DNA of 64,000 bases from Chloroflexi bacterium CFX6 (GTDB taxonomy: Bacteria; Chloroflexota; Anaerolineae; Anaerolineales; Villigracilaceae), in contig SZPG01000007.1 of assembly GCA_030263595.1 (NCBI GenBank), positions 36,205-100,204 on the forward strand, read 5' to 3'. Positions 1-64,000 of this stretch are shown here, one piece after another. The translations under genes were made by a program, and so were the position numbers. The notes under the pieces are model-generated. The model saw only the letters and a program-made list of their open reading frames with translations. It did no database searches and was not told the origin of the DNA. The first letter of the stretch is position 1. Every line of letters begins with the position of its first letter.

Positions 1-784
1 TTTCGAAGTTCCTGAAGGTCATTTCCTTGATGTGCGAGAAGGACAACATCGAGATGCCCGGGTTGCTCGTCTCGGTGGGGCGGCGGTAATCGGGCGCGGT
101 GATACGGACGTATTTCACGAACTCCGCGTCCTGCAATCTCGAACGGATGCGGCTTTCGATCTCGTCGAGGATCAAATTCGTGGTAATGACCGTTGGAAGT
201 TTATTGATGTAACGATAATTGATGATCTGGAATAGTTTTTCCTGCGCCCACGAGGTGGCGTTCTGCGTGCCGAAGTCGTCCATCACGAGCAGATCGGCGT
301 TGCGGATTTCCTCGAACCGCGCTTCGAAGGTCGTTTCAGGATCGTTGTACGCGAACCGTAGCGAATCCAACAGATCGGGAACGGTGATGAACAAAGTGGG
401 TACGCCGCGTTGCACGCACGCATTGGCAATTGCCGCGGCGAGGTGGGTCTTGCCGCAGCCATACGCGCCCTCGAGCAGCAGCCACCCCTTCAACCCGCTT
501 GCAAATTCCTCCGAGACATCGAGCGCATCGTGCAGGCTGGCGACCTCCTGCGGCGAGATGAACTCCGCTTTGGGGTTGCCCGAACGATTGAAGTTCTCGA
601 ACGTCAGATGACTCAACCGTTCCAGGTTGCTCATCTCATACAACCTCATGCGGGCATTCTCCGCGATCTCATTGGCGCGGCAAACGCAAGGCTCCAGCCG
701 CCCGAACTTCTCGTGACCCAGCGGCACGTCCACGCGCAAAAAGCCGACGCCTCCGCAATGCGGGCAATCGGGTTTCCCAAGCAT
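1..784 (-). CDS. dnaC: DnaC-like replicative helicase loader (3' end beyond window)
   Basis: AAA+ ATPase expected to load the replicative helicase at origins or stalled forks in the cytoplasm. The frame opens with ATG at 784 and runs off the left edge, so the C-terminus is missing. Visible are an N-terminal zinc cluster (CPHC near residue 7, then CVC), Walker A GAYGCGKTH, Walker B LLVMDDFG and the sensor-1-like VITTN. It starts 13 bp downstream of the DnaD-like gene and shares its direction with dnaB, which supports a loader role. DnaC and DnaI are hard to separate by eye, so the symbol is tentative. Confidence 0.85.
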   Translation of the reverse strand, partial: MLGKPDCPHCGGVGFLRVDVPLGHEKFGRLEPCVCRANEIAENARMRLYEMSNLERLSHLTFENFNRSGNPKAEFISPQEVASLHDALDVSEEFASGLKGWLLLEGAYGCGKTHLAAAIANACVQRGVPTLFITVPDLLDSLRFAYNDPETTFEARFEEIRNADLLVMDDFGTQNATSWAQEKLFQIINYRYINKLPTVITTNLILDEIESRIRSRLQDAEFVKYVRITAPDYRRPTETSNPGISMLSFSHIKEMTFRNFE

Positions 785-797
785 GGGCGCGGCAGGA

Positions 798-1451
798 CTA
801 CTCCCGCTTGAGGTATTCCTCGAATTCGCTTTTTGTGTATCGGTCAGAACCTTTTCGAGAGTCCTGTTGATCTTTTTTTCCATGCCTGCCTTCATCCTTC
901 CAACGTTTCAACACCGCTTCGCAATATTTCCAGTTGCGTTTGTTGTTCTTCGCCGCCAGTTCGATCGCCTCCGCGACCCATTCGTCCGAATATAACTCCT
1001 CCGCATCCTTCAACGCGTCGGCGATCAACGGCGTGAGCGGACCGATGTTCTCCTCGTACAACTTGAACACGTTCGGACGTTCCAGCGGCGCGGACGCGGC
1101 GCCCGGACTCCACTTTCCACTTTCCATCGCCTGGACTCCCGCCCGTCCGCGCGGCGAATTCAACAGGAAATAAACCTTCGCTTCTCTCTGGACCTTGAGC
1201 AGGCTCCCGCGTTTGACGGCTTTCTCCAGCCCGCGCGTGATCTCCTCCGCGCTCGACCCCAGCTCCTTCACGTCGAAATCCATTCTGGTCAACGCCCGAA
1301 ACGGGCCCTCCGTATGCGCGACGCGCCACAAAAAATACAGCGTCACCTTCAACTCCGCCGCGTCGTCAATCTCCTTCAATAACTGTTGAAAGAACCTGTC
1401 GGGCAGTTGCGTGAAGGTTTCAGAGTCGGTAAAACCGCGGAAAGATGTCAT
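798..1451 (-). CDS. DnaD-domain replication protein
   Basis: A 217-residue protein. The N-terminal half resembles the winged-helix part of DnaD-type proteins, and the C-terminal part carries the helical LYEENIGPLTPLIADALKD segment followed by KNNKRNWKYCEAVLKRW, the signature of the DnaD/DnaB_2 domain that binds DNA and recruits the helicase loader. It lies between dnaB and the loader gene in one orientation, the arrangement expected for a primosome set. The last 30 residues are charged and probably disordered. DnaD-family membership is firm; its exact role here is inferred. Confidence 0.8.
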   Translation of the reverse strand: MTSFRGFTDSETFTQLPDRFFQQLLKEIDDAAELKVTLYFLWRVAHTEGPFRALTRMDFDVKELGSSAEEITRGLEKAVKRGSLLKVQREAKVYFLLNSPRGRAGVQAMESGKWSPGAASAPLERPNVFKLYEENIGPLTPLIADALKDAEELYSDEWVAEAIELAAKNNKRNWKYCEAVLKRWKDEGRHGKKDQQDSRKGSDRYTKSEFEEYLKRE

Positions 1452-1527
1452 GGTTTATAAATTTTACGGAACACGTTCCACGCAACACGTAATCTGAAAC
1501 GTGCATCGTGTTCCGTGATTCGATCAC

Positions 1528-2904
1528 TCATTCATTCGGCTTGAACACCCTCGTCGCCGCGTTCTCGAACTTCGCCAGCGCGCTGCGGAACACCAGTTCC
1601 ACGCTTCCGACGGGACCATTACGATGCTTCGCCACAATGATCTCCGCCACGTTTTGCTTGACCGTATCCTTCTCGTATTGGTCGGGACGATAGATGAACA
1701 TCACGATGTCGGCGTCCTGTTCCAAGGATCCCGATTCCCTCAGATCCGAAAGCACCGGTCGTTTATCCGAGCGTTGTTCGACGGCGCGCGAGAGCTGCGC
1801 CGCGGCAAGCACCGGCACGTTCAACTCGCGCGCCAGCACTTTGAGGTTGCGTGAAATGTACGAGACCTCCTGCACGCGGTTGTCGGTGCGCGTGTCGCCT
1901 CCCATCAACTGGAGGTAATCCACGATGATGAGGTCGAGACCGAATTCCATGTGCAGGCGGCGGCATTTCGTCCGCAGTTGAAGCGGGGTGATGGCGGGCG
2001 TATCGTCGAGGTGGATGTGCGTATCCCCGAACACTTCGATGGCGTGGGTGAAGAGGGGCCATTCGTTTTCCTGCAATTTGCCGGTTCGCAGGCGCTGCGA
2101 GTCGATCCCCGTCTCCTGCGCGATCAATCTCTGCACCACCTGCTCGTTCGACATTTCCAGCGAAAAGATGGCGACGCGCTTCTTGTGGGTCAAGCCTGCG
2201 TTTTTTGCCACCGAAAGAAGGAAGCCGGTTTTTCCCTGACCGGGACGCCCGGCGATGATGAGCAGGTCGGAGGGCTGCAAACCCGTGAGCATTTTATCGA
2301 GGTCAATGAATCCGGTTGGCACGCCGACGATGTCATCGGGACGCTTGGCGAGGTCGTCAATGCGGTCGTAGTAATCGCTCAGGACGGAGGAGATCGGCTG
2401 AAGGTCGTGTTTGAGCCGCCGCTCGCTGACGTTGAAGACCGCCTTCTCCGCCTCGTCCATCACGTCGGCAACCGCGGTCTTTTCGTTGTAGGCGATCGAA
2501 GCGATCTGGTTCGCGGCGGCGATCATCTTGCGGCGGATCGAATATCCCTCCACGATGCGCGCGTAGGATTCCGCGTTCAACGACGACGGCACCTGGTTGA
2601 CCAGCGACGTGAGATACGCCGACCCGCCGATCTCGCCCAATTGACCGCGCCGCTCCAATTCGTCGGCGACCGTCAACAGGTCAATGGGGATGCGCCCCTC
2701 GTGCAGGCGATTGAACGCCTCCCAGATCCACTTGTGGCGGTGGATGTAAAAATCGTCGGCGGTCAAAAACTGCGCGATGTCGTAATACACCTCGGGGTTA
2801 ATGAAGACCGCCCCTACGACGGCTTCTTCGGCTTCCCGGCTGTGCGGCGCTGCCGTTGATATGGCGGGGGCGGTGGTATCTTCTTGTGGCAGGTAGTCGG
2901 TCAT
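1528..2904 (-). CDS. dnaB: Replicative DNA helicase DnaB
   Basis: 458 residues, normal length for the hexameric 5'-3' helicase that drives the replication fork. The N-terminal helical domain (about 25-125) contains PHSREAEEAVVGA. The RecA-like domain follows GVPTGFIDLDKML, with Walker A GRPGQGKT at 219-226, Walker B LIIVDYLQLM and the DLRESGSLEQDADIV region. No intein interrupts it. Its start overlaps the stop of the BFN gene by 4 bp, implying translational coupling. The 76 bp between dnaB and the DnaD gene hold no evident gene. Confidence 0.97.
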   Translation of the reverse strand: MTDYLPQEDTTAPAISTAAPHSREAEEAVVGAVFINPEVYYDIAQFLTADDFYIHRHKWIWEAFNRLHEGRIPIDLLTVADELERRGQLGEIGGSAYLTSLVNQVPSSLNAESYARIVEGYSIRRKMIAAANQIASIAYNEKTAVADVMDEAEKAVFNVSERRLKHDLQPISSVLSDYYDRIDDLAKRPDDIVGVPTGFIDLDKMLTGLQPSDLLIIAGRPGQGKTGFLLSVAKNAGLTHKKRVAIFSLEMSNEQVVQRLIAQETGIDSQRLRTGKLQENEWPLFTHAIEVFGDTHIHLDDTPAITPLQLRTKCRRLHMEFGLDLIIVDYLQLMGGDTRTDNRVQEVSYISRNLKVLARELNVPVLAAAQLSRAVEQRSDKRPVLSDLRESGSLEQDADIVMFIYRPDQYEKDTVKQNVAEIIVAKHRNGPVGSVELVFRSALAKFENAATRVFKPNE

Positions 2905-3491
2905 TTTTTCTTCGGCTTTTTGGGCTGGTCGGGCGCGTCGTCCGGTTTATCCTTGTCGTCGAGCGTATCGAGATCGAGTTTTCCAAGGAAGTCCTCGAAA
3001 ACGGACAACCTTGCGCTTCCCTCGTCGGACAGGGGGGCTGGTTCGCTTCGAGGGGCTTTTTCCCCGCCTTCGGGTATCGCCTGCTCCGGCTGGATGCCCG
3101 CCTCGTTCATCACGCTGGGATGCACGAGGATCGGCACGTGCGCCCGCACCGACAGGGCGATGGCATCCGAGGGACGCGAATCGATGTGTATCTCCTTCCC
3201 GTTCACTTCGGCGACGATGCTCCCGTAAAAGATGTCATTCTGCAATTTGACGATCTCGATCCGTGAGATGCGCGCATTGAACGCGCCAAAGACGTTCTTG
3301 AGCAGGTCGTGTGTGAGCGGACGACTCATCTCCACCTCCTGCAACGCGACCGTGATCGCCTCCGCCTCATACGGACCCACCCAGATGGGCAGGAAGCGTT
3401 CGGAATTCTTTTGTTTCAACACAACGAGACGCTGTGGGGTCATCAAATGCACGCGTACGCTGTCTATTTGAACTTCGATCATCTCAGGCAT
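2901..3491 (-). CDS. Bifunctional nuclease (BFN/DUF151) domain protein
   Basis: 196 residues. The start is set at ATG 3491 (MPEMIEVQ), with GGAG a few bases upstream; an in-frame extension upstream would run into the tRNA promoter. Residues 1-130 match the BFN/DUF151 fold: MIEVQIDSVRV, FLPIWVGPYEAEAI, then SRPSDAIALSVRAHVPI, the conserved signature of the family. The C-terminal 60 residues are acidic, lysine-rich and low complexity. The family is widespread in bacteria and some members have nuclease activity, but the cellular role is unsettled. It heads the dnaB operon. Confidence 0.88.
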   Translation of the reverse strand: MPEMIEVQIDSVRVHLMTPQRLVVLKQKNSERFLPIWVGPYEAEAITVALQEVEMSRPLTHDLLKNVFGAFNARISRIEIVKLQNDIFYGSIVAEVNGKEIHIDSRPSDAIALSVRAHVPILVHPSVMNEAGIQPEQAIPEGGEKAPRSEPAPLSDEGSARLSVFEDFLGKLDLDTLDDKDKPDDAPDQPKKPKKK

Positions 3492-3549
3492 GGGAACTCC
3501 AAATCGGAATGAACGTATTTTAGCATATTCAAGTGAGGATGTCATTGAG

Positions 3550-3578
3550 TTGCAGGATTATTCAAATGAGACTATAAT
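3550..3578 (+). promoter_or_regulatory. sigma70-type promoter of tRNA-Pro
   Basis: TTGCAG at 3550-3555 and a perfect TATAAT at 3573-3578 are separated by 17 bp, with the tRNA beginning 15 bp beyond the -10 box. This is a near-consensus housekeeping promoter. It lies left of the attachment core, so the tRNA keeps its own promoter after integration. Confidence 0.8.
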
Positions 3579-3592
3579 GTCGTCCTGCCGAT

Positions 3593-3669
<77 letters not shown>

Positions 3670-3670
3670 C

Positions 3671-3712
3671 TTTTCCCAACATTCATACTCCACCGTGCGA
3701 ATGTTGGGAAAA
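3671..3712. other. 14-bp inverted repeat beside attL
   Basis: TTTTCCCAACATTC (3671-3684) and its exact complement (3699-3712) flank a 14-nt loop, starting one base after the attachment core. No T-tract follows the right arm, so it is not a canonical terminator. It could be an integrase arm-binding site or an mRNA hairpin that replaces the tRNA's own terminator, which is now at attR. Confidence 0.5.
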
Positions 3713-3753
3713 AGTACGACAACCAAATATCATCGAGCTTTAGGAGAAGTGAG

Positions 3754-3828
3754 ATGCGCGAACAGCGACCGAGTGATCGGATCGCTATGGCGTCTCTCGC
3801 TTTTTGGTTCCTGGAGTTCTTGATATGA
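3754..3828 (+). CDS. Possible 24-residue leader peptide
   Basis: ATG at 3754 follows AGGAG at 3742-3746 with good spacing. The 24 codons end with a hydrophobic FWFLEFLI tail, and the TGA overlaps the ATG of the next gene at 3825. The overlap and ribosome site suggest translational coupling to the excision/integration genes. Being so short, it may not encode a functional peptide. Confidence 0.4.
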   Translation: MREQRPSDRIAMASLAFWFLEFLI

Positions 3829-4274
3829 CACGACAACCGCTTCTCAAACATCAACACATCGTAAAACTGACCCGCCTGCTCGACATGCTTTACAAGCCGA
3901 GCGAGATCGCTGAAGAGATTGGCGTTGCCACCGACACCATTTATCGCTCCTACCTCCCCGCAGGCCTGCCGCACACTCGTGACAGCCAGGGCAGCATCTG
4001 GATCCACGGACCTGCCTTCATCGCCTGGGCGCGTCAAACCATAGCGAAGAAAAAAACGGACCGCATCGGACTCCCCGACGATCACGCCTGGTGCATGAAA
4101 TGCAATAGGGCAGTGGAGCTGATCGAACCCAAAACTAAACAAGTGAATCGATATCTGGAATTGCTCCAGGCTGTCTGTCCCCACTGTGGCAAAAAAATCA
4201 ACCGCGCCCGCGCCCGCCAACTCCCCTCGCCTTCAGGAGAGGGGCAGGGGGTGAGGTCAGGGAGGGGGGCATGA
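3825..4274 (+). CDS. HTH plus zinc-ribbon protein, candidate recombination directionality factor
   Basis: 149 residues. Residues 15-65 look like a MerR/excisionase-type helix-turn-helix (LYKPSEIAEEIGVATDTIYR). Residues 90-125 hold a zinc ribbon, CMKC ... CPHC. It overlaps the integrase start by 4 bp (ATGA) and is the first full gene inside attL, the usual place for an excisionase. The last 16 residues (PSPSGEGQGVRSGRGA) are encoded by a dispersed palindromic repeat, so the original C-terminus was probably replaced. The directionality role is inferred from position and the HTH. Confidence 0.6.
   Translation: MTRQPLLKHQHIVKLTRLLDMLYKPSEIAEEIGVATDTIYRSYLPAGLPHTRDSQGSIWIHGPAFIAWARQTIAKKKTDRIGLPDDHAWCMKCNRAVELIEPKTKQVNRYLELLQAVCPHCGKKINRARARQLPSPSGEGQGVRSGRGA
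4227..4270. repeat. Dispersed CCTCTCC/GGGGAGG palindromic repeat, copy 1 (coding)
   Basis: A C-rich arm, a short loop and a GGAGAGGGGCAGGGGGTGAGG-like G-rich arm make an imperfect hairpin of a family seen at about ten places in the window. Here it supplies the last codons of the gene at 3825 without disrupting the ATGA coupling to the integrase. Confidence 0.7.
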
Positions 4275-5299
4275 TCCACCGACAAAACTGGCTCGACGTC
4301 CGCGCCTACCTCCACCACATCGAGCGCGTTCGCCAGAACGACCCCCAGACCGTCAAACGCGCCCGCGGCCACCTCCGCCACCTCCTTGAATGGGCGGACG
4401 AAACGCCGTTCGCCAAATCTCGCAACATCGACCCAACTTTCCCCGCCTACCTCCTCGCTGTCCGCAAATCCCCCTCCCTATTTTCGACAGAAAATGGGGA
4501 GGGGCTAGGGGTGGGGCAGGGGGTTGGTCTCTCCCCCGCCTCCATCACAAAATGCCTGGCAAATGCCCGTCAATTCTTCGACTTCGCCCGCTCCGAATGG
4601 ACTCTCCGCTATAAACCCATCTCCGCCTCCTGGATCGAACTCCTCCAGCCTCCCCGATCCGTTCGCCAGGACTCCCGACTCCCCGTGCGGCAGTTCTGGC
4701 AATTGGATGATGTTATGAAGGTGTCCGCCGTTGCCACAGAAACGCTCCGCGAAGAGCGCGGTAAAGTGGCGGTCTGCATATTGTTCCTGAGCGGTATGCG
4801 CGCCGATGCCCTCGCATCCCTGCCCATCTCCTGCGTGGACTTGGCGGATCGCACGATCTATCAACTCCCCGAGCGCGGCGTGCGCACCAAAAACCGCAAA
4901 GCCGCCAAAACCTACCTCCTCCAAATCCCCGATCTTCTCACTGTCGTCAACCGCTGGAATGACCTGCTCTCCGCCTCCCGCCTCCCGCCTTCTGCCCTCT
5001 GGTACTCCACCCTCTCCCGCGACGGCATGACTCTTACCCCCACCGCTCATGCCTTCGAAGGTCGGCACAACATTATTGCTGAAGATGTCCGTTTAATCTG
5101 CGAAAAGACAGGCATCCCCTACCTCTCCCCCCACAAACTTCGCCACGGACACACCGTCTACGCCCTAAAGCGGGCATCCAACGTCGCCCAGCTCAAAGCC
5201 ATCTCCCAGAACATCATGCACGCCTCCCTCGTCACCACCGACCAGATCTACGGCAAACTCATCAATGACGACGTGCAGGAGATCATTTCATCTCTATAA
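4271..5299 (+). CDS. int: Tyrosine integrase of the prophage
   Basis: 342 residues. An N-terminal SAM-like core-binding domain (about 1-125) precedes a catalytic domain with R177 (GMRADAL), H288-x-x-R291 (HKLRH), H317 and nucleophile Y327 (TTDQIYGKL). This is the expected R..HxxR..H..Y set. It sits next to attL and is the natural candidate for recombination at tRNA-Pro. Residues about 67-89 are encoded by an in-frame palindromic repeat that lengthens the linker between two helices of the core-binding domain. It is convergent with the fibre-like gene and separated from it by 2 bp. Confidence 0.93.
   Translation: MIHRQNWLDVRAYLHHIERVRQNDPQTVKRARGHLRHLLEWADETPFAKSRNIDPTFPAYLLAVRKSPSLFSTENGEGLGVGQGVGLSPASITKCLANARQFFDFARSEWTLRYKPISASWIELLQPPRSVRQDSRLPVRQFWQLDDVMKVSAVATETLREERGKVAVCILFLSGMRADALASLPISCVDLADRTIYQLPERGVRTKNRKAAKTYLLQIPDLLTVVNRWNDLLSASRLPPSALWYSTLSRDGMTLTPTAHAFEGRHNIIAEDVRLICEKTGIPYLSPHKLRHGHTVYALKRASNVAQLKAISQNIMHASLVTTDQIYGKLINDDVQEIISSL
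4470..4525. repeat. Palindromic repeat inserted in frame in the integrase, copy 2
   Basis: A C-rich arm, the loop TTTTCGACAGAAAATG and a GGGGAGGGGCTAGGGGTGGGG arm, the same family as copy 1. It adds about 20 Gly/Ser-rich residues to the integrase without shifting frame or introducing a stop. Confidence 0.75.
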
Positions 5300-5301
5300 C
5301 G

Positions 5302-5907
5302 CTAATCGTCTATTTTATTGTATTGCATCAATGTACGTCCGTTTCCGTCAGATGCAATCTGGGACACGGTCCAGGACGGTGTCCCACCACCATTCCGCGC
5401 TGCATATAATTTTATTGTACTGCTCGCCGCAACTGTGACGATCATCGAGACTTCTATGGTTGCTTCTATATAGTTGGTCGTTTTCACGCGTATCAACATG
5501 CGCTCCGAATTTACTACATCGGCGGCAAGAGTCGAATTATAGAATTTCCCCTGCAAAAACCATTCGGTGCCAGTATTGCCCTGTAATTGCACACGCACGC
5601 CGCATCTCACTAGCCAATCCCCAGCCCCTGGCAGGATTATGCTCAACCCTGTATCCTGATAGATCCCCGCCGCCCCTGATATGCTAAACGCCGATCCCAA
5701 TACCGCGCTTCCATTCGAAAAGGCTTTCCCTTCCAGCCTGTCCAGCCTCGCCTTTACCGACGCGTCGCTCCCCTTCGGGTCCGTCCCCAGCTCCGTCTCG
5801 ATCGCCGTAATTTCATCCCCCCTCTCGTTCTGGTGCGCCGCCAGCACACTATCCGCTAGATCCACCAGCGTCGGAAACGTTTTTATCGAACTTGGAAAGG
5901 ATGCCAT
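5302..5907 (-). CDS. Phage tail-fibre or tail-appendage protein
   Basis: 201 residues, the last gene of the virion operon. The N-terminal 70 residues (helical, with ADSVLAAHQNERGDEITAIETELG) resemble the trimeric coiled attachment part of small phage fibre proteins. The rest is beta-rich, Ser/Thr/Gly-rich and resembles a C1q/TNF-like jelly roll (SIKLYAARNGGG). No enzymatic motif is visible. Together with the next two genes it probably forms the receptor-binding tip. The function is inferred from position and composition. Confidence 0.6.
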   Translation of the reverse strand: MASFPSSIKTFPTLVDLADSVLAAHQNERGDEITAIETELGTDPKGSDASVKARLDRLEGKAFSNGSAVLGSAFSISGAAGIYQDTGLSIILPGAGDWLVRCGVRVQLQGNTGTEWFLQGKFYNSTLAADVVNSERMLIRVKTTNYIEATIEVSMIVTVAASSTIKLYAARNGGGTPSWTVSQIASDGNGRTLMQYNKIDD

Positions 5908-5918
5908 TTGCGTTTCTC

Positions 5919-6020
5919 CTAATAGGGAAATGGACTATGCAGGACAATGTAAATAATCAACACACAACCGCCGCCAAAGACGAGTAATGCAAATAGAAAT
6001 AGAAAAATACTCTGTTTCAT
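5919..6020 (-). CDS. 33-residue single-span membrane peptide
   Basis: ATG at 6020 overlaps the stop of the upstream gene by 4 bp (ATGA). The product is MKQ followed by about 25 hydrophobic residues (IFLFLFALLVFGGGCVLIIYIVL). Position and coupling argue for a real small gene. It may be a holin-like or lipoprotein-like peptide, as GGGC could act as a weak lipobox. No function can be assigned. Confidence 0.5.
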   Translation of the reverse strand: MKQSIFLFLFALLVFGGGCVLIIYIVLHSPFPY

Positions 6021-6625
6021 TCTGGCACCGCCACGGCGATCCACTCGATCCGCCCGACACCGTAACTTATGCCAGCCCCATATGCCTCCCTCTCCCGCAA
6101 CAGGATGGTCTTGACGCCTGCCGTCACGCCAGTTTTTACCGCGAACACCGGCACATCGAACGATATCCCTCCCGAATACCTCTGCGATGCCCCGTTCCCA
6201 TCGGTTCCATCCACGCGGATTTTGAAATCGAACCAGCAATTGCCCTCCCCTTCGTATGCCCACACCCGTCCCAACACGATCAATGTGCTCGTAACCAACA
6301 CCGTGATTGTATTGCTCGAATTGGGCATGTCCCGTTCGACCGTGGAATTATATGTATGTCCTGCGGCATTATGATGATGTTTCACCACAAATGCAGCCTG
6401 CCCATACTCTGGCGCCGTGCCAGCTGCATTGACACGTAGCAATTTGCGCGCCGCCCCTGTTACTCCCAATCTGCCCAATTGATTCGCTGCCGTGGCATAG
6501 GCGATATCCCCAGCCGTTGTATAGGGCCATAATGCCTCGACGTTATCTCGCAGGAACGTATTCTGCTGGCTCGCGGACCACGCATCTCCGTTCGCCACGG
6601 TTGGTACCGTTTGTTTAGTCGCCAT
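6017..6625 (-). CDS. Tail-fibre-like phage protein
   Basis: 202 residues, start at ATG 6625 (MATKQTVPTVANGD). The N-terminal region WSASQQNTFLRDNVEALWPYTTAGDIAYATAANQLGRLG is typical of short phage fibre/minor structural proteins. The C-terminal 130 residues are beta-rich with Gly and Thr. It overlaps the upstream zinc-ribbon gene by 11 bp and is paralogous in layout to the 5302 gene. Role inferred. Confidence 0.6.
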   Translation of the reverse strand: MATKQTVPTVANGDAWSASQQNTFLRDNVEALWPYTTAGDIAYATAANQLGRLGVTGAARKLLRVNAAGTAPEYGQAAFVVKHHHNAAGHTYNSTVERDMPNSSNTITVLVTSTLIVLGRVWAYEGEGNCWFDFKIRVDGTDGNGASQRYSGGISFDVPVFAVKTGVTAGVKTILLREREAYGAGISYGVGRIEWIAVAVPE

Positions 6626-7124
6626 CCCACACCTCGGACTGATCACTGATCACTGATGACTGATGACTTTTTACTGCCCCTCTGAGCCTCTGCACCCTCA
6701 ATAATTCCACCGTCTCCCCAGGGTTCCAGCTCCTCGACACCCCAGGCGTCAAGCTCTTCGCATTGATCGCCCTGTCAATCGGCTTCAACTTTGGGTTCAC
6801 GTACACCTCGCGCTCCAACAGCTCGCGCTCGATATCCAACCTATTCTCCGGGAACACCACCGCCCGCAACTTCCCCCCGCTGGGAGCATTCCCGCACGTC
6901 GCACAGAAATACACGGGGTCGCTCGGCTCCACGTAGTTCGCACTCCCGCACTCGCAGTCCGCGAGCCACCTGCCGAAATCCACCCGTGCGAACACCCGCT
7001 CCCCCCCCATCTCCGCGCCAGGCACAAAACCGCGCCGCCCCGCCAGCCCCGCCATCATCTCCCTGAAGGTCTTGAACCCCAACTCCCTCGCCTTATCCGC
7101 ACCGCTGTAAATCTTCTCCGTCAT
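6615..7124 (-). CDS. Phage protein with a zinc ribbon, near the tail tip genes
   Basis: 169 residues. Two ATGs stand at 7127 and 7124; the second is preferred because AGGAG lies 6 nt before it. A CECG ... CATCG pair at about 60-82 predicts a zinc ribbon. The C-terminal tail KSHQSSVISDQSEVWDGD comes from a TGATCACTGATGACTGATGACT-like repeat that also occurs near 51590, so the end of the protein was probably remodelled by repeat insertion. Function unknown. Confidence 0.65.
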   Translation of the reverse strand: MTEKIYSGADKARELGFKTFREMMAGLAGRRGFVPGAEMGGERVFARVDFGRWLADCECGSANYVEPSDPVYFCATCGNAPSGGKLRAVVFPENRLDIERELLEREVYVNPKLKPIDRAINAKSLTPGVSRSWNPGETVELLRVQRLRGAVKSHQSSVISDQSEVWDGD

Positions 7125-7156
7125 CATCTGCTCCTTCCAAACTAACAACCATCAAA

Positions 7157-8707
7157 CTAAAAAACCGTCGTCACCCCGAACACCGCAGGGAACACCCACG
7201 TCCCACTCACATTCCCCAGCAGGTTCGGTTCCAAATAGACCTCCGTCTCGAACGTGTAGCACGACTCATCCACCGACGAATGCCTGTAATACCCGATCCG
7301 ATATTCTCCCGTGATGCCCTTCGATGCAAAATCGGTTGACACCAATCCGAATAATCGCATGCCGAACTGCAGGTCGAATTGGTCGTACATTTTGAACCGC
7401 GGGAACGCCCGCTGGACGGCAAGCCTGCTCCGTAAAATATCCGCCTCGTCCCGCGCTGTGTTGATATCCTGCAGCCAGTCGCTCTTTACTAGGAACTCCC
7501 GTTCCCCGAATGCCTCTTTGCTGTCGGCATCCTCCCGCTCCACGTAAGTGTACTTGTCTGCCGCGATCGCATTCCCGCGCAGGCGGATCGAAAAACTACC
7601 CGAAGGCGGAACCATATAAGTGCCGGTCGCTCCATTGTTTCGTATCGTCAACTTGGCTGTCGTCGCAAATTTCGAAAGACCGATTGTGATATTGCTACTC
7701 AAGTCCGTTCCCGCGCCGTCCTCCTGTGAGTTCGCATCCCAATCTATGTTCTCCACAGGGTCCGTGATGCTCGTCGCCACCGCCTCCTCTCCGTTCAAGG
7801 AAAATTGCGCCCATACCTCCCGTTCCTCCCCCGCGGGAATGAATACCCGATCCTGCGTCTCCCACAGCGTCACTCCCGTCTGTAGGTTTCGTCTGCGCGC
7901 ATATACGCGGATCACGTTGAATACCGTCTCCCAGGGCATCGGCGTGCGCACGCCGTAACTCTCCAGGGTATCGGCGTCCGTGAATGTCATCAGGGGTGTT
8001 TCTGCGGAAACGCGGCTCTTATACACTGCCGCGCCGTTCTCCCCGACGCAGAACATCCCCAGTGCCGCGTCGGCGATGGACTGCATTTCTGCGAACGCGC
8101 TCCGCCCACTCGCCCACCAGTATGCCATTGCCTCGCTCACCGTCGTATCAATCTCCCTGCTGTCCGTCCACCCGAACGCATCCAGGCAGGCTTGCACTGC
8201 CGCATCGTAGCGAATATTGCTCTGCACCGTCGTGCGGATCGTCCGTTTCAACTCGTCCACCGCATTGATCAGTTCCATCTTCACCGATGGCACCTCGCTG
8301 TAGGTCGGGCGGATGTCCGTCAACCTCCCCGTCATCACATCCTCTACCGTCCCTCCCGGTTCCTTCTGCACCCTCAGTCTGAATTTCCGCCCTGGCTGAA
8401 TCATCCCCGCCAGCGGACCGCTCAAATTAAACGGGTCATAACGCCCGTCGAAATCTCTCAACAATAGCGTCCCCCTGCTCGGCGCCACAGGCTCGAACCC
8501 CTGCCCGCCGCCCTGCATGAAATTCTGCCTGCCCGCCTCTGTAGCAATGGAATACAGGTTCAACCCCTCGTTCTCGCCGTTGAAGATGCCGTCGTTGTCC
8601 CAGTCCACCTCGAACATCCACGTCACAGGGCGGTCCACGCTGGCGGCGCCATACGTCAATCCCGCCGCCCCATACAGCGAACCATCCCCATATCTACACG
8701 TGGACAT
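7157..8707 (-). CDS. Large minor tail / tail-tip hub protein
   Basis: 516 residues, start ATG 8707 (MSTCRYGDG) behind GGAGAG. The segment WMFEVDWDNDGIF, a calcium-binding-like DNDG turn, and the later GRKFRLRV and LRDFDGRYDPFN resemble the distal-tail/hub proteins that close the tail tube of siphoviruses. It follows the tape measure gene, where the hub is expected. No peptidase or lysozyme motif is seen. The adhesin-tip role is inferred from synteny. Confidence 0.65.
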   Translation of the reverse strand: MSTCRYGDGSLYGAAGLTYGAASVDRPVTWMFEVDWDNDGIFNGENEGLNLYSIATEAGRQNFMQGGGQGFEPVAPSRGTLLLRDFDGRYDPFNLSGPLAGMIQPGRKFRLRVQKEPGGTVEDVMTGRLTDIRPTYSEVPSVKMELINAVDELKRTIRTTVQSNIRYDAAVQACLDAFGWTDSREIDTTVSEAMAYWWASGRSAFAEMQSIADAALGMFCVGENGAAVYKSRVSAETPLMTFTDADTLESYGVRTPMPWETVFNVIRVYARRRNLQTGVTLWETQDRVFIPAGEEREVWAQFSLNGEEAVATSITDPVENIDWDANSQEDGAGTDLSSNITIGLSKFATTAKLTIRNNGATGTYMVPPSGSFSIRLRGNAIAADKYTYVEREDADSKEAFGEREFLVKSDWLQDINTARDEADILRSRLAVQRAFPRFKMYDQFDLQFGMRLFGLVSTDFASKGITGEYRIGYYRHSSVDESCYTFETEVYLEPNLLGNVSGTWVFPAVFGVTTVF

Positions 8708-8722
8708 TCGTCTCTCCGACAA

Positions 8723-8767
8723 GACTAGCGACTATTAGACTAATGACTATCCGACTAGCGACTCTTT
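8723..8767. repeat. Short GACTA-rich repeats between tape measure and hub
   Basis: Four to five degenerate copies of a GACTAGCGACT/GACTAATGACT motif fill the small intergenic gap. They may be binding sites or simple slippage products. Confidence 0.45.
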
Positions 8768-10549
8768 TCACGCCAGCCCCCTCTCCCGCAACAGCACTCC
8801 CACCGCGCCCGCGATCTTTCGCGCCACGTCCCGCTCGTCCGTCACGCCGTCCGATGTCATATTGATATGGATCACCGTCCCGCCGCCCGCCGCGCTTCCG
8901 AACATCCCACCGCCCGTCATCTCCGCGCCGCCCCAGGCTGTCGCGCTTGGCATCGCAAAACCCGCCGCGGTCGCAGGCATCAGGCTCTTTAGACTCTTCT
9001 CGTAGCCCGAGATCTGCCCCGCCCCCATCTCCCAGCCCACCTCGTGCTCGAACACCTTCGAAGGGCTTTCGATCCCCAGAAACCCCTTAGCCGCTTCCAG
9101 TGCCGCATTTGCCGCTCGCTTTGCCGCATCCTTCAGCCATTCGATGCTGTTTATGATGCCGTTACCGATCCCCTCGATGATGTTCCTCCCAACCTGCCCC
9201 CAGTCGGTGTCCCTGAAAAAACTGATCACAGATTCGACTAAATTGCTGAACCCCGTTTTCAGGTTCTCCCACGCGGTCGTGGCGATGGTCGTGATCAACT
9301 TCCACGCCGCATCCCATGCCTCGCGTAACTTCTCGCCGAACGCCCGCCAATCTCCCTCCCGCGCCGCCTGGAACGCCTGCATCAGCGGACCGATGATCGT
9401 CATCGCCGCCTGGATCGCATTCTGGATGAACTGCCACGCCGTCGCGATTGCGCTCTTGATCCCCTCCCACACTGCCGCTGTCTTCTCGCGGATGCCTCCC
9501 CAGTTGTTTTGCCATGCCGCATACAACAACGCCAGCGCCCCGATGATCACCGCCACCACGATCAGCACCGGCGCGCTCACTGCCCCCACTGCCCCAGCGA
9601 TTGCCGTGAAGATCGGGATCAGCGTCCCGATCGCGCTCACGATGGATCCGATGATCACCAGTAGAGGACCCAGCACCGCCACGATCCCCAACACTGTCAG
9701 GATGTTCTGCTTCATGCTCGGGTCCAACGCGTTGAACCACGCGATCCCCTCCCGCACCCATCCCAGCAATTGGATGGCATATGGCATTAGCATTTGTCCG
9801 ATGCTCGCCGCCAGATTCGTAAACTCGGCCTTGGCGATCCTCGTCTGGTTCGCCATCCCGTCGGACGTGTTCGCAAAATCGCCTGCTACCTGGTTCGTCT
9901 GCTCGTAGATCAATGCCAACGCCGCTTGTGCCTTTGCCGCGTCGTTCACCTCGCCTGTCGCGTCGGCTAGATTCATCTCGATCGCCTTCGCCTCGATCGC
10001 CGCCGCGTTCAACTTCACGCCGAACTGCTCCAGCGGGTTGAACTCTCCCTTCAGCCCGCTCTGGATCGCCTGGAGCGCGGACGAAACATCCGTATTGAAT
10101 ATGCTCGCCATGTCCGCCGCGCGCTCGGTCAGGTTGATCGTCTCCTCCGCTGCCTCCTGCTGGTCGAATCCCAGGTTCTTCAGGAATGCGCCAGTCACTG
10201 CCCCCATCTGGTTGAACTCCGCTGTCGCCAGTCCCACCGTCGTCGCCGAAGTCTGCCCATATTCATGCAGCACGCCTGCCGCATCCCCGAACACCACGTT
10301 CACCGCGTTCGCGCTCTCATTCAGGTCGCTGAACGCGTCCACAGCCAAAACCGCCCCGCCCACGATCGGCAGGGTGAAAGCCGCCGTCATCGTCTTCCCC
10401 GTGCCGGAGAGTTGGTCTCCCGCTTTCTTCCAGGCTTTACCCACGCGCTCCGCTGAGCGCACAGCCTTCAACTCCGCCTTCTCCATCTCTGCCGAGAAGC
10501 CGCCGATATCAGCCGCCAGTTTTACGATCAACGTCGCTAATGTCGCCAT
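8768..10549 (-). CDS. Tape measure protein
   Basis: 593 residues: N-terminal helical/coiled part (KAVRSAERVGKAWKKAGDQLSGTGK), a long alanine-rich helix, hydrophobic segments near 280-350 (TVLGIVAVLGPLLVIIGSIVSAIG and the following stretch), then repeated AWxNxWxGI / W..I...I.TAWxxI elements and a conserved FLGIESPSKVFEHEVGWEMG end. These are the features of a siphovirus tail-length ruler. At roughly 0.15 nm per residue it would set a tail near 90 nm. It follows the two chaperone genes as expected. Confidence 0.93.
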   Translation of the reverse strand: MATLATLIVKLAADIGGFSAEMEKAELKAVRSAERVGKAWKKAGDQLSGTGKTMTAAFTLPIVGGAVLAVDAFSDLNESANAVNVVFGDAAGVLHEYGQTSATTVGLATAEFNQMGAVTGAFLKNLGFDQQEAAEETINLTERAADMASIFNTDVSSALQAIQSGLKGEFNPLEQFGVKLNAAAIEAKAIEMNLADATGEVNDAAKAQAALALIYEQTNQVAGDFANTSDGMANQTRIAKAEFTNLAASIGQMLMPYAIQLLGWVREGIAWFNALDPSMKQNILTVLGIVAVLGPLLVIIGSIVSAIGTLIPIFTAIAGAVGAVSAPVLIVVAVIIGALALLYAAWQNNWGGIREKTAAVWEGIKSAIATAWQFIQNAIQAAMTIIGPLMQAFQAAREGDWRAFGEKLREAWDAAWKLITTIATTAWENLKTGFSNLVESVISFFRDTDWGQVGRNIIEGIGNGIINSIEWLKDAAKRAANAALEAAKGFLGIESPSKVFEHEVGWEMGAGQISGYEKSLKSLMPATAAGFAMPSATAWGGAEMTGGGMFGSAAGGGTVIHINMTSDGVTDERDVARKIAGAVGVLLRERGLA

Positions 10550-10556
10550 TCACTGC

Positions 10557-10961
10557 TCACTGCTCACTGTTTTGCGTTTCGCTTTCTCCCCTCTCCGAAT
10601 TCGCTTTCTGAATTTGGGGAGGGGTCGGGGGTGGGGCTTCCTTACTCGCGCTCACCAGCATCCCGAAGAACGTCTTCACCTTATCGACCACGCTCACAGG
10701 TTTCGACTCTTCTGCCTCTTCATGCTCGTCCAGCGCTCCCTCGAAATCGAAAAACTTCCTGAAATCCTCGGGACTCCATTGTTTCTTGCGGCTATCCGTC
10801 CATAGGTTTGCGACCACAGCAGCCAGCACCATAAAGCGGTAATCCATCCGCGACTCCCCGAAGGGCTGCAAACGCGCGAACCCCAGCCACTCCGAGAATT
10901 CCAGGCTGCTGACAGACTCCTGGCATGCCCGCACCGATGGATGACCCAGCGCCAGCGTCAA
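10557..10961 (-). CDS. Tail assembly chaperone (second, GT-like / minor tail T)
   Basis: 134 residues. LEFSEWLGFARLQPFGESRMDYR is the hallmark of the DUF4035/minor tail T family found between the first tail chaperone and the tape measure. The 4-bp overlap with the upstream chaperone replaces the ribosomal frameshift used in lambda. The last 35 residues (PPPTPPQIQKANSERGESE) are encoded by the dispersed palindromic repeat at 10583-10640. Confidence 0.75.
   Translation of the reverse strand: MTLALGHPSVRACQESVSSLEFSEWLGFARLQPFGESRMDYRFMVLAAVVANLWTDSRKKQWSPEDFRKFFDFEGALDEHEEAEESKPVSVVDKVKTFFGMLVSASKEAPPPTPPQIQKANSERGESETQNSEQ
10583..10640. repeat. Dispersed palindromic repeat, copy 3 (coding)
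   Basis: CTCCCCTCTCCGAATTC, a short loop, GAATTTGGGGAGGGG and a G-rich tail form the same hairpin family, here encoding the C-terminus of the second tail chaperone. Confidence 0.7.
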
Positions 10962-11356
10962 CTCGAACCAGAATCTTCGCTCTGGTCGCTCACGAAGTTT
11001 TTTGTGAGTTCGTCCACGTCCGCTTCGCTGATGCCGCTCAACTCAGCCGCTGCGTCGTACAGTTTCGCCAATTCTGCGGCGCTGGTTTTTCCAAGCGCCG
11101 CCACGTCGGCTGGCGAAAAGAGTTTGTTGCCATGTTCGTCACGCGCGCACTCAGCCACCAGGCGTGCTCGGAAATTCTCAAGGTTCGCTTGGATGTTCTT
11201 GCCCTTGCCCTTCAGCGTTGCCGCCTCGAACGCGTCTCGTTCCGTGCCGCTCAAACCCCACAACAGCACGACTCCGCCATAGGCAGATACCTCGCGTTTC
11301 GGCAGAAATGTCGCCGCCAGGATCTGGTCGCGATTCAGAAATTTACCAGCCGCCAT
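10958..11356 (-). CDS. Tail assembly chaperone (first)
   Basis: 132 residues with MAAGKFLNRDQILAATFLPKREV and LSGTERDAFEA, a pattern common to gpG-like chaperones that precede the tape measure gene. The C-terminal half is helical and acidic. It lies between the tail tube gene (1-bp overlap) and the second chaperone (4-bp overlap). Assignment rests on synteny and the motif. Confidence 0.75.
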   Translation of the reverse strand: MAAGKFLNRDQILAATFLPKREVSAYGGVVLLWGLSGTERDAFEAATLKGKGKNIQANLENFRARLVAECARDEHGNKLFSPADVAALGKTSAAELAKLYDAAAELSGISEADVDELTKNFVSDQSEDSGSS

Positions 11357-11784
11357 TATGACACCTCGCTCACGGGTCCCGTGATCTTCAGCGTTACGTC
11401 GGTTTCCAGAAGACCGTCAACGGGTCCGTCGGGATCGAACTGCGTCACCAGTGCCGCAAACTGATATGTGGTGCTGGTCGTATCGGGCAGGACGATCTGA
11501 AAGTTTCGCTGTGCGCGGTTGATCAGGTCCGCCGCCAGTCCCGCCCCGAAACTGTGACTCGCGTCGTCGGGCAGGAAATTCAACTTGAACGAACACTCGC
11601 CCCCCTCGATCAATGTGGATTTGAACGTGCGCCACGCGCCTGGCGAACCGTGGTGCGTCGTCTCCTTCGTTTCGGCTTTCAACTTGAACGGTTTGATGTC
11701 CTTCACTTCCGCCACGGACGAGAAGGTCTCGGGTGAGCCGCCGTTCCCGCGCTTCAGCAAAACTCCATAAGATGCGTGTGACAT
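11356..11784 (-). CDS. Major tail (tube) protein
   Basis: 142 residues, beta-rich. The N-terminal SYGVLLKRGNGGSPETFSSVAEVKDIKPFKLKAETKETTHHGSPGAWRTF matches the lambda V / tail tube pattern (a loop ending in a conserved gain of E-T-T-xH), followed by DVTLKITGPV at the C-terminus. It is placed directly before the chaperone pair and tape measure. Expected to polymerise into the tail tube. Confidence 0.85.
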   Translation of the reverse strand: MSHASYGVLLKRGNGGSPETFSSVAEVKDIKPFKLKAETKETTHHGSPGAWRTFKSTLIEGGECSFKLNFLPDDASHSFGAGLAADLINRAQRNFQIVLPDTTSTTYQFAALVTQFDPDGPVDGLLETDVTLKITGPVSEVS

Positions 11785-11808
11785 ATCGTCTCCTTTTATT
11801 GTTTGTTC

Positions 11809-11872
11809 CCCTCGCCATCCTGAGCGGAGGTGTATCCGCCGCAGTCGAAGGATGGCGAGGGGCAGGGTCTAC
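11809..11872. repeat. Dispersed palindromic repeat, copy 4 (intergenic)
   Basis: CCCCTCGCCATCCT...AGGATGGCGAGGGG arms around a GAGCGGAGGTGTATCCGCCGC core. It occupies the only real gap between the tail tube gene and the preceding small protein. A hairpin in mRNA here could uncouple their translation. Confidence 0.7.
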
Positions 11873-11875
11873 ACT

Positions 11876-12235
11876 CTACACCAGCTGGATCACAGCCCAC
11901 TTCACAGCCGCGTTGCTGGCTTCGATGTACACGAACCCGTCGCTCTGCATCCAGCCTGGCTTCTTGAAGCGGAACGCCGCGATCTCTCCCGCGCCCAGCG
12001 AGAATGTGGTCACGTCGCCCGTCCGCTTGAACTCGTCCGCCACCGACGTGAACGTGATCGTGTATGCGCTGGCGCCTGTATTGTGGATGATCACCAGGTC
12101 GTCGCCGCTCGGCGCGAATTGGTCCTTGTTCGCCACATCCGCCGCGGTCTCCACCAGGTCGAGCGCATTCGCCGCCACAGGCAATGTCGGATAAGGCCCA
12201 TACGGTAACTGCTTTGTGATCGTTTGTCTTGCCAT
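11876..12235 (-). CDS. Small beta-rich phage structural protein
   Basis: 119 residues, start ATG 12235 (MARQTITKQ). It is Ala/Thr/Val-rich, has VIIHNTGASAYTITFTSVADEF and ends in a mixed beta pattern resembling small decoration or tail-terminator-associated proteins. It sits between the DUF3168 gene and the tail tube gene. No family is recognised with certainty. Confidence 0.6.
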   Translation of the reverse strand: MARQTITKQLPYGPYPTLPVAANALDLVETAADVANKDQFAPSGDDLVIIHNTGASAYTITFTSVADEFKRTGDVTTFSLGAGEIAAFRFKKPGWMQSDGFVYIEASNAAVKWAVIQLV

Positions 12236-12237
12236 GT

Positions 12238-12636
12238 TCATTCTCCTTTTCTATATGTGATCGTGCAATCCTGCGATCGCACGAATAAACCTGTTTCCCG
12301 GTTCCACGTGTCTTCCGGATCCATGAAAAAAATACCATTCAATTGAATAATTCCATTGCCCAATGACCGTTTCCCGCTCAATCCAGAGCGGATTGCCTCT
12401 GCCAGTTCGATGACCGTCTCGTACGTATCGGCGATTGCCGAGAGTTGAAAACGCGCTCTCTGGATTCTCGATTCGCCCTCGTGCGTATACTGCACCTCCC
12501 CAGTCACGCGCCGATACGTAATGAACGGGCTGGCGCTCGTCTGTGGCGCCGCCACCGGATACACCCGGTCGCCGATCAAACCCGCCACTCCGGGGAGCTC
12601 TGTGATCTCACTCGCCAATGCGCTCTCAAGACTCAT
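12238..12636 (-). CDS. DUF3168-type tail completion protein
   Basis: 132 residues with DRVYPVAAPQTSASPFITYRRVTGE and the downstream ARFQLSAIADTYETVIELAEAIRSGL pattern of DUF3168 (SPP1 gp17-like) proteins, which join tail to head. It is placed after the HK97 gp10-like gene, as in classical siphovirus order. Confidence 0.85.
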   Translation of the reverse strand: MSLESALASEITELPGVAGLIGDRVYPVAAPQTSASPFITYRRVTGEVQYTHEGESRIQRARFQLSAIADTYETVIELAEAIRSGLSGKRSLGNGIIQLNGIFFMDPEDTWNRETGLFVRSQDCTITYRKGE

Positions 12637-12656
12637 CTCGCCTCACGCAACACGTA

Positions 12657-13160
12657 TCATCCCGTCTTTTCCAATATTGCCCGCCGATACACGTCTCCAA
12701 CTGCATCCACGATCTCATCCGTGCGTTGCATCGCCGGTTGCAAAAATGGACGGGCGCTCACCCCGCGCACCCGGCGGGCGAAGATCGGCTGCCCGCCCTC
12801 GTACCATCTCAGCATCGAGACGCGCTTATCGCTCACCGTCGAATTGACCTTCTTCAAATATGACTGGAAGCGTGTCTTCTTGTGCTTCGGACCGTGTCCC
12901 TTCGTCCCAAACTCACGGAAACGATAGAACCACTTCTCCTTCTTCGGTCCGATGGACGCCACCGCCCGCCCTGAACTCTCCACGACCACCTCGACTCCAA
13001 TGTGCGGACCGGGCGCATTCGCACTTGCGTGCCTCTGCACCACCTGCGCCCCTGCCTCTGCCGCCTCGCGAAACACCGCCTGCGTCGCCGCGCCGCAAGC
13101 CCGCAGTCGGCTGGTCAGTTCGTCCAGTCCTTCGAATTTCGTTGTAATTGTGTCAGTCAT
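12657..13160 (-). CDS. HK97 gp10-like head-tail joining protein
   Basis: 167 residues. KFEGLDELTSRLRACG opens the domain, AAEAGAQVVQRHASANAP is the conserved helix, and FREFGTKGHGPKHKK followed by ARPFLQPAM complete the HK97 gp10 fold. This protein sits at the head-tail interface. Confidence 0.88.
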   Translation of the reverse strand: MTDTITTKFEGLDELTSRLRACGAATQAVFREAAEAGAQVVQRHASANAPGPHIGVEVVVESSGRAVASIGPKKEKWFYRFREFGTKGHGPKHKKTRFQSYLKKVNSTVSDKRVSMLRWYEGGQPIFARRVRGVSARPFLQPAMQRTDEIVDAVGDVYRRAILEKTG

Positions 13161-13171
13161 CTCTTGCTTTC

Positions 13172-13242
13172 TCCCCTCTCCATCCTGAGCGGAGGCGTAC
13201 CCGCTGTAGTCGAAGGATGGGGAGGGGCTGGGGGAGGGGTCA
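13172..13242. repeat. Dispersed palindromic repeat, copy 5 (intergenic)
   Basis: CTCCCCTCTCCATCCT / AGGATGGGGAGGGG arms around GAGCGGAGGCGTACCCGC. It fills the gap between the gp10-like and adaptor genes and is nearly identical in its core to copies 4 and 8. Confidence 0.75.
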
Positions 13243-13563
13243 AAGTACCTCGTGGCACATCAACCACGTCTCCCTGTGCTCGCCGAACTGATCCAGCGCT
13301 GACTCGATATGGTACGTATGCGTGCCTTCCACCACTCTCATCTCTGGACGGATGTCGTTCCGATATCGGATGCGGATGCGGATCGTCACATCCGCCTGCA
13401 CCTGCGTTGCCTCGATGAATTCGCGCCCGCTCATCGGCTCCACCGCCGCCCACACGGTCGCCACCAGCGCGTCGTACGCGGGGATCTCCTCGCCCGGCCC
13501 GTTCCGCGTCACCGTACCCTTATCGTAGATCTTCACGCGGCGCCGCAACTTCCCGATATTCAT
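13240..13563 (-). CDS. Phage head-tail adaptor (SPP1 gp16-like)
   Basis: 107 residues. MNIGKLRRRVKIYDKG, VWAAVEPMSGREFIEA and IRIRYRNDIRPEMRVV, then YHIESALD, are the conserved elements of the head-tail joining family. It neighbours the gp6-like connector and gp10-like proteins. Confidence 0.9.
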   Translation of the reverse strand: MNIGKLRRRVKIYDKGTVTRNGPGEEIPAYDALVATVWAAVEPMSGREFIEATQVQADVTIRIRIRYRNDIRPEMRVVEGTHTYHIESALDQFGEHRETWLMCHEVL

Positions 13564-13833
13564 TTACTCGTCCTCTTCATCCCCCTCTCCATCAGTGCTC
13601 TCCTGATGGGGAGGGGCAGGGGAGGGGTCTGCCTCCTCGACTGCCTCTTCATTCCCCTCTCCATCAGTGCTCTTCTGATGGGGAGGGGCAGGGGAGGGGT
13701 CTGCCTGCGCCTTGCCGATCGAAACCAGATAACCCGCGGCGTCCATCTCCGCTGGGCTGATCGCCTCGATCACATCCCCAACGCTCGCAGGTCGTCCCAT
13801 GAAATTACACGTCGAAAGAACGTGGATCTGCAT
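13564..13833 (-). CDS. Small phage protein with two repeat-encoded tails
   Basis: 89 residues. The first 45 (MQIHVLSTCNFMGRPASVGDVIEAISPAEMDAAGYL) resemble short capsid-neighbouring proteins, similar in style to the product at 17963. Residues about 45-89 contain two near-identical ADPSPAPPHQ(K/E)STDGEG blocks encoded by two tandem copies of the dispersed palindromic repeat, with no frame disruption. Function unknown. Confidence 0.6.
   Translation of the reverse strand: MQIHVLSTCNFMGRPASVGDVIEAISPAEMDAAGYLVSIGKAQADPSPAPPHQKSTDGEGNEEAVEEADPSPAPPHQESTDGEGDEEDE
13578..13701. repeat. Two tandem copies of the palindromic repeat (coding), copies 6 and 7
   Basis: Two 73-bp-spaced copies of CCCCTCTCCATCAG...CTGATGGGGAGGGGCAGGGGAGGGG, differing by one base in the core, lie inside the 13564 gene and encode its C-terminal half. 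Confidence 0.8.
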
Positions 13834-13848
13834 GATTGCTCCTTATTC

Positions 13849-13917
13849 TCCCCTCTCCATCCTGAATGGAGGCGTACCCCCCGTAGTCGCAGGATGGGGA
13901 GGGGTCGGGGGAGGGGT
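13849..13917. repeat. Dispersed palindromic repeat, copy 8 (intergenic)
   Basis: Same arms as copies 4 and 5 around GAATGGAGGCGTACCCCC. It fills the gap between the connector gene and the 13564 gene. Confidence 0.75.
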
Positions 13918-14486
13918 CAAAACCACGTCGCCCTCTCGCCGATGAACGCCTGCTTGGCGCCCATCGGCATCTCGTTGACAATGTTCCCAATGTTGACTGT
14001 CTCACGATTCTCGTACCAATACGCTGCCAGAGACAGGATTGCTCGGGTCAATCGCTCAGGCACATCGCTCGGCGCGTCCCCGTACCCCGCTATATATCGC
14101 ACGACCACGCCGCCCGACTCTGCCAGGCTCGTCCCCGGCACGCTGTTGAAGTGGATGCGCCCCGGTTCGCTGCGCGCATCCACCGTGTAATCCGTCCACG
14201 TCGCCTCCACGTTGTTCTCGTCGTAATACTTCACCGAAACCACGCTCTGCAGCGGCGGTCGCATCAGCCCCAGCATGAGATTCGGCGGCCAGTCGTCGAG
14301 GATCATCTCCAGCGTTTGCGTGAGAAACGCCCGCCGCGCCAACTCCTCGCCCGTCTCCCGCGCGCCCTTGATCAACGCGCCGATCAGCGCATCGTCATCG
14401 CTGATATCCACGCGCAAAAAAACCTTCGCTGTTTCCACGGAAACAGGTTCGACTGTCGGCGGGGTGATCACTCGCAAATTACTCAT
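13917..14486 (-). CDS. Head-tail connector (gp6-like)
   Basis: 189 residues. VSVETAKVFLRVDISDDDALIGALIKGARETGEELARRAF is the canonical start of the phage gp6/gp15-like connector family. The middle beta part (VVSVKYYDENNVEATW) and the end ILSLAAYWYENRE are also typical. It forms the ring below the portal. Confidence 0.9.
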   Translation of the reverse strand: MSNLRVITPPTVEPVSVETAKVFLRVDISDDDALIGALIKGARETGEELARRAFLTQTLEMILDDWPPNLMLGLMRPPLQSVVSVKYYDENNVEATWTDYTVDARSEPGRIHFNSVPGTSLAESGGVVVRYIAGYGDAPSDVPERLTRAILSLAAYWYENRETVNIGNIVNEMPMGAKQAFIGERATWF

Positions 14487-14496
14487 CCATATACTC

Positions 14497-14790
14497 CTAC
14501 GGGAAGGCGCTCCGCACGTTGAATACCGACTCTTCCACCGCCGTGCAGGTGCCCGTTCCCTCGAACCGAAAATGCCATTGACCGCTCAGCAGCGCAACCA
14601 CATCCAGGTGGAACGCGCCTGCACTGTCTCGCACCAGGGCGGCATCCGTCAGATACACGTACGTCGTCACCGTCCCACTCGGCGATTTCACTTTGGCAGA
14701 TACCGTCGTCGGGTCCGTCAGGATGCCGTCTACCCGGAACTCGACGGAGCATCGCACCTTCTGCCCGCGCTTATACAGGCTGATCGTCAT
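14497..14790 (-). CDS. Small phage beta-sandwich protein
   Basis: 97 residues. The segment VEFRVDGILTDPTTVSAKVKSPSGTVTTYVY and WHFRFEGTGTCTAVEESVF resemble an immunoglobulin-like add-on of phage particles. It overlaps the repeat protein by 4 bp. Possible decoration or neck appendage. Confidence 0.6.
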   Translation of the reverse strand: MTISLYKRGQKVRCSVEFRVDGILTDPTTVSAKVKSPSGTVTTYVYLTDAALVRDSAGAFHLDVVALLSGQWHFRFEGTGTCTAVEESVFNVRSAFP

Positions 14791-16274
14791 AATGGATCAT
14801 CCTCCACTGTGGCAGATTCCCGTATCCGTTCCAGCAGGCTCGCCGTCCACAGCATGGACTGACTCAGCGTCGCTATCTCCGCCAATGACGTGGACAACGC
14901 CGCCCGTCCCAGCGCCGCCGCCGCCAGCTCGCCCAGCGTGATCGTCAATGCCGCATCCGCCTCTGCTGCTTGACCTGTGACCCGCGACTTTCGACTCGTG
15001 AGTGCCTGCGCAAGATCGCTCTCCGCCACCTGCACGACCAATACTTGCTTGCGCGGGAATAATGCCTGCGCAAGATCGCTCTCCGCCACCGGCTGGATGA
15101 CCACGACCTTCACCCGGCTCAACGCCTGAGCGCTTTCCGACTCTGCCGCCTGCCCGACTGCATTCTGTTTTCTGACAACGACCGCCTGCGCCTCATCCGT
15201 CTCACTCACTTGACCTGTGACCTTCGACTTTCGACTCGTGATTGCCTGCGCCGTATCCAATTCCTCAACCTGGCTGACGATGGTCACAGCGGATGTGCTG
15301 ATCGGTTGTGCCAGATCCGCCTCCGAGGCTTGACCTGTGACCTTCGACTTTCGACTCGTGATTGCCTGCGCCGTATCCAGTTCCTCAATCTGGCTGACGA
15401 TGGTCACAGCGGATGTGCTGATCGGTTGTGCCAGATCCGTCTCACTCGCTTGACCTGTGACCTTCGACTTTCGACTCGTGATTGCCTGCGCCGTATCCGT
15501 CTCGCTCGCCTGCCCTATGACCTTCGACTTTCGACTCGTGATTGCCTGCGCCAGGTCCGTCTCCGACGTTTGACCTGTGACCTTCGACTTTCGACTCGTG
15601 ATTGCCTGCGCCAGGTCCGTCTCCGACGTTTGACCTGTGACCTTCGACTTTTGACGTCCGATTGCCTGCGCCAGGTCCGTCTCACTCACCTGGTTGACCG
15701 TCCCGATGATCGGACTGCCTCCTAAATTCCCGCCCTCCCAATCGTCAATCCGAGTGGTAGACCCGCTGTCGTATCCGCACAACCCAGCCGCGCCGCTCGA
15801 CAAACTGGAATCCGTCTGCGCCCCAGGCGTCCCCGTCGTACTCCCATTGATGTAGGGTCTGATCGTCGTCCCCTCCGCCTCGATCCGCACAATGTTATTG
15901 ACCGCGAACTGCCCAGCCGTCGAACCCAGTTGAGTCCAACTCCCGGATACCATCTTGAACAAATAACCGGATGTACCATAGTTCGCCGCGTACCATCCAT
16001 AATAATTCCCCCCCGTCGCCGCGCGCACGCAAACGCCGATAAAATGTCCCGCCTGCGCAGCAATACGCGCCGCAGAGTATTGATCCGCGTTGAAACTATC
16101 CGCATTCCAGAATGCCCCCATCTCGTTCCCCGCCCGATTGGGATATACGTCGTCCGACGCCGCCAGAACCTGCAACGTGGATGCCGCGCCCTCCGCCATC
16201 GTCCAATTGGACGAGTACGTGGTCAGCGCCGCGTTCGCGCCGGTCGTAAAGGTATCGGTCGCAGGCAATGCCAT
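14787..16274 (-). CDS. Phage surface protein with LamG-like domain and 13 repeats of 20 residues
   Basis: 495 residues. Residues 1-180 look like a concanavalin/LamG-like lectin fold (DTFTTGANAALTTYSSNWT, NIVRIEAEGTTIRPYINGS). Residues about 185-445 are thirteen 20-residue units with consensus (K/R)VTGQxxExDxAQAIxSRKS. The unit is exactly 60 bp and nucleotide identity between central copies is very high, implying recent copy-number change. A short helical C-terminus follows. The repeats resemble ETD-AQ arrays of actinophage minor structural proteins. It is probably an exposed carbohydrate-binding fibre; its place between neck and capsid genes is unusual. Confidence 0.65.
   Translation of the reverse strand: MALPATDTFTTGANAALTTYSSNWTMAEGAASTLQVLAASDDVYPNRAGNEMGAFWNADSFNADQYSAARIAAQAGHFIGVCVRAATGGNYYGWYAANYGTSGYLFKMVSGSWTQLGSTAGQFAVNNIVRIEAEGTTIRPYINGSTTGTPGAQTDSSLSSGAAGLCGYDSGSTTRIDDWEGGNLGGSPIIGTVNQVSETDLAQAIGRQKSKVTGQTSETDLAQAITSRKSKVTGQTSETDLAQAITSRKSKVIGQASETDTAQAITSRKSKVTGQASETDLAQPISTSAVTIVSQIEELDTAQAITSRKSKVTGQASEADLAQPISTSAVTIVSQVEELDTAQAITSRKSKVTGQVSETDEAQAVVVRKQNAVGQAAESESAQALSRVKVVVIQPVAESDLAQALFPRKQVLVVQVAESDLAQALTSRKSRVTGQAAEADAALTITLGELAAAALGRAALSTSLAEIATLSQSMLWTASLLERIRESATVEDDPL
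14925..15715. repeat. 60-bp coding tandem repeat array (13 units)
   Basis: Period exactly 60 bp. Units alternate between two types near 15240-15480 (the SRKS type and a STSAV type), showing a higher-order 120-bp duplication. The outermost units are the most diverged. Confidence 0.9.
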
Positions 16275-16281
16275 GAGTATC

Positions 16282-16872
16282 CTATAACGTTGCTATCCCG
16301 AAGTAGAACGGCGTATCTCCCCATTGATTTGCCAGGCTGCGCAATATCGCGCGCACAGGGGTCGCCGCCGAAATCTGGCTGTAATCGTAATGGAACGAAT
16401 CCGCCGTAGCCCGCAGATTGGCGCGCCACGCGTCCGGCAGATCGCCCCACGTTTGATCCAGGTTGATCTCGTCCGGGATGATGTACTGCCCGTGCATCGC
16501 ATGATGCCGCTGCGCGAACTGCGCCAACCCGCAAATTACGCGCAACAACTCTCGGTAACTCGTCGAGCCAGCCTGCACCCAATCCGCCGGGATGCGCACC
16601 GTTTCAAGCGCCGTCCGCACCGTATTCAACGCCGCCGCCGTCACGTTTCCGTCAATGTTCGACGGCACGCCGAATACGTCCGCATTACCGTTCAGACCGT
16701 TGAACTGCGCCGTCGTCACGTCGCACGCGGCAATACACTGCGGCAACAGACCGAAGTCGAAGATATTCCACGGCACGTCCAATCCGCCGGGGTTGTCCCT
16801 CCACATCAAATATTTGGGACCTCGCCTGTTGCCAACGACACTCAACGGCATCAGCAAATATCGGATCGCCAT
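16282..16872 (-). CDS. Phage virion-module protein of unknown function
   Basis: 196 residues. It begins MAIRYLLMPLSVVGNRRGPKYLMWRDNPGG, has a cluster of cysteines (ACDVT, ICGLAQ) and a helical C-terminal half. It lies 2 bp from the next gene and so shares the virion operon. No motif is recognised; position suggests a neck or capsid-associated protein. Confidence 0.6.
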   Translation of the reverse strand: MAIRYLLMPLSVVGNRRGPKYLMWRDNPGGLDVPWNIFDFGLLPQCIAACDVTTAQFNGLNGNADVFGVPSNIDGNVTAAALNTVRTALETVRIPADWVQAGSTSYRELLRVICGLAQFAQRHHAMHGQYIIPDEINLDQTWGDLPDAWRANLRATADSFHYDYSQISAATPVRAILRSLANQWGDTPFYFGIATL

Positions 16873-16874
16873 GT

Positions 16875-17354
16875 TTAGGACGCCCTGAAGAACCCAGCTG
16901 CAGCGATCTGCGCGATCACATCGCTGCCATCCGGCGTTACCGCAAAATCGTGCAGAGTCAACGGCACGATGTTGGCATCCGTGCCGCCTGTGGTGTCGTT
17001 GTCATAACAGATCGCCAGGTCGCTGATCGCGCCGGTGCCATCGTTCGCCACACCCGTCCATGTCTGGTCCGGGATGTCCAGGTCCACGCGGTCGTTCGTG
17101 TCATCCGCCGCGAACGCCACAATGTCCGCATCCGTCAATACCTTGCGGGCATAACCGGTGTTCGTCGCCTCGTTGGTCGTCCCCGCAACCAGGTCGCTGA
17201 GCGTGTCCTTATCCCGCAGGGTCGCATCCGCCTCGATGCCCGATGCTGCCAGCAATACCACGATCAGCGCGCTGTTCGCCGGGTCGTTCGAATCCACGCG
17301 GTTATATAGCTCCGCCACCCTCCCCTTCGCAATGTTGAAAACCAGGTCAGCCAT
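16875..17354 (-). CDS. Phage structural protein, possible capsid decoration
   Basis: 159 residues, start ATG 17354 (MADLVFNIAKGRVAELYNRV). Acidic, Asp/Thr/Ala-rich with DATLRDKDTLSDLV and LDIPDQTWTGVANDGTG, a composition common in phage surface proteins. It overlaps the upstream gene by 8 bp. Role inferred from position between capsid and connectors. Confidence 0.6.
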   Translation of the reverse strand: MADLVFNIAKGRVAELYNRVDSNDPANSALIVVLLAASGIEADATLRDKDTLSDLVAGTTNEATNTGYARKVLTDADIVAFAADDTNDRVDLDIPDQTWTGVANDGTGAISDLAICYDNDTTGGTDANIVPLTLHDFAVTPDGSDVIAQIAAAGFFRAS

Positions 17355-17883
17355 TGTGGTCTCTCTTCTGCCAGCGGTCGTGTTCTGCCGCATCCAGCGC
17401 GCACTCGAAATACGTCAGCCATTTGTAACCGGCCGGGTTGCTCTCATCCGGGCTGGGCGCTCCATTATGTTTCATTGCCATGTGCAGGCGCGCCATCTCG
17501 CCGTTTACGTCGTCCGGCAGTTTCTCGCCGCAGTGCAGGCACCACCGCCCCGGCTCGCGCACGATCGTGTAATGCAGGTCCGCCTGCGCCGCGTGCAGGG
17601 TCAATCGGTTGCCCGCGATTTCCATGATCCCCAACTTCACGTATTCCGTCACCAGCGACGTGGAAAAATGCTGTTCGGCATCCACGCCTGTATGCTCGAT
17701 CTCCACGCCCGCCAGTTTCGGCGGCGCGATCACCGTATCCACCTGCTGCTTCACCATCGCATCGAGCAGGTCCTCTGACACGCCCGCAGCGCGCAGGGTC
17801 TCGTACCATTTGGCGGTCAATGCCTTACGCTCCGCCTCATAGCGTGTCAGATCGGTCTCGTCGTATACTCGTTTGAGTAGCAT
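17347..17883 (-). CDS. Phage protein with CxxC...H zinc-binding motif
   Basis: 178 residues. The N-terminal helical part (ERKALTAKWYETLRAAGVSEDLLDAMVKQQ) precedes a C-terminal WCLHCGEK ... HMAMKHNG stretch that could bind zinc. No family recognised. It is encoded between the capsid region and the decoration-like gene. Confidence 0.6.
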   Translation of the reverse strand: MLLKRVYDETDLTRYEAERKALTAKWYETLRAAGVSEDLLDAMVKQQVDTVIAPPKLAGVEIEHTGVDAEQHFSTSLVTEYVKLGIMEIAGNRLTLHAAQADLHYTIVREPGRWCLHCGEKLPDDVNGEMARLHMAMKHNGAPSPDESNPAGYKWLTYFECALDAAEHDRWQKRDHNG

Positions 17884-17894
17884 ATCGTGCTCCT

Positions 17895-17934
17895 GAAGAG
17901 GCTGCCCGCCCGGGAAGGAAGGTAAACAGGCGGG
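17895..17934. terminator. Strong hairpin in the capsid operon
   Basis: GGCTGCCCGCC at 17901-17911 pairs with GGCGGGCAGCC around a 17-nt loop, in the gap after the 17963 gene. No T-run follows on the minus strand, so it may be an mRNA-processing or attenuating hairpin that lowers expression of genes downstream of the capsid. Confidence 0.5.
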
Positions 17935-17962
17935 CAGCCCTAGAGAAGACGGGGAGTCCCGT

Positions 17963-18211
17963 CTATCCTCTCTTGGTCGTACGCCGCGGTTTCGGCGCTT
18001 CGATCACAGCCGTTTCAATGGGTTCAGCAGGCGCGTCGGCGGTCTTCATCTGCTCTGCGCCGAATGCCTTCTCGGCGATCTCTTCCGCATATCCGCCGTC
18101 CACGAACGCGCGCGCCTGCTCCTCGCTCAGGTCGTGCGGGCTGGCGTAGACATGCCCCGCCAGATAGTTCCCAGCGGGACCGCTCGCCAGCGCCTTCATC
18201 CTGATCTTCAT
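17963..18211 (-). CDS. Small capsid-neighbouring phage protein
   Basis: 82 residues, start ATG 18211 (MKIRMKALASGPAGNYLAGHVY). The motif GxYxAGxxxxxxxxxARAFVDGGYAE recurs in short proteins encoded after the major capsid gene in many siphoviruses. The basic C-terminus ends PKPRRTTKRG. It begins 1 bp after the stop of the decoration gene. Function unknown. Confidence 0.65.
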   Translation of the reverse strand: MKIRMKALASGPAGNYLAGHVYASPHDLSEEQARAFVDGGYAEEIAEKAFGAEQMKTADAPAEPIETAVIEAPKPRRTTKRG

Positions 18212-18212
18212 G

Positions 18213-18623
18213 CTACGACACCGGCGACTTGCGCGCGCCGGCCTGCACCCAGGCAGCCGCGAGCAGGGCAGCGCTGGCATTGTTCACAGGCGTAATGGTC
18301 GCGCGGATGTAACGCTTCGAGCCGATGTACCCGATCTTGCGGGTCTCGTTATCGTCGTCGAACTGGAATCCAGCCTCCGCCTCCGTACCCAGCAGGTCGG
18401 TGTCTGCCACAGCCGCCGCGTCGCTCAAATTCGATTGATCGCCCTCCTCCATCAATACCGTGAACGTGGCGTCTGCATCTGCGATCGAACCGGTCAGGAT
18501 TGCCAATTCGTTTGCGGCGTAGTTTGCAGTGTCCAAAATCTGACTGACCTGCGGGGTGGTATCAGCTACCGAAGCCGGACTGATCGCGCGGGAAATTTTG
18601 ACGCTGTTATGTAAGTCTTTCAT
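18213..18623 (-). CDS. Capsid-associated (decoration-like) protein
   Basis: 136 residues, start ATG 18623 directly downstream of the major capsid gene. SVADTTPQVSQILDTANYAANELAILTG and YIRATITPVNNASAALLAAAWVQAGAR resemble small phage capsid-stabilising proteins. Sequence is predominantly beta and acidic. Assignment by synteny. Confidence 0.65.
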   Translation of the reverse strand: MKDLHNSVKISRAISPASVADTTPQVSQILDTANYAANELAILTGSIADADATFTVLMEEGDQSNLSDAAAVADTDLLGTEAEAGFQFDDDNETRKIGYIGSKRYIRATITPVNNASAALLAAAWVQAGARKSPVS

Positions 18624-18637
18624 CGTAGTCTCCTTCT

Positions 18638-19840
18638 TTATGAAGCCGCGAGTTTGACGCGCACGAACGCCTCTTCCAGCACCGGCATGCCGTCGCTTTC
18701 GAGGCGTCCGATGAAGCCGGTCTGATTCGTAGCGGCATATAACTCGTTCAACCGCTGGATCGAGAAATCCAGCGCATCTGCGGTCCAGTAGAACGAGAAG
18801 TCGCCCAGGATGCCCACGTACTGGCTGGCAGTGAATGTGTTCGGAGAGTACTCGCTCGTGAACAGCGGGATGCCCTCCAGCATGTCGGGCTGTCCGATCT
18901 GGATCGAGTTCTGCCACAGATAACGGTTCTCGGCGTCCTTCAATTTTGCGAGCATCTTCACGCCGTCACGATGGAAGACCCACTTCGCGCGCGGCCAATA
19001 AGCCGCTTTCAGCGCGTACTTGGCGTTCTTGATGCCGTCCGTCGTGAAGGCGGTCGTGGTGTTATCGGTGCTTACGTCCCGCCCGGTACTGATCCCGTCC
19101 GCAGAGGCGGTAAACACGCCCAGCGGTTGGTTCGCGCCCGAGCCGGTCATGCCCGCCTTCTCGTACGCGACGGCGAACTTGTATGCCAGGCGCTGGATCA
19201 CCAACGCTTCCACGTCCGGGGATAACCGCAACAACTTGTTGCTCACTTTGATGCGCTTCGCCAGTGGGTAGGGATGCAATTCGCGCTTACCGAAGGACAT
19301 CGCCGTATCCTCGTTCCCGGTTCCGAGTTCGCTCGTCCAGTCCGCATCCGCGGGATCGGCAGCCAGGGTCGGCACGCCCAGCGATTGCGCCTGCGTGACT
19401 GTGTTCGGCGTCGCCCACTGGCGGATGAACACCTGGTCGTCCACAGACTGGATCAGGCGGTTGACGAATTGCTGGGGCGAGGTGTAGAACCCGCCCGAGG
19501 CATCCGAATCCGCTTGCAGGGCGCGCAGTTCGGGGGTGATCGCCCCGCGCCGCAGGAAGGCTTCAAAGGCACGCGTGACGGCTTCCTCCTGTGGAGTCGC
19601 GCCGCCGCGTTCGCTGCCGGGGCGCTCGGGTTCCGCATTGGGGACGGCATCGTCTGCCGTCCCCAATCGGCGCAGGTTTTCGATCTTCCGGTCGATCTTC
19701 GCCACGTCGTCGAAGATCGCGTCGTAGTTGGTCTGCTCCTCGGCGGTGAAGTCGCGGTGTTCCGCATCCGCCGCCTCGAACATGGCGCGCGCCTGGGTGA
19801 TCAATTGCGCCCGCCGCGCTAAAAGTTCTCGTTCGTTCAT
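18638..19840 (-). CDS. Major capsid protein, HK97 fold
   Basis: 400 residues. The N-terminal ~105 residues form a charged coiled delta-domain (RRAQLITQARAMFEAADAEHRDFT) probably removed by the protease during maturation. The mature part has SDASGGFYTSPQQFVNRLIQSV, LHPYPLAKRIKVSNKLLR, FAVAYEKAGMTGSGANQPLGV and MLEGIPLFTSEY, all conserved in HK97-type capsids. It lies directly after the protease and portal genes. Confidence 0.95.
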   Translation of the reverse strand: MNERELLARRAQLITQARAMFEAADAEHRDFTAEEQTNYDAIFDDVAKIDRKIENLRRLGTADDAVPNAEPERPGSERGGATPQEEAVTRAFEAFLRRGAITPELRALQADSDASGGFYTSPQQFVNRLIQSVDDQVFIRQWATPNTVTQAQSLGVPTLAADPADADWTSELGTGNEDTAMSFGKRELHPYPLAKRIKVSNKLLRLSPDVEALVIQRLAYKFAVAYEKAGMTGSGANQPLGVFTASADGISTGRDVSTDNTTTAFTTDGIKNAKYALKAAYWPRAKWVFHRDGVKMLAKLKDAENRYLWQNSIQIGQPDMLEGIPLFTSEYSPNTFTASQYVGILGDFSFYWTADALDFSIQRLNELYAATNQTGFIGRLESDGMPVLEEAFVRVKLAAS

Positions 19841-19843
19841 GGG

Positions 19844-20518
19844 TTACTTCTCCTTGTTCTGATAGAGGGAACGTTCCGCCAGCATCGCCCGCCTGCGGCG
19901 CATCGCCTGACGCGCCTGCCACTCTCCCGCACCGCCTGGTGCGGTCTGAGGGGCGGAGCGTTGCTGTAGAAACGACTCCGATTTGGATCGGGCTTGCGCG
20001 CTCGCCTCGGGGTATTGCCCGAACGGCACGGGTCCCACGTCGTACAATTTGCCGATTTCCACGATCTCGCGCAGGGCGAGTTGCACTCCGTCGTCGTCGG
20101 CTTCGGTCCATTCCTCCTTGCGCACCGTAAACGCAAAAGAGGATTGACTCACGTCCCCGCGCTTCACCTTCTCCCACACGCTCATCGCCTGCGAATCCGC
20201 AGGGTTGACATCGATGCTATAACGCAGGGCAGTATCGGTCTGCTCCAGTCGCAGGGTCTCCGCGGTTGTACGCCCCAGCACGTACGTCCAGTCGTGGTTG
20301 AAGGCGGCGATCACGTCGGGCTTCTCGGATAACACGCGCGTAAACGCTCCCGCGCGGATCTTCTCGCGGAACCAGCGTCCCACCACACTCTCGACTCCGA
20401 ACACCGCCGCATCGCCCTCGATGACCGGCTTCTCTTCGTCGCCCGCCGCGCGCAGACTCAACGCCACATACCGGCGCTCCAGGTCGGGGATGGGGGAATC
20501 AGAATCATGCTTGTCCAT
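19844..20518 (-). CDS. Prohead maturation protease (HK97/U35 family)
   Basis: 224 residues. VIEGDAAVFGVESVVGRWFREKIRAGAF, catalytic H75 in AAFNHD and the serine in GDVSQSSFAF (about 121-130) match the HK97 prohead protease. The C-terminal arginine-rich tail (ARQAMRRRRAMLAERS) may serve as scaffold or target. It overlaps the portal gene by 14 bp and sits upstream of the capsid gene. Confidence 0.93.
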   Translation of the reverse strand: MDKHDSDSPIPDLERRYVALSLRAAGDEEKPVIEGDAAVFGVESVVGRWFREKIRAGAFTRVLSEKPDVIAAFNHDWTYVLGRTTAETLRLEQTDTALRYSIDVNPADSQAMSVWEKVKRGDVSQSSFAFTVRKEEWTEADDDGVQLALREIVEIGKLYDVGPVPFGQYPEASAQARSKSESFLQQRSAPQTAPGGAGEWQARQAMRRRRAMLAERSLYQNKEK

Positions 20519-22085
20519 AGATACTCTCCTTGCTCAAAATGACGTCGGTCAACAGTTCTGGCAGGGTTTCCTGCCAGTCCGTTGTCAGGTCGGTAAAATC
20601 GTCGCCGTCCGCAAAGGCGCGCAAGGCTTTCGCGCCCTGCTCGTCCAGGTAGGCTATGAAGATCGTATCGAGCGTTTCCGCATTGAACCCGAAGGGCGCC
20701 AAAATGCGGCGGATGAACTCCAGGTGGTCGCGTTTGTAGAACTGTTCGAGCCAGGCGTTGAACTTCTCGGGCTTTTCCTTCTCCAGCCAGCGTTTCGAGG
20801 CGTCCACCAACTCCTTGGTCTCGCGTCGCACGATGCGTTCGAGCGCATCCATCAGCACCGGGCGCACGTCGAAGGCTCGTTTGGTTGGAGCAGGCTTCGG
20901 CTCGGCGTCGACCGTGGTCATATTGAGCGGTATCAACATGCGGTCGAGACCCTCCATCGGATTCAAGTTCTCCCGTTCTCGCGCCTCGTTGCGGGTCATA
21001 ATGCCGTTGGTGATCGCCTGCACGTAGGCGTTCATGCGCGCGCCGATGTCCGTCCGCAGGAAGTCCTCGACCAGGTGTTCGATCACCGTATCCCTGCGTT
21101 CAGATTCCAGCAGCAGGTCCTTCCACGCCGCCTGCTCCACGCGCTTCAGCCACGGTCGCAGGGTATGTGAGAGATATCCAAGTTCCTGCTGCTCGATCCC
21201 CGTACCCCAACTCGTCGAGCGCTCCACGTCGCCCAGCATGTGCGGCGGCACACGGAACATCCTGCCGATCTCGCCCAACTGGAATCGCCGCGTCTCGATG
21301 AATTGCGCGTCGTCTGGCGGAATGCCCAACTTCTCGATGCTCATGCCCTCCTCCAGGATGATCGGCTTGTGCGCATTCTCCGCGCCTGCCCGCTCCTCCA
21401 GCGATTTATTCAGATGATCGTACGCTTTATCGGACAATTCACCGGGATGTTTGTACATGATCCCCGGCGTTGCGCCGTTGTTGAAAAATTTACTGCCGAA
21501 TTTTTCTGCCGCGATGGACAGCCCGATGGCATGGCGCGCCAGCGTAATGCGGCTGTACCCGATCAACCCGTCGAACCCAAACGCCGGGATGTGCCAGATC
21601 TCCTCCTGTCGAAATGTGCGCGGCTTGCCATCCGCCTGGATGTAGTTATAGACTCGCTGACCGTTTTTGCGAATCACCCTCATCCGGTCCGGTCGCAGGG
21701 GCCACAACTCCCGCAGGACTCCTCGCCTATCCCAGATCTTCTGGCTATAATGGTTGCCCCATCCCAAAAGGTGCCCCATGATGTACTCACGATACACGAT
21801 GCTGGTGTGCTCGGGGTTCGGCATGTCGTGTAAAAGCACATAATACGGGCTGTTCGTGTCGCGTTCCTTGCCGCGTTTCAGCCTGTGATACGTGATCAGC
21901 GGCAGGCTGGCGGTATCCTCCATCAGAATCGTGAACGCCGAAAGGACGCTCGCCACACTCAATGCCCCTTCCACGGTCACGTTTTCGCCCGCGTATGACT
22001 CCTCGCCATATCCGCGCACCACCCAGCCGGGCGGTTCTTGGCTCACGTGAAATGTGGAACGTACGTCGGAAGGTCGCGGCAACAT
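20505..22085 (-). CDS. Portal protein, HK97 type
   Basis: 526 residues from ATG 22085, whose A is shared with the stop of the small membrane gene. Conserved parts are LMEDTASLPLITYHR, GWGNHYSQKIWDRRG..LWPLRPDRM, IWHIPAFGFDGLIGYSRI, LGEIGRMFRVPPHMLGD and STSWGTGIEQQELGYLSHTLRPWLKRVE. The C-terminal 130 residues are helical and charged. Twelve copies are expected at one capsid vertex for DNA entry. Confidence 0.95.
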   Translation of the reverse strand: MLPRPSDVRSTFHVSQEPPGWVVRGYGEESYAGENVTVEGALSVASVLSAFTILMEDTASLPLITYHRLKRGKERDTNSPYYVLLHDMPNPEHTSIVYREYIMGHLLGWGNHYSQKIWDRRGVLRELWPLRPDRMRVIRKNGQRVYNYIQADGKPRTFRQEEIWHIPAFGFDGLIGYSRITLARHAIGLSIAAEKFGSKFFNNGATPGIMYKHPGELSDKAYDHLNKSLEERAGAENAHKPIILEEGMSIEKLGIPPDDAQFIETRRFQLGEIGRMFRVPPHMLGDVERSTSWGTGIEQQELGYLSHTLRPWLKRVEQAAWKDLLLESERRDTVIEHLVEDFLRTDIGARMNAYVQAITNGIMTRNEARERENLNPMEGLDRMLIPLNMTTVDAEPKPAPTKRAFDVRPVLMDALERIVRRETKELVDASKRWLEKEKPEKFNAWLEQFYKRDHLEFIRRILAPFGFNAETLDTIFIAYLDEQGAKALRAFADGDDFTDLTTDWQETLPELLTDVILSKESIYGQA

Positions 22086-22288
22086 TATTTGGATGCAACT
22101 TTCGTCGAAAGCCACGTCACGAAAAAGGACGTGGCGACGCTGACCGATGTCAATACACTGCCGATGATGATGAGCGCAACCGCCCACCCATATTGAAGGT
22201 ACAAACCATAGAACAAAATTGCAAGACCGAACAAATATGCAAGCAAATTCTTGTCCAGCGCGCGGACCGCACCAAGCGCGTTTTTCAC
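22085..22288 (-). CDS. Small two-span membrane protein, candidate holin
   Basis: 67 residues with two hydrophobic segments (LLAYLFGLAILFYGLYLQYGWAVALIIIGSVL and VATSFFVTW) and a basic N-terminus. It overlaps the upstream gene by 4 bp and lies one gene from the GH25 endolysin, so a holin role is plausible. No family-specific motif was seen. Confidence 0.6.
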   Translation of the reverse strand: MKNALGAVRALDKNLLAYLFGLAILFYGLYLQYGWAVALIIIGSVLTSVSVATSFFVTWLSTKVASK

Positions 22289-23001
22289 TGCAAAAATTCC
22301 TTCGCCACGTAATTGCGACCGTCGCCATAATTACTCGGCCAGTCGATATCGCTCCAGACCGGGTGATAATGCACCACCCCGCGCGGCCGGTCCGTACTCG
22401 CACCGCCCTCGATGGCGGTGCATTGTTGGATCAGCCAGGGGTGAGTCTGATGCGTTACCTGTCCCATTTGCCAGCGCCGCATCCCGATCACGCGGTAGAA
22501 CGTGATCATCTCCTGGTTGGCGCGCGCTGGGTATTGCCCGCGTCTCACGTATTCCACCGGCTGTCCGTTCCCATCGGTCTCCACCTGGCAGAGTTGATTT
22601 CCGAACAGGATCGTCCCAAATTGCAATTCCATTTTTCCCGCTCGCTCCACCATCCAATACGGGCGCGTCGGCGCGCCCGAGAGCGTATGATTGACCAGCC
22701 AGTTCATTTTGCGCTCGATCGTCCCGTAATATCCGGGCTCCTCGAATTGCAGCGATCTCAGGAACGCGTAGTCGGGGGTCTGGAATTTTGCGATGTCGTT
22801 GAAAAACGGGATCCCGTTGCGATCGAACGACGCCAGTTTGACCACCTCGAAATTGGAGGTCGTCACGCCGCCCTGCAAATCCATCATCACGGGATCAATG
22901 TACGAGCGCGTGCGATAGACTCCTGCGGGATAGGGCGACGGAGGCGGCTGCCCGGCTCCCACCCTGACCTGGATATCGGCGCGCAAATGGACGGCTGGCA
23001 T
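22285..23001 (-). CDS. Phage protein of unknown function between endolysin and holin
   Basis: 238 residues, start ATG 23001 (MPAVHLRADIQVRVG) overlapping the endolysin stop. Contains YRTRSYIDPVMMDLQGG and FRVIGM-like patches rich in aromatic residues; the middle part PDYAFLRSLQFEEPGYYGTIERKMNWLVNH has no recognisable enzyme motif. It may be a host-surface or packaging accessory. Not assigned. Confidence 0.6.
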   Translation of the reverse strand: MPAVHLRADIQVRVGAGQPPPSPYPAGVYRTRSYIDPVMMDLQGGVTTSNFEVVKLASFDRNGIPFFNDIAKFQTPDYAFLRSLQFEEPGYYGTIERKMNWLVNHTLSGAPTRPYWMVERAGKMELQFGTILFGNQLCQVETDGNGQPVEYVRRGQYPARANQEMITFYRVIGMRRWQMGQVTHQTHPWLIQQCTAIEGGASTDRPRGVVHYHPVWSDIDWPSNYGDGRNYVAKEFLQ

Positions 23002-24011
23002 TACGCCGGTCCTCTCTCCAGCGGCACGTCGCTGATGTGCCACACGTCCTGGCTCCCATCCTCGAAATCGAACACAACCTCGCCGCTGAAACGCACGCCA
23101 GTAATATTGCTGGACGAAGATGGAGGCGGCTCGACGATCTGATAATTCACCCATTGCGCCGAGATGTAAGCGTCAACGCCGTTATATTTGATCTTGATCC
23201 AGCCGCTATCGAGCCATCCTTCGACAACCGTTCCCAGCGGCAGCGATCCCAAAACAGCCGCGTTCAAACTCGGCTCGCTCCTGACCCTCAATCCTCCCGC
23301 GCTGTTTGCCGCGGTGGTGGTCCCTTTCACGTATTGCATTTCGTCTCCATTTCCCGGCGGTATCGAACCGCCGAACAACGCGTAAAAATCGTCGCTCGTA
23401 TAATTGAGATCGATCCCCGCGCTCTCCACACCATATTTTTCACCGTCTCCCCTGTCGGTGAATTGCCAGAGCGCCGCTTTGATCCAGCCCCGCGGCAGTA
23501 TCACGTTGGCAGGATTGCTCGTGTATTGCGCCACCCAAAGTGGATATGTACCCCAATATTCGTACTCGCGGATGATCTGTCCCGACCACCACCAGTTTGC
23601 CGTATAGATTCCAACAATGCCCTTGAAATTCGAGCGTACACGATCGCAGAATTTACGCCAGTTCGTCTCGCCCTGGTATAACCCTCCATAGGCTAACGGG
23701 TATTCGAGATCGCTCCATAGTCCGAATTCCGGCGGATCCGCTACGAATAGATTCGTGAAACGATTTGCCTGTTCGATAGGTTCATTTCGCGGGTCGTAAA
23801 ACCAGTAGGCTCCCCGCCGCAATCCAGCCTCCCGCGCTGCGCGCCAATTCCTCGTGAAATCTCGATCTAGCCACGTATTCTGTCCGGCGCGAATAATGAT
23901 TCCCTCGACGCCTGCCAGTTTCATTTTTTCGAAATCGACGCTCTGGGGAGTATCAGGATCGTCTTGATAAAACGAAACATCTGGGATGATGCCGCGTGGA
24001 ATGAAATTCAT
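23001..24011 (-). CDS. Endolysin: GH25 muramidase with SH3-type C-terminal domain
   Basis: 336 residues. GH25 catalytic domain at 1-205: D11 in IIPDVSFYQ, and D101-x-E103 in LWSDLEYP. WWWSGQIIREYEYWGTYPLWVAQYT and WQFTDRG complete the fold. An SH3_3-like domain at 225-290 (GLRVRSEPSLNAAVLGSLPLGTVVEG) probably binds the wall. No signal peptide is present, so release needs a holin. The presence of a muramidase indicates a peptidoglycan-bearing host. Confidence 0.93.
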   Translation of the reverse strand: MNFIPRGIIPDVSFYQDDPDTPQSVDFEKMKLAGVEGIIIRAGQNTWLDRDFTRNWRAAREAGLRRGAYWFYDPRNEPIEQANRFTNLFVADPPEFGLWSDLEYPLAYGGLYQGETNWRKFCDRVRSNFKGIVGIYTANWWWSGQIIREYEYWGTYPLWVAQYTSNPANVILPRGWIKAALWQFTDRGDGEKYGVESAGIDLNYTSDDFYALFGGSIPPGNGDEMQYVKGTTTAANSAGGLRVRSEPSLNAAVLGSLPLGTVVEGWLDSGWIKIKYNGVDAYISAQWVNYQIVEPPPSSSSNITGVRFSGEVVFDFEDGSQDVWHISDVPLERGPA

Positions 24012-24316
24012 ACGTCCCCTCTATTCAATTCGCCGGTATCCGGTGGCGATGTTGGAACGATGCCGTTTTCGATCAATTGCTTCACGAGTTTGGCGCTCCA
24101 GTTTCTGTATTTCCGTAGATCCTTCTCGAGCTCCTTTACGCGCTCTTCGAGTTCATTTACGTGTTTGCTCAATTCCTCGAGCAATCGCGCGTACGCCTCG
24201 CCGATCTTTTGGTGAGCGTCTACTTTCTGCGCTCTTGACGAATTGCTCCATTGCAGCAATCCCAGGACGAGAACAGTGAATGCGGACAATAGACTGATGG
24301 ATAACTCAACTGACAT
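24008..24316 (-). CDS. Membrane-anchored coiled-coil protein, lysis cassette
   Basis: 102 residues. One N-terminal membrane span (LSISLLSAFTVLVLGLLQW) is followed by a long coiled coil (ARLLEELSKHVNELEERVKELEKDLRKYRNW). This layout fits a spanin-like or holin-accessory protein. It overlaps both neighbours (4 and 11 bp) within the lysis cassette. Confidence 0.6.
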   Translation of the reverse strand: MSVELSISLLSAFTVLVLGLLQWSNSSRAQKVDAHQKIGEAYARLLEELSKHVNELEERVKELEKDLRKYRNWSAKLVKQLIENGIVPTSPPDTGELNRGDV

Positions 24317-24590
24317 CCCTAAGCCTCATGTACCAGCGCTGAAAATGTTCTTGAATTACAAAAAACAGATCGATACCCAGGAACAACGCCAGCGACCAGC
24401 GTACCAGGCTCGCCCTGTCATTCACATTCATTGTTCCAAAAGAAAAATAAAAATAGATGATGGATAACAATATCCTGCCGAACGCCTTGCCGATGTAGAT
24501 GTATCGGCGTTCCCGGACCTTCCAGGCTCTCCAACTGTATTCGATGGCATATAGGAAGGCTAAAATTGCAATGATCCAGGCGGGTATCAA
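24306..24590 (-). CDS. Small multi-span membrane protein (TTG start)
   Basis: 94 residues, mostly hydrophobic with three possible spans (IPAWIIAILAFLYAIEY, AFGRILLSIIYFYFSFG, LALFLGIDLFFVIQ). AAGGAAACC precedes a TTG start at 24590; no ATG is well placed. It sits 21 nt downstream of the terminator of three-hairpin element B, so read-through of that terminator may govern it. Lysis role inferred. Confidence 0.55.
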   Translation of the reverse strand: MIPAWIIAILAFLYAIEYSWRAWKVRERRYIYIGKAFGRILLSIIYFYFSFGTMNVNDRASLVRWSLALFLGIDLFFVIQEHFQRWYMRLRDVS

Positions 24591-24610
24591 AATGGTTTCC
24601 TTCTGACAAA

Positions 24611-24740
24611 CAAAAGCGCCCGACGACTCACTAGAGTCGTCGGGCGCAATACTCCGACAGATCGTCTCAGATCGTTCCTAAGACTGCGTTGATGTTCAAA
24701 TGTGGCGGGCGGCTTGAGGGGGGCAAGTCGCCCGAACCAC
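24611..24740 (-). ncRNA. Three-hairpin RNA element B (upstream of the 24306 gene)
   Basis: On the minus strand: P1 hairpin (24702-24740), a CCACA linker, P2 hairpin GTCTTAG/CTGAGAC (24664-24684), the sequence CTGTCGGA, then a perfect 14-bp P3 GC-rich hairpin (24616-24647) followed by TTTTG. Element A at 28674-28791 has the same order and shares CCACA, P2 and CTGTCGGA. GTCGG can pair with the 5' arm of P3, so an antiterminator fold is possible. Cis-regulator or small RNA not decided. Confidence 0.6.
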
Positions 24741-24790
24741 ATCATTATTCTAGCATAAATAAATCGAATTTACAATTGCATTTTCCGCAT

Positions 24791-25024
24791 TCATCGCTTC
24801 CTCGTTATTCGGTTCGCCCAACCCGCGCCTTTGACCTTCCAGCGCATCAGTAGGGGCGCTTTCTTCCCCCGCTTCGCAAACTGCTGGCACCCATCCTGCG
24901 CAACGACTCTCGTCCGAAATCTCGATGACTTCGAATTCGAACACCAGTTCCCTTCGCCGGGGATTCCCGCATCCATAACCCCCTGATCTCGGAAGTATTG
25001 ACAGCGCGCGCAAATTGTCTTCAT
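24791..25024 (-). CDS. Small zinc-binding phage protein
   Basis: 77 residues from ATG 25024 (MKTICARCQYF); an in-frame GTG at 25063 overlapping the TerL stop is an alternative. CARC, then WC and GC spaced as in four-cysteine zinc sites. The C-terminus is basic. Located between TerL and the lysis genes. Function unknown. Confidence 0.55.
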   Translation of the reverse strand: MKTICARCQYFRDQGVMDAGIPGEGNWCSNSKSSRFRTRVVAQDGCQQFAKRGKKAPLLMRWKVKGAGWANRITRKR

Positions 25025-25059
25025 GTTCGTATGATACCATTTTGTTTCCATAGCAACAA

Positions 25060-26763
25060 TCACCCCAACATCCTGATCCCCCGCTTCTCATACACGCTCT
25101 TCGCCTCGGGATGCCGTAGCGCCAGATCAATAGCCATGATCAACGCCACCACCCCGTCGATCTTTTCTCTCGATCGCTCCTTATCAGGTTTGATATTCCC
25201 GGCCGGGTCCATCCGCGCCACCAGGTTGTCCGCCATCCACGTCAACACTGGATTGTTTCCATGTCGAATCTTCTTCGCCCCGATCAACCGTTCGAGCTCC
25301 TTCATGGGCGGCGACATTGACGCATACCCCTGACCGAACTGCACCATTGTCATGCCCTGCTTCTCCAGCACCTGCACCACGCGCGCCGCGCCCCAGCGAT
25401 CGAACGCCGTCTGATCGATATCGAACGTATCTGCATCCTCCTCCAACTGCTCGAAGATCCAATCGTAATCAACGACGTTGCCGGGCGTCGCCTCGATATA
25501 CCCATCCCGCACCCACTCCGCATAATGTGTCCCCTCCTGACTGCGCTGCATTACCGCATCTTCTGGCACCCAAAACCGACACACTACATCGAGATTATCC
25601 TTGTCATCCGGGAACACCATCACGAATGCCGTCACGTCCGATGTGCTGGACAGGTCCAGCCCCCCGTATCCTGTCCGCCCCTTGAGCCGCTCTGGCAGGT
25701 CTAACGCCTGTATCTTCCCCTCGCATTCCCGCCACGACTCCATGTCCATCCATTTCGTCTCTCCCTGCACCCATATGTTCAACTCGCGCCGTTTGAAGTT
25801 GTTCTGCGCCGCGGGCATCTTCGCCGCGCGCAGTGCTTTCATCCGCATGTCGTCCCATTTTTTCGACACGCCCAAATTCGGGTTTGCCTTGATCCAGCAC
25901 GCCTCGTCCCGCCAATCGTCCTCGTCGTCGATCGTGTAAATGATCCCGAACCACGAATCGTCCACGAACGACCCATCTTCCCACCCCTCCAATACCTTGC
26001 GCGTATACTCGTGTTTCTCGTAGCACACGCTCAGGCGGTCCATCCCAGCCGTCGTAATGGCAACGATCATCGGCTGCCGCCGCGAACCGGTGGCGGTCTC
26101 CAGCACATCCCACATCTCGCGGCTTCGCCAGGCGTGCACCTCGTCCGCCAAAATCCCGTGCACGTTCAATCCATCAGTGCTGTCCGTATCCGCGCCGAGA
26201 GGTTCATACTTGCTCGCGCTCGCTTCCATGTGCAGATTATCTTTATAGACCCTGATGTGTTTCCGCAAGATGCTATTTTTCTTCACCATGCGGATCGCCT
26301 CGCTGTGGACGATGCGCGCCTGGTCCCTCTTGGTCGCCGCCGAGTACACCTCCGCTCCGGGCTCCAGGTCCGCAAACGCCAGTTTCAAACCGAATCCAGC
26401 CCCCACTGTCGACTTTCCGTTCTTGCGCGCCACCTCCTCCCAGATCGTCCGAAAGCGCCGCGTGCCATCCTCGCGCATCCAGCCGAACGCATTCCACACG
26501 ATGAATTGTTGCCACGGCTCCAACTTGATGTACTGTCCAGCCCATTCCCCCTTCGAATGTTTCAGCAGGTGAAAGAAGTGGATCGCAGCGACCGCGGTCT
26601 CACGGTCGAACCATAGCCCCCGTTCATCGCCATGCTTCAGGTCGTGGAAGTATCGCTCGCATGCCAAACTCGTCCACTTGCACGCGACGATCGTTCCATC
26701 TACGACATCCCGGGCATACTGCTCGGCGGGATGCAGCGACAATATCTTCTTGGCGCGTCCCAT
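25060..26763 (-). CDS. terL: Terminase large subunit (HK97-type)
   Basis: 567 residues. The ATPase has the degenerate Walker A RKNGKST (113-119) and Walker B ILADEVH (204-210), with a motif-III-like AITTAGM. The nuclease domain begins near residue 355 at GGLDLSSTSD and ends with VALIMAIDLALRH. It packages DNA into proheads; HK97-like large subunits typically pair with cos cleavage and an HNH partner, which is present here. One base separates it from TerS. Confidence 0.96.
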   Translation of the reverse strand: MGRAKKILSLHPAEQYARDVVDGTIVACKWTSLACERYFHDLKHGDERGLWFDRETAVAAIHFFHLLKHSKGEWAGQYIKLEPWQQFIVWNAFGWMREDGTRRFRTIWEEVARKNGKSTVGAGFGLKLAFADLEPGAEVYSAATKRDQARIVHSEAIRMVKKNSILRKHIRVYKDNLHMEASASKYEPLGADTDSTDGLNVHGILADEVHAWRSREMWDVLETATGSRRQPMIVAITTAGMDRLSVCYEKHEYTRKVLEGWEDGSFVDDSWFGIIYTIDDEDDWRDEACWIKANPNLGVSKKWDDMRMKALRAAKMPAAQNNFKRRELNIWVQGETKWMDMESWRECEGKIQALDLPERLKGRTGYGGLDLSSTSDVTAFVMVFPDDKDNLDVVCRFWVPEDAVMQRSQEGTHYAEWVRDGYIEATPGNVVDYDWIFEQLEEDADTFDIDQTAFDRWGAARVVQVLEKQGMTMVQFGQGYASMSPPMKELERLIGAKKIRHGNNPVLTWMADNLVARMDPAGNIKPDKERSREKIDGVVALIMAIDLALRHPEAKSVYEKRGIRMLG

Positions 26764-26764
26764 C

Positions 26765-27241
26765 TCACCCTTTCACCTTCACCGCCGCGCCGAACAACAT
26801 CTTCTCAAGCTCCTCTTCCGGGTCAGCCTGCTCCACCTTCACCCGCGACCGGCTGCTCGGCGTCATCCCAAACTCCGCCGCAAACTTCACCATCTGATCC
26901 ATCGATCGTTTGGCAATCTGCATATAGGGATTCTGAACCAGGTTGCCTTTATCGGTAAGGATGACCGCATCTTCCTTGGCGAGATGTTTTTCCGCATCTA
27001 CCCAATGACCATAAGCTCCACAGTAACTGGCAAGTGCTGCGCGGTCCATTTGCACCAAGATGCCAAGTGCATATAACTCCTTCACAATTCGGTTCCACTC
27101 TTGCCGCGCTTCCCCTTTGAGATGTGCGGGGCACGACGGAATGGATACCGTCGGCTTGGGCTCCTTCATATTGAGTTTGCGCTTGCCGGGATTCCCCTCC
27201 AATTTCTTAAGTTTCGTGGGCTTCGGTTTCCTGCCTCTCAT
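26765..27241 (-). CDS. Terminase small subunit, P27 family
   Basis: 158 residues from ATG 27241. MRGRKPKPTKLKKLEGNPGKRKLN is the classical P27 start. WNRIVKELYALGILVQMDRAALASYCGAYGHWVDAEKHL and NPYMQIAKRSMDQMVKFAAEFGMTPSSRSR complete the domain. It overlaps the methyltransferase stop by 4 bp. Expected to recognise the packaging site. Confidence 0.95.
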   Translation of the reverse strand: MRGRKPKPTKLKKLEGNPGKRKLNMKEPKPTVSIPSCPAHLKGEARQEWNRIVKELYALGILVQMDRAALASYCGAYGHWVDAEKHLAKEDAVILTDKGNLVQNPYMQIAKRSMDQMVKFAAEFGMTPSSRSRVKVEQADPEEELEKMLFGAAVKVKG

Positions 27242-27783
27242 CTTGCCTCCGGTTGCATCCCGGTCAATTGCGACCAGCGTTCCAGGCACACCGCTACATA
27301 CTTCGGGTCATTGTCCATCGTTCGGCAGCTCTTCCCAGTCCGCTCACACGCCACCAGCGTTGTCCCGGAGCCTGCAAAAAGGTCCAGTACGATATCGCCT
27401 GCCTTGCTGGAATTGCACAACGATCGCTCCACCAGTTCTACCGGCTTCATCGTCGGGTGTTCTTCGCTCCTCTTTGGGCGGTCGATCTGCCATACGTCAG
27501 ACTGTTTGCGATCCTCCACTTTCATCAGTCGCGGTGCTCGATTATCCCAGCCGTACCACATCGGCTCATACTGCGTGTGATGATCCTTGCGCGACAGCAC
27601 AAGTTGGTCTTTCACCCAGATGATGGTGCTCGACCAATGGAATCCGATCTTCCTCAATGCCGCATCGATGACCGGCCATTCCTGCCCGCCCATCACCAGG
27701 TAGATCGGCGCGCCTGGTTGGCAGAAACTACCGTTTGACCTCGGTTGGCTTCGGTTGGCTTCGGTTTTCGACCACGCATTCAT
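27238..27783 (-). pseudogene. DNA methyltransferase fragment lacking the catalytic N-terminus
   Basis: 181 residues. DLFAGSGTTLVACERTGKSCRTMDNDP is motif I / SAM-binding, and ...SEEHPTMKPVELVERSL is the usual preceding segment of beta-class N6-adenine / N4-cytosine enzymes. The DPPY catalytic motif and target-recognition part expected upstream are absent, and nothing encoding them lies in the 80 bp before it. TTCGGTTGGC repeats mark the truncated 5' end. Probably inactive, but translation through it couples to TerS. Confidence 0.7.
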
Positions 27784-27864
27784 ATCTCTCTACACCCCTA
27801 CCTAATTTCGCGGCTACACACGCAAGATTGCCCACTCGGTCTAGTCCCCATATATTGTAGAGTT

Positions 27865-28221
27865 TTACTCCCCCCTCCTCTTGCTACCATCATGAGCGGT
27901 CTTATAGTTGTGACATCGTATGCAAAGAGGTTGCTCATTTGATTTGTCATCAGTGCCTCCACGGCTAAGAGGTATTATGTGGTCTCGTATCGTTGCCTTG
28001 ACGCGGCGATCTGCATGCAGACTGAATGGATCAGCACACCACGGGCGCCGGCGCAGCAGATCATCGCGCATCTGTTGATGGTCATAACCATAGCCGCGCC
28101 GTGCCGCACTTGGACGTGCATCATGCGGACGTGGGAGTCGGTGCTGTTCACACCGACTCCCCTGGTATATAAGGTTCGGACATCCATGCACGGCGCATGG
28201 ACGTGGAGGGCGCTTAGGCAC
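27865..28221 (-). CDS. HNH endonuclease (terminase-associated)
   Basis: 118 residues, GTG start at 28221. RPCAVHGCPNL ... CEQH forms a zinc site, SAARRGYGYDHQQMRDDLLRRRPWCAD the typical linker, and DHIIPLSRGGTDDKSNEQPLCIRCHNYKT the HNH core. HNH proteins next to TerS/TerL are often needed for cos cleavage. It overlaps the preceding membrane gene by 8 bp. Confidence 0.9.
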   Translation of the reverse strand: MPKRPPRPCAVHGCPNLIYQGSRCEQHRLPRPHDARPSAARRGYGYDHQQMRDDLLRRRPWCADPFSLHADRRVKATIRDHIIPLSRGGTDDKSNEQPLCIRCHNYKTAHDGSKRRGE

Positions 28222-28645
28222 GTGTGTGCGAAAACACAGCCAATCCAAATCCACGGATCAGCGCGCGATGAACATGCTTTGTGCCGGCAACCTGTACGAT
28301 GTAGCCAAAGATCAGGCTACCGAATTGGGCGATAATGATCAATTGGGCATCCAGCCTGGGAAAGTCGAAATTGGGATACAGTCCCAGCGCCACAGCAATG
28401 CCAGCCAGCCCAACCAGATTCAGCCCGGCGGACCATTTGCCTGCATTACCATCGCCAATGACGCCCGCCCATTTGAGCACGTCCACGAGCAAACCGATCA
28501 ACGCCTGGGCGCCAAGCATACTGCCGGCAATGGCGAGGACAATGTCCAACTGCACGCCGAACAGGGATAGAACAGCCGAGAAAACAACCACCAACCCCAA
28601 AGTCCAGCCGAGCGCTTTCAAGATGCTTTCAAGATTGAACTTCAT
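28214..28645 (-). CDS. Four-span membrane protein, possible holin
   Basis: 143 residues from ATG 28645 behind AAAAGGAGAATTGAC. Four hydrophobic segments (TLGLVVVFSAVLSLFG, LAIAGSMLGAQALIGLLV, GLNLVGLAGIAVALGLYP and IIIAQFGSLIFGYIVQVAG). It lies 28 nt downstream of the terminator of three-hairpin element A. Size and topology fit a holin or membrane modulator; no family named with confidence. Confidence 0.6.
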   Translation of the reverse strand: MKFNLESILKALGWTLGLVVVFSAVLSLFGVQLDIVLAIAGSMLGAQALIGLLVDVLKWAGVIGDGNAGKWSAGLNLVGLAGIAVALGLYPNFDFPRLDAQLIIIAQFGSLIFGYIVQVAGTKHVHRALIRGFGLAVFSHTRA

Positions 28646-28673
28646 GTCAATTCTCCTTTTGATAGTTTTGGAA

Positions 28674-28791
28674 CAAAAACACCCGACGCCACGATGACGC
28701 CGGGTGCAATGTCCGACAGTAGGTGTCTCAGATAAGCCCGAGACTGCAATAATATTCAATTGTGGATTGAAACGAGAGCCTCCTTTCAATC
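28674..28791 (-). ncRNA. Three-hairpin RNA element A (upstream of the 28214 gene)
   Basis: On the minus strand: P1 GATTGAAA/TTTCAATC (28765-28791), CCACA linker, P2 GTCTCGG/CTGAGAC (28725-28744), CTGTCGGA, then a 12-bp P3 hairpin (28680-28706) followed by TTTTTG. P2 differs from element B at two adjacent positions of one arm and stays paired (C-G/G-T against T-G/A-T), hinting at structural constraint. P3 also terminates transcripts from the integron cassettes. Confidence 0.6.
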
Positions 28792-28792
28792 G

Positions 28793-28846
28793 ATATTATA
28801 ATCCTGCTTATAACGGCGGGGCATTACCCGCACCGCGATTTTTATA
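28793..28846. repeat. Degenerate distal attC remnant
   Basis: On the minus strand GCGGTGCGGG/CCCCGCC arms end at CCG-TTATAAG, like the CCG-TTRRR ends of the three clear attC sites. A matching R'' box (complement of TTGGGC) was not found, so this would be a truncated last attC marking the end of the cassette array. Confidence 0.4.
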
Positions 28847-28847
28847 A

Positions 28848-29045
28848 CTACGATAATTCAGCCGCAGACTTAGCGGCGTCGGGTGCATGCAATGTTGGGC
28901 GTGTGCCTGCTAAAACATTCTCGCCACATTTCGGACATTTTACAATGTCGTCTTGTGGCAAATTGGCAGAGACCATCTCGCCTTCCCATTCGCAGGAATT
29001 GCAATAAGCCAAAAATCTTTCGGGTAATTTTAGAACTTGTGCCAT
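28848..29045 (-). CDS. Integron cassette 5: 65-residue zinc-ribbon protein
   Basis: ATG 29045 behind AAAGGAGATAC. MAQVLKLPERFLAYCNSCEWEGEMV ... CPKCGENVL is a two-CxxC zinc ribbon. The TTGGGC at the cassette start is the right half of the preceding attC. No nuclease or toxin motif seen. Function unknown. Confidence 0.6.
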   Translation of the reverse strand: MAQVLKLPERFLAYCNSCEWEGEMVSANLPQDDIVKCPKCGENVLAGTRPTLHAPDAAKSAAELS

Positions 29046-29067
29046 GTATCTCCTTTTGAAAGTAAAC

Positions 29068-29191
29068 GCCCAACGGTCGTTTTTAGTGGTGGCTGGCGAG
29101 AACCAAAACCACCGAGGGGATAAATTCAAAGCGTGGATCATATTTGCAGACGGAGAGCCTGCCAGCCATCCACTGCAAAACTTTGTTAGCC
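29068..29191 (-). other. attC site 3
   Basis: 124 bp. R'' box GGCTAAC at the upstream end and cleavage site G-TTGGGC at the other. Inner arms AGTGGATGGCTGGC and GCCAGCCACCACT are complementary except for one unpaired A, the extrahelical base that gives integron recombination its strand choice. The stop of the cassette-4 gene lies inside the R'' box. Confidence 0.85.
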
Positions 29192-29377
29192 TTCGTCACT
29201 ATCTTGTAAAGCGAGATCAACAGATTCGACGATGCCATCAACAACAGCGGCGGCGGCACGTGCCATAATTTCGGCTGTACCTTTTGCGATGTAAGGCGCG
29301 TCATCCCCTGTGGCAACGAAATCGCCAAGCCACTCTTCAATTTTTTCAACCAATCGGGCAAAATTTTTTGCTTGCAT
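29186..29377 (-). CDS. Integron cassette 4: 63-residue acidic protein
   Basis: ATG 29377 behind AAAGGATGTCAG. The helical, Ala-rich product MQAKNFARLVEKIEEWLGDFVATGDDAPYIAKGTAEIMARAAAAVVDGI resembles small antitoxin-like or structural helices but has no firm family. Its TAA falls in attC3, as is typical of cassettes. The cassette starts at TTAGCC, matching its attC R'' box. Confidence 0.6.
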   Translation of the reverse strand: MQAKNFARLVEKIEEWLGDFVATGDDAPYIAKGTAEIMARAAAAVVDGIVESVDLALQDSDEG

Positions 29378-29415
29378 TCTGACATCCTTTCAGAATAAGA
29401 AGGCTAATGTTTTCG

Positions 29416-29652
29416 TTACCTGCCGACGATGATTACTAGAACCACCGCCAGCAAGATAACATTGATGAAAATTGACACCGCCAGCACACGCCGCAAGGCG
29501 GTCAGATGCACGCTTTGTTGGAAGGACTGCCTATTCTGCAGGGCTTCTTCAATTGCCAATTCCATCAACCGCGCAACGCTTTTCCTCTGCTCAAGAGATA
29601 GATTGCGAAGCGTTAGACTGTTATCAAGCACATCAAAATCAGTTTTGTTCAT
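29416..29652 (-). CDS. Integron cassette 3: 78-residue membrane-anchored protein
   Basis: ATG 29652 (MNKTDFDVLDNSL). A helical N-terminal part (RKSVARLMELAIEEALQNRQSF) is followed by a C-terminal span (VLAVSIFINVILLAVVLVIIVG). Cassette start TTGGAA is intact, but no attC lies between this gene and cassette 4, so its recombination site appears deleted and the two cassettes are fused. Confidence 0.55.
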   Translation of the reverse strand: MNKTDFDVLDNSLTLRNLSLEQRKSVARLMELAIEEALQNRQSFQQSVHLTALRRVLAVSIFINVILLAVVLVIIVGR

Positions 29653-29664
29653 TTGCAAGTGTCC

Positions 29665-29759
29665 TTCCAACGGTCTTGCGTTAGCCGCTAAAACGGTTTA
29701 CGCAAGACCTGATAATTTTACCGACCAGTAGTTTTAGTCGGCTGCACGCTTTGTTGGCT
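29665..29759 (-). other. attC site 2
   Basis: 95 bp. R'' AGCCAAC complements the TTGGCT start of its own cassette. Arms AGCCGACTAAAAC and GTTTTAGCGGCT pair except for one extra A. Cleavage at G-TTGGAA. This is a textbook attC hairpin. Confidence 0.9.
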
Positions 29760-29956
29760 GGCGACTCTTCAGGAAGGTCTCTCAGCCATGCGGCTATAAA
29801 CTCGAAATAAAAGAAATCAAATTGCCATTCCTTCAAATACAAAAAGCGACTGACTGATAGCAATGCACTTTCGCGTGAGGACGTTTCAATTACGAAAAAC
29901 GCCACTGACCATTCAGTTCCTTGCCAGTAAAAAACTTCAAATAACGAAAACTTCAT
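29681..29956 (-). CDS. Integron cassette 2: 91-residue protein
   Basis: ATG 29956 (MKFSLFEVFYW). Aromatic-rich N-terminal half (WQGTEWSVAFFVIETSS, FLYLKEWQFDFFYFEF) with a basic C-terminal tail encoded by attC2 itself. No recognised family. Bounded by attC1 and attC2. Confidence 0.55.
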   Translation of the reverse strand: MKFSLFEVFYWQGTEWSVAFFVIETSSRESALLSVSRFLYLKEWQFDFFYFEFIAAWLRDLPEESPANKACSRLKLLVGKIIRSCVNRFSG

Positions 29957-29971
29957 GTTTGCTCTGTGTCC

Positions 29972-30063
29972 AGCCAACGGTTATGCGTTAGTGGCGACGG
30001 GCACAGCCACTTGTCCGCTTTGATCCACAGCCTGCCCGTCGTCCACTGCACGCAGTGTTATGC
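29972..30063 (-). other. attC site 1
   Basis: 92 bp. R'' GCATAAC complements the GTTATGC at the start of cassette 1. Arms AGTGGACGACGGGCA and TGCCCGTCGCCACT pair with one extra A. Cleavage at G-TTGGCT. The three attC sites differ in arm sequence but share the position of the unpaired A. Confidence 0.92.
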
Positions 30064-30337
30064 GCCGCACATGGTCGCGGTGATAATAGCCATGCCAGTC
30101 TGTTGAGTGGACAATAGATACTGCATCATAGGGAGTATCCCTAAGTTCATCGGCTGGGATTGGTTCAAAACCCAATTTGCGCCACTGCTTGCGAGTCTTA
30201 TATTCAGCGGTTGCACGCTCGATACGCAAAATACCAGGGCAATTGTCTTTACTTGGGCGTGTTTGAAATTTCCATTTGCAAACGCTACACGACCAAAAGC
30301 CATCATTTCTACGATAGGGTTGATGTTTACGCTTCAT
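29981..30337 (-). CDS. Integron cassette 1: 118-residue zinc-finger-like protein
   Basis: ATG 30337 behind GAAAGGAAAAGTT, 22 nt after the cassette junction. MKRKHQPYRRNDGFWSCSVCKWKF with a following cysteine (NCPG) suggests a zinc site; the remainder has TDWHGYYHRDH. The last 30 residues are encoded by attC1. First cassette, next to attI, so likely the most recently acquired. Function unknown. Confidence 0.6.
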   Translation of the reverse strand: MKRKHQPYRRNDGFWSCSVCKWKFQTRPSKDNCPGILRIERATAEYKTRKQWRKLGFEPIPADELRDTPYDAVSIVHSTDWHGYYHRDHVRRITLRAVDDGQAVDQSGQVAVPVATNA

Positions 30338-30354
30338 AACTTTTCCTTTCGAGT

Positions 30355-30372
30355 AGGCGCATAACTATCCTT
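30355..30372 (-). other. attI-like junction
   Basis: GATAG-TTATGC straddling 30364/30365 lies 14 bp after the intI stop, with no hairpin partner on the intI side. This is the single-site attI configuration at which IntI inserts cassettes. The exact attI limits cannot be seen. Confidence 0.75.
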
Positions 30373-30378
30373 ATCCAC

Positions 30379-31374
30379 TCACAGACGGATAATTTTCCAC
30401 TGGACAGAGTCCAATTTATCCAGCGGACTTTCCACCCCAACGCCCCCAGGGTGGAGAAGATGCAAATAGATCATTGTAGTCTTGATGTCGTTGTGACCCA
30501 TCAACTCTTGCACAGTACGAATGTCGTATCCAGCCCAAAGCAGATGTGTCGCAAAACAATGACGGAAAGTATGCGGCGTGACATGCTTCGTGATGCCTGC
30601 CTTGATCGCCGCTCTGCGGATTGCCCGCTGCAATTCGCTCTCATGCTGGTGATGCCGTCGGCGGATCTTCGTCTCAGGATCTACGCTATAATTTTGGGCA
30701 GGAAATACCCAAAACCACCCCCAATCACAACCAATATTCGGATACTTCCGATCCAGCGCGCCAGGAACATACACCCCAGGCATCCCACGCTGTTGATCAA
30801 TATTCCACATATTCCGCCCAATCGACATTTGATCCATCAGCGGCTTGACCAGTGTGTTCGGTAGCGGGACCGTTCGATCCTTGTTTCCCTTGCCGCCCCG
30901 CACAGTCACCGTCATCAAACCATAATCAATATCTTTGACGCGCAATTGCTGACACTCATGCAATCGCAACCCGCAACCGTACAACAATCGCGCCATCAAA
31001 TTGAATGGCTCGCTGTCTATATTATTCAGAACTTTGGCTGTGTCCTCACGATTCAACACCATAGGCAGGCGTTTACCTTCCTTTGCCCGAATGGAATCAA
31101 TATTCTGAATATCAATCTCTAATACTTCGCGGTACATAAACAGGATCGCATGCAGACATTGATTTTGTGTCGACGCGGAAACCTTCGCCGTGTTCGCCAG
31201 ATAATTCAAATACTTCTCGATCTCCACTTTGCCCATCTCACGTGGGTGTCGCTTGCCATGAAACAGGATGTATCGTCGGCACCAGGTCACATACGCCGCC
31301 AACGTTTTACGGCTGTAATGCTTCATGCGGATCCTATCCGCCAACTGGTCAAGAAGTTTCTTTTCAGGCGTCAT
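30379..31374 (-). CDS. intI: Integron integrase IntI
   Basis: 331 residues. Catalytic residues R137 (GLRLHE), H268-x-x-R271 (HTFRH), H294 (GH) and Y303 (TTMIYLH). The integron-specific insert at about 205-245 (ALDRKYPNIGCDWGWFWVFPAQNYSVDP ... RRRHH) is present, followed by the conserved GGVGVESPLDKL end. This patch separates IntI from ordinary XerC/D or phage integrases. It overlaps the upstream phage gene by 11 bp and points toward, not away from, its cassettes. It appears intact. Confidence 0.95.
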   Translation of the reverse strand: MTPEKKLLDQLADRIRMKHYSRKTLAAYVTWCRRYILFHGKRHPREMGKVEIEKYLNYLANTAKVSASTQNQCLHAILFMYREVLEIDIQNIDSIRAKEGKRLPMVLNREDTAKVLNNIDSEPFNLMARLLYGCGLRLHECQQLRVKDIDYGLMTVTVRGGKGNKDRTVPLPNTLVKPLMDQMSIGRNMWNIDQQRGMPGVYVPGALDRKYPNIGCDWGWFWVFPAQNYSVDPETKIRRRHHQHESELQRAIRRAAIKAGITKHVTPHTFRHCFATHLLWAGYDIRTVQELMGHNDIKTTMIYLHLLHPGGVGVESPLDKLDSVQWKIIRL

Positions 31375-31669
31375 TGATCACCTCATAGCGTCTCAGCATT
31401 TTCCGCAACGAGCCGAGAGATGGATACCACTCAAATTCCCTGCCGCAGATCGTGCATGGGATTTTATATCCTGTCACAACTATCCCACGTCTCTTCGGGA
31501 CGAAATCAGCGGGTGGGGCATCCAGCGATTCATCATAGACCACCAATGCGGTGATGTGCCCGACTGATTGCAAATCCGTGCGCACAATCTCCCCGACCAC
31601 GTGACCTGCTCCATCTCTGCCACCGCAATACCAGAATCTACGTCGATTTGAATCTATTGATACTGGCAT
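31364..31669 (-). CDS. Phage protein with CxxC motif
   Basis: 101 residues, ATG 31669 (MPVSIDSNRRRFWYCGG); a TTG 6 bp earlier is an alternative. Ends with CTICGREFEWYPSLGSLRKMLRRYE, a recognition-helix-like zinc element. It links the DnaA-like gene to intI by overlaps on both sides. Function unknown. Confidence 0.6.
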   Translation of the reverse strand: MPVSIDSNRRRFWYCGGRDGAGHVVGEIVRTDLQSVGHITALVVYDESLDAPPADFVPKRRGIVVTGYKIPCTICGREFEWYPSLGSLRKMLRRYEVINDA

Positions 31670-31671
31670 GA

Positions 31672-32769
31672 TCAATCCGTTTCCACAGCAACATTGCTCG
31701 CAATAACAAATTCCGCGTCAATCTGTCGTCCCAAGATCGCCGTCAACTGTCTATTGACATCCTCGCACAGCCTGCTCATCAGCCAGTTCTGCGCATACTT
31801 GTTGCGTGTGGCGACCTGCATTCTACCATCCGCAAAATGGACAGGGAACGTATCCCGCACCCAGGTCTCGAAAGAGGCTTTGGATATCTCATTCTGCAAG
31901 TCCACCAGCACCGCCTCCCAGGCGTGGACCACCTCCGCAGTGACCGTCGCGTCAGGTTCGCAGGTCCAATGCTCCTCGGATTCCTCGTCCTCCACAGATT
32001 CCCATCCGTTTGACAGGCAAGCCGCGAAATGCTCGTCATAGACCTGCTTGCTCCCGAAGTCCATCAAACAGACAGGACAGCGCTTCTCCCACAGCCCAAT
32101 ATCGTCCAGGAACTGATCGGGCAGGTACTCGCGATAATTCTCCAAGAACATGACCGCTGGGCGTTCATCCCGCTTCAGTTTCGAGTAGATCAGCCCTACG
32201 GGCGCCGAGAGCGATGCGCGCTTTTCGTAGGCGTATGCCACCCACCCCAGCAGGAGAGTGTCCTGAAAATCGTCTTGCGTCCAGGGCAGGTTTGTCAGGA
32301 TCAGCTTGCTGCCGTCGAATAGGTCAGGGATATGTGCGATGATGCGCTGAGCTAGCGGGGAGAAAGTCTCCCCGAGATTTTTTCCCAACTTAGAAGGAGG
32401 AGGAGTTAATCTTGTTTCAGACTCAATTAAGTTAACTTCTCCTCCTAGTGGGGAGAATTTCTCCCCAGGAATTTTTCCCGACTCTAAGTGGGGAATTTCT
32501 CCCTCCCCCATCTCGTGCAAAAACTCCATGCCCATCTCTGTCAGCATGTACCCCTCGCCTGCCACCGCGAGATGACCGTCCCGTACCAGCCCCGCGATGT
32601 ATTTCTGGCAGGTCTTTTTATCGATCAACAGCGTGTCGGCCGCGTGCCGCCAGCGGACAGGATGCGCCCCTGCCCCAAGGTCGAATAGCACCCGCAACAC
32701 GATGATCCAGCGGTCCCAAAGCGCCCGATACAACCGTACCCGTTTTGGTGGTATTGCGAGTGTGCTCAT
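31672..32769 (-). CDS. Phage replication protein: winged helix with C-terminal DnaA domain-I-like region
   Basis: 365 residues. The N-terminal part (DRWIIVLRVLFDLGAGAHPVRWRHAADTLLIDKKTCQKYIAGLVRDGHL) resembles a winged helix. A CPVC ... H..C zinc element lies around 245. The last 90 residues (WEAVLVDLQNEISKASFETWVRDTFPVHFADGRMQVATRNKYAQNWLMSRL) match DnaA domain I, which normally sits at the N-terminus of DnaA and contacts DnaB. There is no AAA+ or DNA-binding domain IV. It may recruit the host helicase to phage origins. Confidence 0.65.
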   Translation of the reverse strand: MSTLAIPPKRVRLYRALWDRWIIVLRVLFDLGAGAHPVRWRHAADTLLIDKKTCQKYIAGLVRDGHLAVAGEGYMLTEMGMEFLHEMGEGEIPHLESGKIPGEKFSPLGGEVNLIESETRLTPPPSKLGKNLGETFSPLAQRIIAHIPDLFDGSKLILTNLPWTQDDFQDTLLLGWVAYAYEKRASLSAPVGLIYSKLKRDERPAVMFLENYREYLPDQFLDDIGLWEKRCPVCLMDFGSKQVYDEHFAACLSNGWESVEDEESEEHWTCEPDATVTAEVVHAWEAVLVDLQNEISKASFETWVRDTFPVHFADGRMQVATRNKYAQNWLMSRLCEDVNRQLTAILGRQIDAEFVIASNVAVETD

Positions 32770-33461
32770 CCCTGCACCTTTGACCGTTCAAACAATTCGA
32801 CCGCCAGCGCCTTCGGCTTGCACAGTTCTGGATGGTGCTTTTTCATGTGCGCGCCCACCGATTGCGGAGTGCGAATCATCTCTTCGCAGTGCTCGCACTT
32901 GCGCGGATATGTGCGTCGCAGTCCGTCGGAGTCCGAAGAGTCCGTCGCACTTTTTGCACTTTTCTTCGCACTGCGTTGCACCTGCAATTGCACTTTTGGA
33001 CTCTCCATTGCACCTGCATTGGACTGCGTCGCACCTGCGTCCGAGAGTGCGACCAGCCCCTTGCCGCTCACCGCGCCAGCCAGCACGATCGCCAGGTCAG
33101 CCGCCAATGCCCACCCGACGGACCACAACGCCCGCAGCCATCCGCCGCCCAGGAACGTATCGGGCAGGCTGTAATAGATGACAGGCGCCACCAAAATGGG
33201 CGAAAGCGACATCAGCCCGATCAATGCCATCCATGCCTGCCGCGTGCGGGTCTTGCCCTTCAGCCCGCCCATCCTGCTGGATGCCACCGCTATCGTGATG
33301 TTGACCACCACGCCCGCGATCAACCCGCCAATGCTGAAGTGCGTCCCCTCGATGTATCCGCCAGCTAGCCCGAAGTTGTACGACGCGAACGTTGCCGCCA
33401 GCACTAGGATGAACTTCTCCACCGGGATGCTCTTGCGCTTCTGTTCAATGTGTTTCTTCAT
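32766..33461 (-). CDS. Membrane protein with C-terminal zinc finger
   Basis: 231 residues. Four predicted spans between about 15 and 135 (FILVLAATFASYNFGLAGG, IGGLIAGVVVNITIAVA, MALIGLMSLSPILVAPVIYYSL, LWSVGWALAADLAIVLAGAV). After a Ser/Lys linker comes a C2H2-like finger CEHC ... HMKKHH near 195-216. The pairing is unusual and suggests tethering of DNA or a protein at the membrane. It overlaps the DnaA-like gene by 4 bp. Confidence 0.65.
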   Translation of the reverse strand: MKKHIEQKRKSIPVEKFILVLAATFASYNFGLAGGYIEGTHFSIGGLIAGVVVNITIAVASSRMGGLKGKTRTRQAWMALIGLMSLSPILVAPVIYYSLPDTFLGGGWLRALWSVGWALAADLAIVLAGAVSGKGLVALSDAGATQSNAGAMESPKVQLQVQRSAKKSAKSATDSSDSDGLRRTYPRKCEHCEEMIRTPQSVGAHMKKHHPELCKPKALAVELFERSKVQG

Positions 33462-33471
33462 CCATCACCTC

Positions 33472-33711
33472 TTATTCGAATAATTGACTTTGCTTCGGCT
33501 CGTCAGTAGGACACATTTCCTGCGCTGTGTCAAGCGGCTCATCGGCCTCCAGTTTCCCCTCATCCAGCACTACCATCACCCGCTTCTCCAGGTTGCGCGC
33601 ATTGACTAGCAGATTGTAAGTATCCAGCCTGCCAGCCTTCCGTGCCTTGAAATAATCCTGCTGGGCGGTCATCATCTCGCCGACCAGTTTCAAAAACGCC
33701 TGTGCCTTCAT
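33472..33711 (-). CDS. Small acidic phage protein
   Basis: 79 residues behind AAAGGTGAAGC. Helical N-terminal part (MKAQAFLKLVGEMMTAQQDYFKARKAGR) resembles small helical phage proteins; the C-terminus (DEPKQSQLFE) looks like a sliding-clamp-binding QxxLF motif. The clamp link is an inference from one short motif. Confidence 0.6.
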   Translation of the reverse strand: MKAQAFLKLVGEMMTAQQDYFKARKAGRLDTYNLLVNARNLEKRVMVVLDEGKLEADEPLDTAQEMCPTDEPKQSQLFE

Positions 33712-33720
33712 GCTTCACCT

Positions 33721-33885
33721 TTACAACCGGCGTGTGCCAGCCCGCTTGTGACCTTTCCGCCGCCGGCACGACGTGCGCACGATCAGAACCCGCTGCGGGG
33801 GTATTGCGAGCGGGTTCTGATCGTGTGCATCGCGATAGGCTTCCTCGAGCCACGTATGCCGCATGTCCAGTTCCTGGTCAAACAT
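33721..33885 (-). CDS. 54-residue basic phage protein
   Basis: ATG 33885 shares its A with the stop of the ATPase gene, and the TAA lies 9 bp before the next start, so the frame fits the operon. The C-terminal half is Arg/Lys-rich (RTSCRRRKGHKRAGTRRL). Short; coding supported by spacing rather than similarity. Confidence 0.5.
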   Translation of the reverse strand: MFDQELDMRHTWLEEAYRDAHDQNPLAIPPQRVLIVRTSCRRRKGHKRAGTRRL

Positions 33886-35267
33886 CAGTCCGCCGCCATC
33901 CCCATATTTTGGGTTGGACGCGGTTTGTCAGCGGTTTGACCCCATATTTGCGGGTTGGACGCGGTTTGTCGGGTTTGTCGGATTGACACGATTCCTGCCA
34001 ATTTCCCAGTGATATAGCGCCCGTTGCTCCTCTGCGGGTCTTGCTCTACCCACCCGCGCGCCTCGTACCGCTCCAACAGGCTACGTGCCTCCCGCGCGCC
34101 CAACCCCCACAACTGGAGCAACCCCTGCGTGAACCGACCGCCTTCCTTCTCCAGCGACCGTCTCACCAGCGCCGCCTCATCCTCTGGGATCGGCGATATC
34201 GGCTGTGTTGCCCCGCTCAGCCACTCCCTCTCCATCTCATCCGTCACCAGGTAAAACTGCATCGGCTGATACTGGTCTATTCGGATCACTCCCCGCCCAG
34301 GCTGTTTACCCATCACCCATTTCCCCCAGCGTCGGCTTCGCAGTACCACCTGCGCCGTCTCCTCGTTCGCCACCGTCAGCCCGATGCGTGTCTGAAGCAT
34401 ATCATTGACAGACGCAGGTACTATGTCCTTGTGCCATTCATGTCCAGCCAACACGATATGTAGCCCCCATTTGCGCCCGCGCCTCAACAGATCCGCCACG
34501 CTCTTGAACACGCGCTTGTCACCGAGATAACTGTTCGCCTCGTCAATGCCCAGCATCATCCTCGGCAGCGGATTACCCTGTGCAATAGCGTTGTACGCAT
34601 CCAGGTCGGCGGGCGGGATGCCTCCATCAGCAATCTGTCGGAACAGCGCTGCGCGATCCGCGATCTCACCGTGGATCCTGTCCAGCACCTCCACCAGATC
34701 ATTCGGCGAACTCGCCACAGGCATCGCCGCGATCTTGTCCCAGATGTCGGGGTTGAACGTATGCCCGTCAGGGTCGCACAGGTACAGAAGCCAGCCAGCC
34801 TGACGCGCCTGGTACGCCAGCAACTTTTCCACGTTGCTCTTCCCCGCCCCCTGGTTTGCCCCGATGATCACGTTCCCCAGTCGGCGGCTTGCCTTCGGAG
34901 CCACCTCGCCCTTCAAGCACACCCCGAGGCGGAACGTATCATCCCCGCTGAAGCCGGGGAACTCCACATTGCGCGGCAGGCGCAATTTTCCAGACACCAG
35001 GATCACCATGCGGAACCCTGTCCGCTGTGTCCAAACCACATCCAGCCCGCCCAACGCATTACTGATCACCCGCAATGTGTCCTGGTGCTGGTAGACGCGC
35101 AAATGCCGCCCGATCGTCATCGGGTCGAACGACGCGATGATGTACACGCGCCCGTCCCGTTTCACCACGTCATACTGCGCGGGCGGCATCAGCCCCATCT
35201 GGTCAGCCAGCACAGCATCCACCGTCTCCGCTGCGCGCTCCACCTGCATCACGAAATCATTGTTCAT
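33885..35267 (-). CDS. HerA/FtsK-like ATPase
   Basis: 460 residues. Walker A GANQGAGKS and Walker B MMLGIDEAN, with VADLLRRGRKWGLHIVLAGHEWHKD (the arginine-rich patch of the FtsK/HerA clade). ATG 35267 follows GGAGGAAATG. No transmembrane segment is present, unlike host FtsK; nearby genes encode separate membrane proteins. The C-terminal 80 residues may form a winged helix. It could pump phage DNA, or act as a TraB-like transfer motor. Contains two iteron-like direct repeats at its 3' end. Confidence 0.75.
   Translation of the reverse strand: MNNDFVMQVERAAETVDAVLADQMGLMPPAQYDVVKRDGRVYIIASFDPMTIGRHLRVYQHQDTLRVISNALGGLDVVWTQRTGFRMVILVSGKLRLPRNVEFPGFSGDDTFRLGVCLKGEVAPKASRRLGNVIIGANQGAGKSNVEKLLAYQARQAGWLLYLCDPDGHTFNPDIWDKIAAMPVASSPNDLVEVLDRIHGEIADRAALFRQIADGGIPPADLDAYNAIAQGNPLPRMMLGIDEANSYLGDKRVFKSVADLLRRGRKWGLHIVLAGHEWHKDIVPASVNDMLQTRIGLTVANEETAQVVLRSRRWGKWVMGKQPGRGVIRIDQYQPMQFYLVTDEMEREWLSGATQPISPIPEDEAALVRRSLEKEGGRFTQGLLQLWGLGAREARSLLERYEARGWVEQDPQRSNGRYITGKLAGIVSIRQTRQTASNPQIWGQTADKPRPTQNMGMAAD
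33900..33970. repeat. Iteron-like direct repeats inside the ATPase gene
   Basis: Two copies (30 and 31 bp) of CCCCATATTT-GGGTTGGACGCGGTTTGTC at 33900-33929 and 33940-33970, followed by two extra GTTTGTCGG units. They may bind a replication or partition protein, or reflect internal duplication. Confidence 0.6.
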
Positions 35268-36357
35268 CATTTCCTCCGAGCAGTTTCTCATCTGCCTCGT
35301 TCACCACAGGGTTCATGGACATATCCATCCTGAAATTCACCCGTGGGGATGATTGCTGAAACCCATTCATCAACAGTTTCGGACCTTGCTGAGCCATCAT
35401 ATCGGGCAGTGCTGCAATCCCGTCCACGAACGCATTGCGCTTGTTGATGTCCTTCTGCTCCTGCGCATCCATCGGCGCATAGCGCACCACCTCCCCGTCC
35501 GCCGTGACTTTCATCATCCCGCTCTCCAACTGCTCCGGCTTCACGTACACCACCCCGCCGTCTCGCAGTTCGCGCTGGAGTAATGGCTGCCTGCCATGCT
35601 CGTCCCTGGCATGTACTCTCGTTTTCACGTAGGTCTGAAATCCACGCGCACCGACATACGCCAACGCCACGATCAACACCCACGGCAGGAACGCATCGAA
35701 ATAATTTTTCGCCTCCTGGCGTCTCACCGCCAATTCGACTTTCTCCGCCTCCCCCGCCTCCACCGTCTGTTGGATCATCGCCGCGCGCATCGTCAGCATG
35801 TCGTGCGTCGGCGCCACCGCCTGTGTGATCGCCATGCTCGTCGCGCTCGCCTGGCTGTTCACCACCCACGCGAACTGCGTCGCCGTACCCTGCGCGTATG
35901 CCGTAGCCATCACCTGCGTCCCCTGCGCGAACGCGGTGGACTGGACCTGTGTCGCCTGCGCGAACGCGGTCATATTCATACTGTGGACCTGCGCCGTCTC
36001 ACGCGCCGCAATTACCTGCCGTTCCGCCTCCGCCTTCTGCATCTCATATTGGTATTGCTGAGCCTGTTGCGTCATCTGATTGCTCTGCACCATAGCGTCA
36101 GCCGTTTGAGCATATTGAAACGCGTTGGGCGTCGGCGTCCAGTTCGGGTTCTGCGTCGCAGTCGGCTGCGGAGTGGATGTCAACATCAGCCCGTACTGCG
36201 CCCCCAGTGTCTGGTACTTCGGCGGCGGCACCACCCCGAACTGCGCGTTCTGCGTAGCGTAGAAAATTGCCTCCTCCTGCTCCTTCTCCGTCAGGTACGT
36301 GGCACAGCCCGAAACTAGGATCATTGCGAATACTGCAACGAGGATCGTTTTTTTCAT
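35257..36357 (-). CDS. Lipoprotein with long Gln/Ala coiled region and one further span
   Basis: 366 residues. Signal peptide with lipobox LVSGC (cleavage before C18). A Thr/Pro spacer, then a 150-residue Gln/Ala-rich coiled region (QMTQQAQQYQYEMQKAEAERQ, AFAQGTQVMATAYAQGT), then a single span near 225 (FLPWVLIVALAYVGARGF) and a C-terminal Met-rich tail. It precedes the HerA-like ATPase and may be its membrane partner. No family recognised. Confidence 0.6.
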   Translation of the reverse strand: MKKTILVAVFAMILVSGCATYLTEKEQEEAIFYATQNAQFGVVPPPKYQTLGAQYGLMLTSTPQPTATQNPNWTPTPNAFQYAQTADAMVQSNQMTQQAQQYQYEMQKAEAERQVIAARETAQVHSMNMTAFAQATQVQSTAFAQGTQVMATAYAQGTATQFAWVVNSQASATSMAITQAVAPTHDMLTMRAAMIQQTVEAGEAEKVELAVRRQEAKNYFDAFLPWVLIVALAYVGARGFQTYVKTRVHARDEHGRQPLLQRELRDGGVVYVKPEQLESGMMKVTADGEVVRYAPMDAQEQKDINKRNAFVDGIAALPDMMAQQGPKLLMNGFQQSSPRVNFRMDMSMNPVVNEADEKLLGGNDEQ

Positions 36358-36809
36358 GGCATCTCCAACTCTGCTTCCTTTTCCTCATCCCGCGCACGGA
36401 TCATTCCACGCCGCGGGCTGTTCCGCACATCCTCGGCAGGCATCCGCCCCGACAGCGCCAACAGCAACAGATCCTCCCGGCGCAACTTCGGCAATTGCTC
36501 GCCCTGTTTCCACTGCGCATTTGGACCAGCCTGCCAGCGCTTGCGTTTCGAGTTCCTCTGCCAGGTTTTGTATGCGCGGCGGAACTCCGTGAACGCCGCC
36601 GCCGCGATTCCCGTCACCACCGCGCCCACTGTCAATTTCAACAGCCACGACGCCCCCTGCTCGACCGCCTGCACTGTGGTCGTCCCAACTGCCAGGTCCG
36701 CCTCCGCATGTGCGATCGCGGGTGTGATCCCGTCCACGTTGGAAAACGCCACCGCCGCCGCCATCAACAGCGTGAATACCAGCACGTAAGAAACAAATCC
36801 CTTATCCAT
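36354..36809 (-). CDS. Two-span membrane protein
   Basis: 151 residues, ATG 36809 (MDKGFVSYVLVF); an upstream in-frame start adds 4 residues. Spans near 5-25 and 60-80 (LLKLTVGAVVTGIAAAAF), then a basic cytoplasmic tail (QRNSKRKRWQAGP). Overlaps the lipoprotein by 4 bp. Likely part of the same membrane complex. Function unknown. Confidence 0.6.
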   Translation of the reverse strand: MDKGFVSYVLVFTLLMAAAVAFSNVDGITPAIAHAEADLAVGTTTVQAVEQGASWLLKLTVGAVVTGIAAAAFTEFRRAYKTWQRNSKRKRWQAGPNAQWKQGEQLPKLRREDLLLLALSGRMPAEDVRNSPRRGMIRARDEEKEAELEMP

Positions 36810-36813
36810 TTTT

Positions 36814-36933
36814 CTACCCAAACAACAACCACAACGCTCCCCCTCCGCACAGACATACGACGACAGCAGCCACTACTGCGAGCATCGCGTAACCCATGCT
36901 CGGCTTATCCTCCGGGTCAATGTGATATCCCAT
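36814..36933 (-). CDS. 39-residue single-span membrane peptide
   Basis: ATG 36933 behind GGAGGATGAA. MGYHIDPEDKPSMGYAMLAVVAAVVVCLCGGGALWLLFG contains one span. Good ribosome site and operon spacing support translation. Confidence 0.55.
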   Translation of the reverse strand: MGYHIDPEDKPSMGYAMLAVVAAVVVCLCGGGALWLLFG

Positions 36934-36934
36934 T

Positions 36935-37150
36935 TCATCCTCCTCCACGCGTGAAAATCTCGCCGCATTGGTCGCATTCAAACGTTCCCCGCTCGTTATC
37001 CACCGGCGAGGTCTCATCGCTCAAACACCACGGACACGTCACCGGCGTCTCCAGCCTCGTCTCATTGATGGGTAACGCCCTGGCATGACCTGCGAACAGG
37101 CTCGCCGCCCCGCTCCTGTAATTGGCTGTTGATAACTGATCACTGCACAT
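36935..37150 (-). CDS. Small zinc-ribbon protein
   Basis: 71 residues, with CPWC ... CDQCGEIF in the last third, a rubredoxin-like ribbon. The N-terminal 35 residues may be partly untranslated, as no ATG is well placed inside them. Overlaps the next gene by 11 bp. Confidence 0.5.
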   Translation of the reverse strand: MCSDQLSTANYRSGAASLFAGHARALPINETRLETPVTCPWCLSDETSPVDNERGTFECDQCGEIFTRGGG

Positions 37151-37355
37151 TCTCCACCTCGCTCTCCGCGAACACGAACAACGCGCTCACGTTCGCATTC
37201 GGCGTCAGGCACTTCGTACTTCCGAGCAAGTGTGCATTCTCCTCCGTGATCGTGATCCGCACCAGTACATCCGCGAAATCTGTTTCAACGTAGCGACCCT
37301 GGCATATGCCTTCGCCGAACGGGGTCTTCACCTTCTCATTCGTCCTCGGTATCAT
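37140..37355 (-). CDS. Small phage protein
   Basis: 71 residues from ATG 37355 (MIPRTNEKVKTPFGEG). The KVKTPFGEGICQGRY motif resembles a short SH3-like or Tudor-like barrel (VxTPxGxGxxxGR). Overlaps the upstream gene by 20 bp. Confidence 0.55.
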   Translation of the reverse strand: MIPRTNEKVKTPFGEGICQGRYVETDFADVLVRITITEENAHLLGSTKCLTPNANVSALFVFAESEVENVQ

Positions 37356-37731
37356 CGTCAGCCTCCTTCCAGATTTTCCAAGCAAACCGCTCACACCATC
37401 TGAGCGTGACAAAAGAGTCTTTATCGTGCATATACTCGTGCAGTGCATTCACTGCATCGCGAAATGTCCCACCGCCATCCCTGATCCGCAGGATAAGGGC
37501 GGCTTTTTCATCCTTCATCCTTCCGCCTTCATCCTTTACACTTGGCGGCTCGACCACCCTCCCGGTTATCCCCAGAAATTCCACACGCCCATGCCGCACC
37601 CGATACCTGGGCTTCGGGAACTTCCAGCCCTTCCTGCTCAATCCGCCGCGGCACTCGGGCCCCATCCCCACGGCTATCGAATACGAGTCTGTCAGCGGAC
37701 GGTGACACCGCGAACACTGCGGCTTCTTCAT
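37336..37731 (-). CDS. DUF6011-type zinc protein
   Basis: 131 residues. CSRCHRPLTDSYSIAVGMGPECRGGL is the diagnostic DUF6011-like zinc site. A central insert PSVKDEGGRMKDEKAAL is encoded by an AAGGATGAAGGCGGAAGGATG-like low-complexity stretch. C-terminus acidic. Found in many phages; function unknown. Confidence 0.65.
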   Translation of the reverse strand: MKKPQCSRCHRPLTDSYSIAVGMGPECRGGLSRKGWKFPKPRYRVRHGRVEFLGITGRVVEPPSVKDEGGRMKDEKAALILRIRDGGGTFRDAVNALHEYMHDKDSFVTLRWCERFAWKIWKEADDDTEDE

Positions 37732-38111
37732 ATCAGCCTCGGTTGCAGTATGTTCCCAAACTCCCGCTCAGCCGATTTATCCATCTCGCGCAGCGTCTCC
37801 AGCACCTCATACGCCCGTGACCCGTAGCGCAGGCGGAACGCCTGATACTCTTCCAGCGTCTCTGCCAGGTAACGTCCCAGCCCGTCGCCCATGTCGCAGA
37901 TCAACACGCCCTGATTCCGCAGTCGTTTCACTGCATCGCGCACCTGGCGGTCGGCGACGTTGCTGTCGTTCTGGTACTGCGGCGCCACGGGTCCGAATAT
38001 CTTCGCCACCAGTTCCCACCGCCCAATCGGATTCTTCCTCCCCACGTGCTGCTTCAATATATGCAGCGCTTCCGCATCTAATTGCTCATCGGTGAGACGT
38101 GGTCGCGGCAT
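37728..38111 (-). CDS. Winged-helix-like phage protein
   Basis: 127 residues from ATG 38111 (MPRPRLTDEQLDAEA). VADRQVRDAVKRLRNQGVLICDMGDGLGRYLAETLEEYQAFRLRYGSRAYEVLETLREMD looks like a winged helix as in DnaD- or RepA-type proteins, with a DNA-contacting wing at CDMGDGLGRY. Overlaps ParB by 26 bp. Likely DNA binding. Confidence 0.6.
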   Translation of the reverse strand: MPRPRLTDEQLDAEALHILKQHVGRKNPIGRWELVAKIFGPVAPQYQNDSNVADRQVRDAVKRLRNQGVLICDMGDGLGRYLAETLEEYQAFRLRYGSRAYEVLETLREMDKSAEREFGNILQPRLI

Positions 38112-39747
38112 GGTTATCCTTCGCTCCTTTCTTACCCCTGGTTCTTTTCCCATCCGTTTCCGCAGCAACGCTGCATGCAACAACCTTTGCCGCATCCTTG
38201 ATCTCCGCGTCCCACTCCTCGGCAAGTTTCATCACCGCTCTTGTCGGCTTGACCCCCGTCCTATCCTGGAAATCCTTCACGATCGCCGCCATCGTCGAGC
38301 GCGAATAATGCGAACTACCTTCGTGGATCAGCCACCACACCAGCTTCCGCCTCGGATATTCGCCCTTCTCGTTGCCGTGCTTGTAGGTTTCGGGGATCGC
38401 ATCGTCTACACCGACATAATGCCATCTCAGTATCCGCTCGATCGCTGTCTCTGGCACGCCCTCGAACATCGCCTTGCCCAGCCCCGTTAATTCCCACATC
38501 AGTTCCTTGCGGCGCTGGCGGTAGATCTTCGTTGCCCGCATCTCCGCCTTCTCCTTCTCGGTTTTCTTGCCTCCCTTGGTTCGGTTGGTGCCCGAAGACA
38601 GGACCATCTTGCCCAGCAGGGTTTCGCCAGTCGCCACCACCACGACCAGGTCGTCGTCCAGTTTGGTGTAAGACTGATGGACGTAATTCGGGATCATGGA
38701 CTTGGGGACCAGCCGCAGGTCTTTATGCTTCTGCTCGAACCACTTCTTGTACGCATCTTCCCACCCGAGCGCCCGATAAGCGCCGTCCGCCTCCTGATAG
38801 ATGGGGATTTTCGTTTTCTGACTGGCGATCTCAAGTGAGTATCTATACCAGGCAATCATCTTGCGATCGTGGCAGATCTTCAATCCGCAGTAATGACTCC
38901 CGCGCACCTTGGTATAGAACGGACAAGCCGTGCAGGCGGGAGGGTTGACCAGATGCTCGATCTGTTTTTCATGCGCCCCAACCTGCGCCTCGGTCATTTT
39001 GGGCAGCAAATGGTTCAGTTTCTTCATGTCCAGCGGCCAGCCGTGATAGCCCGCCCTCGCTTTCCCGCGTTGATGGTTATCGTTCCACAGGTCCACTATG
39101 CCAGGAAGGGCGTCGATCTCATGCTCGATCACCTTATCGGGCAGAGTCGAACCTTTCTCCTTGATGACGCGCTTGAGCGTCGCCACGATCTTCTCCCGCG
39201 GCGCCATCCTCTGCATCGAATGCAGCGTGCGCGCCGTCCCCATCGAAATCTCGCCAGCGTCCAGTGCCGCCTGCGCCTCTTCCGGCAGGTCCAGGAAGAT
39301 GTCCATACCGCGCACCGTCGCGGGCGCCATGTTGAAGACCAGCCCGATCTGCTCGCTGGTCGCCTGTGGATGGACTTCCTTATAGCGGCGCAGAAGCCTC
39401 GCCTTCTCCGTCACCTTCAAATCGTCGCGGTGGACATTCTCGATCACCACGCCGTCGAACATTTCCGCGTCTGTGAATTCCTCGACCTCCAGCGGCATGA
39501 CCGTGTAACCGTTGTACCGCTCGGGCAGGTTCTCGTTCTTCCAGTTCCCACTCAGCCAGTCGAATGCTCGCTTGCGGCGATGCCCGAACTTCAATTCGTA
39601 ACCCGTGCCGGTCTTGCGCCCCCTCGGCAGTTGCTCCAGCCCGTTGACCGCGATGGCGCGCCCCAGCGCCTCGATGTCCTGGTAGACCTCGCGGTCCTGG
39701 AATGGGTTATCGTGGATCTGTCCCAGTGGAATAAACTGCTCGTTCAT
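38086..39747 (-). CDS. ParB-like DNA-binding protein
   Basis: 553 residues from ATG 39747. ParB N-terminal box with GHRRKRAFDW (GxRRxxA) and ENVHRDDL (ENxxRxDL), then an HTH (TSEQIGLVFNMAPATVRGMDIFLDLP). A cysteine cluster (CTACPFY ... HYCGLKICHDRKM) is shared with large plasmid/phage ParB-like proteins. A basic C-terminus follows (GKRTRGKKGAKD). No ParA ATPase is encoded nearby, so a replication, licensing or CTP-switch role is as likely as segregation. Confidence 0.85.
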   Translation of the reverse strand: MNEQFIPLGQIHDNPFQDREVYQDIEALGRAIAVNGLEQLPRGRKTGTGYELKFGHRRKRAFDWLSGNWKNENLPERYNGYTVMPLEVEEFTDAEMFDGVVIENVHRDDLKVTEKARLLRRYKEVHPQATSEQIGLVFNMAPATVRGMDIFLDLPEEAQAALDAGEISMGTARTLHSMQRMAPREKIVATLKRVIKEKGSTLPDKVIEHEIDALPGIVDLWNDNHQRGKARAGYHGWPLDMKKLNHLLPKMTEAQVGAHEKQIEHLVNPPACTACPFYTKVRGSHYCGLKICHDRKMIAWYRYSLEIASQKTKIPIYQEADGAYRALGWEDAYKKWFEQKHKDLRLVPKSMIPNYVHQSYTKLDDDLVVVVATGETLLGKMVLSSGTNRTKGGKKTEKEKAEMRATKIYRQRRKELMWELTGLGKAMFEGVPETAIERILRWHYVGVDDAIPETYKHGNEKGEYPRRKLVWWLIHEGSSHYSRSTMAAIVKDFQDRTGVKPTRAVMKLAEEWDAEIKDAAKVVACSVAAETDGKRTRGKKGAKDNHAATTSHR

Positions 39748-40172
39748 GCCGTCGGCTCCTTGATCAACTCGCCGCCCATCACCACGAAGCGCTCCCCGCG
39801 GTGATTCTCGATCACTACGCCTTCCCATGTGTCATCTAGCCGCTTCTTCAACTCCACCAGCGACAGCACCTCCCCCGTGTCTACGATCCGTCTCGAAGCG
39901 CGACCCATCTGTTCCTTTAGTGCTTTTGGCGCTCTTGGCGCTCTTGGCTCCTTTTGCACCTTCGCCGCCTTCCGTCCGCTCTTTGACGACGCCTCGCCGA
40001 GCGAACTGCAGAAGCTATCGAACATCATTGAGAGATTCAGGTCGTCAGTGACAATCACCAACTGGCGCTTCACCTGCGCCTTCTTGCCGCTCAACCTGCA
40101 CGCCTGCTCGACCATGTCGTTCAGGTCTGTAAAGTCCACGGCATCCAACGGGATAACAACTTCGTACTCCAT
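39744..40172 (-). CDS. Phage protein heading the ParB operon
   Basis: 142 residues from ATG 40172 (MEYEVVIPLDAV) after AAGGAAGG. An N-terminal beta/alpha part is followed by a Lys/Ala-rich linker and a short C-terminal domain (LVELKKRLDDTWEGVVIENHRGERFVVMGG). Overlaps ParB by 4 bp. No family recognised. Confidence 0.55.
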   Translation of the reverse strand: MEYEVVIPLDAVDFTDLNDMVEQACRLSGKKAQVKRQLVIVTDDLNLSMMFDSFCSSLGEASSKSGRKAAKVQKEPRAPRAPKALKEQMGRASRRIVDTGEVLSLVELKKRLDDTWEGVVIENHRGERFVVMGGELIKEPTA

Positions 40173-40695
40173 GCCTTCCTTCCTTTCCATAATGACTGCG
40201 CCTGGCGCTTTCTTCACTGGCTCGCGCCAGGGCTTTAGGAGAATTCCATCTCTCGCTCCGAGAGATGTGCCAACGGGCATGCGCGCGCCCGATATGACCA
40301 TAACTCCCTGCCCCCGCGGACCTGTGGCTCGCACACCGCGAGACAGACTCACCGCCGATGGCTCTCTCGGGCAGGGAAGAAAAACAGGCGGCGGGTTGGA
40401 TGGGGGAGGATCCATGTCACAACCATTCGCCAGAACGGGTAAGTCCCGCCACCTGGTTTTCCCTATAAGGGTGTAAAAGAACCTGGATGCGTCGGGTCGG
40501 CTACTGTACGTTCCTTCCCTTCCCGCTCCGCATCCAGTCTTACGCACACATCTCTATTAGCGCAGGTCAACCCGTATGTGCTCGCAGTTGCTTCTCACCA
40601 TCCGAGATGTACAGCTCTCGAAGGAACCAGCCCCGAAATCGCACATATAGTCCAGGGCAACTATGGCTAACGGCTTGCGTGCCTGCTTTTGCATG
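40173..40695. promoter_or_regulatory. Structured non-coding region upstream of the ParB operon
   Basis: 520 bp without a credible gene. Inverted repeats: CCTGGCGC/GCGCCAGG (40201-40231), CATCTCTCG/CGAGAGATG (40247-40267), CCCTGCCC/GGGCAGGG (40306-40376) and CTGGATGCG/CGCATCCAG (40483-40537). As minus-strand RNA it would be a long structured leader; as DNA it could be an origin or ParB-binding region. No convincing promoter was found by eye. Confidence 0.5.
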
Positions 40696-40766
40696 AGCGG
40701 ACGACAGGACTCGAACCTGTACCAGCGTCTTGGCAGAGCGCTGTTCTACCCTTGAACCACATCCGC
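40696..40766 (-). tRNA. Phage-encoded tRNA-Gly(GCC)
   Basis: 71-nt cloverleaf on the minus strand: acceptor GCGGATG/CGTCCGC, D stem GTTC/GAAC, anticodon loop CTGCCAA (GCC), T stem ACAGG/CCTGT with TTCGAGT, discriminator T. One C-A mismatch in the anticodon stem. CCA not encoded. Probably supplements glycine decoding for phage genes. Confidence 0.85.
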
Positions 40767-40784
40767 ATATCATTTATGAACGTA

Positions 40785-41009
40785 CTACTTACCTGCCTTC
40801 CACGTCTTTCCGATCTCGTCCAATCGTTCCATCGCCTCATCGTTCTCGCTGACCGCCATTGCGATCCTGCCAGCCAGCGCCTGGATCAGATTGGAACTGC
40901 TCTCTTGCATCATCCGCCGCAGCAGTTTGCGGACTTCGCGGTTCGCTTCGCGTCCCTGGGCAAGCGCCGCCTTGTACTCATTCTTTCCGATCTGCGCCGG
41001 CGTGCCCAT
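40785..41009 (-). CDS. Small helical phage protein
   Basis: 74 residues, charged and helical (REANREVRKLLRRMMQESSSNLIQALAGRIAMAVSENDEAMERLDEIGK). Overlaps the membrane gene upstream by 32 bp. No family recognised. Confidence 0.5.
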   Translation of the reverse strand: MGTPAQIGKNEYKAALAQGREANREVRKLLRRMMQESSSNLIQALAGRIAMAVSENDEAMERLDEIGKTWKAGK

Positions 41010-41307
41010 CCACCGCCTCTTCCCGCACTTTCTGCGCTTCCACCGCCTCCCGGTGCAGTCTTCCGAAATACTCGATCCCCATCGGGACCGCCGCCAGCGT
41101 GAAGCACAACATCAGGAAACCGATCGCATCGAAGCCGATCCGCAGGCCCGCCAGCGAGATCACACCGAACACGCCCACCGCCACATGCCAGATCGTCTGC
41201 CCCTGCAGCTTGGCATTGGCTGACCAGCGCGTCCACACCGCCACACCTGTGGCGAAGATCAACTCCAGCGCCAAAATCAAGCCAACCAATTGCCAATCGT
41301 GTGCCAT
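40978..41307 (-). CDS. Three-span membrane protein, possible superinfection factor
   Basis: 109 residues from ATG 41307 (MAHDWQLVGLILALE). Spans: LVGLILALELIFATGVAVW, TIWHVAVGVFGVISLAGL, IGFLMLCFTLAAVPMGI. Basic C-terminus. Lies on the regulatory side. Function inferred only as membrane-associated. Confidence 0.55.
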   Translation of the reverse strand: MAHDWQLVGLILALELIFATGVAVWTRWSANAKLQGQTIWHVAVGVFGVISLAGLRIGFDAIGFLMLCFTLAAVPMGIEYFGRLHREAVEAQKVREEAVDGHAGADRKE

Positions 41308-41376
41308 CTCTTGAAACTCCATCGCAGGCGGGTTATCCTGACCTCATGCTTAAAATCAGACCACCACCAATGATGT

Positions 41377-41733
41377 TCATGCCTCGCCCTCCTGCTTCAC
41401 CCGCACTGCCTTCGATAGCCGCTTCCCGTCCTCTTTCACGAGGTCAGCCTCCGTCGCCTTCGCATACACGCGGTTGCATATGGCGCAAAAATAGCCCGTC
41501 CGCTTAATTAGCGTGCCAGGCAGAATGTCATTGCTTGGGAACCACTCGATCTCCACGGGCTCCTTCTCATGGTCGCACTCGGGTAATTCCATCCCCACCC
41601 AGTGCGCCACCAACGCCCCCAAACCGCGCCTCCCGAACCCCTTCGCCTGCGCCACCAACTGCGCGTCAGCATACACCTCGGGCAAGACAGGGATGTTTAC
41701 GTACTTCGCTTTCTCTTTCGTCACTTTACTCAT
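41377..41733 (-). CDS. Early gene divergent from the repressor, zinc-like
   Basis: 118 residues. MSKVTKEKAKYVNIPVLPEVYADAQLVAQAKGFGRRGLGALVAHWV looks like a ribbon-helix-helix or small HTH protein; CDHEK ... FCAICNRVYA gives a zinc site. Encoded opposite the repressor across the operator region, where Cro-like genes usually sit. A 15-codon frame (41333-41380) overlaps its stop by ATGA and may be an artefact. Confidence 0.55.
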   Translation of the reverse strand: MSKVTKEKAKYVNIPVLPEVYADAQLVAQAKGFGRRGLGALVAHWVGMELPECDHEKEPVEIEWFPSNDILPGTLIKRTGYFCAICNRVYAKATEADLVKEDGKRLSKAVRVKQEGEA

Positions 41734-41743
41734 TCAGGTTTCC

Positions 41744-41861
41744 TTTGCCAATTGGTAATTACTTTTTACCGCACGGCAAATTTACACCTATTGTAGTTAT
41801 TTGTCAATAGACAAATAATCTCAACCCAATGGCAGGCAATAACGAGTTACCATCTGGCAAA
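41744..41861. promoter_or_regulatory. Divergent operator region with three matching 15-bp sites
   Basis: TTACC-N4-GGCAAA occurs at 41766-41780 and 41847-41861, and its reverse complement TTTGCC-N4-GGTAA at 41744-41758. The third site includes the A of the repressor start codon. Between them lies a 9-bp-arm palindrome (TTATTTGTC/GACAAATAA, 41797-41818). This is the expected architecture of a lysogeny switch. Confidence 0.8.
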
Positions 41862-42211
41862 TGAAAGTCATAGACTTTCCGTCATGGCTAACCGCTCAAA
41901 TCATTAGCAGGAATTGGAAGCCTACTGATTTGGCAAAATACTCTCACTTGAGTGATACAGCCGTGAGTCGCATTTTGCGCGGAGATAGAAATCCAGATGT
42001 AGATACACTCTCGAAAATAGCCCAAGCGCTTCGACTCCCGCCCGAGCAGGTCTACCGCGCCGCAGGCATCCTTCCCCCTGTGCCTGACCTAAACGAAACC
42101 ATTGAACAGATTGTTCATGAAATCCAATCCCTGCCCGAACAGGATCAGCAGGAAATACTTGCCTTCATCCGCATGAAAAACAACTTGCGCAATCAACGGA
42201 AGAGCAAATGA
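41861..42211 (+). CDS. Cro/CI-type phage repressor (HTH_XRE)
   Basis: 116 residues. The HTH at 20-75 (NWKPTDLAKYSHLSDTAVSRILRGDRNPDVDTLSKIAQALRLPPEQVYRAAG) is a classical XRE fold. The C-terminal helical part (NETIEQIVHEIQSLPEQDQQEILAFIRM) probably dimerises; there is no LexA/Ser-protease domain, so RecA-cleavage control is unlikely. It overlaps the next gene by 4 bp. Maintains lysogeny by inference from position and operators. Confidence 0.88.
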   Translation: MKVIDFPSWLTAQIISRNWKPTDLAKYSHLSDTAVSRILRGDRNPDVDTLSKIAQALRLPPEQVYRAAGILPPVPDLNETIEQIVHEIQSLPEQDQQEILAFIRMKNNLRNQRKSK

Positions 42212-42360
42212 CACAGATTGCCTTGGTTCTTTTGGCGATTGTCAGTGTGATTTGTGCAGCATGGGTTCAAACCAAAAACCGTACAATGGATGAAGCATAT
42301 TTCTTCCTGGGAATTGCTCTATTTGCCATATTGATACTTTGGGTCAATTGGAATCCATGA
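42208..42360 (+). CDS. 50-residue two-span membrane protein
   Basis: ATG 42208 overlaps the repressor stop (ATGA), and its TGA overlaps the next ATG at 42357. MTQIALVLLAIVSVICAAWVQTKNRTMDEAYFFLGIALFAILILWVNW has two spans. Tight coupling to the repressor suggests co-expression in lysogens, for example as an exclusion protein. Confidence 0.6.
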   Translation: MTQIALVLLAIVSVICAAWVQTKNRTMDEAYFFLGIALFAILILWVNWNP

Positions 42361-42521
42361 AAGATCAACTTCGCGCTACACTCCGGCAGTCACACCCCGA
42401 AGATCTGCGCGTCATTGCCCACTATATCGCCTGGGTCAAATTCCGCCGCCGTGTTCATCAGGTCTTCTATCAAAAACCTGTCCATTGGATAAGACCAGCA
42501 AGAAAAATGCACTGGGTATAA
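42357..42521 (+). CDS. 54-residue basic protein coupled to the repressor operon
   Basis: ATG 42357 overlaps the preceding stop by 4 bp. MKDQLRATLRQSHPEDLRVIAHYIAWVKFRRRVHQVFYQKPVHW has alternating basic and aromatic residues. No family recognised. Confidence 0.5.
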   Translation: MKDQLRATLRQSHPEDLRVIAHYIAWVKFRRRVHQVFYQKPVHWIRPARKMHWV

Positions 42522-42523
42522 AC

Positions 42524-43360
42524 ATGCCCCCAGAAGTCGTCACCTTCAAAGTCAATAGGCAATACAGCCAACAGGTAGTTGGCGAATCACATTATCAAGC
42601 CGCGCTCGAAAGGATCGCCGAAGACTACCCTCGTCGTTTTGTTGATAGCGTTGATCTATACCTTGAAGATGACAATCGCTACGACTCCAACGCTGTCGCC
42701 GTTGCTGTGGAAGGCGAAACGGTCGGCTATCTGCCAAAGGACGACGCAATAAAATATCGCCAGCACATCGAAGAACTGGGATACCCAAATGCCATAGGCA
42801 CATGCGCGGGCAAACTGATCGGTGGGGGAGAGGGGCGTAGTTACGGGTTCATGCTCGATCTCGATCTTGATGCCCTCGAAATACAAAGTCACTACACTAT
42901 GCGGGAACTGCGCGTTGCCGCTAAGCAAAAGAAACAACCCCCATCTCAGTCTGTGCCAGTTGCCTCCAGGAAACCCAACAAACTACTCCTGGGATGCCTG
43001 GCAGTGTTCGGTTTCGCCTGTGTGATCTTCATCTGTTCTGCCGCGTTCAGTGGTGCGCTTGAAGCCATCAACACGACTCCCACAGCTGAGAGCATCATCA
43101 CGCCCCTGCCGGCGCTTCTTACCCCCACCCAGCCTGCCCCAGTTGCCAAATCCCCTGAAGCCTACCTCGCCGAATACGGCGGCAACCTGGAAACCTATCA
43201 AACCATCCTCTCCCTCACCGATTGCGTTCTCCTGCAGGAAAAATTCGACCAGGCATCCGCCAACAACACCCGCGAGACGCCTGGCGCCCCGCAATTCCAA
43301 TGGACGCTGGGTTACATGCTCGCCGCCGACGAACGAATGCAAAGCCTCGGTTGCTACTGA
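42524..43360 (+). CDS. HIRAN-domain membrane protein, probable lysogeny cargo
   Basis: 278 residues from ATG 42524; a TTG at 42485 would add 13. Residues 5-105 resemble the HIRAN domain (FVDSVDLYLEDDNRYDSNAVAVAVEGETVGYLPKDDA), known to bind DNA 3' ends or damaged DNA in helicase fusions. A span follows at about 155-175 (LLLGCLAVFGFACVIFICSAAF), then a Thr/Pro-rich linker and a small extracellular domain with SLTDCVLLQEKFD. It is co-directional with the repressor and the last gene before attR, the typical place for a lysogenic-conversion gene. Confidence 0.7.
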   Translation: MPPEVVTFKVNRQYSQQVVGESHYQAALERIAEDYPRRFVDSVDLYLEDDNRYDSNAVAVAVEGETVGYLPKDDAIKYRQHIEELGYPNAIGTCAGKLIGGGEGRSYGFMLDLDLDALEIQSHYTMRELRVAAKQKKQPPSQSVPVASRKPNKLLLGCLAVFGFACVIFICSAAFSGALEAINTTPTAESIITPLPALLTPTQPAPVAKSPEAYLAEYGGNLETYQTILSLTDCVLLQEKFDQASANNTRETPGAPQFQWTLGYMLAADERMQSLGCY

Positions 43361-43374
43361 CCGTGCTGTCTCAC

Positions 43375-43406
43375 CCCTGCACGTCCCCAAACCAGAAAGT
43401 GCAGGG
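43375..43406. terminator. Hairpin downstream of the HIRAN gene
   Basis: CCCTGCAC (43375-43382) and GTGCAGGG (43399-43406) flank a 16-nt loop 15 bp after the HIRAN stop. No T-run follows, so termination efficiency is uncertain; it may mark the phage side of the attR junction. Confidence 0.45.
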
Positions 43407-43428
43407 TCCCTCGATGTAATGTGTGTCC

Positions 43429-43464
<36 letters not shown>

Positions 43465-43470
43465 GAAAAG

Positions 43471-43494
43471 GACTCTCGAAAGAGAGTCTTTTTT
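43471..43494 (+). terminator. Original tRNA-Pro terminator, now at attR
   Basis: GACTCTC-GAAA-GAGAGTC followed by TTTTTT, 7 bp after the attachment core. Before integration this would have ended the tRNA-Pro transcript. Confidence 0.85.
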
Positions 43495-43540
43495 ATACTA
43501 CCTGGCTGGCGCATGGCGTAGCGCTGAAGCACCAAGTGCC

Positions 43541-43612
43541 AAGGTCGGACGCTGCGCGCAAATCCTCTCGCCCCGACAGAATAGAGATTCTCGTAAGAGA
43601 GTCTCTTTTTGT
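43541..43612 (+). repeat. Second tRNA-Pro 3'-end remnant with its own terminator
   Basis: AAATCCTCTCGCCCCGACAGA (43560-43580) repeats the attR end exactly, preceded by a partial GGTCGGA, and is followed by GAGATTCTC-GTAA-GAGAGTCTC and a T-run, a diverged copy of the tRNA terminator. It is either the scar of an earlier integration or a tandem duplication. Confidence 0.7.
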
Positions 43613-43619
43613 TTCCCGT

Positions 43620-43745
43620 CTAGCGCGTGGCGTAACGCTGAAGCGCCAAGCGCTCTTTTCGGCTGTACCCAGACCAGGCGCCGACGAAGCAATCCCCGCC
43701 AGCATCTTCGGAATTGCTTCGGGGCTAACGCCCTCGCAATGACGG
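43620..43745. repeat. Interspersed REP-like element fragment
   Basis: GCGCTCTTTTCGGCTGTACC and an AAGCAATCCCC...GGAATTGCTTCGGGG hairpin ending in CTCGCAATGACGGG match the element at 51256-51425. A non-coding repeat family of this genome. Confidence 0.6.
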
Positions 43746-43815
43746 GTTATGATTTCTATCTTCAATCTTGACGCCCGCCTTTTTGTTTCCCTTAATCCCT
43801 CCTGATAATCCTTCT

Positions 43816-43844
43816 TGCAATCCCTTCCTCATTCGATTATCCTT
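43816..43844 (+). promoter_or_regulatory. Possible promoter of tRNA-Sec
   Basis: TTGCAA (43816-43821), a 17-bp spacer and TATCCT (43839-43844) end 6 bp before the tRNA. The -10 box is weak. Confidence 0.45.
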
Positions 43845-43850
43845 GCAATG

Positions 43851-43944
43851 GGAGTGGTTAGGTCCCGGTGGGTCTCCTGGTCTTCAAAACCTGTGGCGGG
43901 TCGCGTTGCGGGCCGCGGTGGGTTCGACTCCCATCCACTCCCGC
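43851..43944 (+). tRNA. selC: Selenocysteine tRNA, tRNA-Sec(TCA)
   Basis: About 94 nt with an 8-bp acceptor stem GGGAGTGG/CCACTCCC, anticodon loop CTTCAAA (anticodon TCA), an extended variable arm (GCGGGTCGCGTTGCGGGCCGC) and T arm GTGGG TTCGACT CCCAT, ending in G then CC. The long acceptor and variable arms exclude an ordinary suppressor or serine tRNA. It implies the host inserts selenocysteine at UGA; the selA, selB and selD genes are not in this window. Confidence 0.92.
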
Positions 43945-44025
43945 CTATTTTTGGACGAAGGACGGAAGACCGTGAATCGTGAGAACGTCCACGGTCCACC
44001 GTCCACGGTCTATCGAAGGTGCTTC

Positions 44026-45255
44026 ATGTCCTTTCCTGATTTGGAAGTTTTGAACAGTTACGTTTCCCGCATCTTCCGCGTGGAGGATGTGACGTCGGGC
44101 GATCCTCAAAGATGGATCGCGCGCTATCGCGGATATTTCCTGAACGAAGATACAGCTGCCGCGTACGACCAGTTGGCGGAAACGGTCGAGCCGTTCGGCA
44201 TCACGCCTATTTTCCGCAGGGAGGGAGGCGCGCCGGTCATTTACCTCATTCCAAGCCTCGCGCCGCCCAGACCGACCGCAAGGGTGTACGTCAACGTCCT
44301 CCTGTTCATCCTGACGGTCTTCAGCATGTTGCTGATGGGCGTGGACCTCCCGCCCGAGTCCCTCCCGGCGGACGGCTCCTTTCCATTTATCCTGTTGCTC
44401 AAAAATATCCTTACAGGCTGGCCCTTCGCGCTGAGCATGATGGGTATCCTCTTTGCCCACGAAATGGGACATTACGTCGCCTGCCGCATCTACAAGGTCC
44501 CTGCCACGCTGCCGTTCTTCATCCCTGCGCCGTTGATCAGCCCGCTGGGGACGCTGGGCGCGTTCATCGCCATGCGCGGCATCCCGAAGAACAAACGCAT
44601 CCTGTTCGACGTGGGCGTGGCGGGTCCCATTGCGGGACTGGTGATCGCCATCCCGGTTTTGTTTCTGGGATTATGGCTTTCCCCGTTGGGACCCATCGAA
44701 CCATTGCCGGGAGGGTCCTCGGGATTTTTGGAGGGCAATTCGATATTCTATCTTTTCGCCAAGTTCGTGGTCTTTGGAAAATTACTTCCCGAACCCGTCA
44801 ATTTCGGCGGACTTGCCCCGGCGTTGTATTGGTTCCGCTATTTCTTTTCGGGTCAACCGATTCCCATCCACGGCTTGGACGTGCAACTTCATTCGGTGGC
44901 GCTGGCGGGTTGGGCGGGATTGCTCGTCACCGCGCTCAACCTGGTCCCGGTCGGCACGCTGGATGGCGGTCACGTGGCGTATGGTCTGTTCGGCGAGAAG
45001 GCGCGCAGGATCTTCCCGATTGCAATGGGCGTTTTGATCGCCTTGATCTTCCTGCCCGGCCTGCTCACGTTTTCCTTCGGTTCGTTCAACTTCAGTTGGT
45101 TGTTATGGGCGTTCATCCTGCTCTGGCTGGGAAACGTCCGCACACAGCCGCTGGACGATATCACCGAACTCGACCCGCCCCGCCGCGCGCTCGGTTATTT
45201 TATGTTGATCGTTTTCATCCTGCTCTTCACTCCGATCCCGATGGTGGCGTATTGA
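44026..45255 (+). CDS. Site-2 (M50) membrane metalloprotease
   Basis: 409 residues from ATG 44026; an upstream in-frame start would run through tRNA-Sec and is rejected. A soluble N-terminal domain (1-90) precedes six or more spans. The zinc site is H145-E-x-x-H149 (FAHEMGHYVA) and the third ligand lies in NLVPVGTLDGGH near 305-316. Most like the bacterial/plant EGY1 or YwhC-type proteases. The substrate is unknown; a regulated anti-sigma or lipid role is possible. Confidence 0.9.
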   Translation: MSFPDLEVLNSYVSRIFRVEDVTSGDPQRWIARYRGYFLNEDTAAAYDQLAETVEPFGITPIFRREGGAPVIYLIPSLAPPRPTARVYVNVLLFILTVFSMLLMGVDLPPESLPADGSFPFILLLKNILTGWPFALSMMGILFAHEMGHYVACRIYKVPATLPFFIPAPLISPLGTLGAFIAMRGIPKNKRILFDVGVAGPIAGLVIAIPVLFLGLWLSPLGPIEPLPGGSSGFLEGNSIFYLFAKFVVFGKLLPEPVNFGGLAPALYWFRYFFSGQPIPIHGLDVQLHSVALAGWAGLLVTALNLVPVGTLDGGHVAYGLFGEKARRIFPIAMGVLIALIFLPGLLTFSFGSFNFSWLLWAFILLWLGNVRTQPLDDITELDPPRRALGYFMLIVFILLFTPIPMVAY

Positions 45256-45296
45256 TTTTGTGCCGCGACAATTATGTATGTCGCCTTTCAATAATG

Positions 45297-45458
45297 GGCG
45301 ACATGAATGTCGCATTACAACCACGGCGACATGAATGTCGCGGTACAACCATGGCGACATGAATGTCGCATTACAACCACGGCGACATGAATGTTGCATT
45401 ACAACCATGGCGACATGAATGTCGCGGTACAGCCACGGCGACATTCATGTCGCGGTAC
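45297..45458. repeat. 28-bp tandem repeats with palindromic GCGACATGAATGTCGC core
   Basis: Five full 28-bp units (starting 45297, 45325, 45353, 45381, 45409) and a sixth partial unit whose core is inverted (GCGACATTCATGTCGC). Linkers alternate ACAACCAC/ACAACCAT. They fill the gap between the protease and the solute-binding gene; a fragment of the same core recurs near 51960. Confidence 0.85.
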
Positions 45459-45482
45459 GGTATAACCAGGATAACCTCATAC

Positions 45483-46889
45483 ATGCGAACGTCACAAAAA
45501 TATTCCGCCTTATTCGTTTTATTCCTCGTCGTTCTTTCCGCGTGCGCCCCCTCCGCTTCGGTCAATTCGAGCACGCAGACCCCGCGTCCCACCGCGACGC
45601 CTGCGGCAAAGCCGTCAGCGCAGGAAACGCCCACCCCGGCAGCGAGCAGGCTGAACGTCGCGAAAGAGGCGCTGCGCGGGGCGCAGGTCACGGTCTGGCA
45701 TCCGTGGTTTGGCGCGGAGGCGGCTCTGTTCGAGTCGCAAGTCGCGCAATTCAACGCGGGCAATGAATGGGGTATCGTCGTCCGCGCGGAGGGCAAATCC
45801 AGTTTCAGCGAATTGTTTTCCCAGGTCAATGCCGCGTTCGATGAATCGAATGATCCAAACGTCGCGATCGTCCTACCCGAATACGCGCTCGAGTGGCGGG
45901 AACGCGTCGTTGACCTGAACGATTATCTGGGCGACCCGGAGTACGGCATGAGCGGTCTGGAGGTGTCCGAATTCCCGACCGTGATCTGGAGGCAGGATGA
46001 AGTGGACGGCGCGCGCCTGGGGATGCCCGCGCAGCGAACCGGACGCTTCATTCTCTACAACCAAACCTGGGCGCGTGAACTCGGGTTCGATTCCCCGCCT
46101 GAAACTTCCCCTGAATTCGAGCAGCAGGCGTGCGCGGCGAACAAGGCGCTGGCTTCCGACGCGGACGCGAACAACGACGCGCTGGGCGGCTGGCTGGTGG
46201 ACGCGCATCCGATGACGCCGCTTTCGTGGATGCTTGCCTTCGGCGGCGGCGTGGAGTCGGGGAACGGCTATCATTTTCTCGCGCAGGAAAACATTGACGC
46301 CTTCAAGTTCGTGAAGTCGTTGCAGCAAAAGGGTTGCGCGTGGGTGGCTTCCGCCGGGACTTCGGTATATGACCGCTTTGCCTCGCGGCAGGCTTTGTTT
46401 GCCTCCGCCAGCCTCGAAGAGTTCGTGGATCAATCGCGCGCCTTCAACGCCCTGGGAAGCGGCGACGAGTGGATCGTCCTGCCCTTCCCCGGTCCCGAGC
46501 GGACCGCTTTCGTCGTGTACGGCTCCTCGTTCGTGGTCTTCGAATCGGACGACGTGACCCAACTTGCCTCGTGGCTCTTCATCCGCTGGGCGCTTTCAGC
46601 GGAGAATCAGGCGCGCTGGGCGCAAGGCACGGGGATGTTCCCGCTTCGTTCCTCGACGATGGACCTGCTCGCCGATTACTCGATTTCTCATCCCCAATGG
46701 ATGGAGGCGGTCAACCTCCTGCCGAACGGGGAGCCGACTCCAAAACTTTCCTCGTGGAGAACCGTAAAGATAATGATGCAGGACGGATTCCGCGACATGT
46801 TCGATACCATCCGCCACCCCGACCTGACCGAGGGGCAGGTGCCGTTGATACTGAGACAAATGGACGAGATTGCAAACGAGTTGAATTGA
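45483..46889 (+). CDS. Extracellular solute-binding lipoprotein
   Basis: 468 residues from ATG 45483. Signal peptide with lipobox LSAC (C about residue 20), a Thr/Pro linker, then a type-2 periplasmic-binding fold with TVWHPWFGAEAALFESQVAQFNAGNEWGI, WRQDEVDGARLGMPAQRTGRFILYNQTWARELGF and SGDEWIVLPFPGPERTAF. It resembles carbohydrate-type binding proteins. No ABC permease or ATPase is encoded next to it, so the partner transporter is elsewhere. Confidence 0.88.
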   Translation: MRTSQKYSALFVLFLVVLSACAPSASVNSSTQTPRPTATPAAKPSAQETPTPAASRLNVAKEALRGAQVTVWHPWFGAEAALFESQVAQFNAGNEWGIVVRAEGKSSFSELFSQVNAAFDESNDPNVAIVLPEYALEWRERVVDLNDYLGDPEYGMSGLEVSEFPTVIWRQDEVDGARLGMPAQRTGRFILYNQTWARELGFDSPPETSPEFEQQACAANKALASDADANNDALGGWLVDAHPMTPLSWMLAFGGGVESGNGYHFLAQENIDAFKFVKSLQQKGCAWVASAGTSVYDRFASRQALFASASLEEFVDQSRAFNALGSGDEWIVLPFPGPERTAFVVYGSSFVVFESDDVTQLASWLFIRWALSAENQARWAQGTGMFPLRSSTMDLLADYSISHPQWMEAVNLLPNGEPTPKLSSWRTVKIMMQDGFRDMFDTIRHPDLTEGQVPLILRQMDEIANELN

Positions 46890-46957
46890 TGATTTGGGAT
46901 CAGGGAGTTGCTCCCGCATTACGCCAGCGTGCTGGCTGAGTTCAAAAGGAAGACGAC

Positions 46958-47683
46958 ATGCCTCAATCACAATATCGCGCCCGGCAGGTGGGCGCAAAGA
47001 CACACGAAGTGATCGAATACGACCACGACGAAACCAAGCCCGGCAAACCGCTGCACATTTTGGTGCCGGGCGGGTTGGTTGCGCTGGCTTCTCTGGGGGT
47101 CATCGTCCTTGTGATCTATTTGACCTGGTTCGAAGGGCAACTGGATCAAAATACGGGGATCGTCCTGGCGGCGCTTCTCTTCCCGTTCTACGTGGGCGGC
47201 GTGTTCCTGTTCAGTTACGGGTATGAACTCTATAACGTGCCGCGCGCCATCCGGCTGACTGCGATCATCGTCTTTTTGACGGTGGCGGCGGTGGTGATCG
47301 TGGCGGCGCTGTTCTTCGTGCTGGCGGGCGGCGGGAAACTCCCGGAAGGTTCTTCGAAGAAAAGGTCTTCGGGAGGCGGGTCGAAGGTGAAAGCGGACAT
47401 TGCGCCTTCGTCCTCCTCCTCTTCGTCCACGTCGCGCGGTTCGGGGCTGCCCGGTTTGGGAAATGTGGTGGTGTTGGGAAACATGGGGCGGACACACACG
47501 CGCGAGGTCGTTACGGAGAAAAGGGTGGAGGTGCCGGTCGCGCCGCGTTCGATTGACTGCCCGTATTGCCGAAGATCGTACGTGCCTGCGGAAAACAATT
47601 ATGCCTGTCCCGCCTGTGGCGCGGCGACGCCGAAGGAATTGATCGAGGAATCGGAGGCGCCAAAAGACCGCTCCGCGAATTGA
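46958..47683 (+). CDS. Membrane protein with C-terminal zinc ribbon
   Basis: 241 residues behind AAAGGAAGACGAC. Three spans between 30 and 120, a Gly/Ser/Lys linker, and a CPYCRRSY ... CPACGAATPKEL ribbon at the C-terminus. The C-terminal ribbon presumably lies in the cytoplasm. No family recognised. Confidence 0.65.
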   Translation: MPQSQYRARQVGAKTHEVIEYDHDETKPGKPLHILVPGGLVALASLGVIVLVIYLTWFEGQLDQNTGIVLAALLFPFYVGGVFLFSYGYELYNVPRAIRLTAIIVFLTVAAVVIVAALFFVLAGGGKLPEGSSKKRSSGGGSKVKADIAPSSSSSSSTSRGSGLPGLGNVVVLGNMGRTHTREVVTEKRVEVPVAPRSIDCPYCRRSYVPAENNYACPACGAATPKELIEESEAPKDRSAN

Positions 47684-47713
47684 CGCGATTTGTTTCCAAA
47701 TGAAAATCGCCCC

Positions 47714-47765
47714 GTCCCGAAGGTCTCCATGAACATCGTCGTTGCGTGCATCGAACCTTCGGGAC
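47714..47765. terminator. 11-bp inverted repeat between two host genes
   Basis: GTCCCGAAGGT (47714-47724) and ACCTTCGGGAC (47755-47765) separated by 30 bp. A structure in the 5' region of the acyltransferase mRNA; not a canonical terminator. Confidence 0.45.
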
Positions 47766-47775
47766 GTTATCGTTT

Positions 47776-48528
47776 ATGAATTATCCGACCTACTCCCATC
47801 CGCGCGGGTTGATTGCGAGGGTCGCTCTCGATGTCCTTCTCCTGCGCCGCCGTTCGTTCCGGGAGGACGCGCGGGTTTGCATCGAGCAACTGAAGCCGCC
47901 GCTACGCGTGATCGGAAACGAAAACATTCCGCAGCGCGGTTCGCGCGTCGTCACGGTCAATCATTATTACCGTCGCGGCTTTGGCGCGCAATGGCTCGCG
48001 CTTGCCGTCAGCGCGACCGTTCCCGTTGACGCGCATTGGGTGATCACCGGAGAGTTGACGTATCCCGGCCGGTGGTACGCGCCGCTGGGCATGATCCTTT
48101 CGCGGTTTGTGTTGCATCGCGCCGCGCGCGTGTATGGATTTACGACCATGCCTCCCATGCCGCCGCGCGAAAAAGATGTGGAGGCGCGCGCCGCATCGGT
48201 GCGCGCGGTGTTGGATTTCGTGAGACATGCCGAAGACCCGCTTATCGGTCTCGCGCCCGAAGGCGGGGATTCAGCGGATGGGAAATTGGCGCGCCCAGCC
48301 TCCGGGTTGGGAAGATTCGGGTTGTTATTGTCCCGCGCGGGGCTCAAGTTCGTTCCTGTCGGCGCGTACGAAGCGGAGGGAGTCTTCACCCTCCATTTTG
48401 GCGAAGCGTACGAGTTGGACGTCCCGCGCAAGGTATCGTCGGATGAAAAGGACGCGCTGGCGACCCAGATCGTCATGAAAAAGATCGCAGGACTTTTGCC
48501 GCCGCGTCTGCGAGGAGAATTCGCTTGA
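47776..48528 (+). CDS. PlsC-like acyltransferase
   Basis: 250 residues from ATG 47776. The region VVTVNHYYRRGFGAQWLALAVSATVP has an NHxxxxx(D/G)-type core of glycerolipid acyltransferases (NH followed by YYRRG instead of HxxxxD, so atypical). GLAPEGGDSADGKLARPASGLGRFGLLLSRAGLKFVPVG resembles the second block. Expected to acylate a lipid precursor at the membrane. The missing canonical HX4D makes activity uncertain. It overlaps the MFS gene by TTGA. Confidence 0.7.
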   Translation: MNYPTYSHPRGLIARVALDVLLLRRRSFREDARVCIEQLKPPLRVIGNENIPQRGSRVVTVNHYYRRGFGAQWLALAVSATVPVDAHWVITGELTYPGRWYAPLGMILSRFVLHRAARVYGFTTMPPMPPREKDVEARAASVRAVLDFVRHAEDPLIGLAPEGGDSADGKLARPASGLGRFGLLLSRAGLKFVPVGAYEAEGVFTLHFGEAYELDVPRKVSSDEKDALATQIVMKKIAGLLPPRLRGEFA

Positions 48529-49778
48529 AGAAACTGTCGCTTCCTCGATTGCTCGTCCTCAATGCCTATTGGGTGGGACTGTCGTTCATGTGGAACGCAT
48601 TGCATCCCATCATCCTGCCAGCCGTGCTGCTCGATTACGTTCCCGACGAAAAAAAGAATACCTATCTCGGTTTGCTCACGTTTGTGGGGCTCCTCATTGC
48701 AATGATCGTTCAGCCGCTGTCGGGCGCGCTCTCGGATGGATGGAAATCGCGGTATGGGCGCAGGCGTCCGTTGATCGCGCTTGGGACGCTCTTCGATTTT
48801 CTCTTTCTTTCGATACTGGCATGGGCAGGCGGCTTGACGTGGTTGTTCGTCGGATACATCGGCTTGCAATTGAGTTCGAACATCGCGCACGGACCCTTGC
48901 AGGGACTCCTGCCCGACAGCGTGCCAAAGGATCAATTGGGAGTCGCCTCGTCGTTCAAGACTTTCATGGACATGTTGTCCTTGATCGCGGCTTCGCTTCT
49001 CGCGGGACGTTTGCTCGATTCTGCTTCGAGGGACCCCACCTCCATCATGCTGGTCGTGATCGGCCTGCTGGCGGTCTCCGCGGCGATCACGATCTTTGGC
49101 GTGCGCGAGTCCCCCTCGCTCACTGGGAGAGGGATGCCCGAAGGGCAGGGTGAGGGCAACTTCCTCTCTCAATTCAAGATCAACTTCCGCGAGAACGCTT
49201 CCTACTGGTGGCTGATCGCGGAGCGCGCCTTATTTCTGCTCGGCATTTACGGCGTGCAAGCCTTTGCCCAATACTATTTACAGGACGTGATCCGCGTGCC
49301 CGATCCGCCCAAACAGACCGGCGACCTGCTCGCTGTGCTGACAGGCGCCCTGGTCCTCCTCGTCCTCATCGGCGGCTGGCTGACCGATAAGTACGGCGCA
49401 AAACGGATTCTTACGATTGCGACTTACGTCTCTGCCGTTGGAATCCTGCTGATGTTACTCGCAACAGACATGCGCGGCTTGATGATCTTCGGCGGCGTGT
49501 TAGGCGCGGGCATCGGCTTGTTCCTCACCTCCAATTGGGCGCTGGCAAACTCACTCGCCCCGGAAGCGGAGGCGGGAAAATATCTCGGTCTCACGAATCT
49601 GGCGACGGCGGGTTCCGGCGCGCTGGCGCGGCTCGAGGGTCCCGCGCTGGATTGGTTGAACGCCCTCTCTCCCGGCGCGTGGATCGGGTATAAGGGTCTG
49701 TTCATCTTCGGAGCGTTGTGCATGGTCGCCAGTTTGTTCCTGTTGAAAAAGATTGATGTAAAATCCCCAAAATCGTGA
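48525..49778 (+). CDS. MFS transporter (GPH/SLC45-like)
   Basis: 417 residues, TTG start at 48525. Twelve predicted spans; MIVQPLSGALSDGWKSRYGRRRPLIALG is the MFS loop-2/3 motif with RYGRRRP, typical of GPH cation:sugar symporters and the plant SUT/SLC45 clade. A mid-protein GRGMPEGQGEGN is encoded by a dispersed palindromic repeat at 49108-49157 in the central cytoplasmic loop. The substrate may be a glycoside, judged only by family. Confidence 0.82.
   Translation: MKKLSLPRLLVLNAYWVGLSFMWNALHPIILPAVLLDYVPDEKKNTYLGLLTFVGLLIAMIVQPLSGALSDGWKSRYGRRRPLIALGTLFDFLFLSILAWAGGLTWLFVGYIGLQLSSNIAHGPLQGLLPDSVPKDQLGVASSFKTFMDMLSLIAASLLAGRLLDSASRDPTSIMLVVIGLLAVSAAITIFGVRESPSLTGRGMPEGQGEGNFLSQFKINFRENASYWWLIAERALFLLGIYGVQAFAQYYLQDVIRVPDPPKQTGDLLAVLTGALVLLVLIGGWLTDKYGAKRILTIATYVSAVGILLMLLATDMRGLMIFGGVLGAGIGLFLTSNWALANSLAPEAEAGKYLGLTNLATAGSGALARLEGPALDWLNALSPGAWIGYKGLFIFGALCMVASLFLLKKIDVKSPKS
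49108..49157. repeat. Palindromic repeat inserted in frame in the MFS gene
   Basis: CCCCCTCGCTCACTGGGAGAGGG, GATGCCCGAAGGGCA and GGGTGAGGG form the same CCTC...GAGG hairpin family as in the prophage, inserted in the large central loop, where extra residues are tolerated. Confidence 0.65.
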
Positions 49779-49790
49779 TGGAGGCGTTCC

Positions 49791-51254
49791 ATGAAACTGA
49801 TGTACATCAACGGCGAGTTTACGCATGGTAAATCCAAAGAAGCCATCCAGGTGCAAAACCCCGCCACGGAGGAAGCCCTGGACAGTGTCCCGCGCGGGAC
49901 GCCGGAAGATGTCGAAGCGGCGGTGACAGCCGCGAGGTCCGCGTTCGAGGCGTGGCGCAAGATGGGATCGAACGAACGGGCAAGTCTTCTGCATGAGGTC
50001 GCGGAAAAAGTCCACGCGCATCGTGAGGAAATCGCCCGATTATTGACGCTCGAAGAAGGCAAGCCGCTGACCGAGAACGAAGAGGAAACTGAGTGGGTGA
50101 TGAACACGTTCCGTTATTATGCCGAGTTGGGGCGGCATCATCGCGGGAGCGTGCTGGCGGCGGGGGCATCGTCGCAGTTCAATTTCATCGTCAAGGAACC
50201 ATACGGCGTGGTGGGCTGTATCGTGCCGTGGAATTATCCGCTGCTGCTGATGGCATGGAAGGTTGCGCCGGCGCTCGCGGCGGGAAACACCGTTGTCATC
50301 AAACCGTCTGAGATGACGCCGCTCACCGCGCTGTATCTCGCCGAGCATTGTTTCGATCATCTGCCCCCGGGCGTGGTGAATGTTGTGACCGGTTATGGAA
50401 TTGAAACGGGTGAGCCGCTGGTCAGGCATCCAGATGTGCCGGTGATCGCTTTTACAGGCAGTCTGGCAACGGGACAAAAAATCGCTTCGCTCGCCGCGCC
50501 GATGATGAAGAAACTGCATCTCGAACTCGGCGGCAAGGATGCAACGGTCATCGCCGAAGATGCCGACCCGGAGATCGCGGCAAAGGCGGTGGCGTATGCG
50601 GCTCTGATCAACGCCGGGCAGGTCTGCACGTCAACGGAGCGGGTCTATATCCCAAGACGCGGCGCGGCGAAGTTCACCGAAGCCATCGTGGAGCATGTCA
50701 AATCGCTTCGGCTCGGACCCGGGCTCGATCCCGCGACCGATGTCGGTCCCATGATCGGGGATTCCTACCGCGCCAAATTCGAGAAGCACATCGCGGAAGC
50801 GAGGGAGCGCGGCGCAAAGATTCTGGTCGGCGGCGGAAGACCGAAAGATCTATCCAAAGGTTTCTTCCACGAACCGACCGTGTTGAAAGACGTTGACCAC
50901 ACGATGGTCATCATGCGCGAAGAGACGTTCGGTCCCGCCGTGCCGCTGATGGAGTACACCACCTTCGACGAAGCGATCCGATTGACGAACGATTGTCAAT
51001 ATGGCTTGGGCGCGGTGTTGATCTCGAACGACCCGAAGAAGATCAAGCAATTCTTCGACGACGTGAAGGCAGGCACGATCTGGATCAACGACCCGCTCAC
51101 CGATCATTACGCCGGTCCCTTCGGCGGGATGAAATACTCCGGCGGCGCGCGCGAACTTGGAGAGGTCGGTCTCGACGAATTCCGCGAGGTGAAGCACGTC
51201 CATTGGGATTTCAATATGGAAGATAAGAGTTATTGGTATCCGTATGGCCGTTAA
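49791..51254 (+). CDS. NAD(P)-dependent aldehyde dehydrogenase
   Basis: 487 residues, full length for ALDH. VGCIVPWNYPLLLMAWKVAPALAAGNTVVIKPSEMTPL is the cofactor site, LELGGKDATVI holds the general-base glutamate, and NAGQVCTSTERVYIP the catalytic cysteine. The C-terminal KAGTIWINDPLTDHYAGPFGGMKYSGGARELGEVGLDEF is typical of betaine-/succinate-semialdehyde-type enzymes. The substrate cannot be told from sequence. The gene stands alone. Confidence 0.95.
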   Translation: MKLMYINGEFTHGKSKEAIQVQNPATEEALDSVPRGTPEDVEAAVTAARSAFEAWRKMGSNERASLLHEVAEKVHAHREEIARLLTLEEGKPLTENEEETEWVMNTFRYYAELGRHHRGSVLAAGASSQFNFIVKEPYGVVGCIVPWNYPLLLMAWKVAPALAAGNTVVIKPSEMTPLTALYLAEHCFDHLPPGVVNVVTGYGIETGEPLVRHPDVPVIAFTGSLATGQKIASLAAPMMKKLHLELGGKDATVIAEDADPEIAAKAVAYAALINAGQVCTSTERVYIPRRGAAKFTEAIVEHVKSLRLGPGLDPATDVGPMIGDSYRAKFEKHIAEARERGAKILVGGGRPKDLSKGFFHEPTVLKDVDHTMVIMREETFGPAVPLMEYTTFDEAIRLTNDCQYGLGAVLISNDPKKIKQFFDDVKAGTIWINDPLTDHYAGPFGGMKYSGGARELGEVGLDEFREVKHVHWDFNMEDKSYWYPYGR

Positions 51255-51255
51255 C

Positions 51256-51425
51256 CCGTCATTGCGAGGAAGCGCTGGTCGAGTGAGCCGAGCGCTCTTT
51301 TCGGCTGTACCGAGACCAGGCGACGATGAAGTAATCCCCACTTTAGCGAGGAGATTGCTTCGCCTGCGGTCTCGATACGAGCGAGACAATCACTCGCTCT
51401 ACTCGACCAGCAGGCTCGCAATGAC
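51256..51425. repeat. Long imperfect palindrome, REP-like interspersed element
   Basis: GTCATTGCGAGGAAGC at the left pairs with GCTCGCAATGACA at the right, with GAAGTAATCCCC/GGAGATTGCTTC inside. Fragments of the same element occur at 43620-43745 and 55018-55045 (CTCGCAATGACA). Non-coding. Confidence 0.7.
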
Positions 51426-51458
51426 ATATCCTTGATTGTGGTAAAATCCCGTGCGCAT

Positions 51459-51530
51459 GCGGGAGTCGCCAAGTGGTAAGGCATCAGCCTTCCAAGCTGA
51501 TATTCGCGGGTTCGAATCCCGTCTCCCGCT
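51459..51530 (+). tRNA. tRNA-Gly(TCC)
   Basis: 72 nt: acceptor GCGGGAG/CTCCCGC, anticodon stem TCAGC/GCTGA with loop CTTCCAA (TCC), T stem GCGGG/CCCGT with TTCGAAT, discriminator T. An extended -10-like TGGTAAAAT lies at about 51439-51447. Confidence 0.95.
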
Positions 51531-51612
51531 CTCTGGTTCAGTGACCAGTCATCGGTTGCCAGTGAAACAGTAAACTGGATCACTGATGACTGGTCACTGC
51601 TCACTGAAAGAG

Positions 51613-51685
51613 GGGCCCATGGCGCAGTGGTTAGCGCAGGCGACTCATAATCGCTTGGTCGCAGGTTCGAATCCTGCTGGGCCCA
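51613..51685 (+). tRNA. CAT-anticodon tRNA, probably tRNA-Ile2
   Basis: 73 nt: acceptor GGGCCCA/TGGGCCC, anticodon loop CTCATAA (CAT), T stem GCAGG/CCTGC, discriminator A. The GGGCCC acceptor together with a GACTCATAATC anticodon arm and TTGGTC variable loop favours lysidine-modified tRNA-Ile2 over elongator Met. It is not the initiator, which has a 1-72 mismatch. Confidence 0.85.
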
Positions 51686-51900
51686 CAAACCTTCCCGTCC
51701 CGCGTTGGTCGCAGGTCCCCGCAGGGGGGATGGTATTCGAATCCTGCTGGGCCCACAAACCTTCCCGCCCCGCGTTGGTCGCAGGTCCCCGCAGGGGGGA
51801 TGGTATTCGAATCCTGCTGGGCCCACAAACCTTCCCGTCCCGCGTTGGTCGCAGGTCCCCGCAGGGGGGATGGTATTCGCATCCTGCCGGGCACACTTTT
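51686..51900 (+). repeat. Three 70-bp tandem copies of the tRNA 3' end
   Basis: Period exactly 70 bp (GCCCACAAAC at 51681, 51751 and 51821). Each unit carries TTGGTCGCAGGT, a CCCCGCAGGGG hairpin, ATTCGAATCCTGCTGGGCCC and a CTTCCCG(T/C)CCCGCG linker. The last copy is degenerate (ATTCGCATCCTGCCGGGC) and is followed by a T-run. None can fold a full tRNA. Confidence 0.88.
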
Positions 51901-52080
51901 TAAAGTTCGATCTGAACCGTTGATGTTACGCACAAAAAACCATAACGGTGGCTGTAATGCGACATTCATGTCGCTCTTGCCCGGGCGACGCTTGAAAAAC
52001 GAGATAAACGTCGCGTTATGGGTATCAATGCGTAACATCGGTTAAACCGGACGGGGAATAGAGAATAAAAGGAAAAAAAC
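51901..52080. other. Gap before the glycosyltransferase
   Basis: 180 bp with no credible gene. It contains a GCGACATTCATGTCGC palindrome (51959-51974), one lone unit of the 45297 repeat family, and the ribosome site AAGGAAAAAAAC at the following gene. Confidence 0.6.
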
Positions 52081-53559
52081 ATGTCAGTAAGAAAACTAGG
52101 ATATGCACTCGTTGTCTTTGGCGTTATCTTAATCCTTGCGTCATTGATTGTGGATCTTGTTGGATTAGGCGATGATCGAATAGGCTCCAGTCAATTGTTG
52201 GGGATCATGTGCGGGATTCTTGTCACTTTGTTCGGCTTACCCCTCGCCTCTCGTTCCCCCGAGGAAAAGATCGGTCTGCCGAACCTTGTTCGGGGTTGTC
52301 CGGCAAGGTTGTTCGATCTGCCGGTGATTTTTTGGGTCGCCGTCGGTTTGTTGGTCGGGTATATTTTGTTTTTTGTTTCCCCCATGTTCCTGAACGATAA
52401 TTGGGGAATATTCTATTTCACCAAGTATTTGCCCGATGCAAGACCCATTGGACTGGATCTGCGAACCACGATGAACGTCGTTACCCCCTGGGTCGAGGAG
52501 GGGCAGTCCCCTTATCCTCATCTATTCTATCCCCCGCTGACATATATATTATTCGCTCCCTTGGCGTTCCTTGATTATCCGGACTCCTACGTACTGATCA
52601 CTTTTCTGACCCTCTTCAGTTTTTGCGCCATGGCAGTGTTGGGGACATTTCTGTTATCTCCCAACAGAGATCATTCTTTTATCGCCTTGTTTCTCGCCAC
52701 AGGACTCATCTCCTACGGATTTCAATTCGAACTGGAAAGGGGGCAATTCAACGTAATCGTTTTCTTTCTTTGTATGCTTGCATTGTATATATTTTACCGC
52801 CATTATGAATTTCGCTATCTGGCGTATGCGTTGTTCTCAGCCGCCGTTCACGTAAAACTTTATCCGGCCATTTTCATTCTTATGTTTGTCAGGGATTGGC
52901 GCGATTGGAAGGCAAATATCAGACGCTTGGTTGGTCTCGGTGCGCTGAATTTTTTCCTTCTGTTTGCCCTCGGTTATCGGGAACTGGTGGGTTTTGTCAA
53001 TACGGTGATGGTTCAAATCCTCACGCCGAGTTGGACCTGGAACGGGAATCACTCCGTCCAGACTTTTGTGCTCAATTTTTCGCGTGATGGATATGGATTG
53101 ATCCCGCCCGATATGCTGGCTGCCCTGCAACGGAACGCGGGTTCGATAACGAACATTCTGTTGGTCGTAATTCTTGGGTGCATCCTGGCGGCGGTTGTCC
53201 GTGCATATCTTCTAAATGAGCGCGGCTTTAATCCGTATCTTTTCTCTGTTTGTACATTGGGAGCGCTCATCATTCCGACCAGCAACGATTATACATTGCC
53301 CATTCTCGCCATTCCGCTGGCGATGTTTTTTTCGAGCCTGCCGCCGATCCGGGTCCTTCGGAAGAAAACGTGGTCCATTCTGCTTATCCTCGCGGCATCC
53401 GTTGCTTATGGGTCCATACTTCACCCGTTCAAGTATAAGCCTTATTATATGAACAATACTTTTCCTCCTCTGTTGTTGATCCTGGTCGCGGTGACGCTCC
53501 TGTATTTCATGAGGACGCCTCCCAAAACTTTGGCGTCACAGGCCGAATTGCAGACTTAG
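52081..53559 (+). CDS. Polytopic GT87-like mannosyl/glycosyltransferase
   Basis: 492 residues with about ten spans. The N-terminal GYALVVFGVILILASLIVD is a first span. The region LPDARPIGLDLRTTMNVVTPWVEEGQSPYPHLFYPPLTYILFAPLAF is the acceptor/donor loop found in GT87 (DUF2029) enzymes that use polyprenyl-phosphate sugars. The middle FQFELERGQFNVIVFFLCMLALYIFYR and the end are also family-like. Likely assembles a surface glycolipid or polysaccharide. GT87 assignment is by pattern. Confidence 0.75.
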   Translation: MSVRKLGYALVVFGVILILASLIVDLVGLGDDRIGSSQLLGIMCGILVTLFGLPLASRSPEEKIGLPNLVRGCPARLFDLPVIFWVAVGLLVGYILFFVSPMFLNDNWGIFYFTKYLPDARPIGLDLRTTMNVVTPWVEEGQSPYPHLFYPPLTYILFAPLAFLDYPDSYVLITFLTLFSFCAMAVLGTFLLSPNRDHSFIALFLATGLISYGFQFELERGQFNVIVFFLCMLALYIFYRHYEFRYLAYALFSAAVHVKLYPAIFILMFVRDWRDWKANIRRLVGLGALNFFLLFALGYRELVGFVNTVMVQILTPSWTWNGNHSVQTFVLNFSRDGYGLIPPDMLAALQRNAGSITNILLVVILGCILAAVVRAYLLNERGFNPYLFSVCTLGALIIPTSNDYTLPILAIPLAMFFSSLPPIRVLRKKTWSILLILAASVAYGSILHPFKYKPYYMNNTFPPLLLILVAVTLLYFMRTPPKTLASQAELQT

Positions 53560-53560
53560 C

Positions 53561-54262
53561 ATGAACCCCTACCTCGCCACCCTGCTTACTCTCGTAGTTG
53601 TCATCGCCCTCCTGCGCCTGATGGATTTCATCGCCCATCGCGGGCTGGTCGAAAGCCGATTAAGCCGCAAGATCATCCACATCGGCACGGGTCCCGTCTT
53701 CGTCCTGTGCTGGCTGATGTACGCGGACGCGCCGTCTTCACGTTACCTTGCCGCGCTGGTGCCTTTGCTTATCACGTTTCAGTTTGTCCTGGTCGGCGCG
53801 GGCGTCATAAAAGATCCCGCCGCCGTCAAAGCCCTGTCGCGCACCGGGGACAGGCGCGAGATCCTGCGCGGACCGTTGTTCTACGGGATCATGTTCGTCG
53901 CGCTGACAGTCGTCTATTGGAAGGATTCGCCCATTGGCATCGCCGCGCTGATGATGATGTGCGGCGGCGACGGCGTGGCGGACATCGTCGGGCGGCGCGT
54001 CCAATCGCCGAAGTTGTTCTGGTCGCGCGAAAAAAGCGTGGCTGGGTCCCTGAGCGTTTTCGCGGGCGGCGCGTTGATGACCGCGTTCGTTCTGTTTGTT
54101 TTCGTCGGCGTTGGCGTGTTCGCACCGCCTTTCAACGCCTATCTTGCCCCGATCTTCTGGGTCGCGCTGGGCGGCGCGCTCGTCGAATCGCTTCCCTTCA
54201 AGGATATTGATAACGTCACGCTCACGCTCGCCAGCGCGGTCATCGGTCGCCTCGTCTTCTAG
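53561..54262 (+). CDS. Dolichol/phytol kinase-like membrane protein
   Basis: 233 residues with about six spans. LSRKIIHIGTGPVFVLCW, FYGIMFVALTVVYW and MMMCGGDGVADIVGRRVQSPKLFWSREKSVAGSLSVFAGG match the CTP-dependent phytol/polyprenol kinase (SEC59/VTE5) family. It follows the glycosyltransferase by 1 bp and could provide or recycle the polyprenyl-phosphate carrier it needs. Inferred. Confidence 0.78.
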   Translation: MNPYLATLLTLVVVIALLRLMDFIAHRGLVESRLSRKIIHIGTGPVFVLCWLMYADAPSSRYLAALVPLLITFQFVLVGAGVIKDPAAVKALSRTGDRREILRGPLFYGIMFVALTVVYWKDSPIGIAALMMMCGGDGVADIVGRRVQSPKLFWSREKSVAGSLSVFAGGALMTAFVLFVFVGVGVFAPPFNAYLAPIFWVALGGALVESLPFKDIDNVTLTLASAVIGRLVF

Positions 54263-54996
54263 GCGCGCTCCTCCTCCTCCCTTTTCAGGATCATCACCTT
54301 GTAACTCTCGGCGTACTTCATGCCCTTGTCCTTCGCATCCTCCTCCGCCCATTCGGTCATCCACTTTCCAACCTCCTCCACAGGGACCTGACTCGCGTGT
54401 TGCCGCAGAGCCAGGATCTTGACAGCGAGCGTCTCTGTGATATCCACCCACGTATCGGATTTCTCCGTGCCGTGGACGTATAACCGTTTGACCTCGTGCG
54501 GTTCATACCCCTCCGACAGCAGGTCCGCAAAAATGAGCCGACTCCCCGCTGACGGAAAGACCGCCGTGCAAGCGGCTTGCGCCGCGGCGCGGTGATCGGG
54601 ATGGTTGAGGTATTCATCGCCGTAAAACCATCCCTCGGGATTCCCCGTCGAAACAGTATCAGGCTTGAATTTGCGGATGAGGCGGGTGAGTTCCCTGCGG
54701 AGGGCGAGAGTCGGTTCCAATTCCCCGTCGGGATAACGCAGGAAGACCGTTTCCTTGATCCCCAGGATCGCGTTCGCGGCGAGTTGCTCCTTTTCGCGTA
54801 ATTCGGCGAGTTCCTTTTTATAACCCGCGTCCTTCGTCGGGTCGTTCGAACCGGCGTCGCCGCTGGTGACGACGACCGAGACGATCTCGCATCCCGCCCT
54901 TGCCCATTTGGCGAGCGTGCCGCCGATGGTGAACTCCTGGTCGTCCGGGTGCGCGTGGATGCTCATGGCGCGTTTGGGGACGTATTCGTCACGCAT
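54259..54996 (-). CDS. PIG-L/LmbE family deacetylase
   Basis: 245 residues. AHPDDQE near residue 15 is the zinc site (the family's HPDDE with Q inserted), and NHPDHRA near 127 supplies the other ligands. Acts on N-acetylglucosaminyl-type substrates in glycolipid or thiol pathways. It is convergent with the kinase (4-bp overlap), near glycan genes. The specific substrate is not determinable. Confidence 0.88.
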   Translation of the reverse strand: MRDEYVPKRAMSIHAHPDDQEFTIGGTLAKWARAGCEIVSVVVTSGDAGSNDPTKDAGYKKELAELREKEQLAANAILGIKETVFLRYPDGELEPTLALRRELTRLIRKFKPDTVSTGNPEGWFYGDEYLNHPDHRAAAQAACTAVFPSAGSRLIFADLLSEGYEPHEVKRLYVHGTEKSDTWVDITETLAVKILALRQHASQVPVEEVGKWMTEWAEEDAKDKGMKYAESYKVMILKREEEERA

Positions 54997-55049
54997 AAGG
55001 TTTTTCTCCGTTCATGTCATGGCGGGCGCCGCTCGCAATGACACGTAAG

Positions 55050-55952
55050 TTATTTTTTTCTTCCGATCGCCAGCATCTTGTTTTGGATTTTGAACAGCCT
55101 GAAAAAGAGATTGACAAAAGGTAATGACAGGCGAACGATCGCCTCCGACCCGAACAGTTTTTCGAGATAGAACTCATACGGGAAGGAGAGTTCGTGGAAT
55201 TTACGCAGCGCGACGATCTCCACGCCGATGGCTTCGAATAGTTCCCTCATTTCGTCCGTGGAAAAGATCTGCTTGTGGCCGAACAGGTGCGAGGAATACA
55301 TGGCGTTCAGGAAGGTGGGGTATTTGCCGCGCGTCGCCTTGTACGTGAACTCGCCGAAACGGTGATAGAAACCATCGCGGCAGGGCGTGTCTATCAGCAG
55401 GAACCCGCCGGGCTTCAGTACGTTTGCCGCGCATTTCAGGGTCTGGTACGGGTAATTGACGTGTTCGATCACGTCCCACAATGTGACCGCGTCGAAGTGA
55501 TTTGCGTATCCCTCCTGCCAGAAAGCGCTTTCGATGGGGCGTTTATAAATCTCGAGTCCGTGCTTTGTTTTTGCGTATTGGGCGCGGCTGTCGCTGAGTT
55601 CGATGCCGGTCACGTCCGCGCCCTGTCGTTCGAGCAGGGAAAGGAACAAGCCGCCGCCGCAGCCGATGTCGAGGACTTTGGCATTTGTGAGGGGAAGGTG
55701 TTTTTCGAGGATCTCCGCCTGGCGGATGAACTTCCGCTCGTTCGCTTGTAACTGCGTCTCGATGTACGCGGCAGTTTCCCCGGTCGGTTGCGAAGCGTCC
55801 GTTTCGGGAGGGAGGTCTTCGACCGGGTCGAGGTAATCAATGAAATGGAAACCGCCCGCCGAAACGTAGACATCCGCATTTTTTAGTTTGTACGTGAGCC
55901 GCGCGTATCCCGACGGATTTCGTTTCAGAGCGTCCACGTTTTCCTTGTTCAT
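55050..55952 (-). CDS. SAM-dependent methyltransferase
   Basis: 300 residues from ATG 55952; an upstream in-frame start is rejected because that stretch is poor coding sequence. The AdoMet fold: KVLDIGCGGGLFLSLLERQGADVTGIELS (motif I), VTLWDVIEHV and LKPGGFLLIDTP. The C-terminal part (EIVALRKFHELSFPYEFYLEKLFG) resembles methyltransferases of glycan or quinone clusters. Substrate unknown. Confidence 0.85.
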   Translation of the reverse strand: MNKENVDALKRNPSGYARLTYKLKNADVYVSAGGFHFIDYLDPVEDLPPETDASQPTGETAAYIETQLQANERKFIRQAEILEKHLPLTNAKVLDIGCGGGLFLSLLERQGADVTGIELSDSRAQYAKTKHGLEIYKRPIESAFWQEGYANHFDAVTLWDVIEHVNYPYQTLKCAANVLKPGGFLLIDTPCRDGFYHRFGEFTYKATRGKYPTFLNAMYSSHLFGHKQIFSTDEMRELFEAIGVEIVALRKFHELSFPYEFYLEKLFGSEAIVRLSLPFVNLFFRLFKIQNKMLAIGRKK

Positions 55953-56041
55953 GGTGTGGGATTGTACCCGAAAGCAAAATATCCGGGTTTGCCGCATGGG
56001 CGGCGCCCGGATACGCAAACGTTCCCTTTGGAGGCGATCTT

Positions 56042-56467
56042 TTACGGCGCGGTGAATTTCCTTATTTCCGGTTCCGGGCGCGGGGCGGCGGCTCTTTCGC
56101 CGAATATCTGCACCGCCTGGTACACGTACCACGCGCGAAAGGCGGACATGCCGTCCTCGATGCACATCTCCCGCAGGATTTCATCCGCCCGTTTTCGATA
56201 TTTTTTGTGATCCAGCGCGCTCAGGCGCATCATTTGATATAACACGTCGTGGATGAGCGAACCGCGCATGAAGTTGGGCGTGTCAACGGTGGGACCGCTG
56301 GGCCCGTCCCAGGCGTATCCCTCCCTGACCGTGAGCAGACCGTCTTTGGAGAGGGACATGTATTTGAAGGTCAGATCCTTTTCCGGCCGGATGTCTATCT
56401 GGACGCGGTATTCCTCCATCGCCTGGTATTTGTAACGCCGCAATTTCCTGTAGCAGATTCGATCCAT
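56042..56467 (-). CDS. DUF1353-like protein
   Basis: 141 residues from ATG 56467 after AAGGAGACAGCC. GLLTVREGYAWDGPSGPTVDTPNFMRGSLIHDVLYQMMRLSALDHKKYRKRADEILREM is the characteristic DUF1353 block, usually found in phage genes; here it stands alone in the host. Function unknown. Confidence 0.78.
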   Translation of the reverse strand: MDRICYRKLRRYKYQAMEEYRVQIDIRPEKDLTFKYMSLSKDGLLTVREGYAWDGPSGPTVDTPNFMRGSLIHDVLYQMMRLSALDHKKYRKRADEILREMCIEDGMSAFRAWYVYQAVQIFGERAAAPRPEPEIRKFTAP

Positions 56468-56555
56468 GGCTGTCTCCTTGTTCGTGTTACCACTATACAA
56501 CAAACCCGCCGGGAATACAACAAGCGAAGACTCTGCCGGTCTCCTTCCATTTCCC

Positions 56556-59500
56556 TCACCCGCCGGGGTTTTCATCCCCGGCGAGGAATCTTTGTATGAT
56601 CTTCAGCATGGATTTCAAATTGACCGGTTTGCTGATGTATTCGTCCATGCCTGCGGCGAGGGCGCGTTCGCGGTCGCCGGGCATGGCGAGGGCGGTCAGG
56701 GCAATGATCGGGGTACGTTCGAAGCCGCCTTCGGCGCGGAGTTGACGCGTGGCTTCCAGTCCGTCCATATCGGGCATCTGTATGTCCATCAGGATCAGGT
56801 CGGGGCGCGCCTTTCTCGCCTGCGCGATCCCGTCCAAGCCGTTCCTGGCGCTCTCGACCTTGTAGCCCGCATGTTCGAGGTAATCGCCGATCAAAATAAT
56901 CACGTCCTCGGTGTCCTCCACGAGCAGGATGGTCCGCCGGGCGCGTTCCGTTCCGGGCTTTCCCGCGCTCAGCCCCTCGGTCGTCCTCCCGGGAAGAGAG
57001 CCGGTATTCGCGGCAGTCTCCCAGGGCAGGGTGATGGTGAAGCGGCTGCCCTTTCCGGGCTGGCTTTCCACGCTCACGCTACCCCCGTGCAGGCGCGCCA
57101 TTTGAGCGACCAGCGCCAAGCCCAAGCCTGTTCCGGTGGTGGTGCGCGAGAGTTCCGAATCCAACTGCACGAAGGGACGGAACAACCGCTCCAGGTCCTC
57201 CGCTTCGATGCCGATGCCGGTATCCCAAACGGTGAATTGCACGATATTTGCCCGGCGGTTCCCGCGTACCTCGAGCCCGAGCCGGCCGCCTTCAGGCGTG
57301 AATTTGACCGCGTTGCTGAGCAGGTTGACGAGCATCTGTTTGAGGCGGCGTTCGTCGGCGCGGATCAGGTCCAGGCCGTCGTCCATTTCGAACGATACTT
57401 CCTGGTTCTTCCTGTGCGCCAGTTGGTGGATCATCCGCAAACCGGATTGGCAGACCGCGGAAACGTTCACCTTATTGCGGTCGAGGCGGACCTGCCCCGC
57501 TTCGATCTTGGCGAGGTCGAGGATATCGTTGATCAGTTCGAGCAGGTGTTGACCGCTCTCGGCGATGACGCTCACGTATTTCGCCTGTTTTTCGTTCAGT
57601 TCCCCGACGGTCTTTTCCGCAAGGCTTTCGGACAGACCGATGATGGCGTTGAGCGGCGTGCGGAGTTCGTGACTCATATTGGCGAGGAATTCGTCCTTGA
57701 CGCGCACGGCGCGCTCCAGTTCCAGGTTGAGGCGTTTCAGGTCGGTGGTGCGATCCTCGACGCGCTCCTCGAGTTCGGCGTTCAATTTGAGGAGTTCCTC
57801 CTCGGCGCGCCTGCGTTCCGTCAGTTCGCGCTGGGAGGCGGAGAATAACTGGGCGTTATCCACCGCGATGGCAGCCTGCCCAGCCAGCGAGCCGAAGAAG
57901 TCGTACCATTCGTCGTCGCGTTTTACAGCCGAACGGTTGAACACTTCCAGCACGCCGAGGACCTTTCCCTTCACGATCAACGGCATGGCGTGATAACTGA
58001 CGAAATCCTCCCCCTTCAAATGGGCGGTGAGGAGCAAATTCTCCGGTTCGTCAGCCAGGTTCGGGATTCGCACGAGCCGCCGTTCCAACGCGGCTTTTCC
58101 GGCGTAACTCTCCCCCAGTTTTACGTTGGCGGATCGCGGCGCGTGCGTCCGAAAGCCGATGCCCGCCTCGTATTTCAACGCGGCCGTGGAGGCGTCCACA
58201 AGCAGGATCGAGGCGGCGTCCACAGACAGGTATTTCACCGTCTGGGATAACAGAACGTCCAGGCTGACGCGCATGTCGAAGGTGGAGGTGATCGCCAGGT
58301 CTATTTCCCGCAGGGCGCTCAGGCGGTGAAGTTGGTTTTGAATCCTTTCCTCGGCGCGTTTGCGTTCAGTGACGTCGCGCGCCACCCAGACCGTCATATC
58401 CCCGCTCATCGGCGTAATGGCGGCATTGAACCACACGCGCCGCCCGTTGATGGCGAGTTCGTACTCCACCTGTTCGATCTGTTTCGTCTCCAGCACGCGG
58501 CGTAGAGCCGCCAGGAATTTCTCCGCCTCTTCGAGAGGGAAGACATCCTGCAGGGATTTGCCCAGCAGTTCCTCCGGCGGGCGGTAGAGCAGGCCCGGGT
58601 CGGTGGGGGCGATCTTGCGGTAGACGCCGTCGCGGTCAATGATCAGCACCACGTCGCGCATGGCGGCGAAAAGGGCGCGCAGTTCGGCTTCGGAGGCGGC
58701 GAGTCTTTCCTCCGCCTGCTTGCGCGCAGTGATGTCGTTGACGAGGACCACCTCCGCTTGATGTCCGTCGAACTCCAGCGTGTGGGAGGTGATCTCCACG
58801 TCAATGACTCCGCCGTCCTTTTTTACGTGACGCCAATCGCCCGCCTCGTCCAGTCCTTCCGTGACCGCTGCCACGTTATCGAGAAGCCGCGCCCGGTCTT
58901 CAGGCGGACGGATGTCCAGCAGGGTCATGCCCAGGAACTCCTCGCGCGAGTAGCCGTAATGGATCACCGCCGCATCGTTGACGGCGAGGAAGCGCAGCGA
59001 TTCGAGATCGTAAACCCACATCGGATGCGGGTTCGCCTCGAACAGTTGACGGTAACGCCTTTCTCCTTCGCGCAGGGCTTTCTCCGCCCGCCTGCGCTCG
59101 GTGATATCGCGCGCCAGGGCGCGGACGATGGGCCGGTCAATCGCTTCCGTGCGCAGGGTGTTGTCGTATTCCCAGACGCGTTCCTCCCCGCTTTTGGTTC
59201 GCACGAGCATCAACCCGCTGGCTTTGCCGTCCCTTCGAATGGCTGCCAGGTAGGCGTCGAATTCGTCGCGCGCTTCGGGCGTCAGGATGTCGCGCAGGTT
59301 CATTTTCAAGAGCGCATCCGCTTCGATCCCCAGCAATTCGGTCGCCGCCTGATTGATCGAGAGGATGTTTCCTTCAAGGTCGTGCGTGCCGATCAGGTCG
59401 TGGATGTGTTCCACGAGGTCGCGGTAGCGGTCTTCGCTTTCGCGCAGCGTCGCCTCCGCCTGTTTGCGCTCCGTAACGTCGCGGACGGAGGCGATGAAGG

Positions 59501-59837
59501 TTTTCCTGCCGCGCGCTTCGAACTGGGAAATGGAGATCTCGCCGGGGAACGTCGTTCCATCGGCGCGCAGGCAATTCAGGTCGAGCGTGGATATTTGCAT
59601 CATGCGGCGCGTTTGACCGGAACGGCCGTAGGCGCGCACGAAGCCGCGATGCTTCCCGCGGGCGGATGCGGGGATGAAGCGGTCCAGCGGCGAACCGACC
59701 GCCTCGGAGGCTGGGCATTTGAACATCTGCTCGGCGGCCGGGTTGAAGAGCGTAATGCGGTGATCCTCGTCAATGGTGATGAGCGCGTCCATCGTCGAAT
59801 GGATCACGCCCGCCAATTGCGCCTGACTCTCGCCCAA
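56556..59837 (-). CDS. Hybrid sensor kinase (4 PAS, GAF, HisKA, HATPase, REC), 5' part in another frame
   Basis: 1093 residues as read from a TTG at 59837, but the frame stays open upstream, where it encodes RSDITEHKRVETEL, the end of a PAS-linker. Four PAS units (about 10-125, 130-250, 255-375, 380-500), GAF (515-665), HisKA with phosphorylated H in MSHELRTPLNAII, HATPase (NLLSNAVKFTPEG..GTGLGLALV) and a C-terminal REC (DLILMDIQMPDMDG). The N-terminal REC and first PAS are in the overlapping frame at 59770-60582; see the frameshift finding. A hybrid histidine kinase with a phosphorelay output. Confidence 0.88.
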   Translation of the reverse strand: MGESQAQLAGVIHSTMDALITIDEDHRITLFNPAAEQMFKCPASEAVGSPLDRFIPASARGKHRGFVRAYGRSGQTRRMMQISTLDLNCLRADGTTFPGEISISQFEARGRKTFIASVRDVTERKQAEATLRESEDRYRDLVEHIHDLIGTHDLEGNILSINQAATELLGIEADALLKMNLRDILTPEARDEFDAYLAAIRRDGKASGLMLVRTKSGEERVWEYDNTLRTEAIDRPIVRALARDITERRRAEKALREGERRYRQLFEANPHPMWVYDLESLRFLAVNDAAVIHYGYSREEFLGMTLLDIRPPEDRARLLDNVAAVTEGLDEAGDWRHVKKDGGVIDVEITSHTLEFDGHQAEVVLVNDITARKQAEERLAASEAELRALFAAMRDVVLIIDRDGVYRKIAPTDPGLLYRPPEELLGKSLQDVFPLEEAEKFLAALRRVLETKQIEQVEYELAINGRRVWFNAAITPMSGDMTVWVARDVTERKRAEERIQNQLHRLSALREIDLAITSTFDMRVSLDVLLSQTVKYLSVDAASILLVDASTAALKYEAGIGFRTHAPRSANVKLGESYAGKAALERRLVRIPNLADEPENLLLTAHLKGEDFVSYHAMPLIVKGKVLGVLEVFNRSAVKRDDEWYDFFGSLAGQAAIAVDNAQLFSASQRELTERRRAEEELLKLNAELEERVEDRTTDLKRLNLELERAVRVKDEFLANMSHELRTPLNAIIGLSESLAEKTVGELNEKQAKYVSVIAESGQHLLELINDILDLAKIEAGQVRLDRNKVNVSAVCQSGLRMIHQLAHRKNQEVSFEMDDGLDLIRADERRLKQMLVNLLSNAVKFTPEGGRLGLEVRGNRRANIVQFTVWDTGIGIEAEDLERLFRPFVQLDSELSRTTTGTGLGLALVAQMARLHGGSVSVESQPGKGSRFTITLPWETAANTGSLPGRTTEGLSAGKPGTERARRTILLVEDTEDVIILIGDYLEHAGYKVESARNGLDGIAQARKARPDLILMDIQMPDMDGLEATRQLRAEGGFERTPIIALTALAMPGDRERALAAGMDEYISKPVNLKSMLKIIQRFLAGDENPGG

Positions 59838-60582
59838 TTCCGTCTCGACCCGTTTGTGTTCGGTGATGTCGGAACGCGCGGTCCACCCATTCGCGCCAGC
59901 GTTTCTCGCCGTTCGGGAGGATGTCGTATTGCTCGAAAGCGATCACTGGACGTTCGGGCGTGAAGGATTCGAGATGTTCGCGAAGTTTCTGCGGAAAGTC
60001 GTCCGCCGCGCTGGAAATGAAATTCGAGCCGATCAATTCCTCGCGGCTTTTGCCGTAATAGCGGCAGTACGCGTCGTTGACGTAGGTCAGCGTGCCGTCC
60101 GGCAGGAAGCGAATGATCAATTCCGAGATATCTTCGAGAACGGACTGGTAAAACCCTTCATCCAGACGTTTCGACTCTTCCGCCTGACCCGGCGTCGCCG
60201 CGGACTCGGCGCGTCCCATCAAGCCGTGGATGACGGTGATGAGCGTGCTGCCCATGTTGTTCTTGGGGACGAAATCGTCCGCGCCCGCCTGCAGCGCTGC
60301 GGCGCGGTAACTGGACGCCTCCATCATGGTCAACATCACGATCTTCGCGCCCGGCAGGTTCCCCTTGAAGACCGGGATCAGGTTCAAGCCCGAGCTGCGC
60401 GCGAGGTTCAGATCCAATAAGATGATGTCGGGCTGTAATTCCCGCGCGCGGGCGATGGCTTCCTCCGCGTTGGTCGCGACGCCCGCCACGCTTATCGCCT
60501 CCTGGTGTTGGAGGAAGTCGCGCGCGGCTTCGAGGAAATAGGGACTGTCGTCCACCAATAAAATGCGAATGGGTTCGGTCAT
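59770..60582 (-). pseudogene. REC-PAS module separated by a frameshift from the hybrid kinase
   Basis: 270 residues. A REC domain (IRILLVDDSPYFLEAARDFL with ILLDLNLARSSGL carrying the phospho-Asp at about 55) is followed by PAS (EDISELIIRFLPDGTLTYVNDAYCRYYGKSREELIG). The frame changes after RWREWVDR, where WTARSDITEHK continues in the other frame. Either this encodes a stand-alone REC-PAS ending in an artefactual tail, or the two frames are one gene. The second is favoured. Confidence 0.6.
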
Positions 60583-60640
60583 GCAATGCCTCTTATATAG
60601 AACTCTCCGCGCAGGTTGCGTTCTCTAACGCAACCGTCCC
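60583..60640. promoter_or_regulatory. 5' region of the REC-PAS gene with hairpin
   Basis: GGTTGCGTT-CTCT-AACGCAACC (60614-60635) is a perfect 9-bp hairpin upstream of the start. It could be a leader hairpin or part of the repeat array that follows. Confidence 0.5.
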
Positions 60641-60839
60641 GGCGTTGGAGAACGCCGACTACGCGTCTTGGCGTTGGAGAACGCCGACTACGCGTCTTGG
60701 CGTTGGAGAACGCCGACTACGCATCTTGGCGTTGGAGAACGCCGACTACGCATCTTGGCGTTGGAGAACGCCGACTACGCATCTTGGCGTTGGAGAACGC
60801 CGACTACGCATCTTGGCGTTGAAGAACGCCGACTACGCG
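60641..60839. repeat. 29-bp tandem repeats with GGCGTTGGAGAACGCC core
   Basis: Seven units of 29 bp starting 60641, 60670, 60699, 60728, 60757, 60786 and 60815, varying at one position (GCGTC/GCATC). The core GGCGTT-GGAG-AACGCC is a 6-bp hairpin. Units abut without spacers, so this is not CRISPR. Confidence 0.88.
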
Positions 60840-60929
60840 GTGAATAATTCCACCCTTACGATACCAGAGGGAAGGTCAACGGTCTATCCGTAAATGTACG
60901 GTATTTGGGTTGGGATCCCCCTGCATTGC

Positions 60930-61015
60930 CCCACCCTCTCTGCCACTGCGTGACACCTCCCCCAAAAATCCGACAGGGGTTCGTCGGATTTTTGGGGGAG
61001 GGCTGGGGAGGGGGT
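60930..61015. repeat. Palindromic repeat downstream of the NarL gene, possible bidirectional terminator
   Basis: A perfect 19-bp inverted repeat CCTCCCCCAAAAATCCGAC ... GTCGGATTTTTGGGGGAGG (60956-60974 and 60983-61001) flanked by the CCACCCTCTC...GGGGAGGGGGTCA family arms. It lies just after the NarL stop and could terminate transcription, although no long T-run follows. Confidence 0.7.
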
Positions 61016-61656
61016 CACACCATGCCCCGCTTCACCGCGTACTTCACCAGGTCGGTCTGCGATTTGAGACTCAGTTTCTTCATCAGGTTGGCGCGGTGCA
61101 TTTCGACGGTGCGCGCGCTGAGCGAGAGGCGTTCCGCGATCTGCGGGTTGTTGAGTCCCTCCGCGGCGAGTTGGAAGACTTCGCGCTCGCGGTCGGTCAG
61201 CGCATCGAACGGGTCTTCGATGCGGGACTCTTGCGATCTTTGCATATATGCCTGGATGGCGCGTTCATTGAGCGACGGACTGAGATAAAGATTCCCCGCC
61301 AATGCCTGGCGAATCGCAAAGACCAGTTCCTGTGATGAACTCTTCTTCAACACGTAACCGGCAACGCCCGCCTGCAAAGATTCCACCACGTAACTTTCGG
61401 CGTCGTGCATCGAAAGCACGATCACTTTTACAGCGGGGAAAAGGCGCTTCGTCCGCCGCGCAACTTCCAGTCCCGAAAGACCCGGCATCATCATGTCGGC
61501 GATCAACACGTCGGGCTTGTGCTTCTCCGTCAATTGCAAAGCCTCCAGCCCGTCGCCCGTCTCGGCAATGACTTTAAAATCGGTTTGCGTTTCAAGCAAA
61601 AGACGCAGCGCCTCGCGCAGCACCTGATGGTCGTCCGCAAGGATGATGGTGGTCAT
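61015..61656 (-). CDS. NarL/FixJ-type response regulator
   Basis: 213 residues. REC domain (VLIADMMMPGLSGLEVARR with the phospho-Asp), then a LuxR-type HTH (LTDREREVFQLAAEGLNNPQIAERLSLSARTVEMHRANLMKKL). It overlaps its kinase gene by 4 bp. Binds DNA as a dimer when phosphorylated; the target genes are unknown. Confidence 0.93.
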   Translation of the reverse strand: MTTIILADDHQVLREALRLLLETQTDFKVIAETGDGLEALQLTEKHKPDVLIADMMMPGLSGLEVARRTKRLFPAVKVIVLSMHDAESYVVESLQAGVAGYVLKKSSSQELVFAIRQALAGNLYLSPSLNERAIQAYMQRSQESRIEDPFDALTDREREVFQLAAEGLNNPQIAERLSLSARTVEMHRANLMKKLSLKSQTDLVKYAVKRGMV

Positions 61657-63887
61657 TCCTGTTCCTCCCGCAACGGCAGGCGGATGAATTTGCGCGCGCC
61701 TTTGCCTGTTTCAGATTCGATTTGAAATATCCCGCCCACAAGTTGGACGCGTTCGCGCATTCCGCTCAAGCCGCGATTTAGGGCAAGCGCAACTTGCGGA
61801 TCGAATCCCGCGCCGTCATCTTCGATCTGGATTTCCATCGCTTCGCCTCTTATTCGGACCTCGAGCCTGACTCTGTTTGCCCGGGCATGGCGCGCCACGT
61901 TGGTCAATGACTCTTGCACGATGCGGTAGGCGGTGGTCTCGATCTGCGGATCGAAACGGCGATTCTCGATGCCGCTGTGTTTGAACTCCACTTCGACGCC
62001 GCTCTGGTCCTGAAAACGATTGACGTGCCACAACAGCGCGGGGAGCAGACCCAGGTCGTCGAGCATGGGCGGGCGCAGTTCGAGCGAGAGCGCGCTGACG
62101 CGGTTGAGCAGATCCTCCACCAGTTCTTTTCCCTGCGCGGCTTTTTTGAGCGCCTCTTCCGGCGGCAGTTGCACGGCGATCTCGATGGTCAACTTCAATG
62201 CGGTGAGCATCTGACCTATCTGGTCGTGCAGTTCGCGCCCGATGGCGCGGCGTTCTGTCTCGTGCGCTTCGACGAGGCGGCGCGAGAGGTCGGCGAGGCG
62301 GTCGCGGCTGAGGCGCAATTCCTCCCTTGCCTGTTTGCGCACCGTGATGACTTCCGAGAAGAGGATGACGCCGCCGATCTCTCCATTCGTTTCGTGCCAC
62401 GGCCTGATCTCCCAGCGCACCCAATCGAGCCTCCCATCTTTGCGCGGGAACGGGTCTTCATCGGCTTTTTCTATTGCCCCTGCCAGACAGCGCCGGTGAA
62501 TCTCCTTCCAGCGTTCGGGGATTTCGGGGAACACTTCGTAATGTGAGCAACCTATGAGATTCTGCTCGCCCAACTCGTAATCGCTGAGATAACGGCGGCT
62601 GGCGACGATGTAGTTCATCTCGCGGTCGAACATGGCGACGGCGGCAGGCGAGTGCTCGACAAAGAGCCGAAGCACCTGCTCGTTTCTTCGCAAATTCTCC
62701 TCCGCCTGCTTGCGGTCGCTGATGTCGGTGGCGATGACCAGGACCATCGCTTCACCGTTGACTTCGATTAAATCCAGCGACGCCAGTACGTCCTTGATTT
62801 CTCCGGATTTGCTTCGTATTTTCGCATCCTGATTGTAGACATTCCCGCCTCCGCGCAGGGTCCTCATCCAGGCATTGCGCGCCTCCGTGTCCACGAACAG
62901 GTTGAGTTCGGCGGCTGTATGCGTCTCCACCTCGGCGCGCGAATACCCTATGATCTTCAGAAAGGCGTCGTTGACCGCGAAGGATCGGTTGTCGGATATG
63001 CGGAAGATGTTGATCCCGATCGGGCTGGAGTGGAATATCTTCGAAAACAGCGCTTCGGACTGGCGCAGTTTCTCCTCCGCAAGTTTGCGCGCGGTGATGT
63101 CAATGTGCGACCCGATCATGCGGATCGGCTTCCCCTGCCCGTTATACGCCAGTGAAGCCTGCGCCAATATCCAGCGATACGAGCCGTCCTTGTGGCGCAT
63201 CCGAAATTCGTTGTGAAAATTGGGATATGGATTTTCGATGTAACCGCTGACCGTGGCTTTGGCGCGTTCCAGGTCTTCGGGGTAGACGCGGCTTTCCCAT
63301 TCCGAAAAATCGTTCGAGAGTTCGCGATCTTCGTATCCCAATTGGCTTTTCCATTCAGGGGAGTAATACACCTTGTTCGTCCGAAGGTCCCAATCCCACA
63401 AGCCGACGTTGGCGGAGCGGATCGCGAGTTCGAGTCGTTCCTGTGATTTGCGCAATTTCAATTCCGTCCCTTTGCGCTCGGTGATTTCCGTGAAGAAGAT
63501 CGTCAGCCCGTCCTTCGAGGGATAAATCCGATTCTCGAACCAGCGATCCCAGGGCGGGTAATAATCCTCGAACACAATGGGCTTTTGCGTTTCCAGCGCG
63601 CGGAGGTAAGCCTCCGCGAACGGCGTGCCTTTCGCTTCGGGGAATTCCGCCCAGTAGTTTTTGCCGATCAAGTCCCCAGGTTTGCGTCCCAGCAGTTCCG
63701 CGCCGCGCGGGTTGACGTAGATGTAGTTCATCTCCGCGTCGAAGGCGACGATGCCATCGTTGACGCGCTCGAGGAGATCAATCGTCCGTTTGGCGGGCGG
63801 CATCTCGCGCGGTTTCGCTGGCTTGCGCTTCGATCTGTCCGCCCTCCCGCGTCGCCCCCGTTCATTGGGTTTGTTTTTTGTCGTCAT
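61653..63887 (-). CDS. Multi-PAS NarX-type sensor kinase
   Basis: 744 residues from ATG 63887 behind CGAAGGAG (an upstream ATG adds 14). Four PAS domains, the linker EELRLSRDRLADLSRRLVEAHETERRAIGRELHDQIGQML with the phosphorylated His of HisKA_3 (ELHDQIGQ), and HATPase at the end (YRIVQESLTNVARHARANRVRLEV ... DDGAGFDP). It lacks membrane spans, so the signal is probably cytoplasmic (redox, gas or aromatic). Overlaps the regulator gene by 4 bp. A -10-like TATACT lies at 63944-63949 upstream. Confidence 0.92.
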   Translation of the reverse strand: MTTKNKPNERGRRGRADRSKRKPAKPREMPPAKRTIDLLERVNDGIVAFDAEMNYIYVNPRGAELLGRKPGDLIGKNYWAEFPEAKGTPFAEAYLRALETQKPIVFEDYYPPWDRWFENRIYPSKDGLTIFFTEITERKGTELKLRKSQERLELAIRSANVGLWDWDLRTNKVYYSPEWKSQLGYEDRELSNDFSEWESRVYPEDLERAKATVSGYIENPYPNFHNEFRMRHKDGSYRWILAQASLAYNGQGKPIRMIGSHIDITARKLAEEKLRQSEALFSKIFHSSPIGINIFRISDNRSFAVNDAFLKIIGYSRAEVETHTAAELNLFVDTEARNAWMRTLRGGGNVYNQDAKIRSKSGEIKDVLASLDLIEVNGEAMVLVIATDISDRKQAEENLRRNEQVLRLFVEHSPAAVAMFDREMNYIVASRRYLSDYELGEQNLIGCSHYEVFPEIPERWKEIHRRCLAGAIEKADEDPFPRKDGRLDWVRWEIRPWHETNGEIGGVILFSEVITVRKQAREELRLSRDRLADLSRRLVEAHETERRAIGRELHDQIGQMLTALKLTIEIAVQLPPEEALKKAAQGKELVEDLLNRVSALSLELRPPMLDDLGLLPALLWHVNRFQDQSGVEVEFKHSGIENRRFDPQIETTAYRIVQESLTNVARHARANRVRLEVRIRGEAMEIQIEDDGAGFDPQVALALNRGLSGMRERVQLVGGIFQIESETGKGARKFIRLPLREEQE

Positions 63888-64000
63888 ACCGACTCCTTCG
63901 GACTCGATCAAGGAAAACCCTGATCCCATTCTCCCTCAAGTTCAGTATAGCATAAACGAACGCGCCGATCTCCGCGTTCAGCGCGCATCCATCGTCGCCT
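63888..64000. other. Right edge of the window
   Basis: Upstream region of the sensor kinase with a TATACT-like box and no credible gene on either strand within the visible bases. Confidence 0.5.

Follow-up and report, generated by a model that had tools for sequence, protein, structure and literature searches.

A codirectional integron inside a tRNA-Pro prophage and a distinct, phage-surrounded clade of integron integrases

The prophage and its integron integrase

The window (the whole 64-kb stretch of DNA analysed) carries what appears from its gene content and ends to be a temperate prophage, bounded by two identical copies of a 36-bp core on the + strand: attL (3634..3669) at the 3' end of a tRNA-Pro(ggg) gene (tRNA-Pro 3593-3668) and attR at 43429..43464. 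Between the repeats lie integrase, portal, capsid, protease, terminase, tape-measure and endolysin genes, together with a repressor-like gene at 41861. The phage tyrosine integrase (4271..5299, +; phrog_1, 1.4e-17) is distinct from the integron integrase described below and is 68% identical to its copy at the same site in G294, a genome of another genus. As the preliminary description had proposed for the array, the integron (28814-31374) falls entirely inside the att repeats. Its neighbours are all on the minus strand. Downstream are the large (25060..26763; phrog_9, 593 bits) and small (26765..27289; phrog_83, 1e-53) terminase subunits, an HNH endonuclease (27865..28254; phrog_144, 2.9e-24) and, as the first phage gene past the array, a holin-like membrane protein (28214..28645) with relatives in 16 viral loci, which is named by analogy and matches no PHROG family. 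Upstream is an ORF103-family gene (31364..31675; E 6.9e-12 with a profile seeded from five genes of integron-less relatives chosen by eye), whose end overlaps the start of intI, followed in the same overlapping gene string by a further phage gene (31672..32769) with relatives in L197, L198, L202 and L207.

The intI gene (30379..31374, -) encodes a 331-residue tyrosine recombinase of the integron type, which matches TIGR02249 at 432.5 bits (1e-129, cut-off 265) and is 88% identical to its copy in viral contig L011. Its scores with the XerC and XerD models, 138 and 132 bits, are far below the cut-offs of those models. The top solved relative is IntI4 (2a3v, 1.6e-85), in an alignment that runs through the integron-specific patch already noticed in the preliminary description; the grouping with XerC/D named there as contrary evidence occurs neither by family score nor in a rooted tree, and the two together rule out a XerC/D-type recombinase. 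A class 1 mobile integron was likewise rejected, since the IntI1 in the P1 record shares 51% identity with IntI and falls in a different clade. Judged by sequence divergence, intI is under strong purifying selection (dN/dS 0.055 and pS 0.61 between the window and L011), and the reading frame is uninterrupted in 8 of 8 copies translated.

attI-like site, attC sites and cassettes

A putative primary recombination site adjoins intI just past its stop codon. The attI-like site (30359..30392, -) takes in the end of intI with TTATC/GATAA and a core G|TTATGC, whose G at 30365 lies 14 bp beyond the last intI base (30379) in the minus-strand reading, at the very point where such a site had been suspected; crossover by IntI is predicted at GGATAAGGATAG|TT. 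The TTATC...GATAA layout is exact in 10 of 13 rows compared, has one mismatch in two and is missing in G001.

The attC sites were sought with a covariance model, R1, whose training set was nine sites chosen by hand, all from viral contigs L012 and L013, so that R1 matches in these two training contigs are not independent. A sequence-only alignment of the nine sites has 86.6% of cells paired against 28-36% in slid versions; 13 of 22 pairs vary on both sides, and the covariation score was reached by 0 of 500 shuffles. Run on all 64 kb of the window with default filters and a maximum E of 10, R1 gives five matches and none elsewhere, all on the minus strand at 28808-30065: attC1 (29973..30065, E 4.7e-13), attC2 (29666..29761, E 3.2e-12), attC3 (29403..29525, E 3.8e-4), attC4 (29068..29193, E 1.2e-8) and attC5 (28808..28902, E 3.2e-10). 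An unfiltered run over 28700-30450 returned the same five distinct sites and six others at E of at least 3; a run on the whole host genome, with 150 of 415 candidates scored, gave four matches, all within the array, attC4 being missing. The model proposed as a check on the preliminary description thus succeeds: the attC hairpins stand, and the count of three given there yields to five, which rules out an array of three sites only. The five have the paired R and L boxes and extrahelical base of attC, weakly so in attC3 (23 bits), which has the 3' core ATTAGCC instead of GTTRRRY. In free single-strand folding attC1 (z -2.7) and attC2 (z -3.0) do clearly better than shuffles, the advantage of attC2 coming from a different local hairpin, and attC3, attC4 and attC5 show no clear gain over shuffles.

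These sites delimit five minus-strand cassettes. Cassette 1 (29978..30364) encodes a 118-residue protein of a conserved family (ORF 29981-30337), cassette 2 (29671..29977) an ORF at 29681-29956, cassette 3 (29408..29670) a protein with a hydrophobic stretch at its C-terminus (ORF 29416-29652), cassette 4 (29074..29407) an ORF at 29186-29377, and cassette 5 (28814..29073) a protein with two CxxC pairs (ORF 28848-29045). The complement of each cassette's own R'' agrees with the first 9 nt of that cassette at 8-9 of 9 positions in 5/5 window cassettes, a match reached by 3.45% of 4,992 random GTT starts. The same relation was scored more widely on 56 R1 matches at 13 loci, which form 43 neighbour pairs, 35 of them scorable at nine loci: R'' fits its own cassette start at 5/6 or more positions in 30 of 35 pairs, and the next core in 4 of 35. 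This scoring replaced a smaller one (29 pairs from 44 of 49 R1 matches, nine loci). The agreement in the window and in the wider set is as would be expected of cassettes that have moved as recombined circles.

The intI gene and all the cassettes are on the minus strand, so that the codirectional integron inside a prophage first described is borne out by the IntI profile, the strand of the five attC sites and the att repeats. R1 matches in members of the IntI clade lie on the intI strand throughout, all 36 in one locus set (nine being training sites and five coming from L055 and L057, which are near-copies) and all 5 in another. Is the integron decaying, its IntI and array the remnants of a system past recombining? 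The degenerate core and hairpin of attC3, the small number of cassettes (five) and the single attC match in the G294 array would fit such an account; it is nonetheless improbable in view of the selection on intI and its open frame in every copy translated, the continued fit of R'' to its own core in all five cassettes, and the arrays of relatives, which hold 1 to 10 attC matches.

The IntI clade, its phages and host-order integrons

In a tree of 44 hand-picked rows, with a single distant Xer-like recombinase from the host as outgroup, IntI belongs to a clade of 11 members (support 100/99.9; L055 and L057, near-copies of L054 and L056, left out) that is separate from the 33 other rows, including host-order IntIs and those in the phage records for P1, Vibrio and Shewanella. 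For larger trees loci with a match under about 250 residues were dropped, leaving 136 rows, and 17 further near-duplicates together with L001 and L002 were removed for a tree of 117. In 10 of the 11 members a large terminase gene shares the strand of intI at a distance of up to about 12 kb; it is present in 8 of 8 closest viral contigs (the viral contigs of the clade being metagenomic predictions, some fragmentary), in G294, G001 and the window, and in phage Rctr41k, whose terminase matches phrog_38 (9.9e-89), matches neither phrog_9 nor phrog_2 and belongs to another family. Terminase searches covered at most 50 records each, hand-chosen from 81 (80 viral loci and Rctr41k), with phrog_9 matching 16 of 50 and phrog_2 matching 7 of 50, mostly weakly; some phrog_9 matches, and the G294 terminase match, cross in-frame stops. 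The remaining member, contig L014, ends at intI, with no array or terminase seen there, and carries a phage-integrase fragment that aligns over 72 aa only. A second IntI clade in viral contigs has 5 R1 matches at 4 of 61 viral loci, all opposite to the intI strand.

Among 400 genomes of the order, with up to five candidates per genome scored, only G000, G294 and G001 yield an IntI at E<=1e-125. The G294 prophage, in another genus, has the same tRNA-Pro, the 36-bp ends and colinear genes, which supports, at the level of sequence comparison, a host range of the phage lineage that exceeds a single genus. The ORF103-family gene stands directly before the holin-like gene in 8 of 9 relatives that lack the integron, and since the genes that flank the integron adjoin there, the integron appears to be an insertable module. 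Its position is conserved only in part among the clade phages: a search of related prophages for the same locus turned up the colinear G294 and, on the other side, the order terminase-intI-array, unlike that of the window, in L011, L054, L056 and G001, and an array placed before the ORF103 gene in L012. The ORF103 profile has no match in L011, L054, L056, L058, L172, L200 or L201.

Named relatives of IntI point to a host that likely belongs to the Anaerolineales (Chloroflexota). Integrons are common in the host order, with an IntI match in 40 of 61 genomes, the host's own counted, and the host has a second IntI at the end of contig C137, over all 48.6 kb of which R1 finds no match. With a Vibrio anguillarum phage case of such type published (PMC9892861), these observations lend some colour to the view that a host chromosomal integron was swept by chance into one prophage, the phage being a passive carrier. 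Against this, none of the host-order IntIs fetched exceeds 55.5% identity to the prophage IntI, which is not nested among them and groups instead with phage sequences in its separate clade, and the same slot is occupied in the different genus of G294. Direction differs as well. About 1.5 kb on each side of the intI of 30 relatives and of five others was compared; R1 matches occur in 12 of these loci (11 relatives and L015), none being found in 19 of the 30 relatives, and the array is divergent from intI in 10 of the 12, L133 and L137 being the two that are not divergent. A host-owned integron fallen into a phage was rejected on the identity and the separate clade, and chance capture, which is largely refuted by the IntI tree, is very unlikely.

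Cargo, proposed function and known systems

The preferred reading, to which we give considerable confidence, is of a tRNA-Pro prophage containing an integron, which consists of intI, an attI-like site at the 3' end of that gene and five codirectional cassettes bounded by attC. Its IntI belongs to a distinct phage-surrounded clade and is likely to enable the phage to take up, swap and express small cargo genes. The novelty lies in a lineage of integrons carried by phages, marked by an IntI clade of its own, a mostly conserved attI and differing cassettes. The cassette-1 family comprises 34 proteins at E<=0.001, the cassette-1 protein counted. Pfam and NCBIfam assign no family to the window cassette proteins, one Pfam match of cassette 1 being under the cut-off, and PADLOC assigns none to the four of five window cassette ORFs submitted. 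None of the window cassettes was found intact in the other phage arrays compared; phage contig L175, in which no attC turned up, encodes the nearest relative, a 74% match to the cassette-1 protein. Phage arrays do have a few cassette proteins in common, L012 with L131 (45% aa) and L056 with L131 (53% aa), and methyltransferase genes are present in the L012 and L131 arrays.

Since related phages have an integron of the same type whose cassettes mostly differ, phages of this kind likely gather, exchange and spread small genes between bacteria. We infer IntI activity and transfer by phage from the sequences. IntI would join attC sites, folded as single strands, to the attI at the stop codon of its gene. 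As the intI start overlaps the preceding gene and the divergent side gave no attC, transcription of intI and cassettes may come from the string of phage genes upstream; cassette shuffling would thereby be coupled to the expression of phage genes and to phage replication, and the platform would presumably pass between host genera when the phage does. A broader proposal, to which we give even chances, is that an integron has been domesticated by a lineage of temperate phages: an IntI clade and attI peculiar to that lineage would form an insertable module embedded in an operon, which shuffles a private set of counter-defence and accessory cassettes while the phage replicates and ferries cassettes from the chromosomal integrons of one host genus to those of another. 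The shared cassette proteins and the methyltransferase genes would also suit an IntI serving mainly phage-phage exchange, in which phages infecting the same cell swap anti-defence and other cargo and host integrons take little part. However, R1, although trained on phage sites, also recognises attC sites beside host-order IntIs, and host traffic is therefore possible; exchange chiefly among phages is a serious alternative, if less likely than not. The wider proposal bears on a generally unsolved problem, the route by which cassettes and platforms pass between distant bacteria whose integrons are all sedentary and chromosomal: a phage lineage that retains an integrase and attI of its own, with an array that changes, would serve as a dedicated vehicle, and phages could, if this is true, trade accessory genes by site-specific recombination, not chance mosaicism.

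Codirectional integrons have been described in Treponema (PMC3607928), where, according to that account, intI is likewise transcribed toward attI in the direction of the cassettes; the Treponema integrons are chromosomal and those here phage-borne, and the present trees are without Treponema IntI. The host-order integrons, taken as chromosomal, share the IntI family and attC architecture, including recognition by R1, and differ in the prevailing divergent direction and the IntI identity given above. The most distant clade member, Rctr41k (KX853513.1, deposited), is alike in an IntI 53% identical, a terminase further downstream and six attC matches downstream of intI on the same strand. Its intI is annotated as xerD, integrase-like protein, with no integron annotated in the record stretch shown. 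Integrons in phages are already known, of class 1 or host type, from Qi et al. 2023 (PMC9892861), whose main text makes no mention of Rctr41k. As portrayed there, the integron of the Vibrio anguillarum phages is a captured host integron, the Shewanella phage IntI is 95% identical to that of S. oneidensis and the P1 integron is class 1; the IntIs of all three records fall outside the clade found here. The phages of that account resemble the present ones in having complete intI-attI-attC arrays in temperate phages and methyltransferase genes in the cargo. Unlike the cases it describes, several phages here have a common attI and, in part, a common slot.

Prophage and integron in the window

The integron of the window and the prophage around it are both real. 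Identical copies of a 36-bp repeat, attL (3634-3669, at the 3' end of a tRNA-Pro) and attR (43429-43464), delimit a prophage of ~39.8 kb that encodes its own tyrosine integrase (4271-5299), a major head protein, head protease, portal, terminase subunits, tape measure and endolysin, as well as an HNH nuclease and a repressor-like gene. The integron is on the minus strand and, as the preliminary description had held, wholly between attL and attR; it is flanked by the ORF103 gene (31364-31675), which precedes intI, and by a holin-like gene (28214-28645; named by analogy). On the minus strand intI (30379-31374) is followed by an attI-like core at 30365 and cassettes 1 to 5 (29978-30364, 29671-29977, 29408-29670, 29074-29407 and 28814-29073). 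We infer that this integron may be active, transcribed and transferred.

A partial second tRNA-Pro att core at 43559-43584, 114 bp past the copy in attR, may have been left behind by a previous integration. Repeats of 60-bp period occur at 14940-15719 within a long predicted prophage protein, and tandem repeats with 28-bp and 29-bp units lie beyond the prophage at 45269-45486 and 60612-60872.

attC sites and the direction of the array

R1, an attC covariance model trained on nine hand-picked sites from viral contigs L012 and L013 and none from the window, recognized five sites across the whole window, all on the minus strand (E 4.7e-13, 3.2e-12, 3.2e-10, 1.2e-8 and 3.8e-4), and none further up to E 10 with default filters; the preliminary description had three. 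In the training alignment, aligned by sequence alone, 86.6% of cells are paired and 13 of 22 pairs have both-side changes; its covariation score was reached by 0 of 500 shuffles and its number of further pair types by 6 of 500. Sliding the partners lowers pairing to 28-36%, in a comparison that favors the unslid version since the structure was drawn from the same sequences. Pairing is 74% in the R helix and 93% in the L helix, a deficit that fits an integron, in which the final R box is part of the following cassette. The 56 R1 matches in 13 loci gave 43 neighbor pairs, 8 not scorable and 35 scorable (nine loci), and R'' equals its own cassette start at at least five of six positions in 30 of the 35 and the next core in 4. 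Freely folded as single-stranded DNA, attC1 (z -2.7) and attC2 (z -3.0, as another hairpin) do clearly better than shuffles; attC3, attC4 and attC5 do no better (z 1.0, -0.9 and 0.4).

One locus scan assigned 36 of 39 R1 matches to members of the IntI clade described below, all 36 on the intI strand, nine of these being training sites and five coming from L055 and L057, near-copies of L054 and L056; a further scan of clade loci added 5 of 5 on the intI strand. Twelve of 35 comparison loci had R1 matches, ten with the classical divergent layout and two (L133, L137) without it. Ten of 13 intI ends, near-copies included, carry an exact TTATC...GATAA pair where the gene stops, and ten carry a GGATAG|T core; the pair has one mismatch in L013 and L058, and the intI end of G001, a genome of the host order, has neither pair nor core. 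Because the preceding gene's end and the intI start overlap in the window, in L014, L054 and the deposited virus Rctr41k (KX853513.1), and in G294, another genome of the order, intI is likely read through by transcription from phage genes.

A phage-associated IntI lineage

The window IntI scores 432 bits against TIGR02249 (cut-off 265), and 138 and 132 bits against XerC and XerD, both below the cut-offs of those models. Its nearest solved structure is Vibrio IntI4 (2a3v, 1.6e-85), to whose W219, P232 and H240 its W220, P233 and H241, presumably handlers of the extrahelical base, are aligned. R137, K162, H268, R271, H294 and Y303, which we take to be the catalytic set, are invariant in a five-protein IntI alignment. 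Between the window and L011 intI has dN 0.071 and dS 1.29 (ratio 0.055), and the remaining finite ratios are 0.05-0.18, with many pairs saturated.

Searching viral contigs by protein gave relatives L011 (88% identity), L012 (78%) and L013 (75%), and a profile search retained 80 of 96 viral loci, including L054-L058 at 68-71%; L014, on a contig from an Anaerolinea thermophila MAG, is 71% identical, and beyond these identity is at most 55.5%. The window IntI belongs to a phage-associated lineage whose layout is partly shared and whose cargo differs: a clade (support 100/99.9) of the window, L011-L014, L054, L056, L058, Rctr41k, G294 and G001, the 33 other rows of a careful 44-row tree including host-order IntIs and those of P1, Vibrio and Shewanella phage records. 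TerL is on the same record as intI in all eight closest viral contigs, in G294 and in G001, and Rctr41k has a TerL matched by phrog_38 (9.9e-89), phrog_9 and phrog_2 being without match there. By coordinates TerL and intI share a strand in every TerL-bearing clade record, at distances from adjacent to ~12 kb (Rctr41k). The L014 record lacks the TerL side; over a stretch of 72 aa, a fragment on it shares 57% identity with the phage integrase of the window.

IntI at E<=1e-125 was found in 3 of 400 genomes of the order (the host, G294 and G001; at most five candidates were scored in each), and some IntI in 40 of 61, the host's own included. G294, of a different genus in the same family, has, at the same tRNA-Pro, a prophage colinear with that of the window; a tRNA-SeC is likewise on its far side, and its 36-bp ends are identical to each other and one base off the window's. 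Identities are 73% for IntI, 65% for the integrase, 55% for HNH, 51% for the holin-like protein, 45% for capsid, 35% for portal and 30% for TerL; no other integrase found in the 400 genomes exceeds 52%. G294 has one attC match, the window five.

A second host IntI (contig C137, 3-944), 47% identical and at a contig end, falls together with the order's other IntIs. A second IntI clade comprises 20 rows among L059-L084 in a 117-row tree, all of them viral contigs there, with L211 added in the 44-row tree, where the P1 record's class 1 IntI1 groups with five of its rows (100/99), proteobacterial chromosomal IntIs being hardly sampled. In several of these contigs TerL is ~21-26 kb off on the opposite strand.

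Slots, cargo and known phage integrons

Among 16 viral loci from a scan with the holin-like protein, an IntI precedes the holin-like gene in three (L058, and L208 and L210, the same records as L012 and L013), and attC sites without visible intI do so in L200 (4), L201 (10) and L204 (1), the first two starting at a contig end and the last examined over 10 kb upstream. L209, on the contig of L175, has a cassette-1 relative and no attC in the part searched. Neither IntI nor attC was found in the other nine; in eight of them the holin-like gene has an ORF103-family member immediately ahead of it, at a distance of no more than ~300 bp, and in L197 three other ORFs intervene. A profile of five ORF103 copies from these integron-less loci matched in 12 of 19 loci searched. 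For the window, G294, L013 and L014 the match immediately precedes intI; for Rctr41k it is one gene further ahead (weakly, 6.7e-6), and for L012 and L204 it comes behind the array. There was no match in L011, L054, L056, L058, L172 (the G001 locus), L200 or L201. In L011, L054, L056 and G001 the module comes after TerL. There are therefore two or more slots for the integron module, which shares the strand of TerL in every case where TerL was seen.

Cassette content differs from phage to phage. Across ten arrays, cassette proteins matched in two pairings (L012-Rctr41k 45%, L056-Rctr41k 53%), and nucleotide matches are short. A D12 adenine methyltransferase in L012 and a C5 cytosine methyltransferase in Rctr41k lie between attC sites and match type II methyltransferase models. 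The family of window cassette 1 comprises 34 proteins when cassette 1 is counted, and phage contig L175 encodes a relative at 74%.

An ORF-less hairpin unit of ~50-60 bp, bordered by matching core-like sequences and recurring across the phage arrays of L011 (near 11385, 11823 and 13550) and L012 (near 11005 and 14333), looks like a tiny empty cassette. Behind the L013 (12290-14899) and L011 (13690 onward) arrays the same promoter-like start and a related gene were seen by eye, the L013 stretch including a DUF3440/PAPS-reductase gene and a ParB-like gene. The Rctr41k integron (5690-10200) has six attC matches; its record annotates intI as an integrase-like protein and most array genes as hypothetical.

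A literature search, which left preprints and most subscription journals outside its coverage, showed no phage-borne integron lineage and no Chloroflexota prophage integron beyond the following reports. A sul4 study describes, in sludge genomes of Myxococcota and Chloroflexota, a resistance module that has an integron integrase and neighbors Caudoviricetes regions; from one comparison, its authors regard the phage region as unrelated to the module. The main text of Qi et al. 2023 (PMC9892861), which does not contain Rctr41k, reports three complete integrons and one In0 among 10,705 phage genomes, the phage integrons being those of Vibrio, P1 and Shewanella, and cites integron-associated prophages of other species. 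Class 1 integrons on phage-plasmids were already known (PMC9600943), and codirectional integrons are described in Treponema (PMC3607928).
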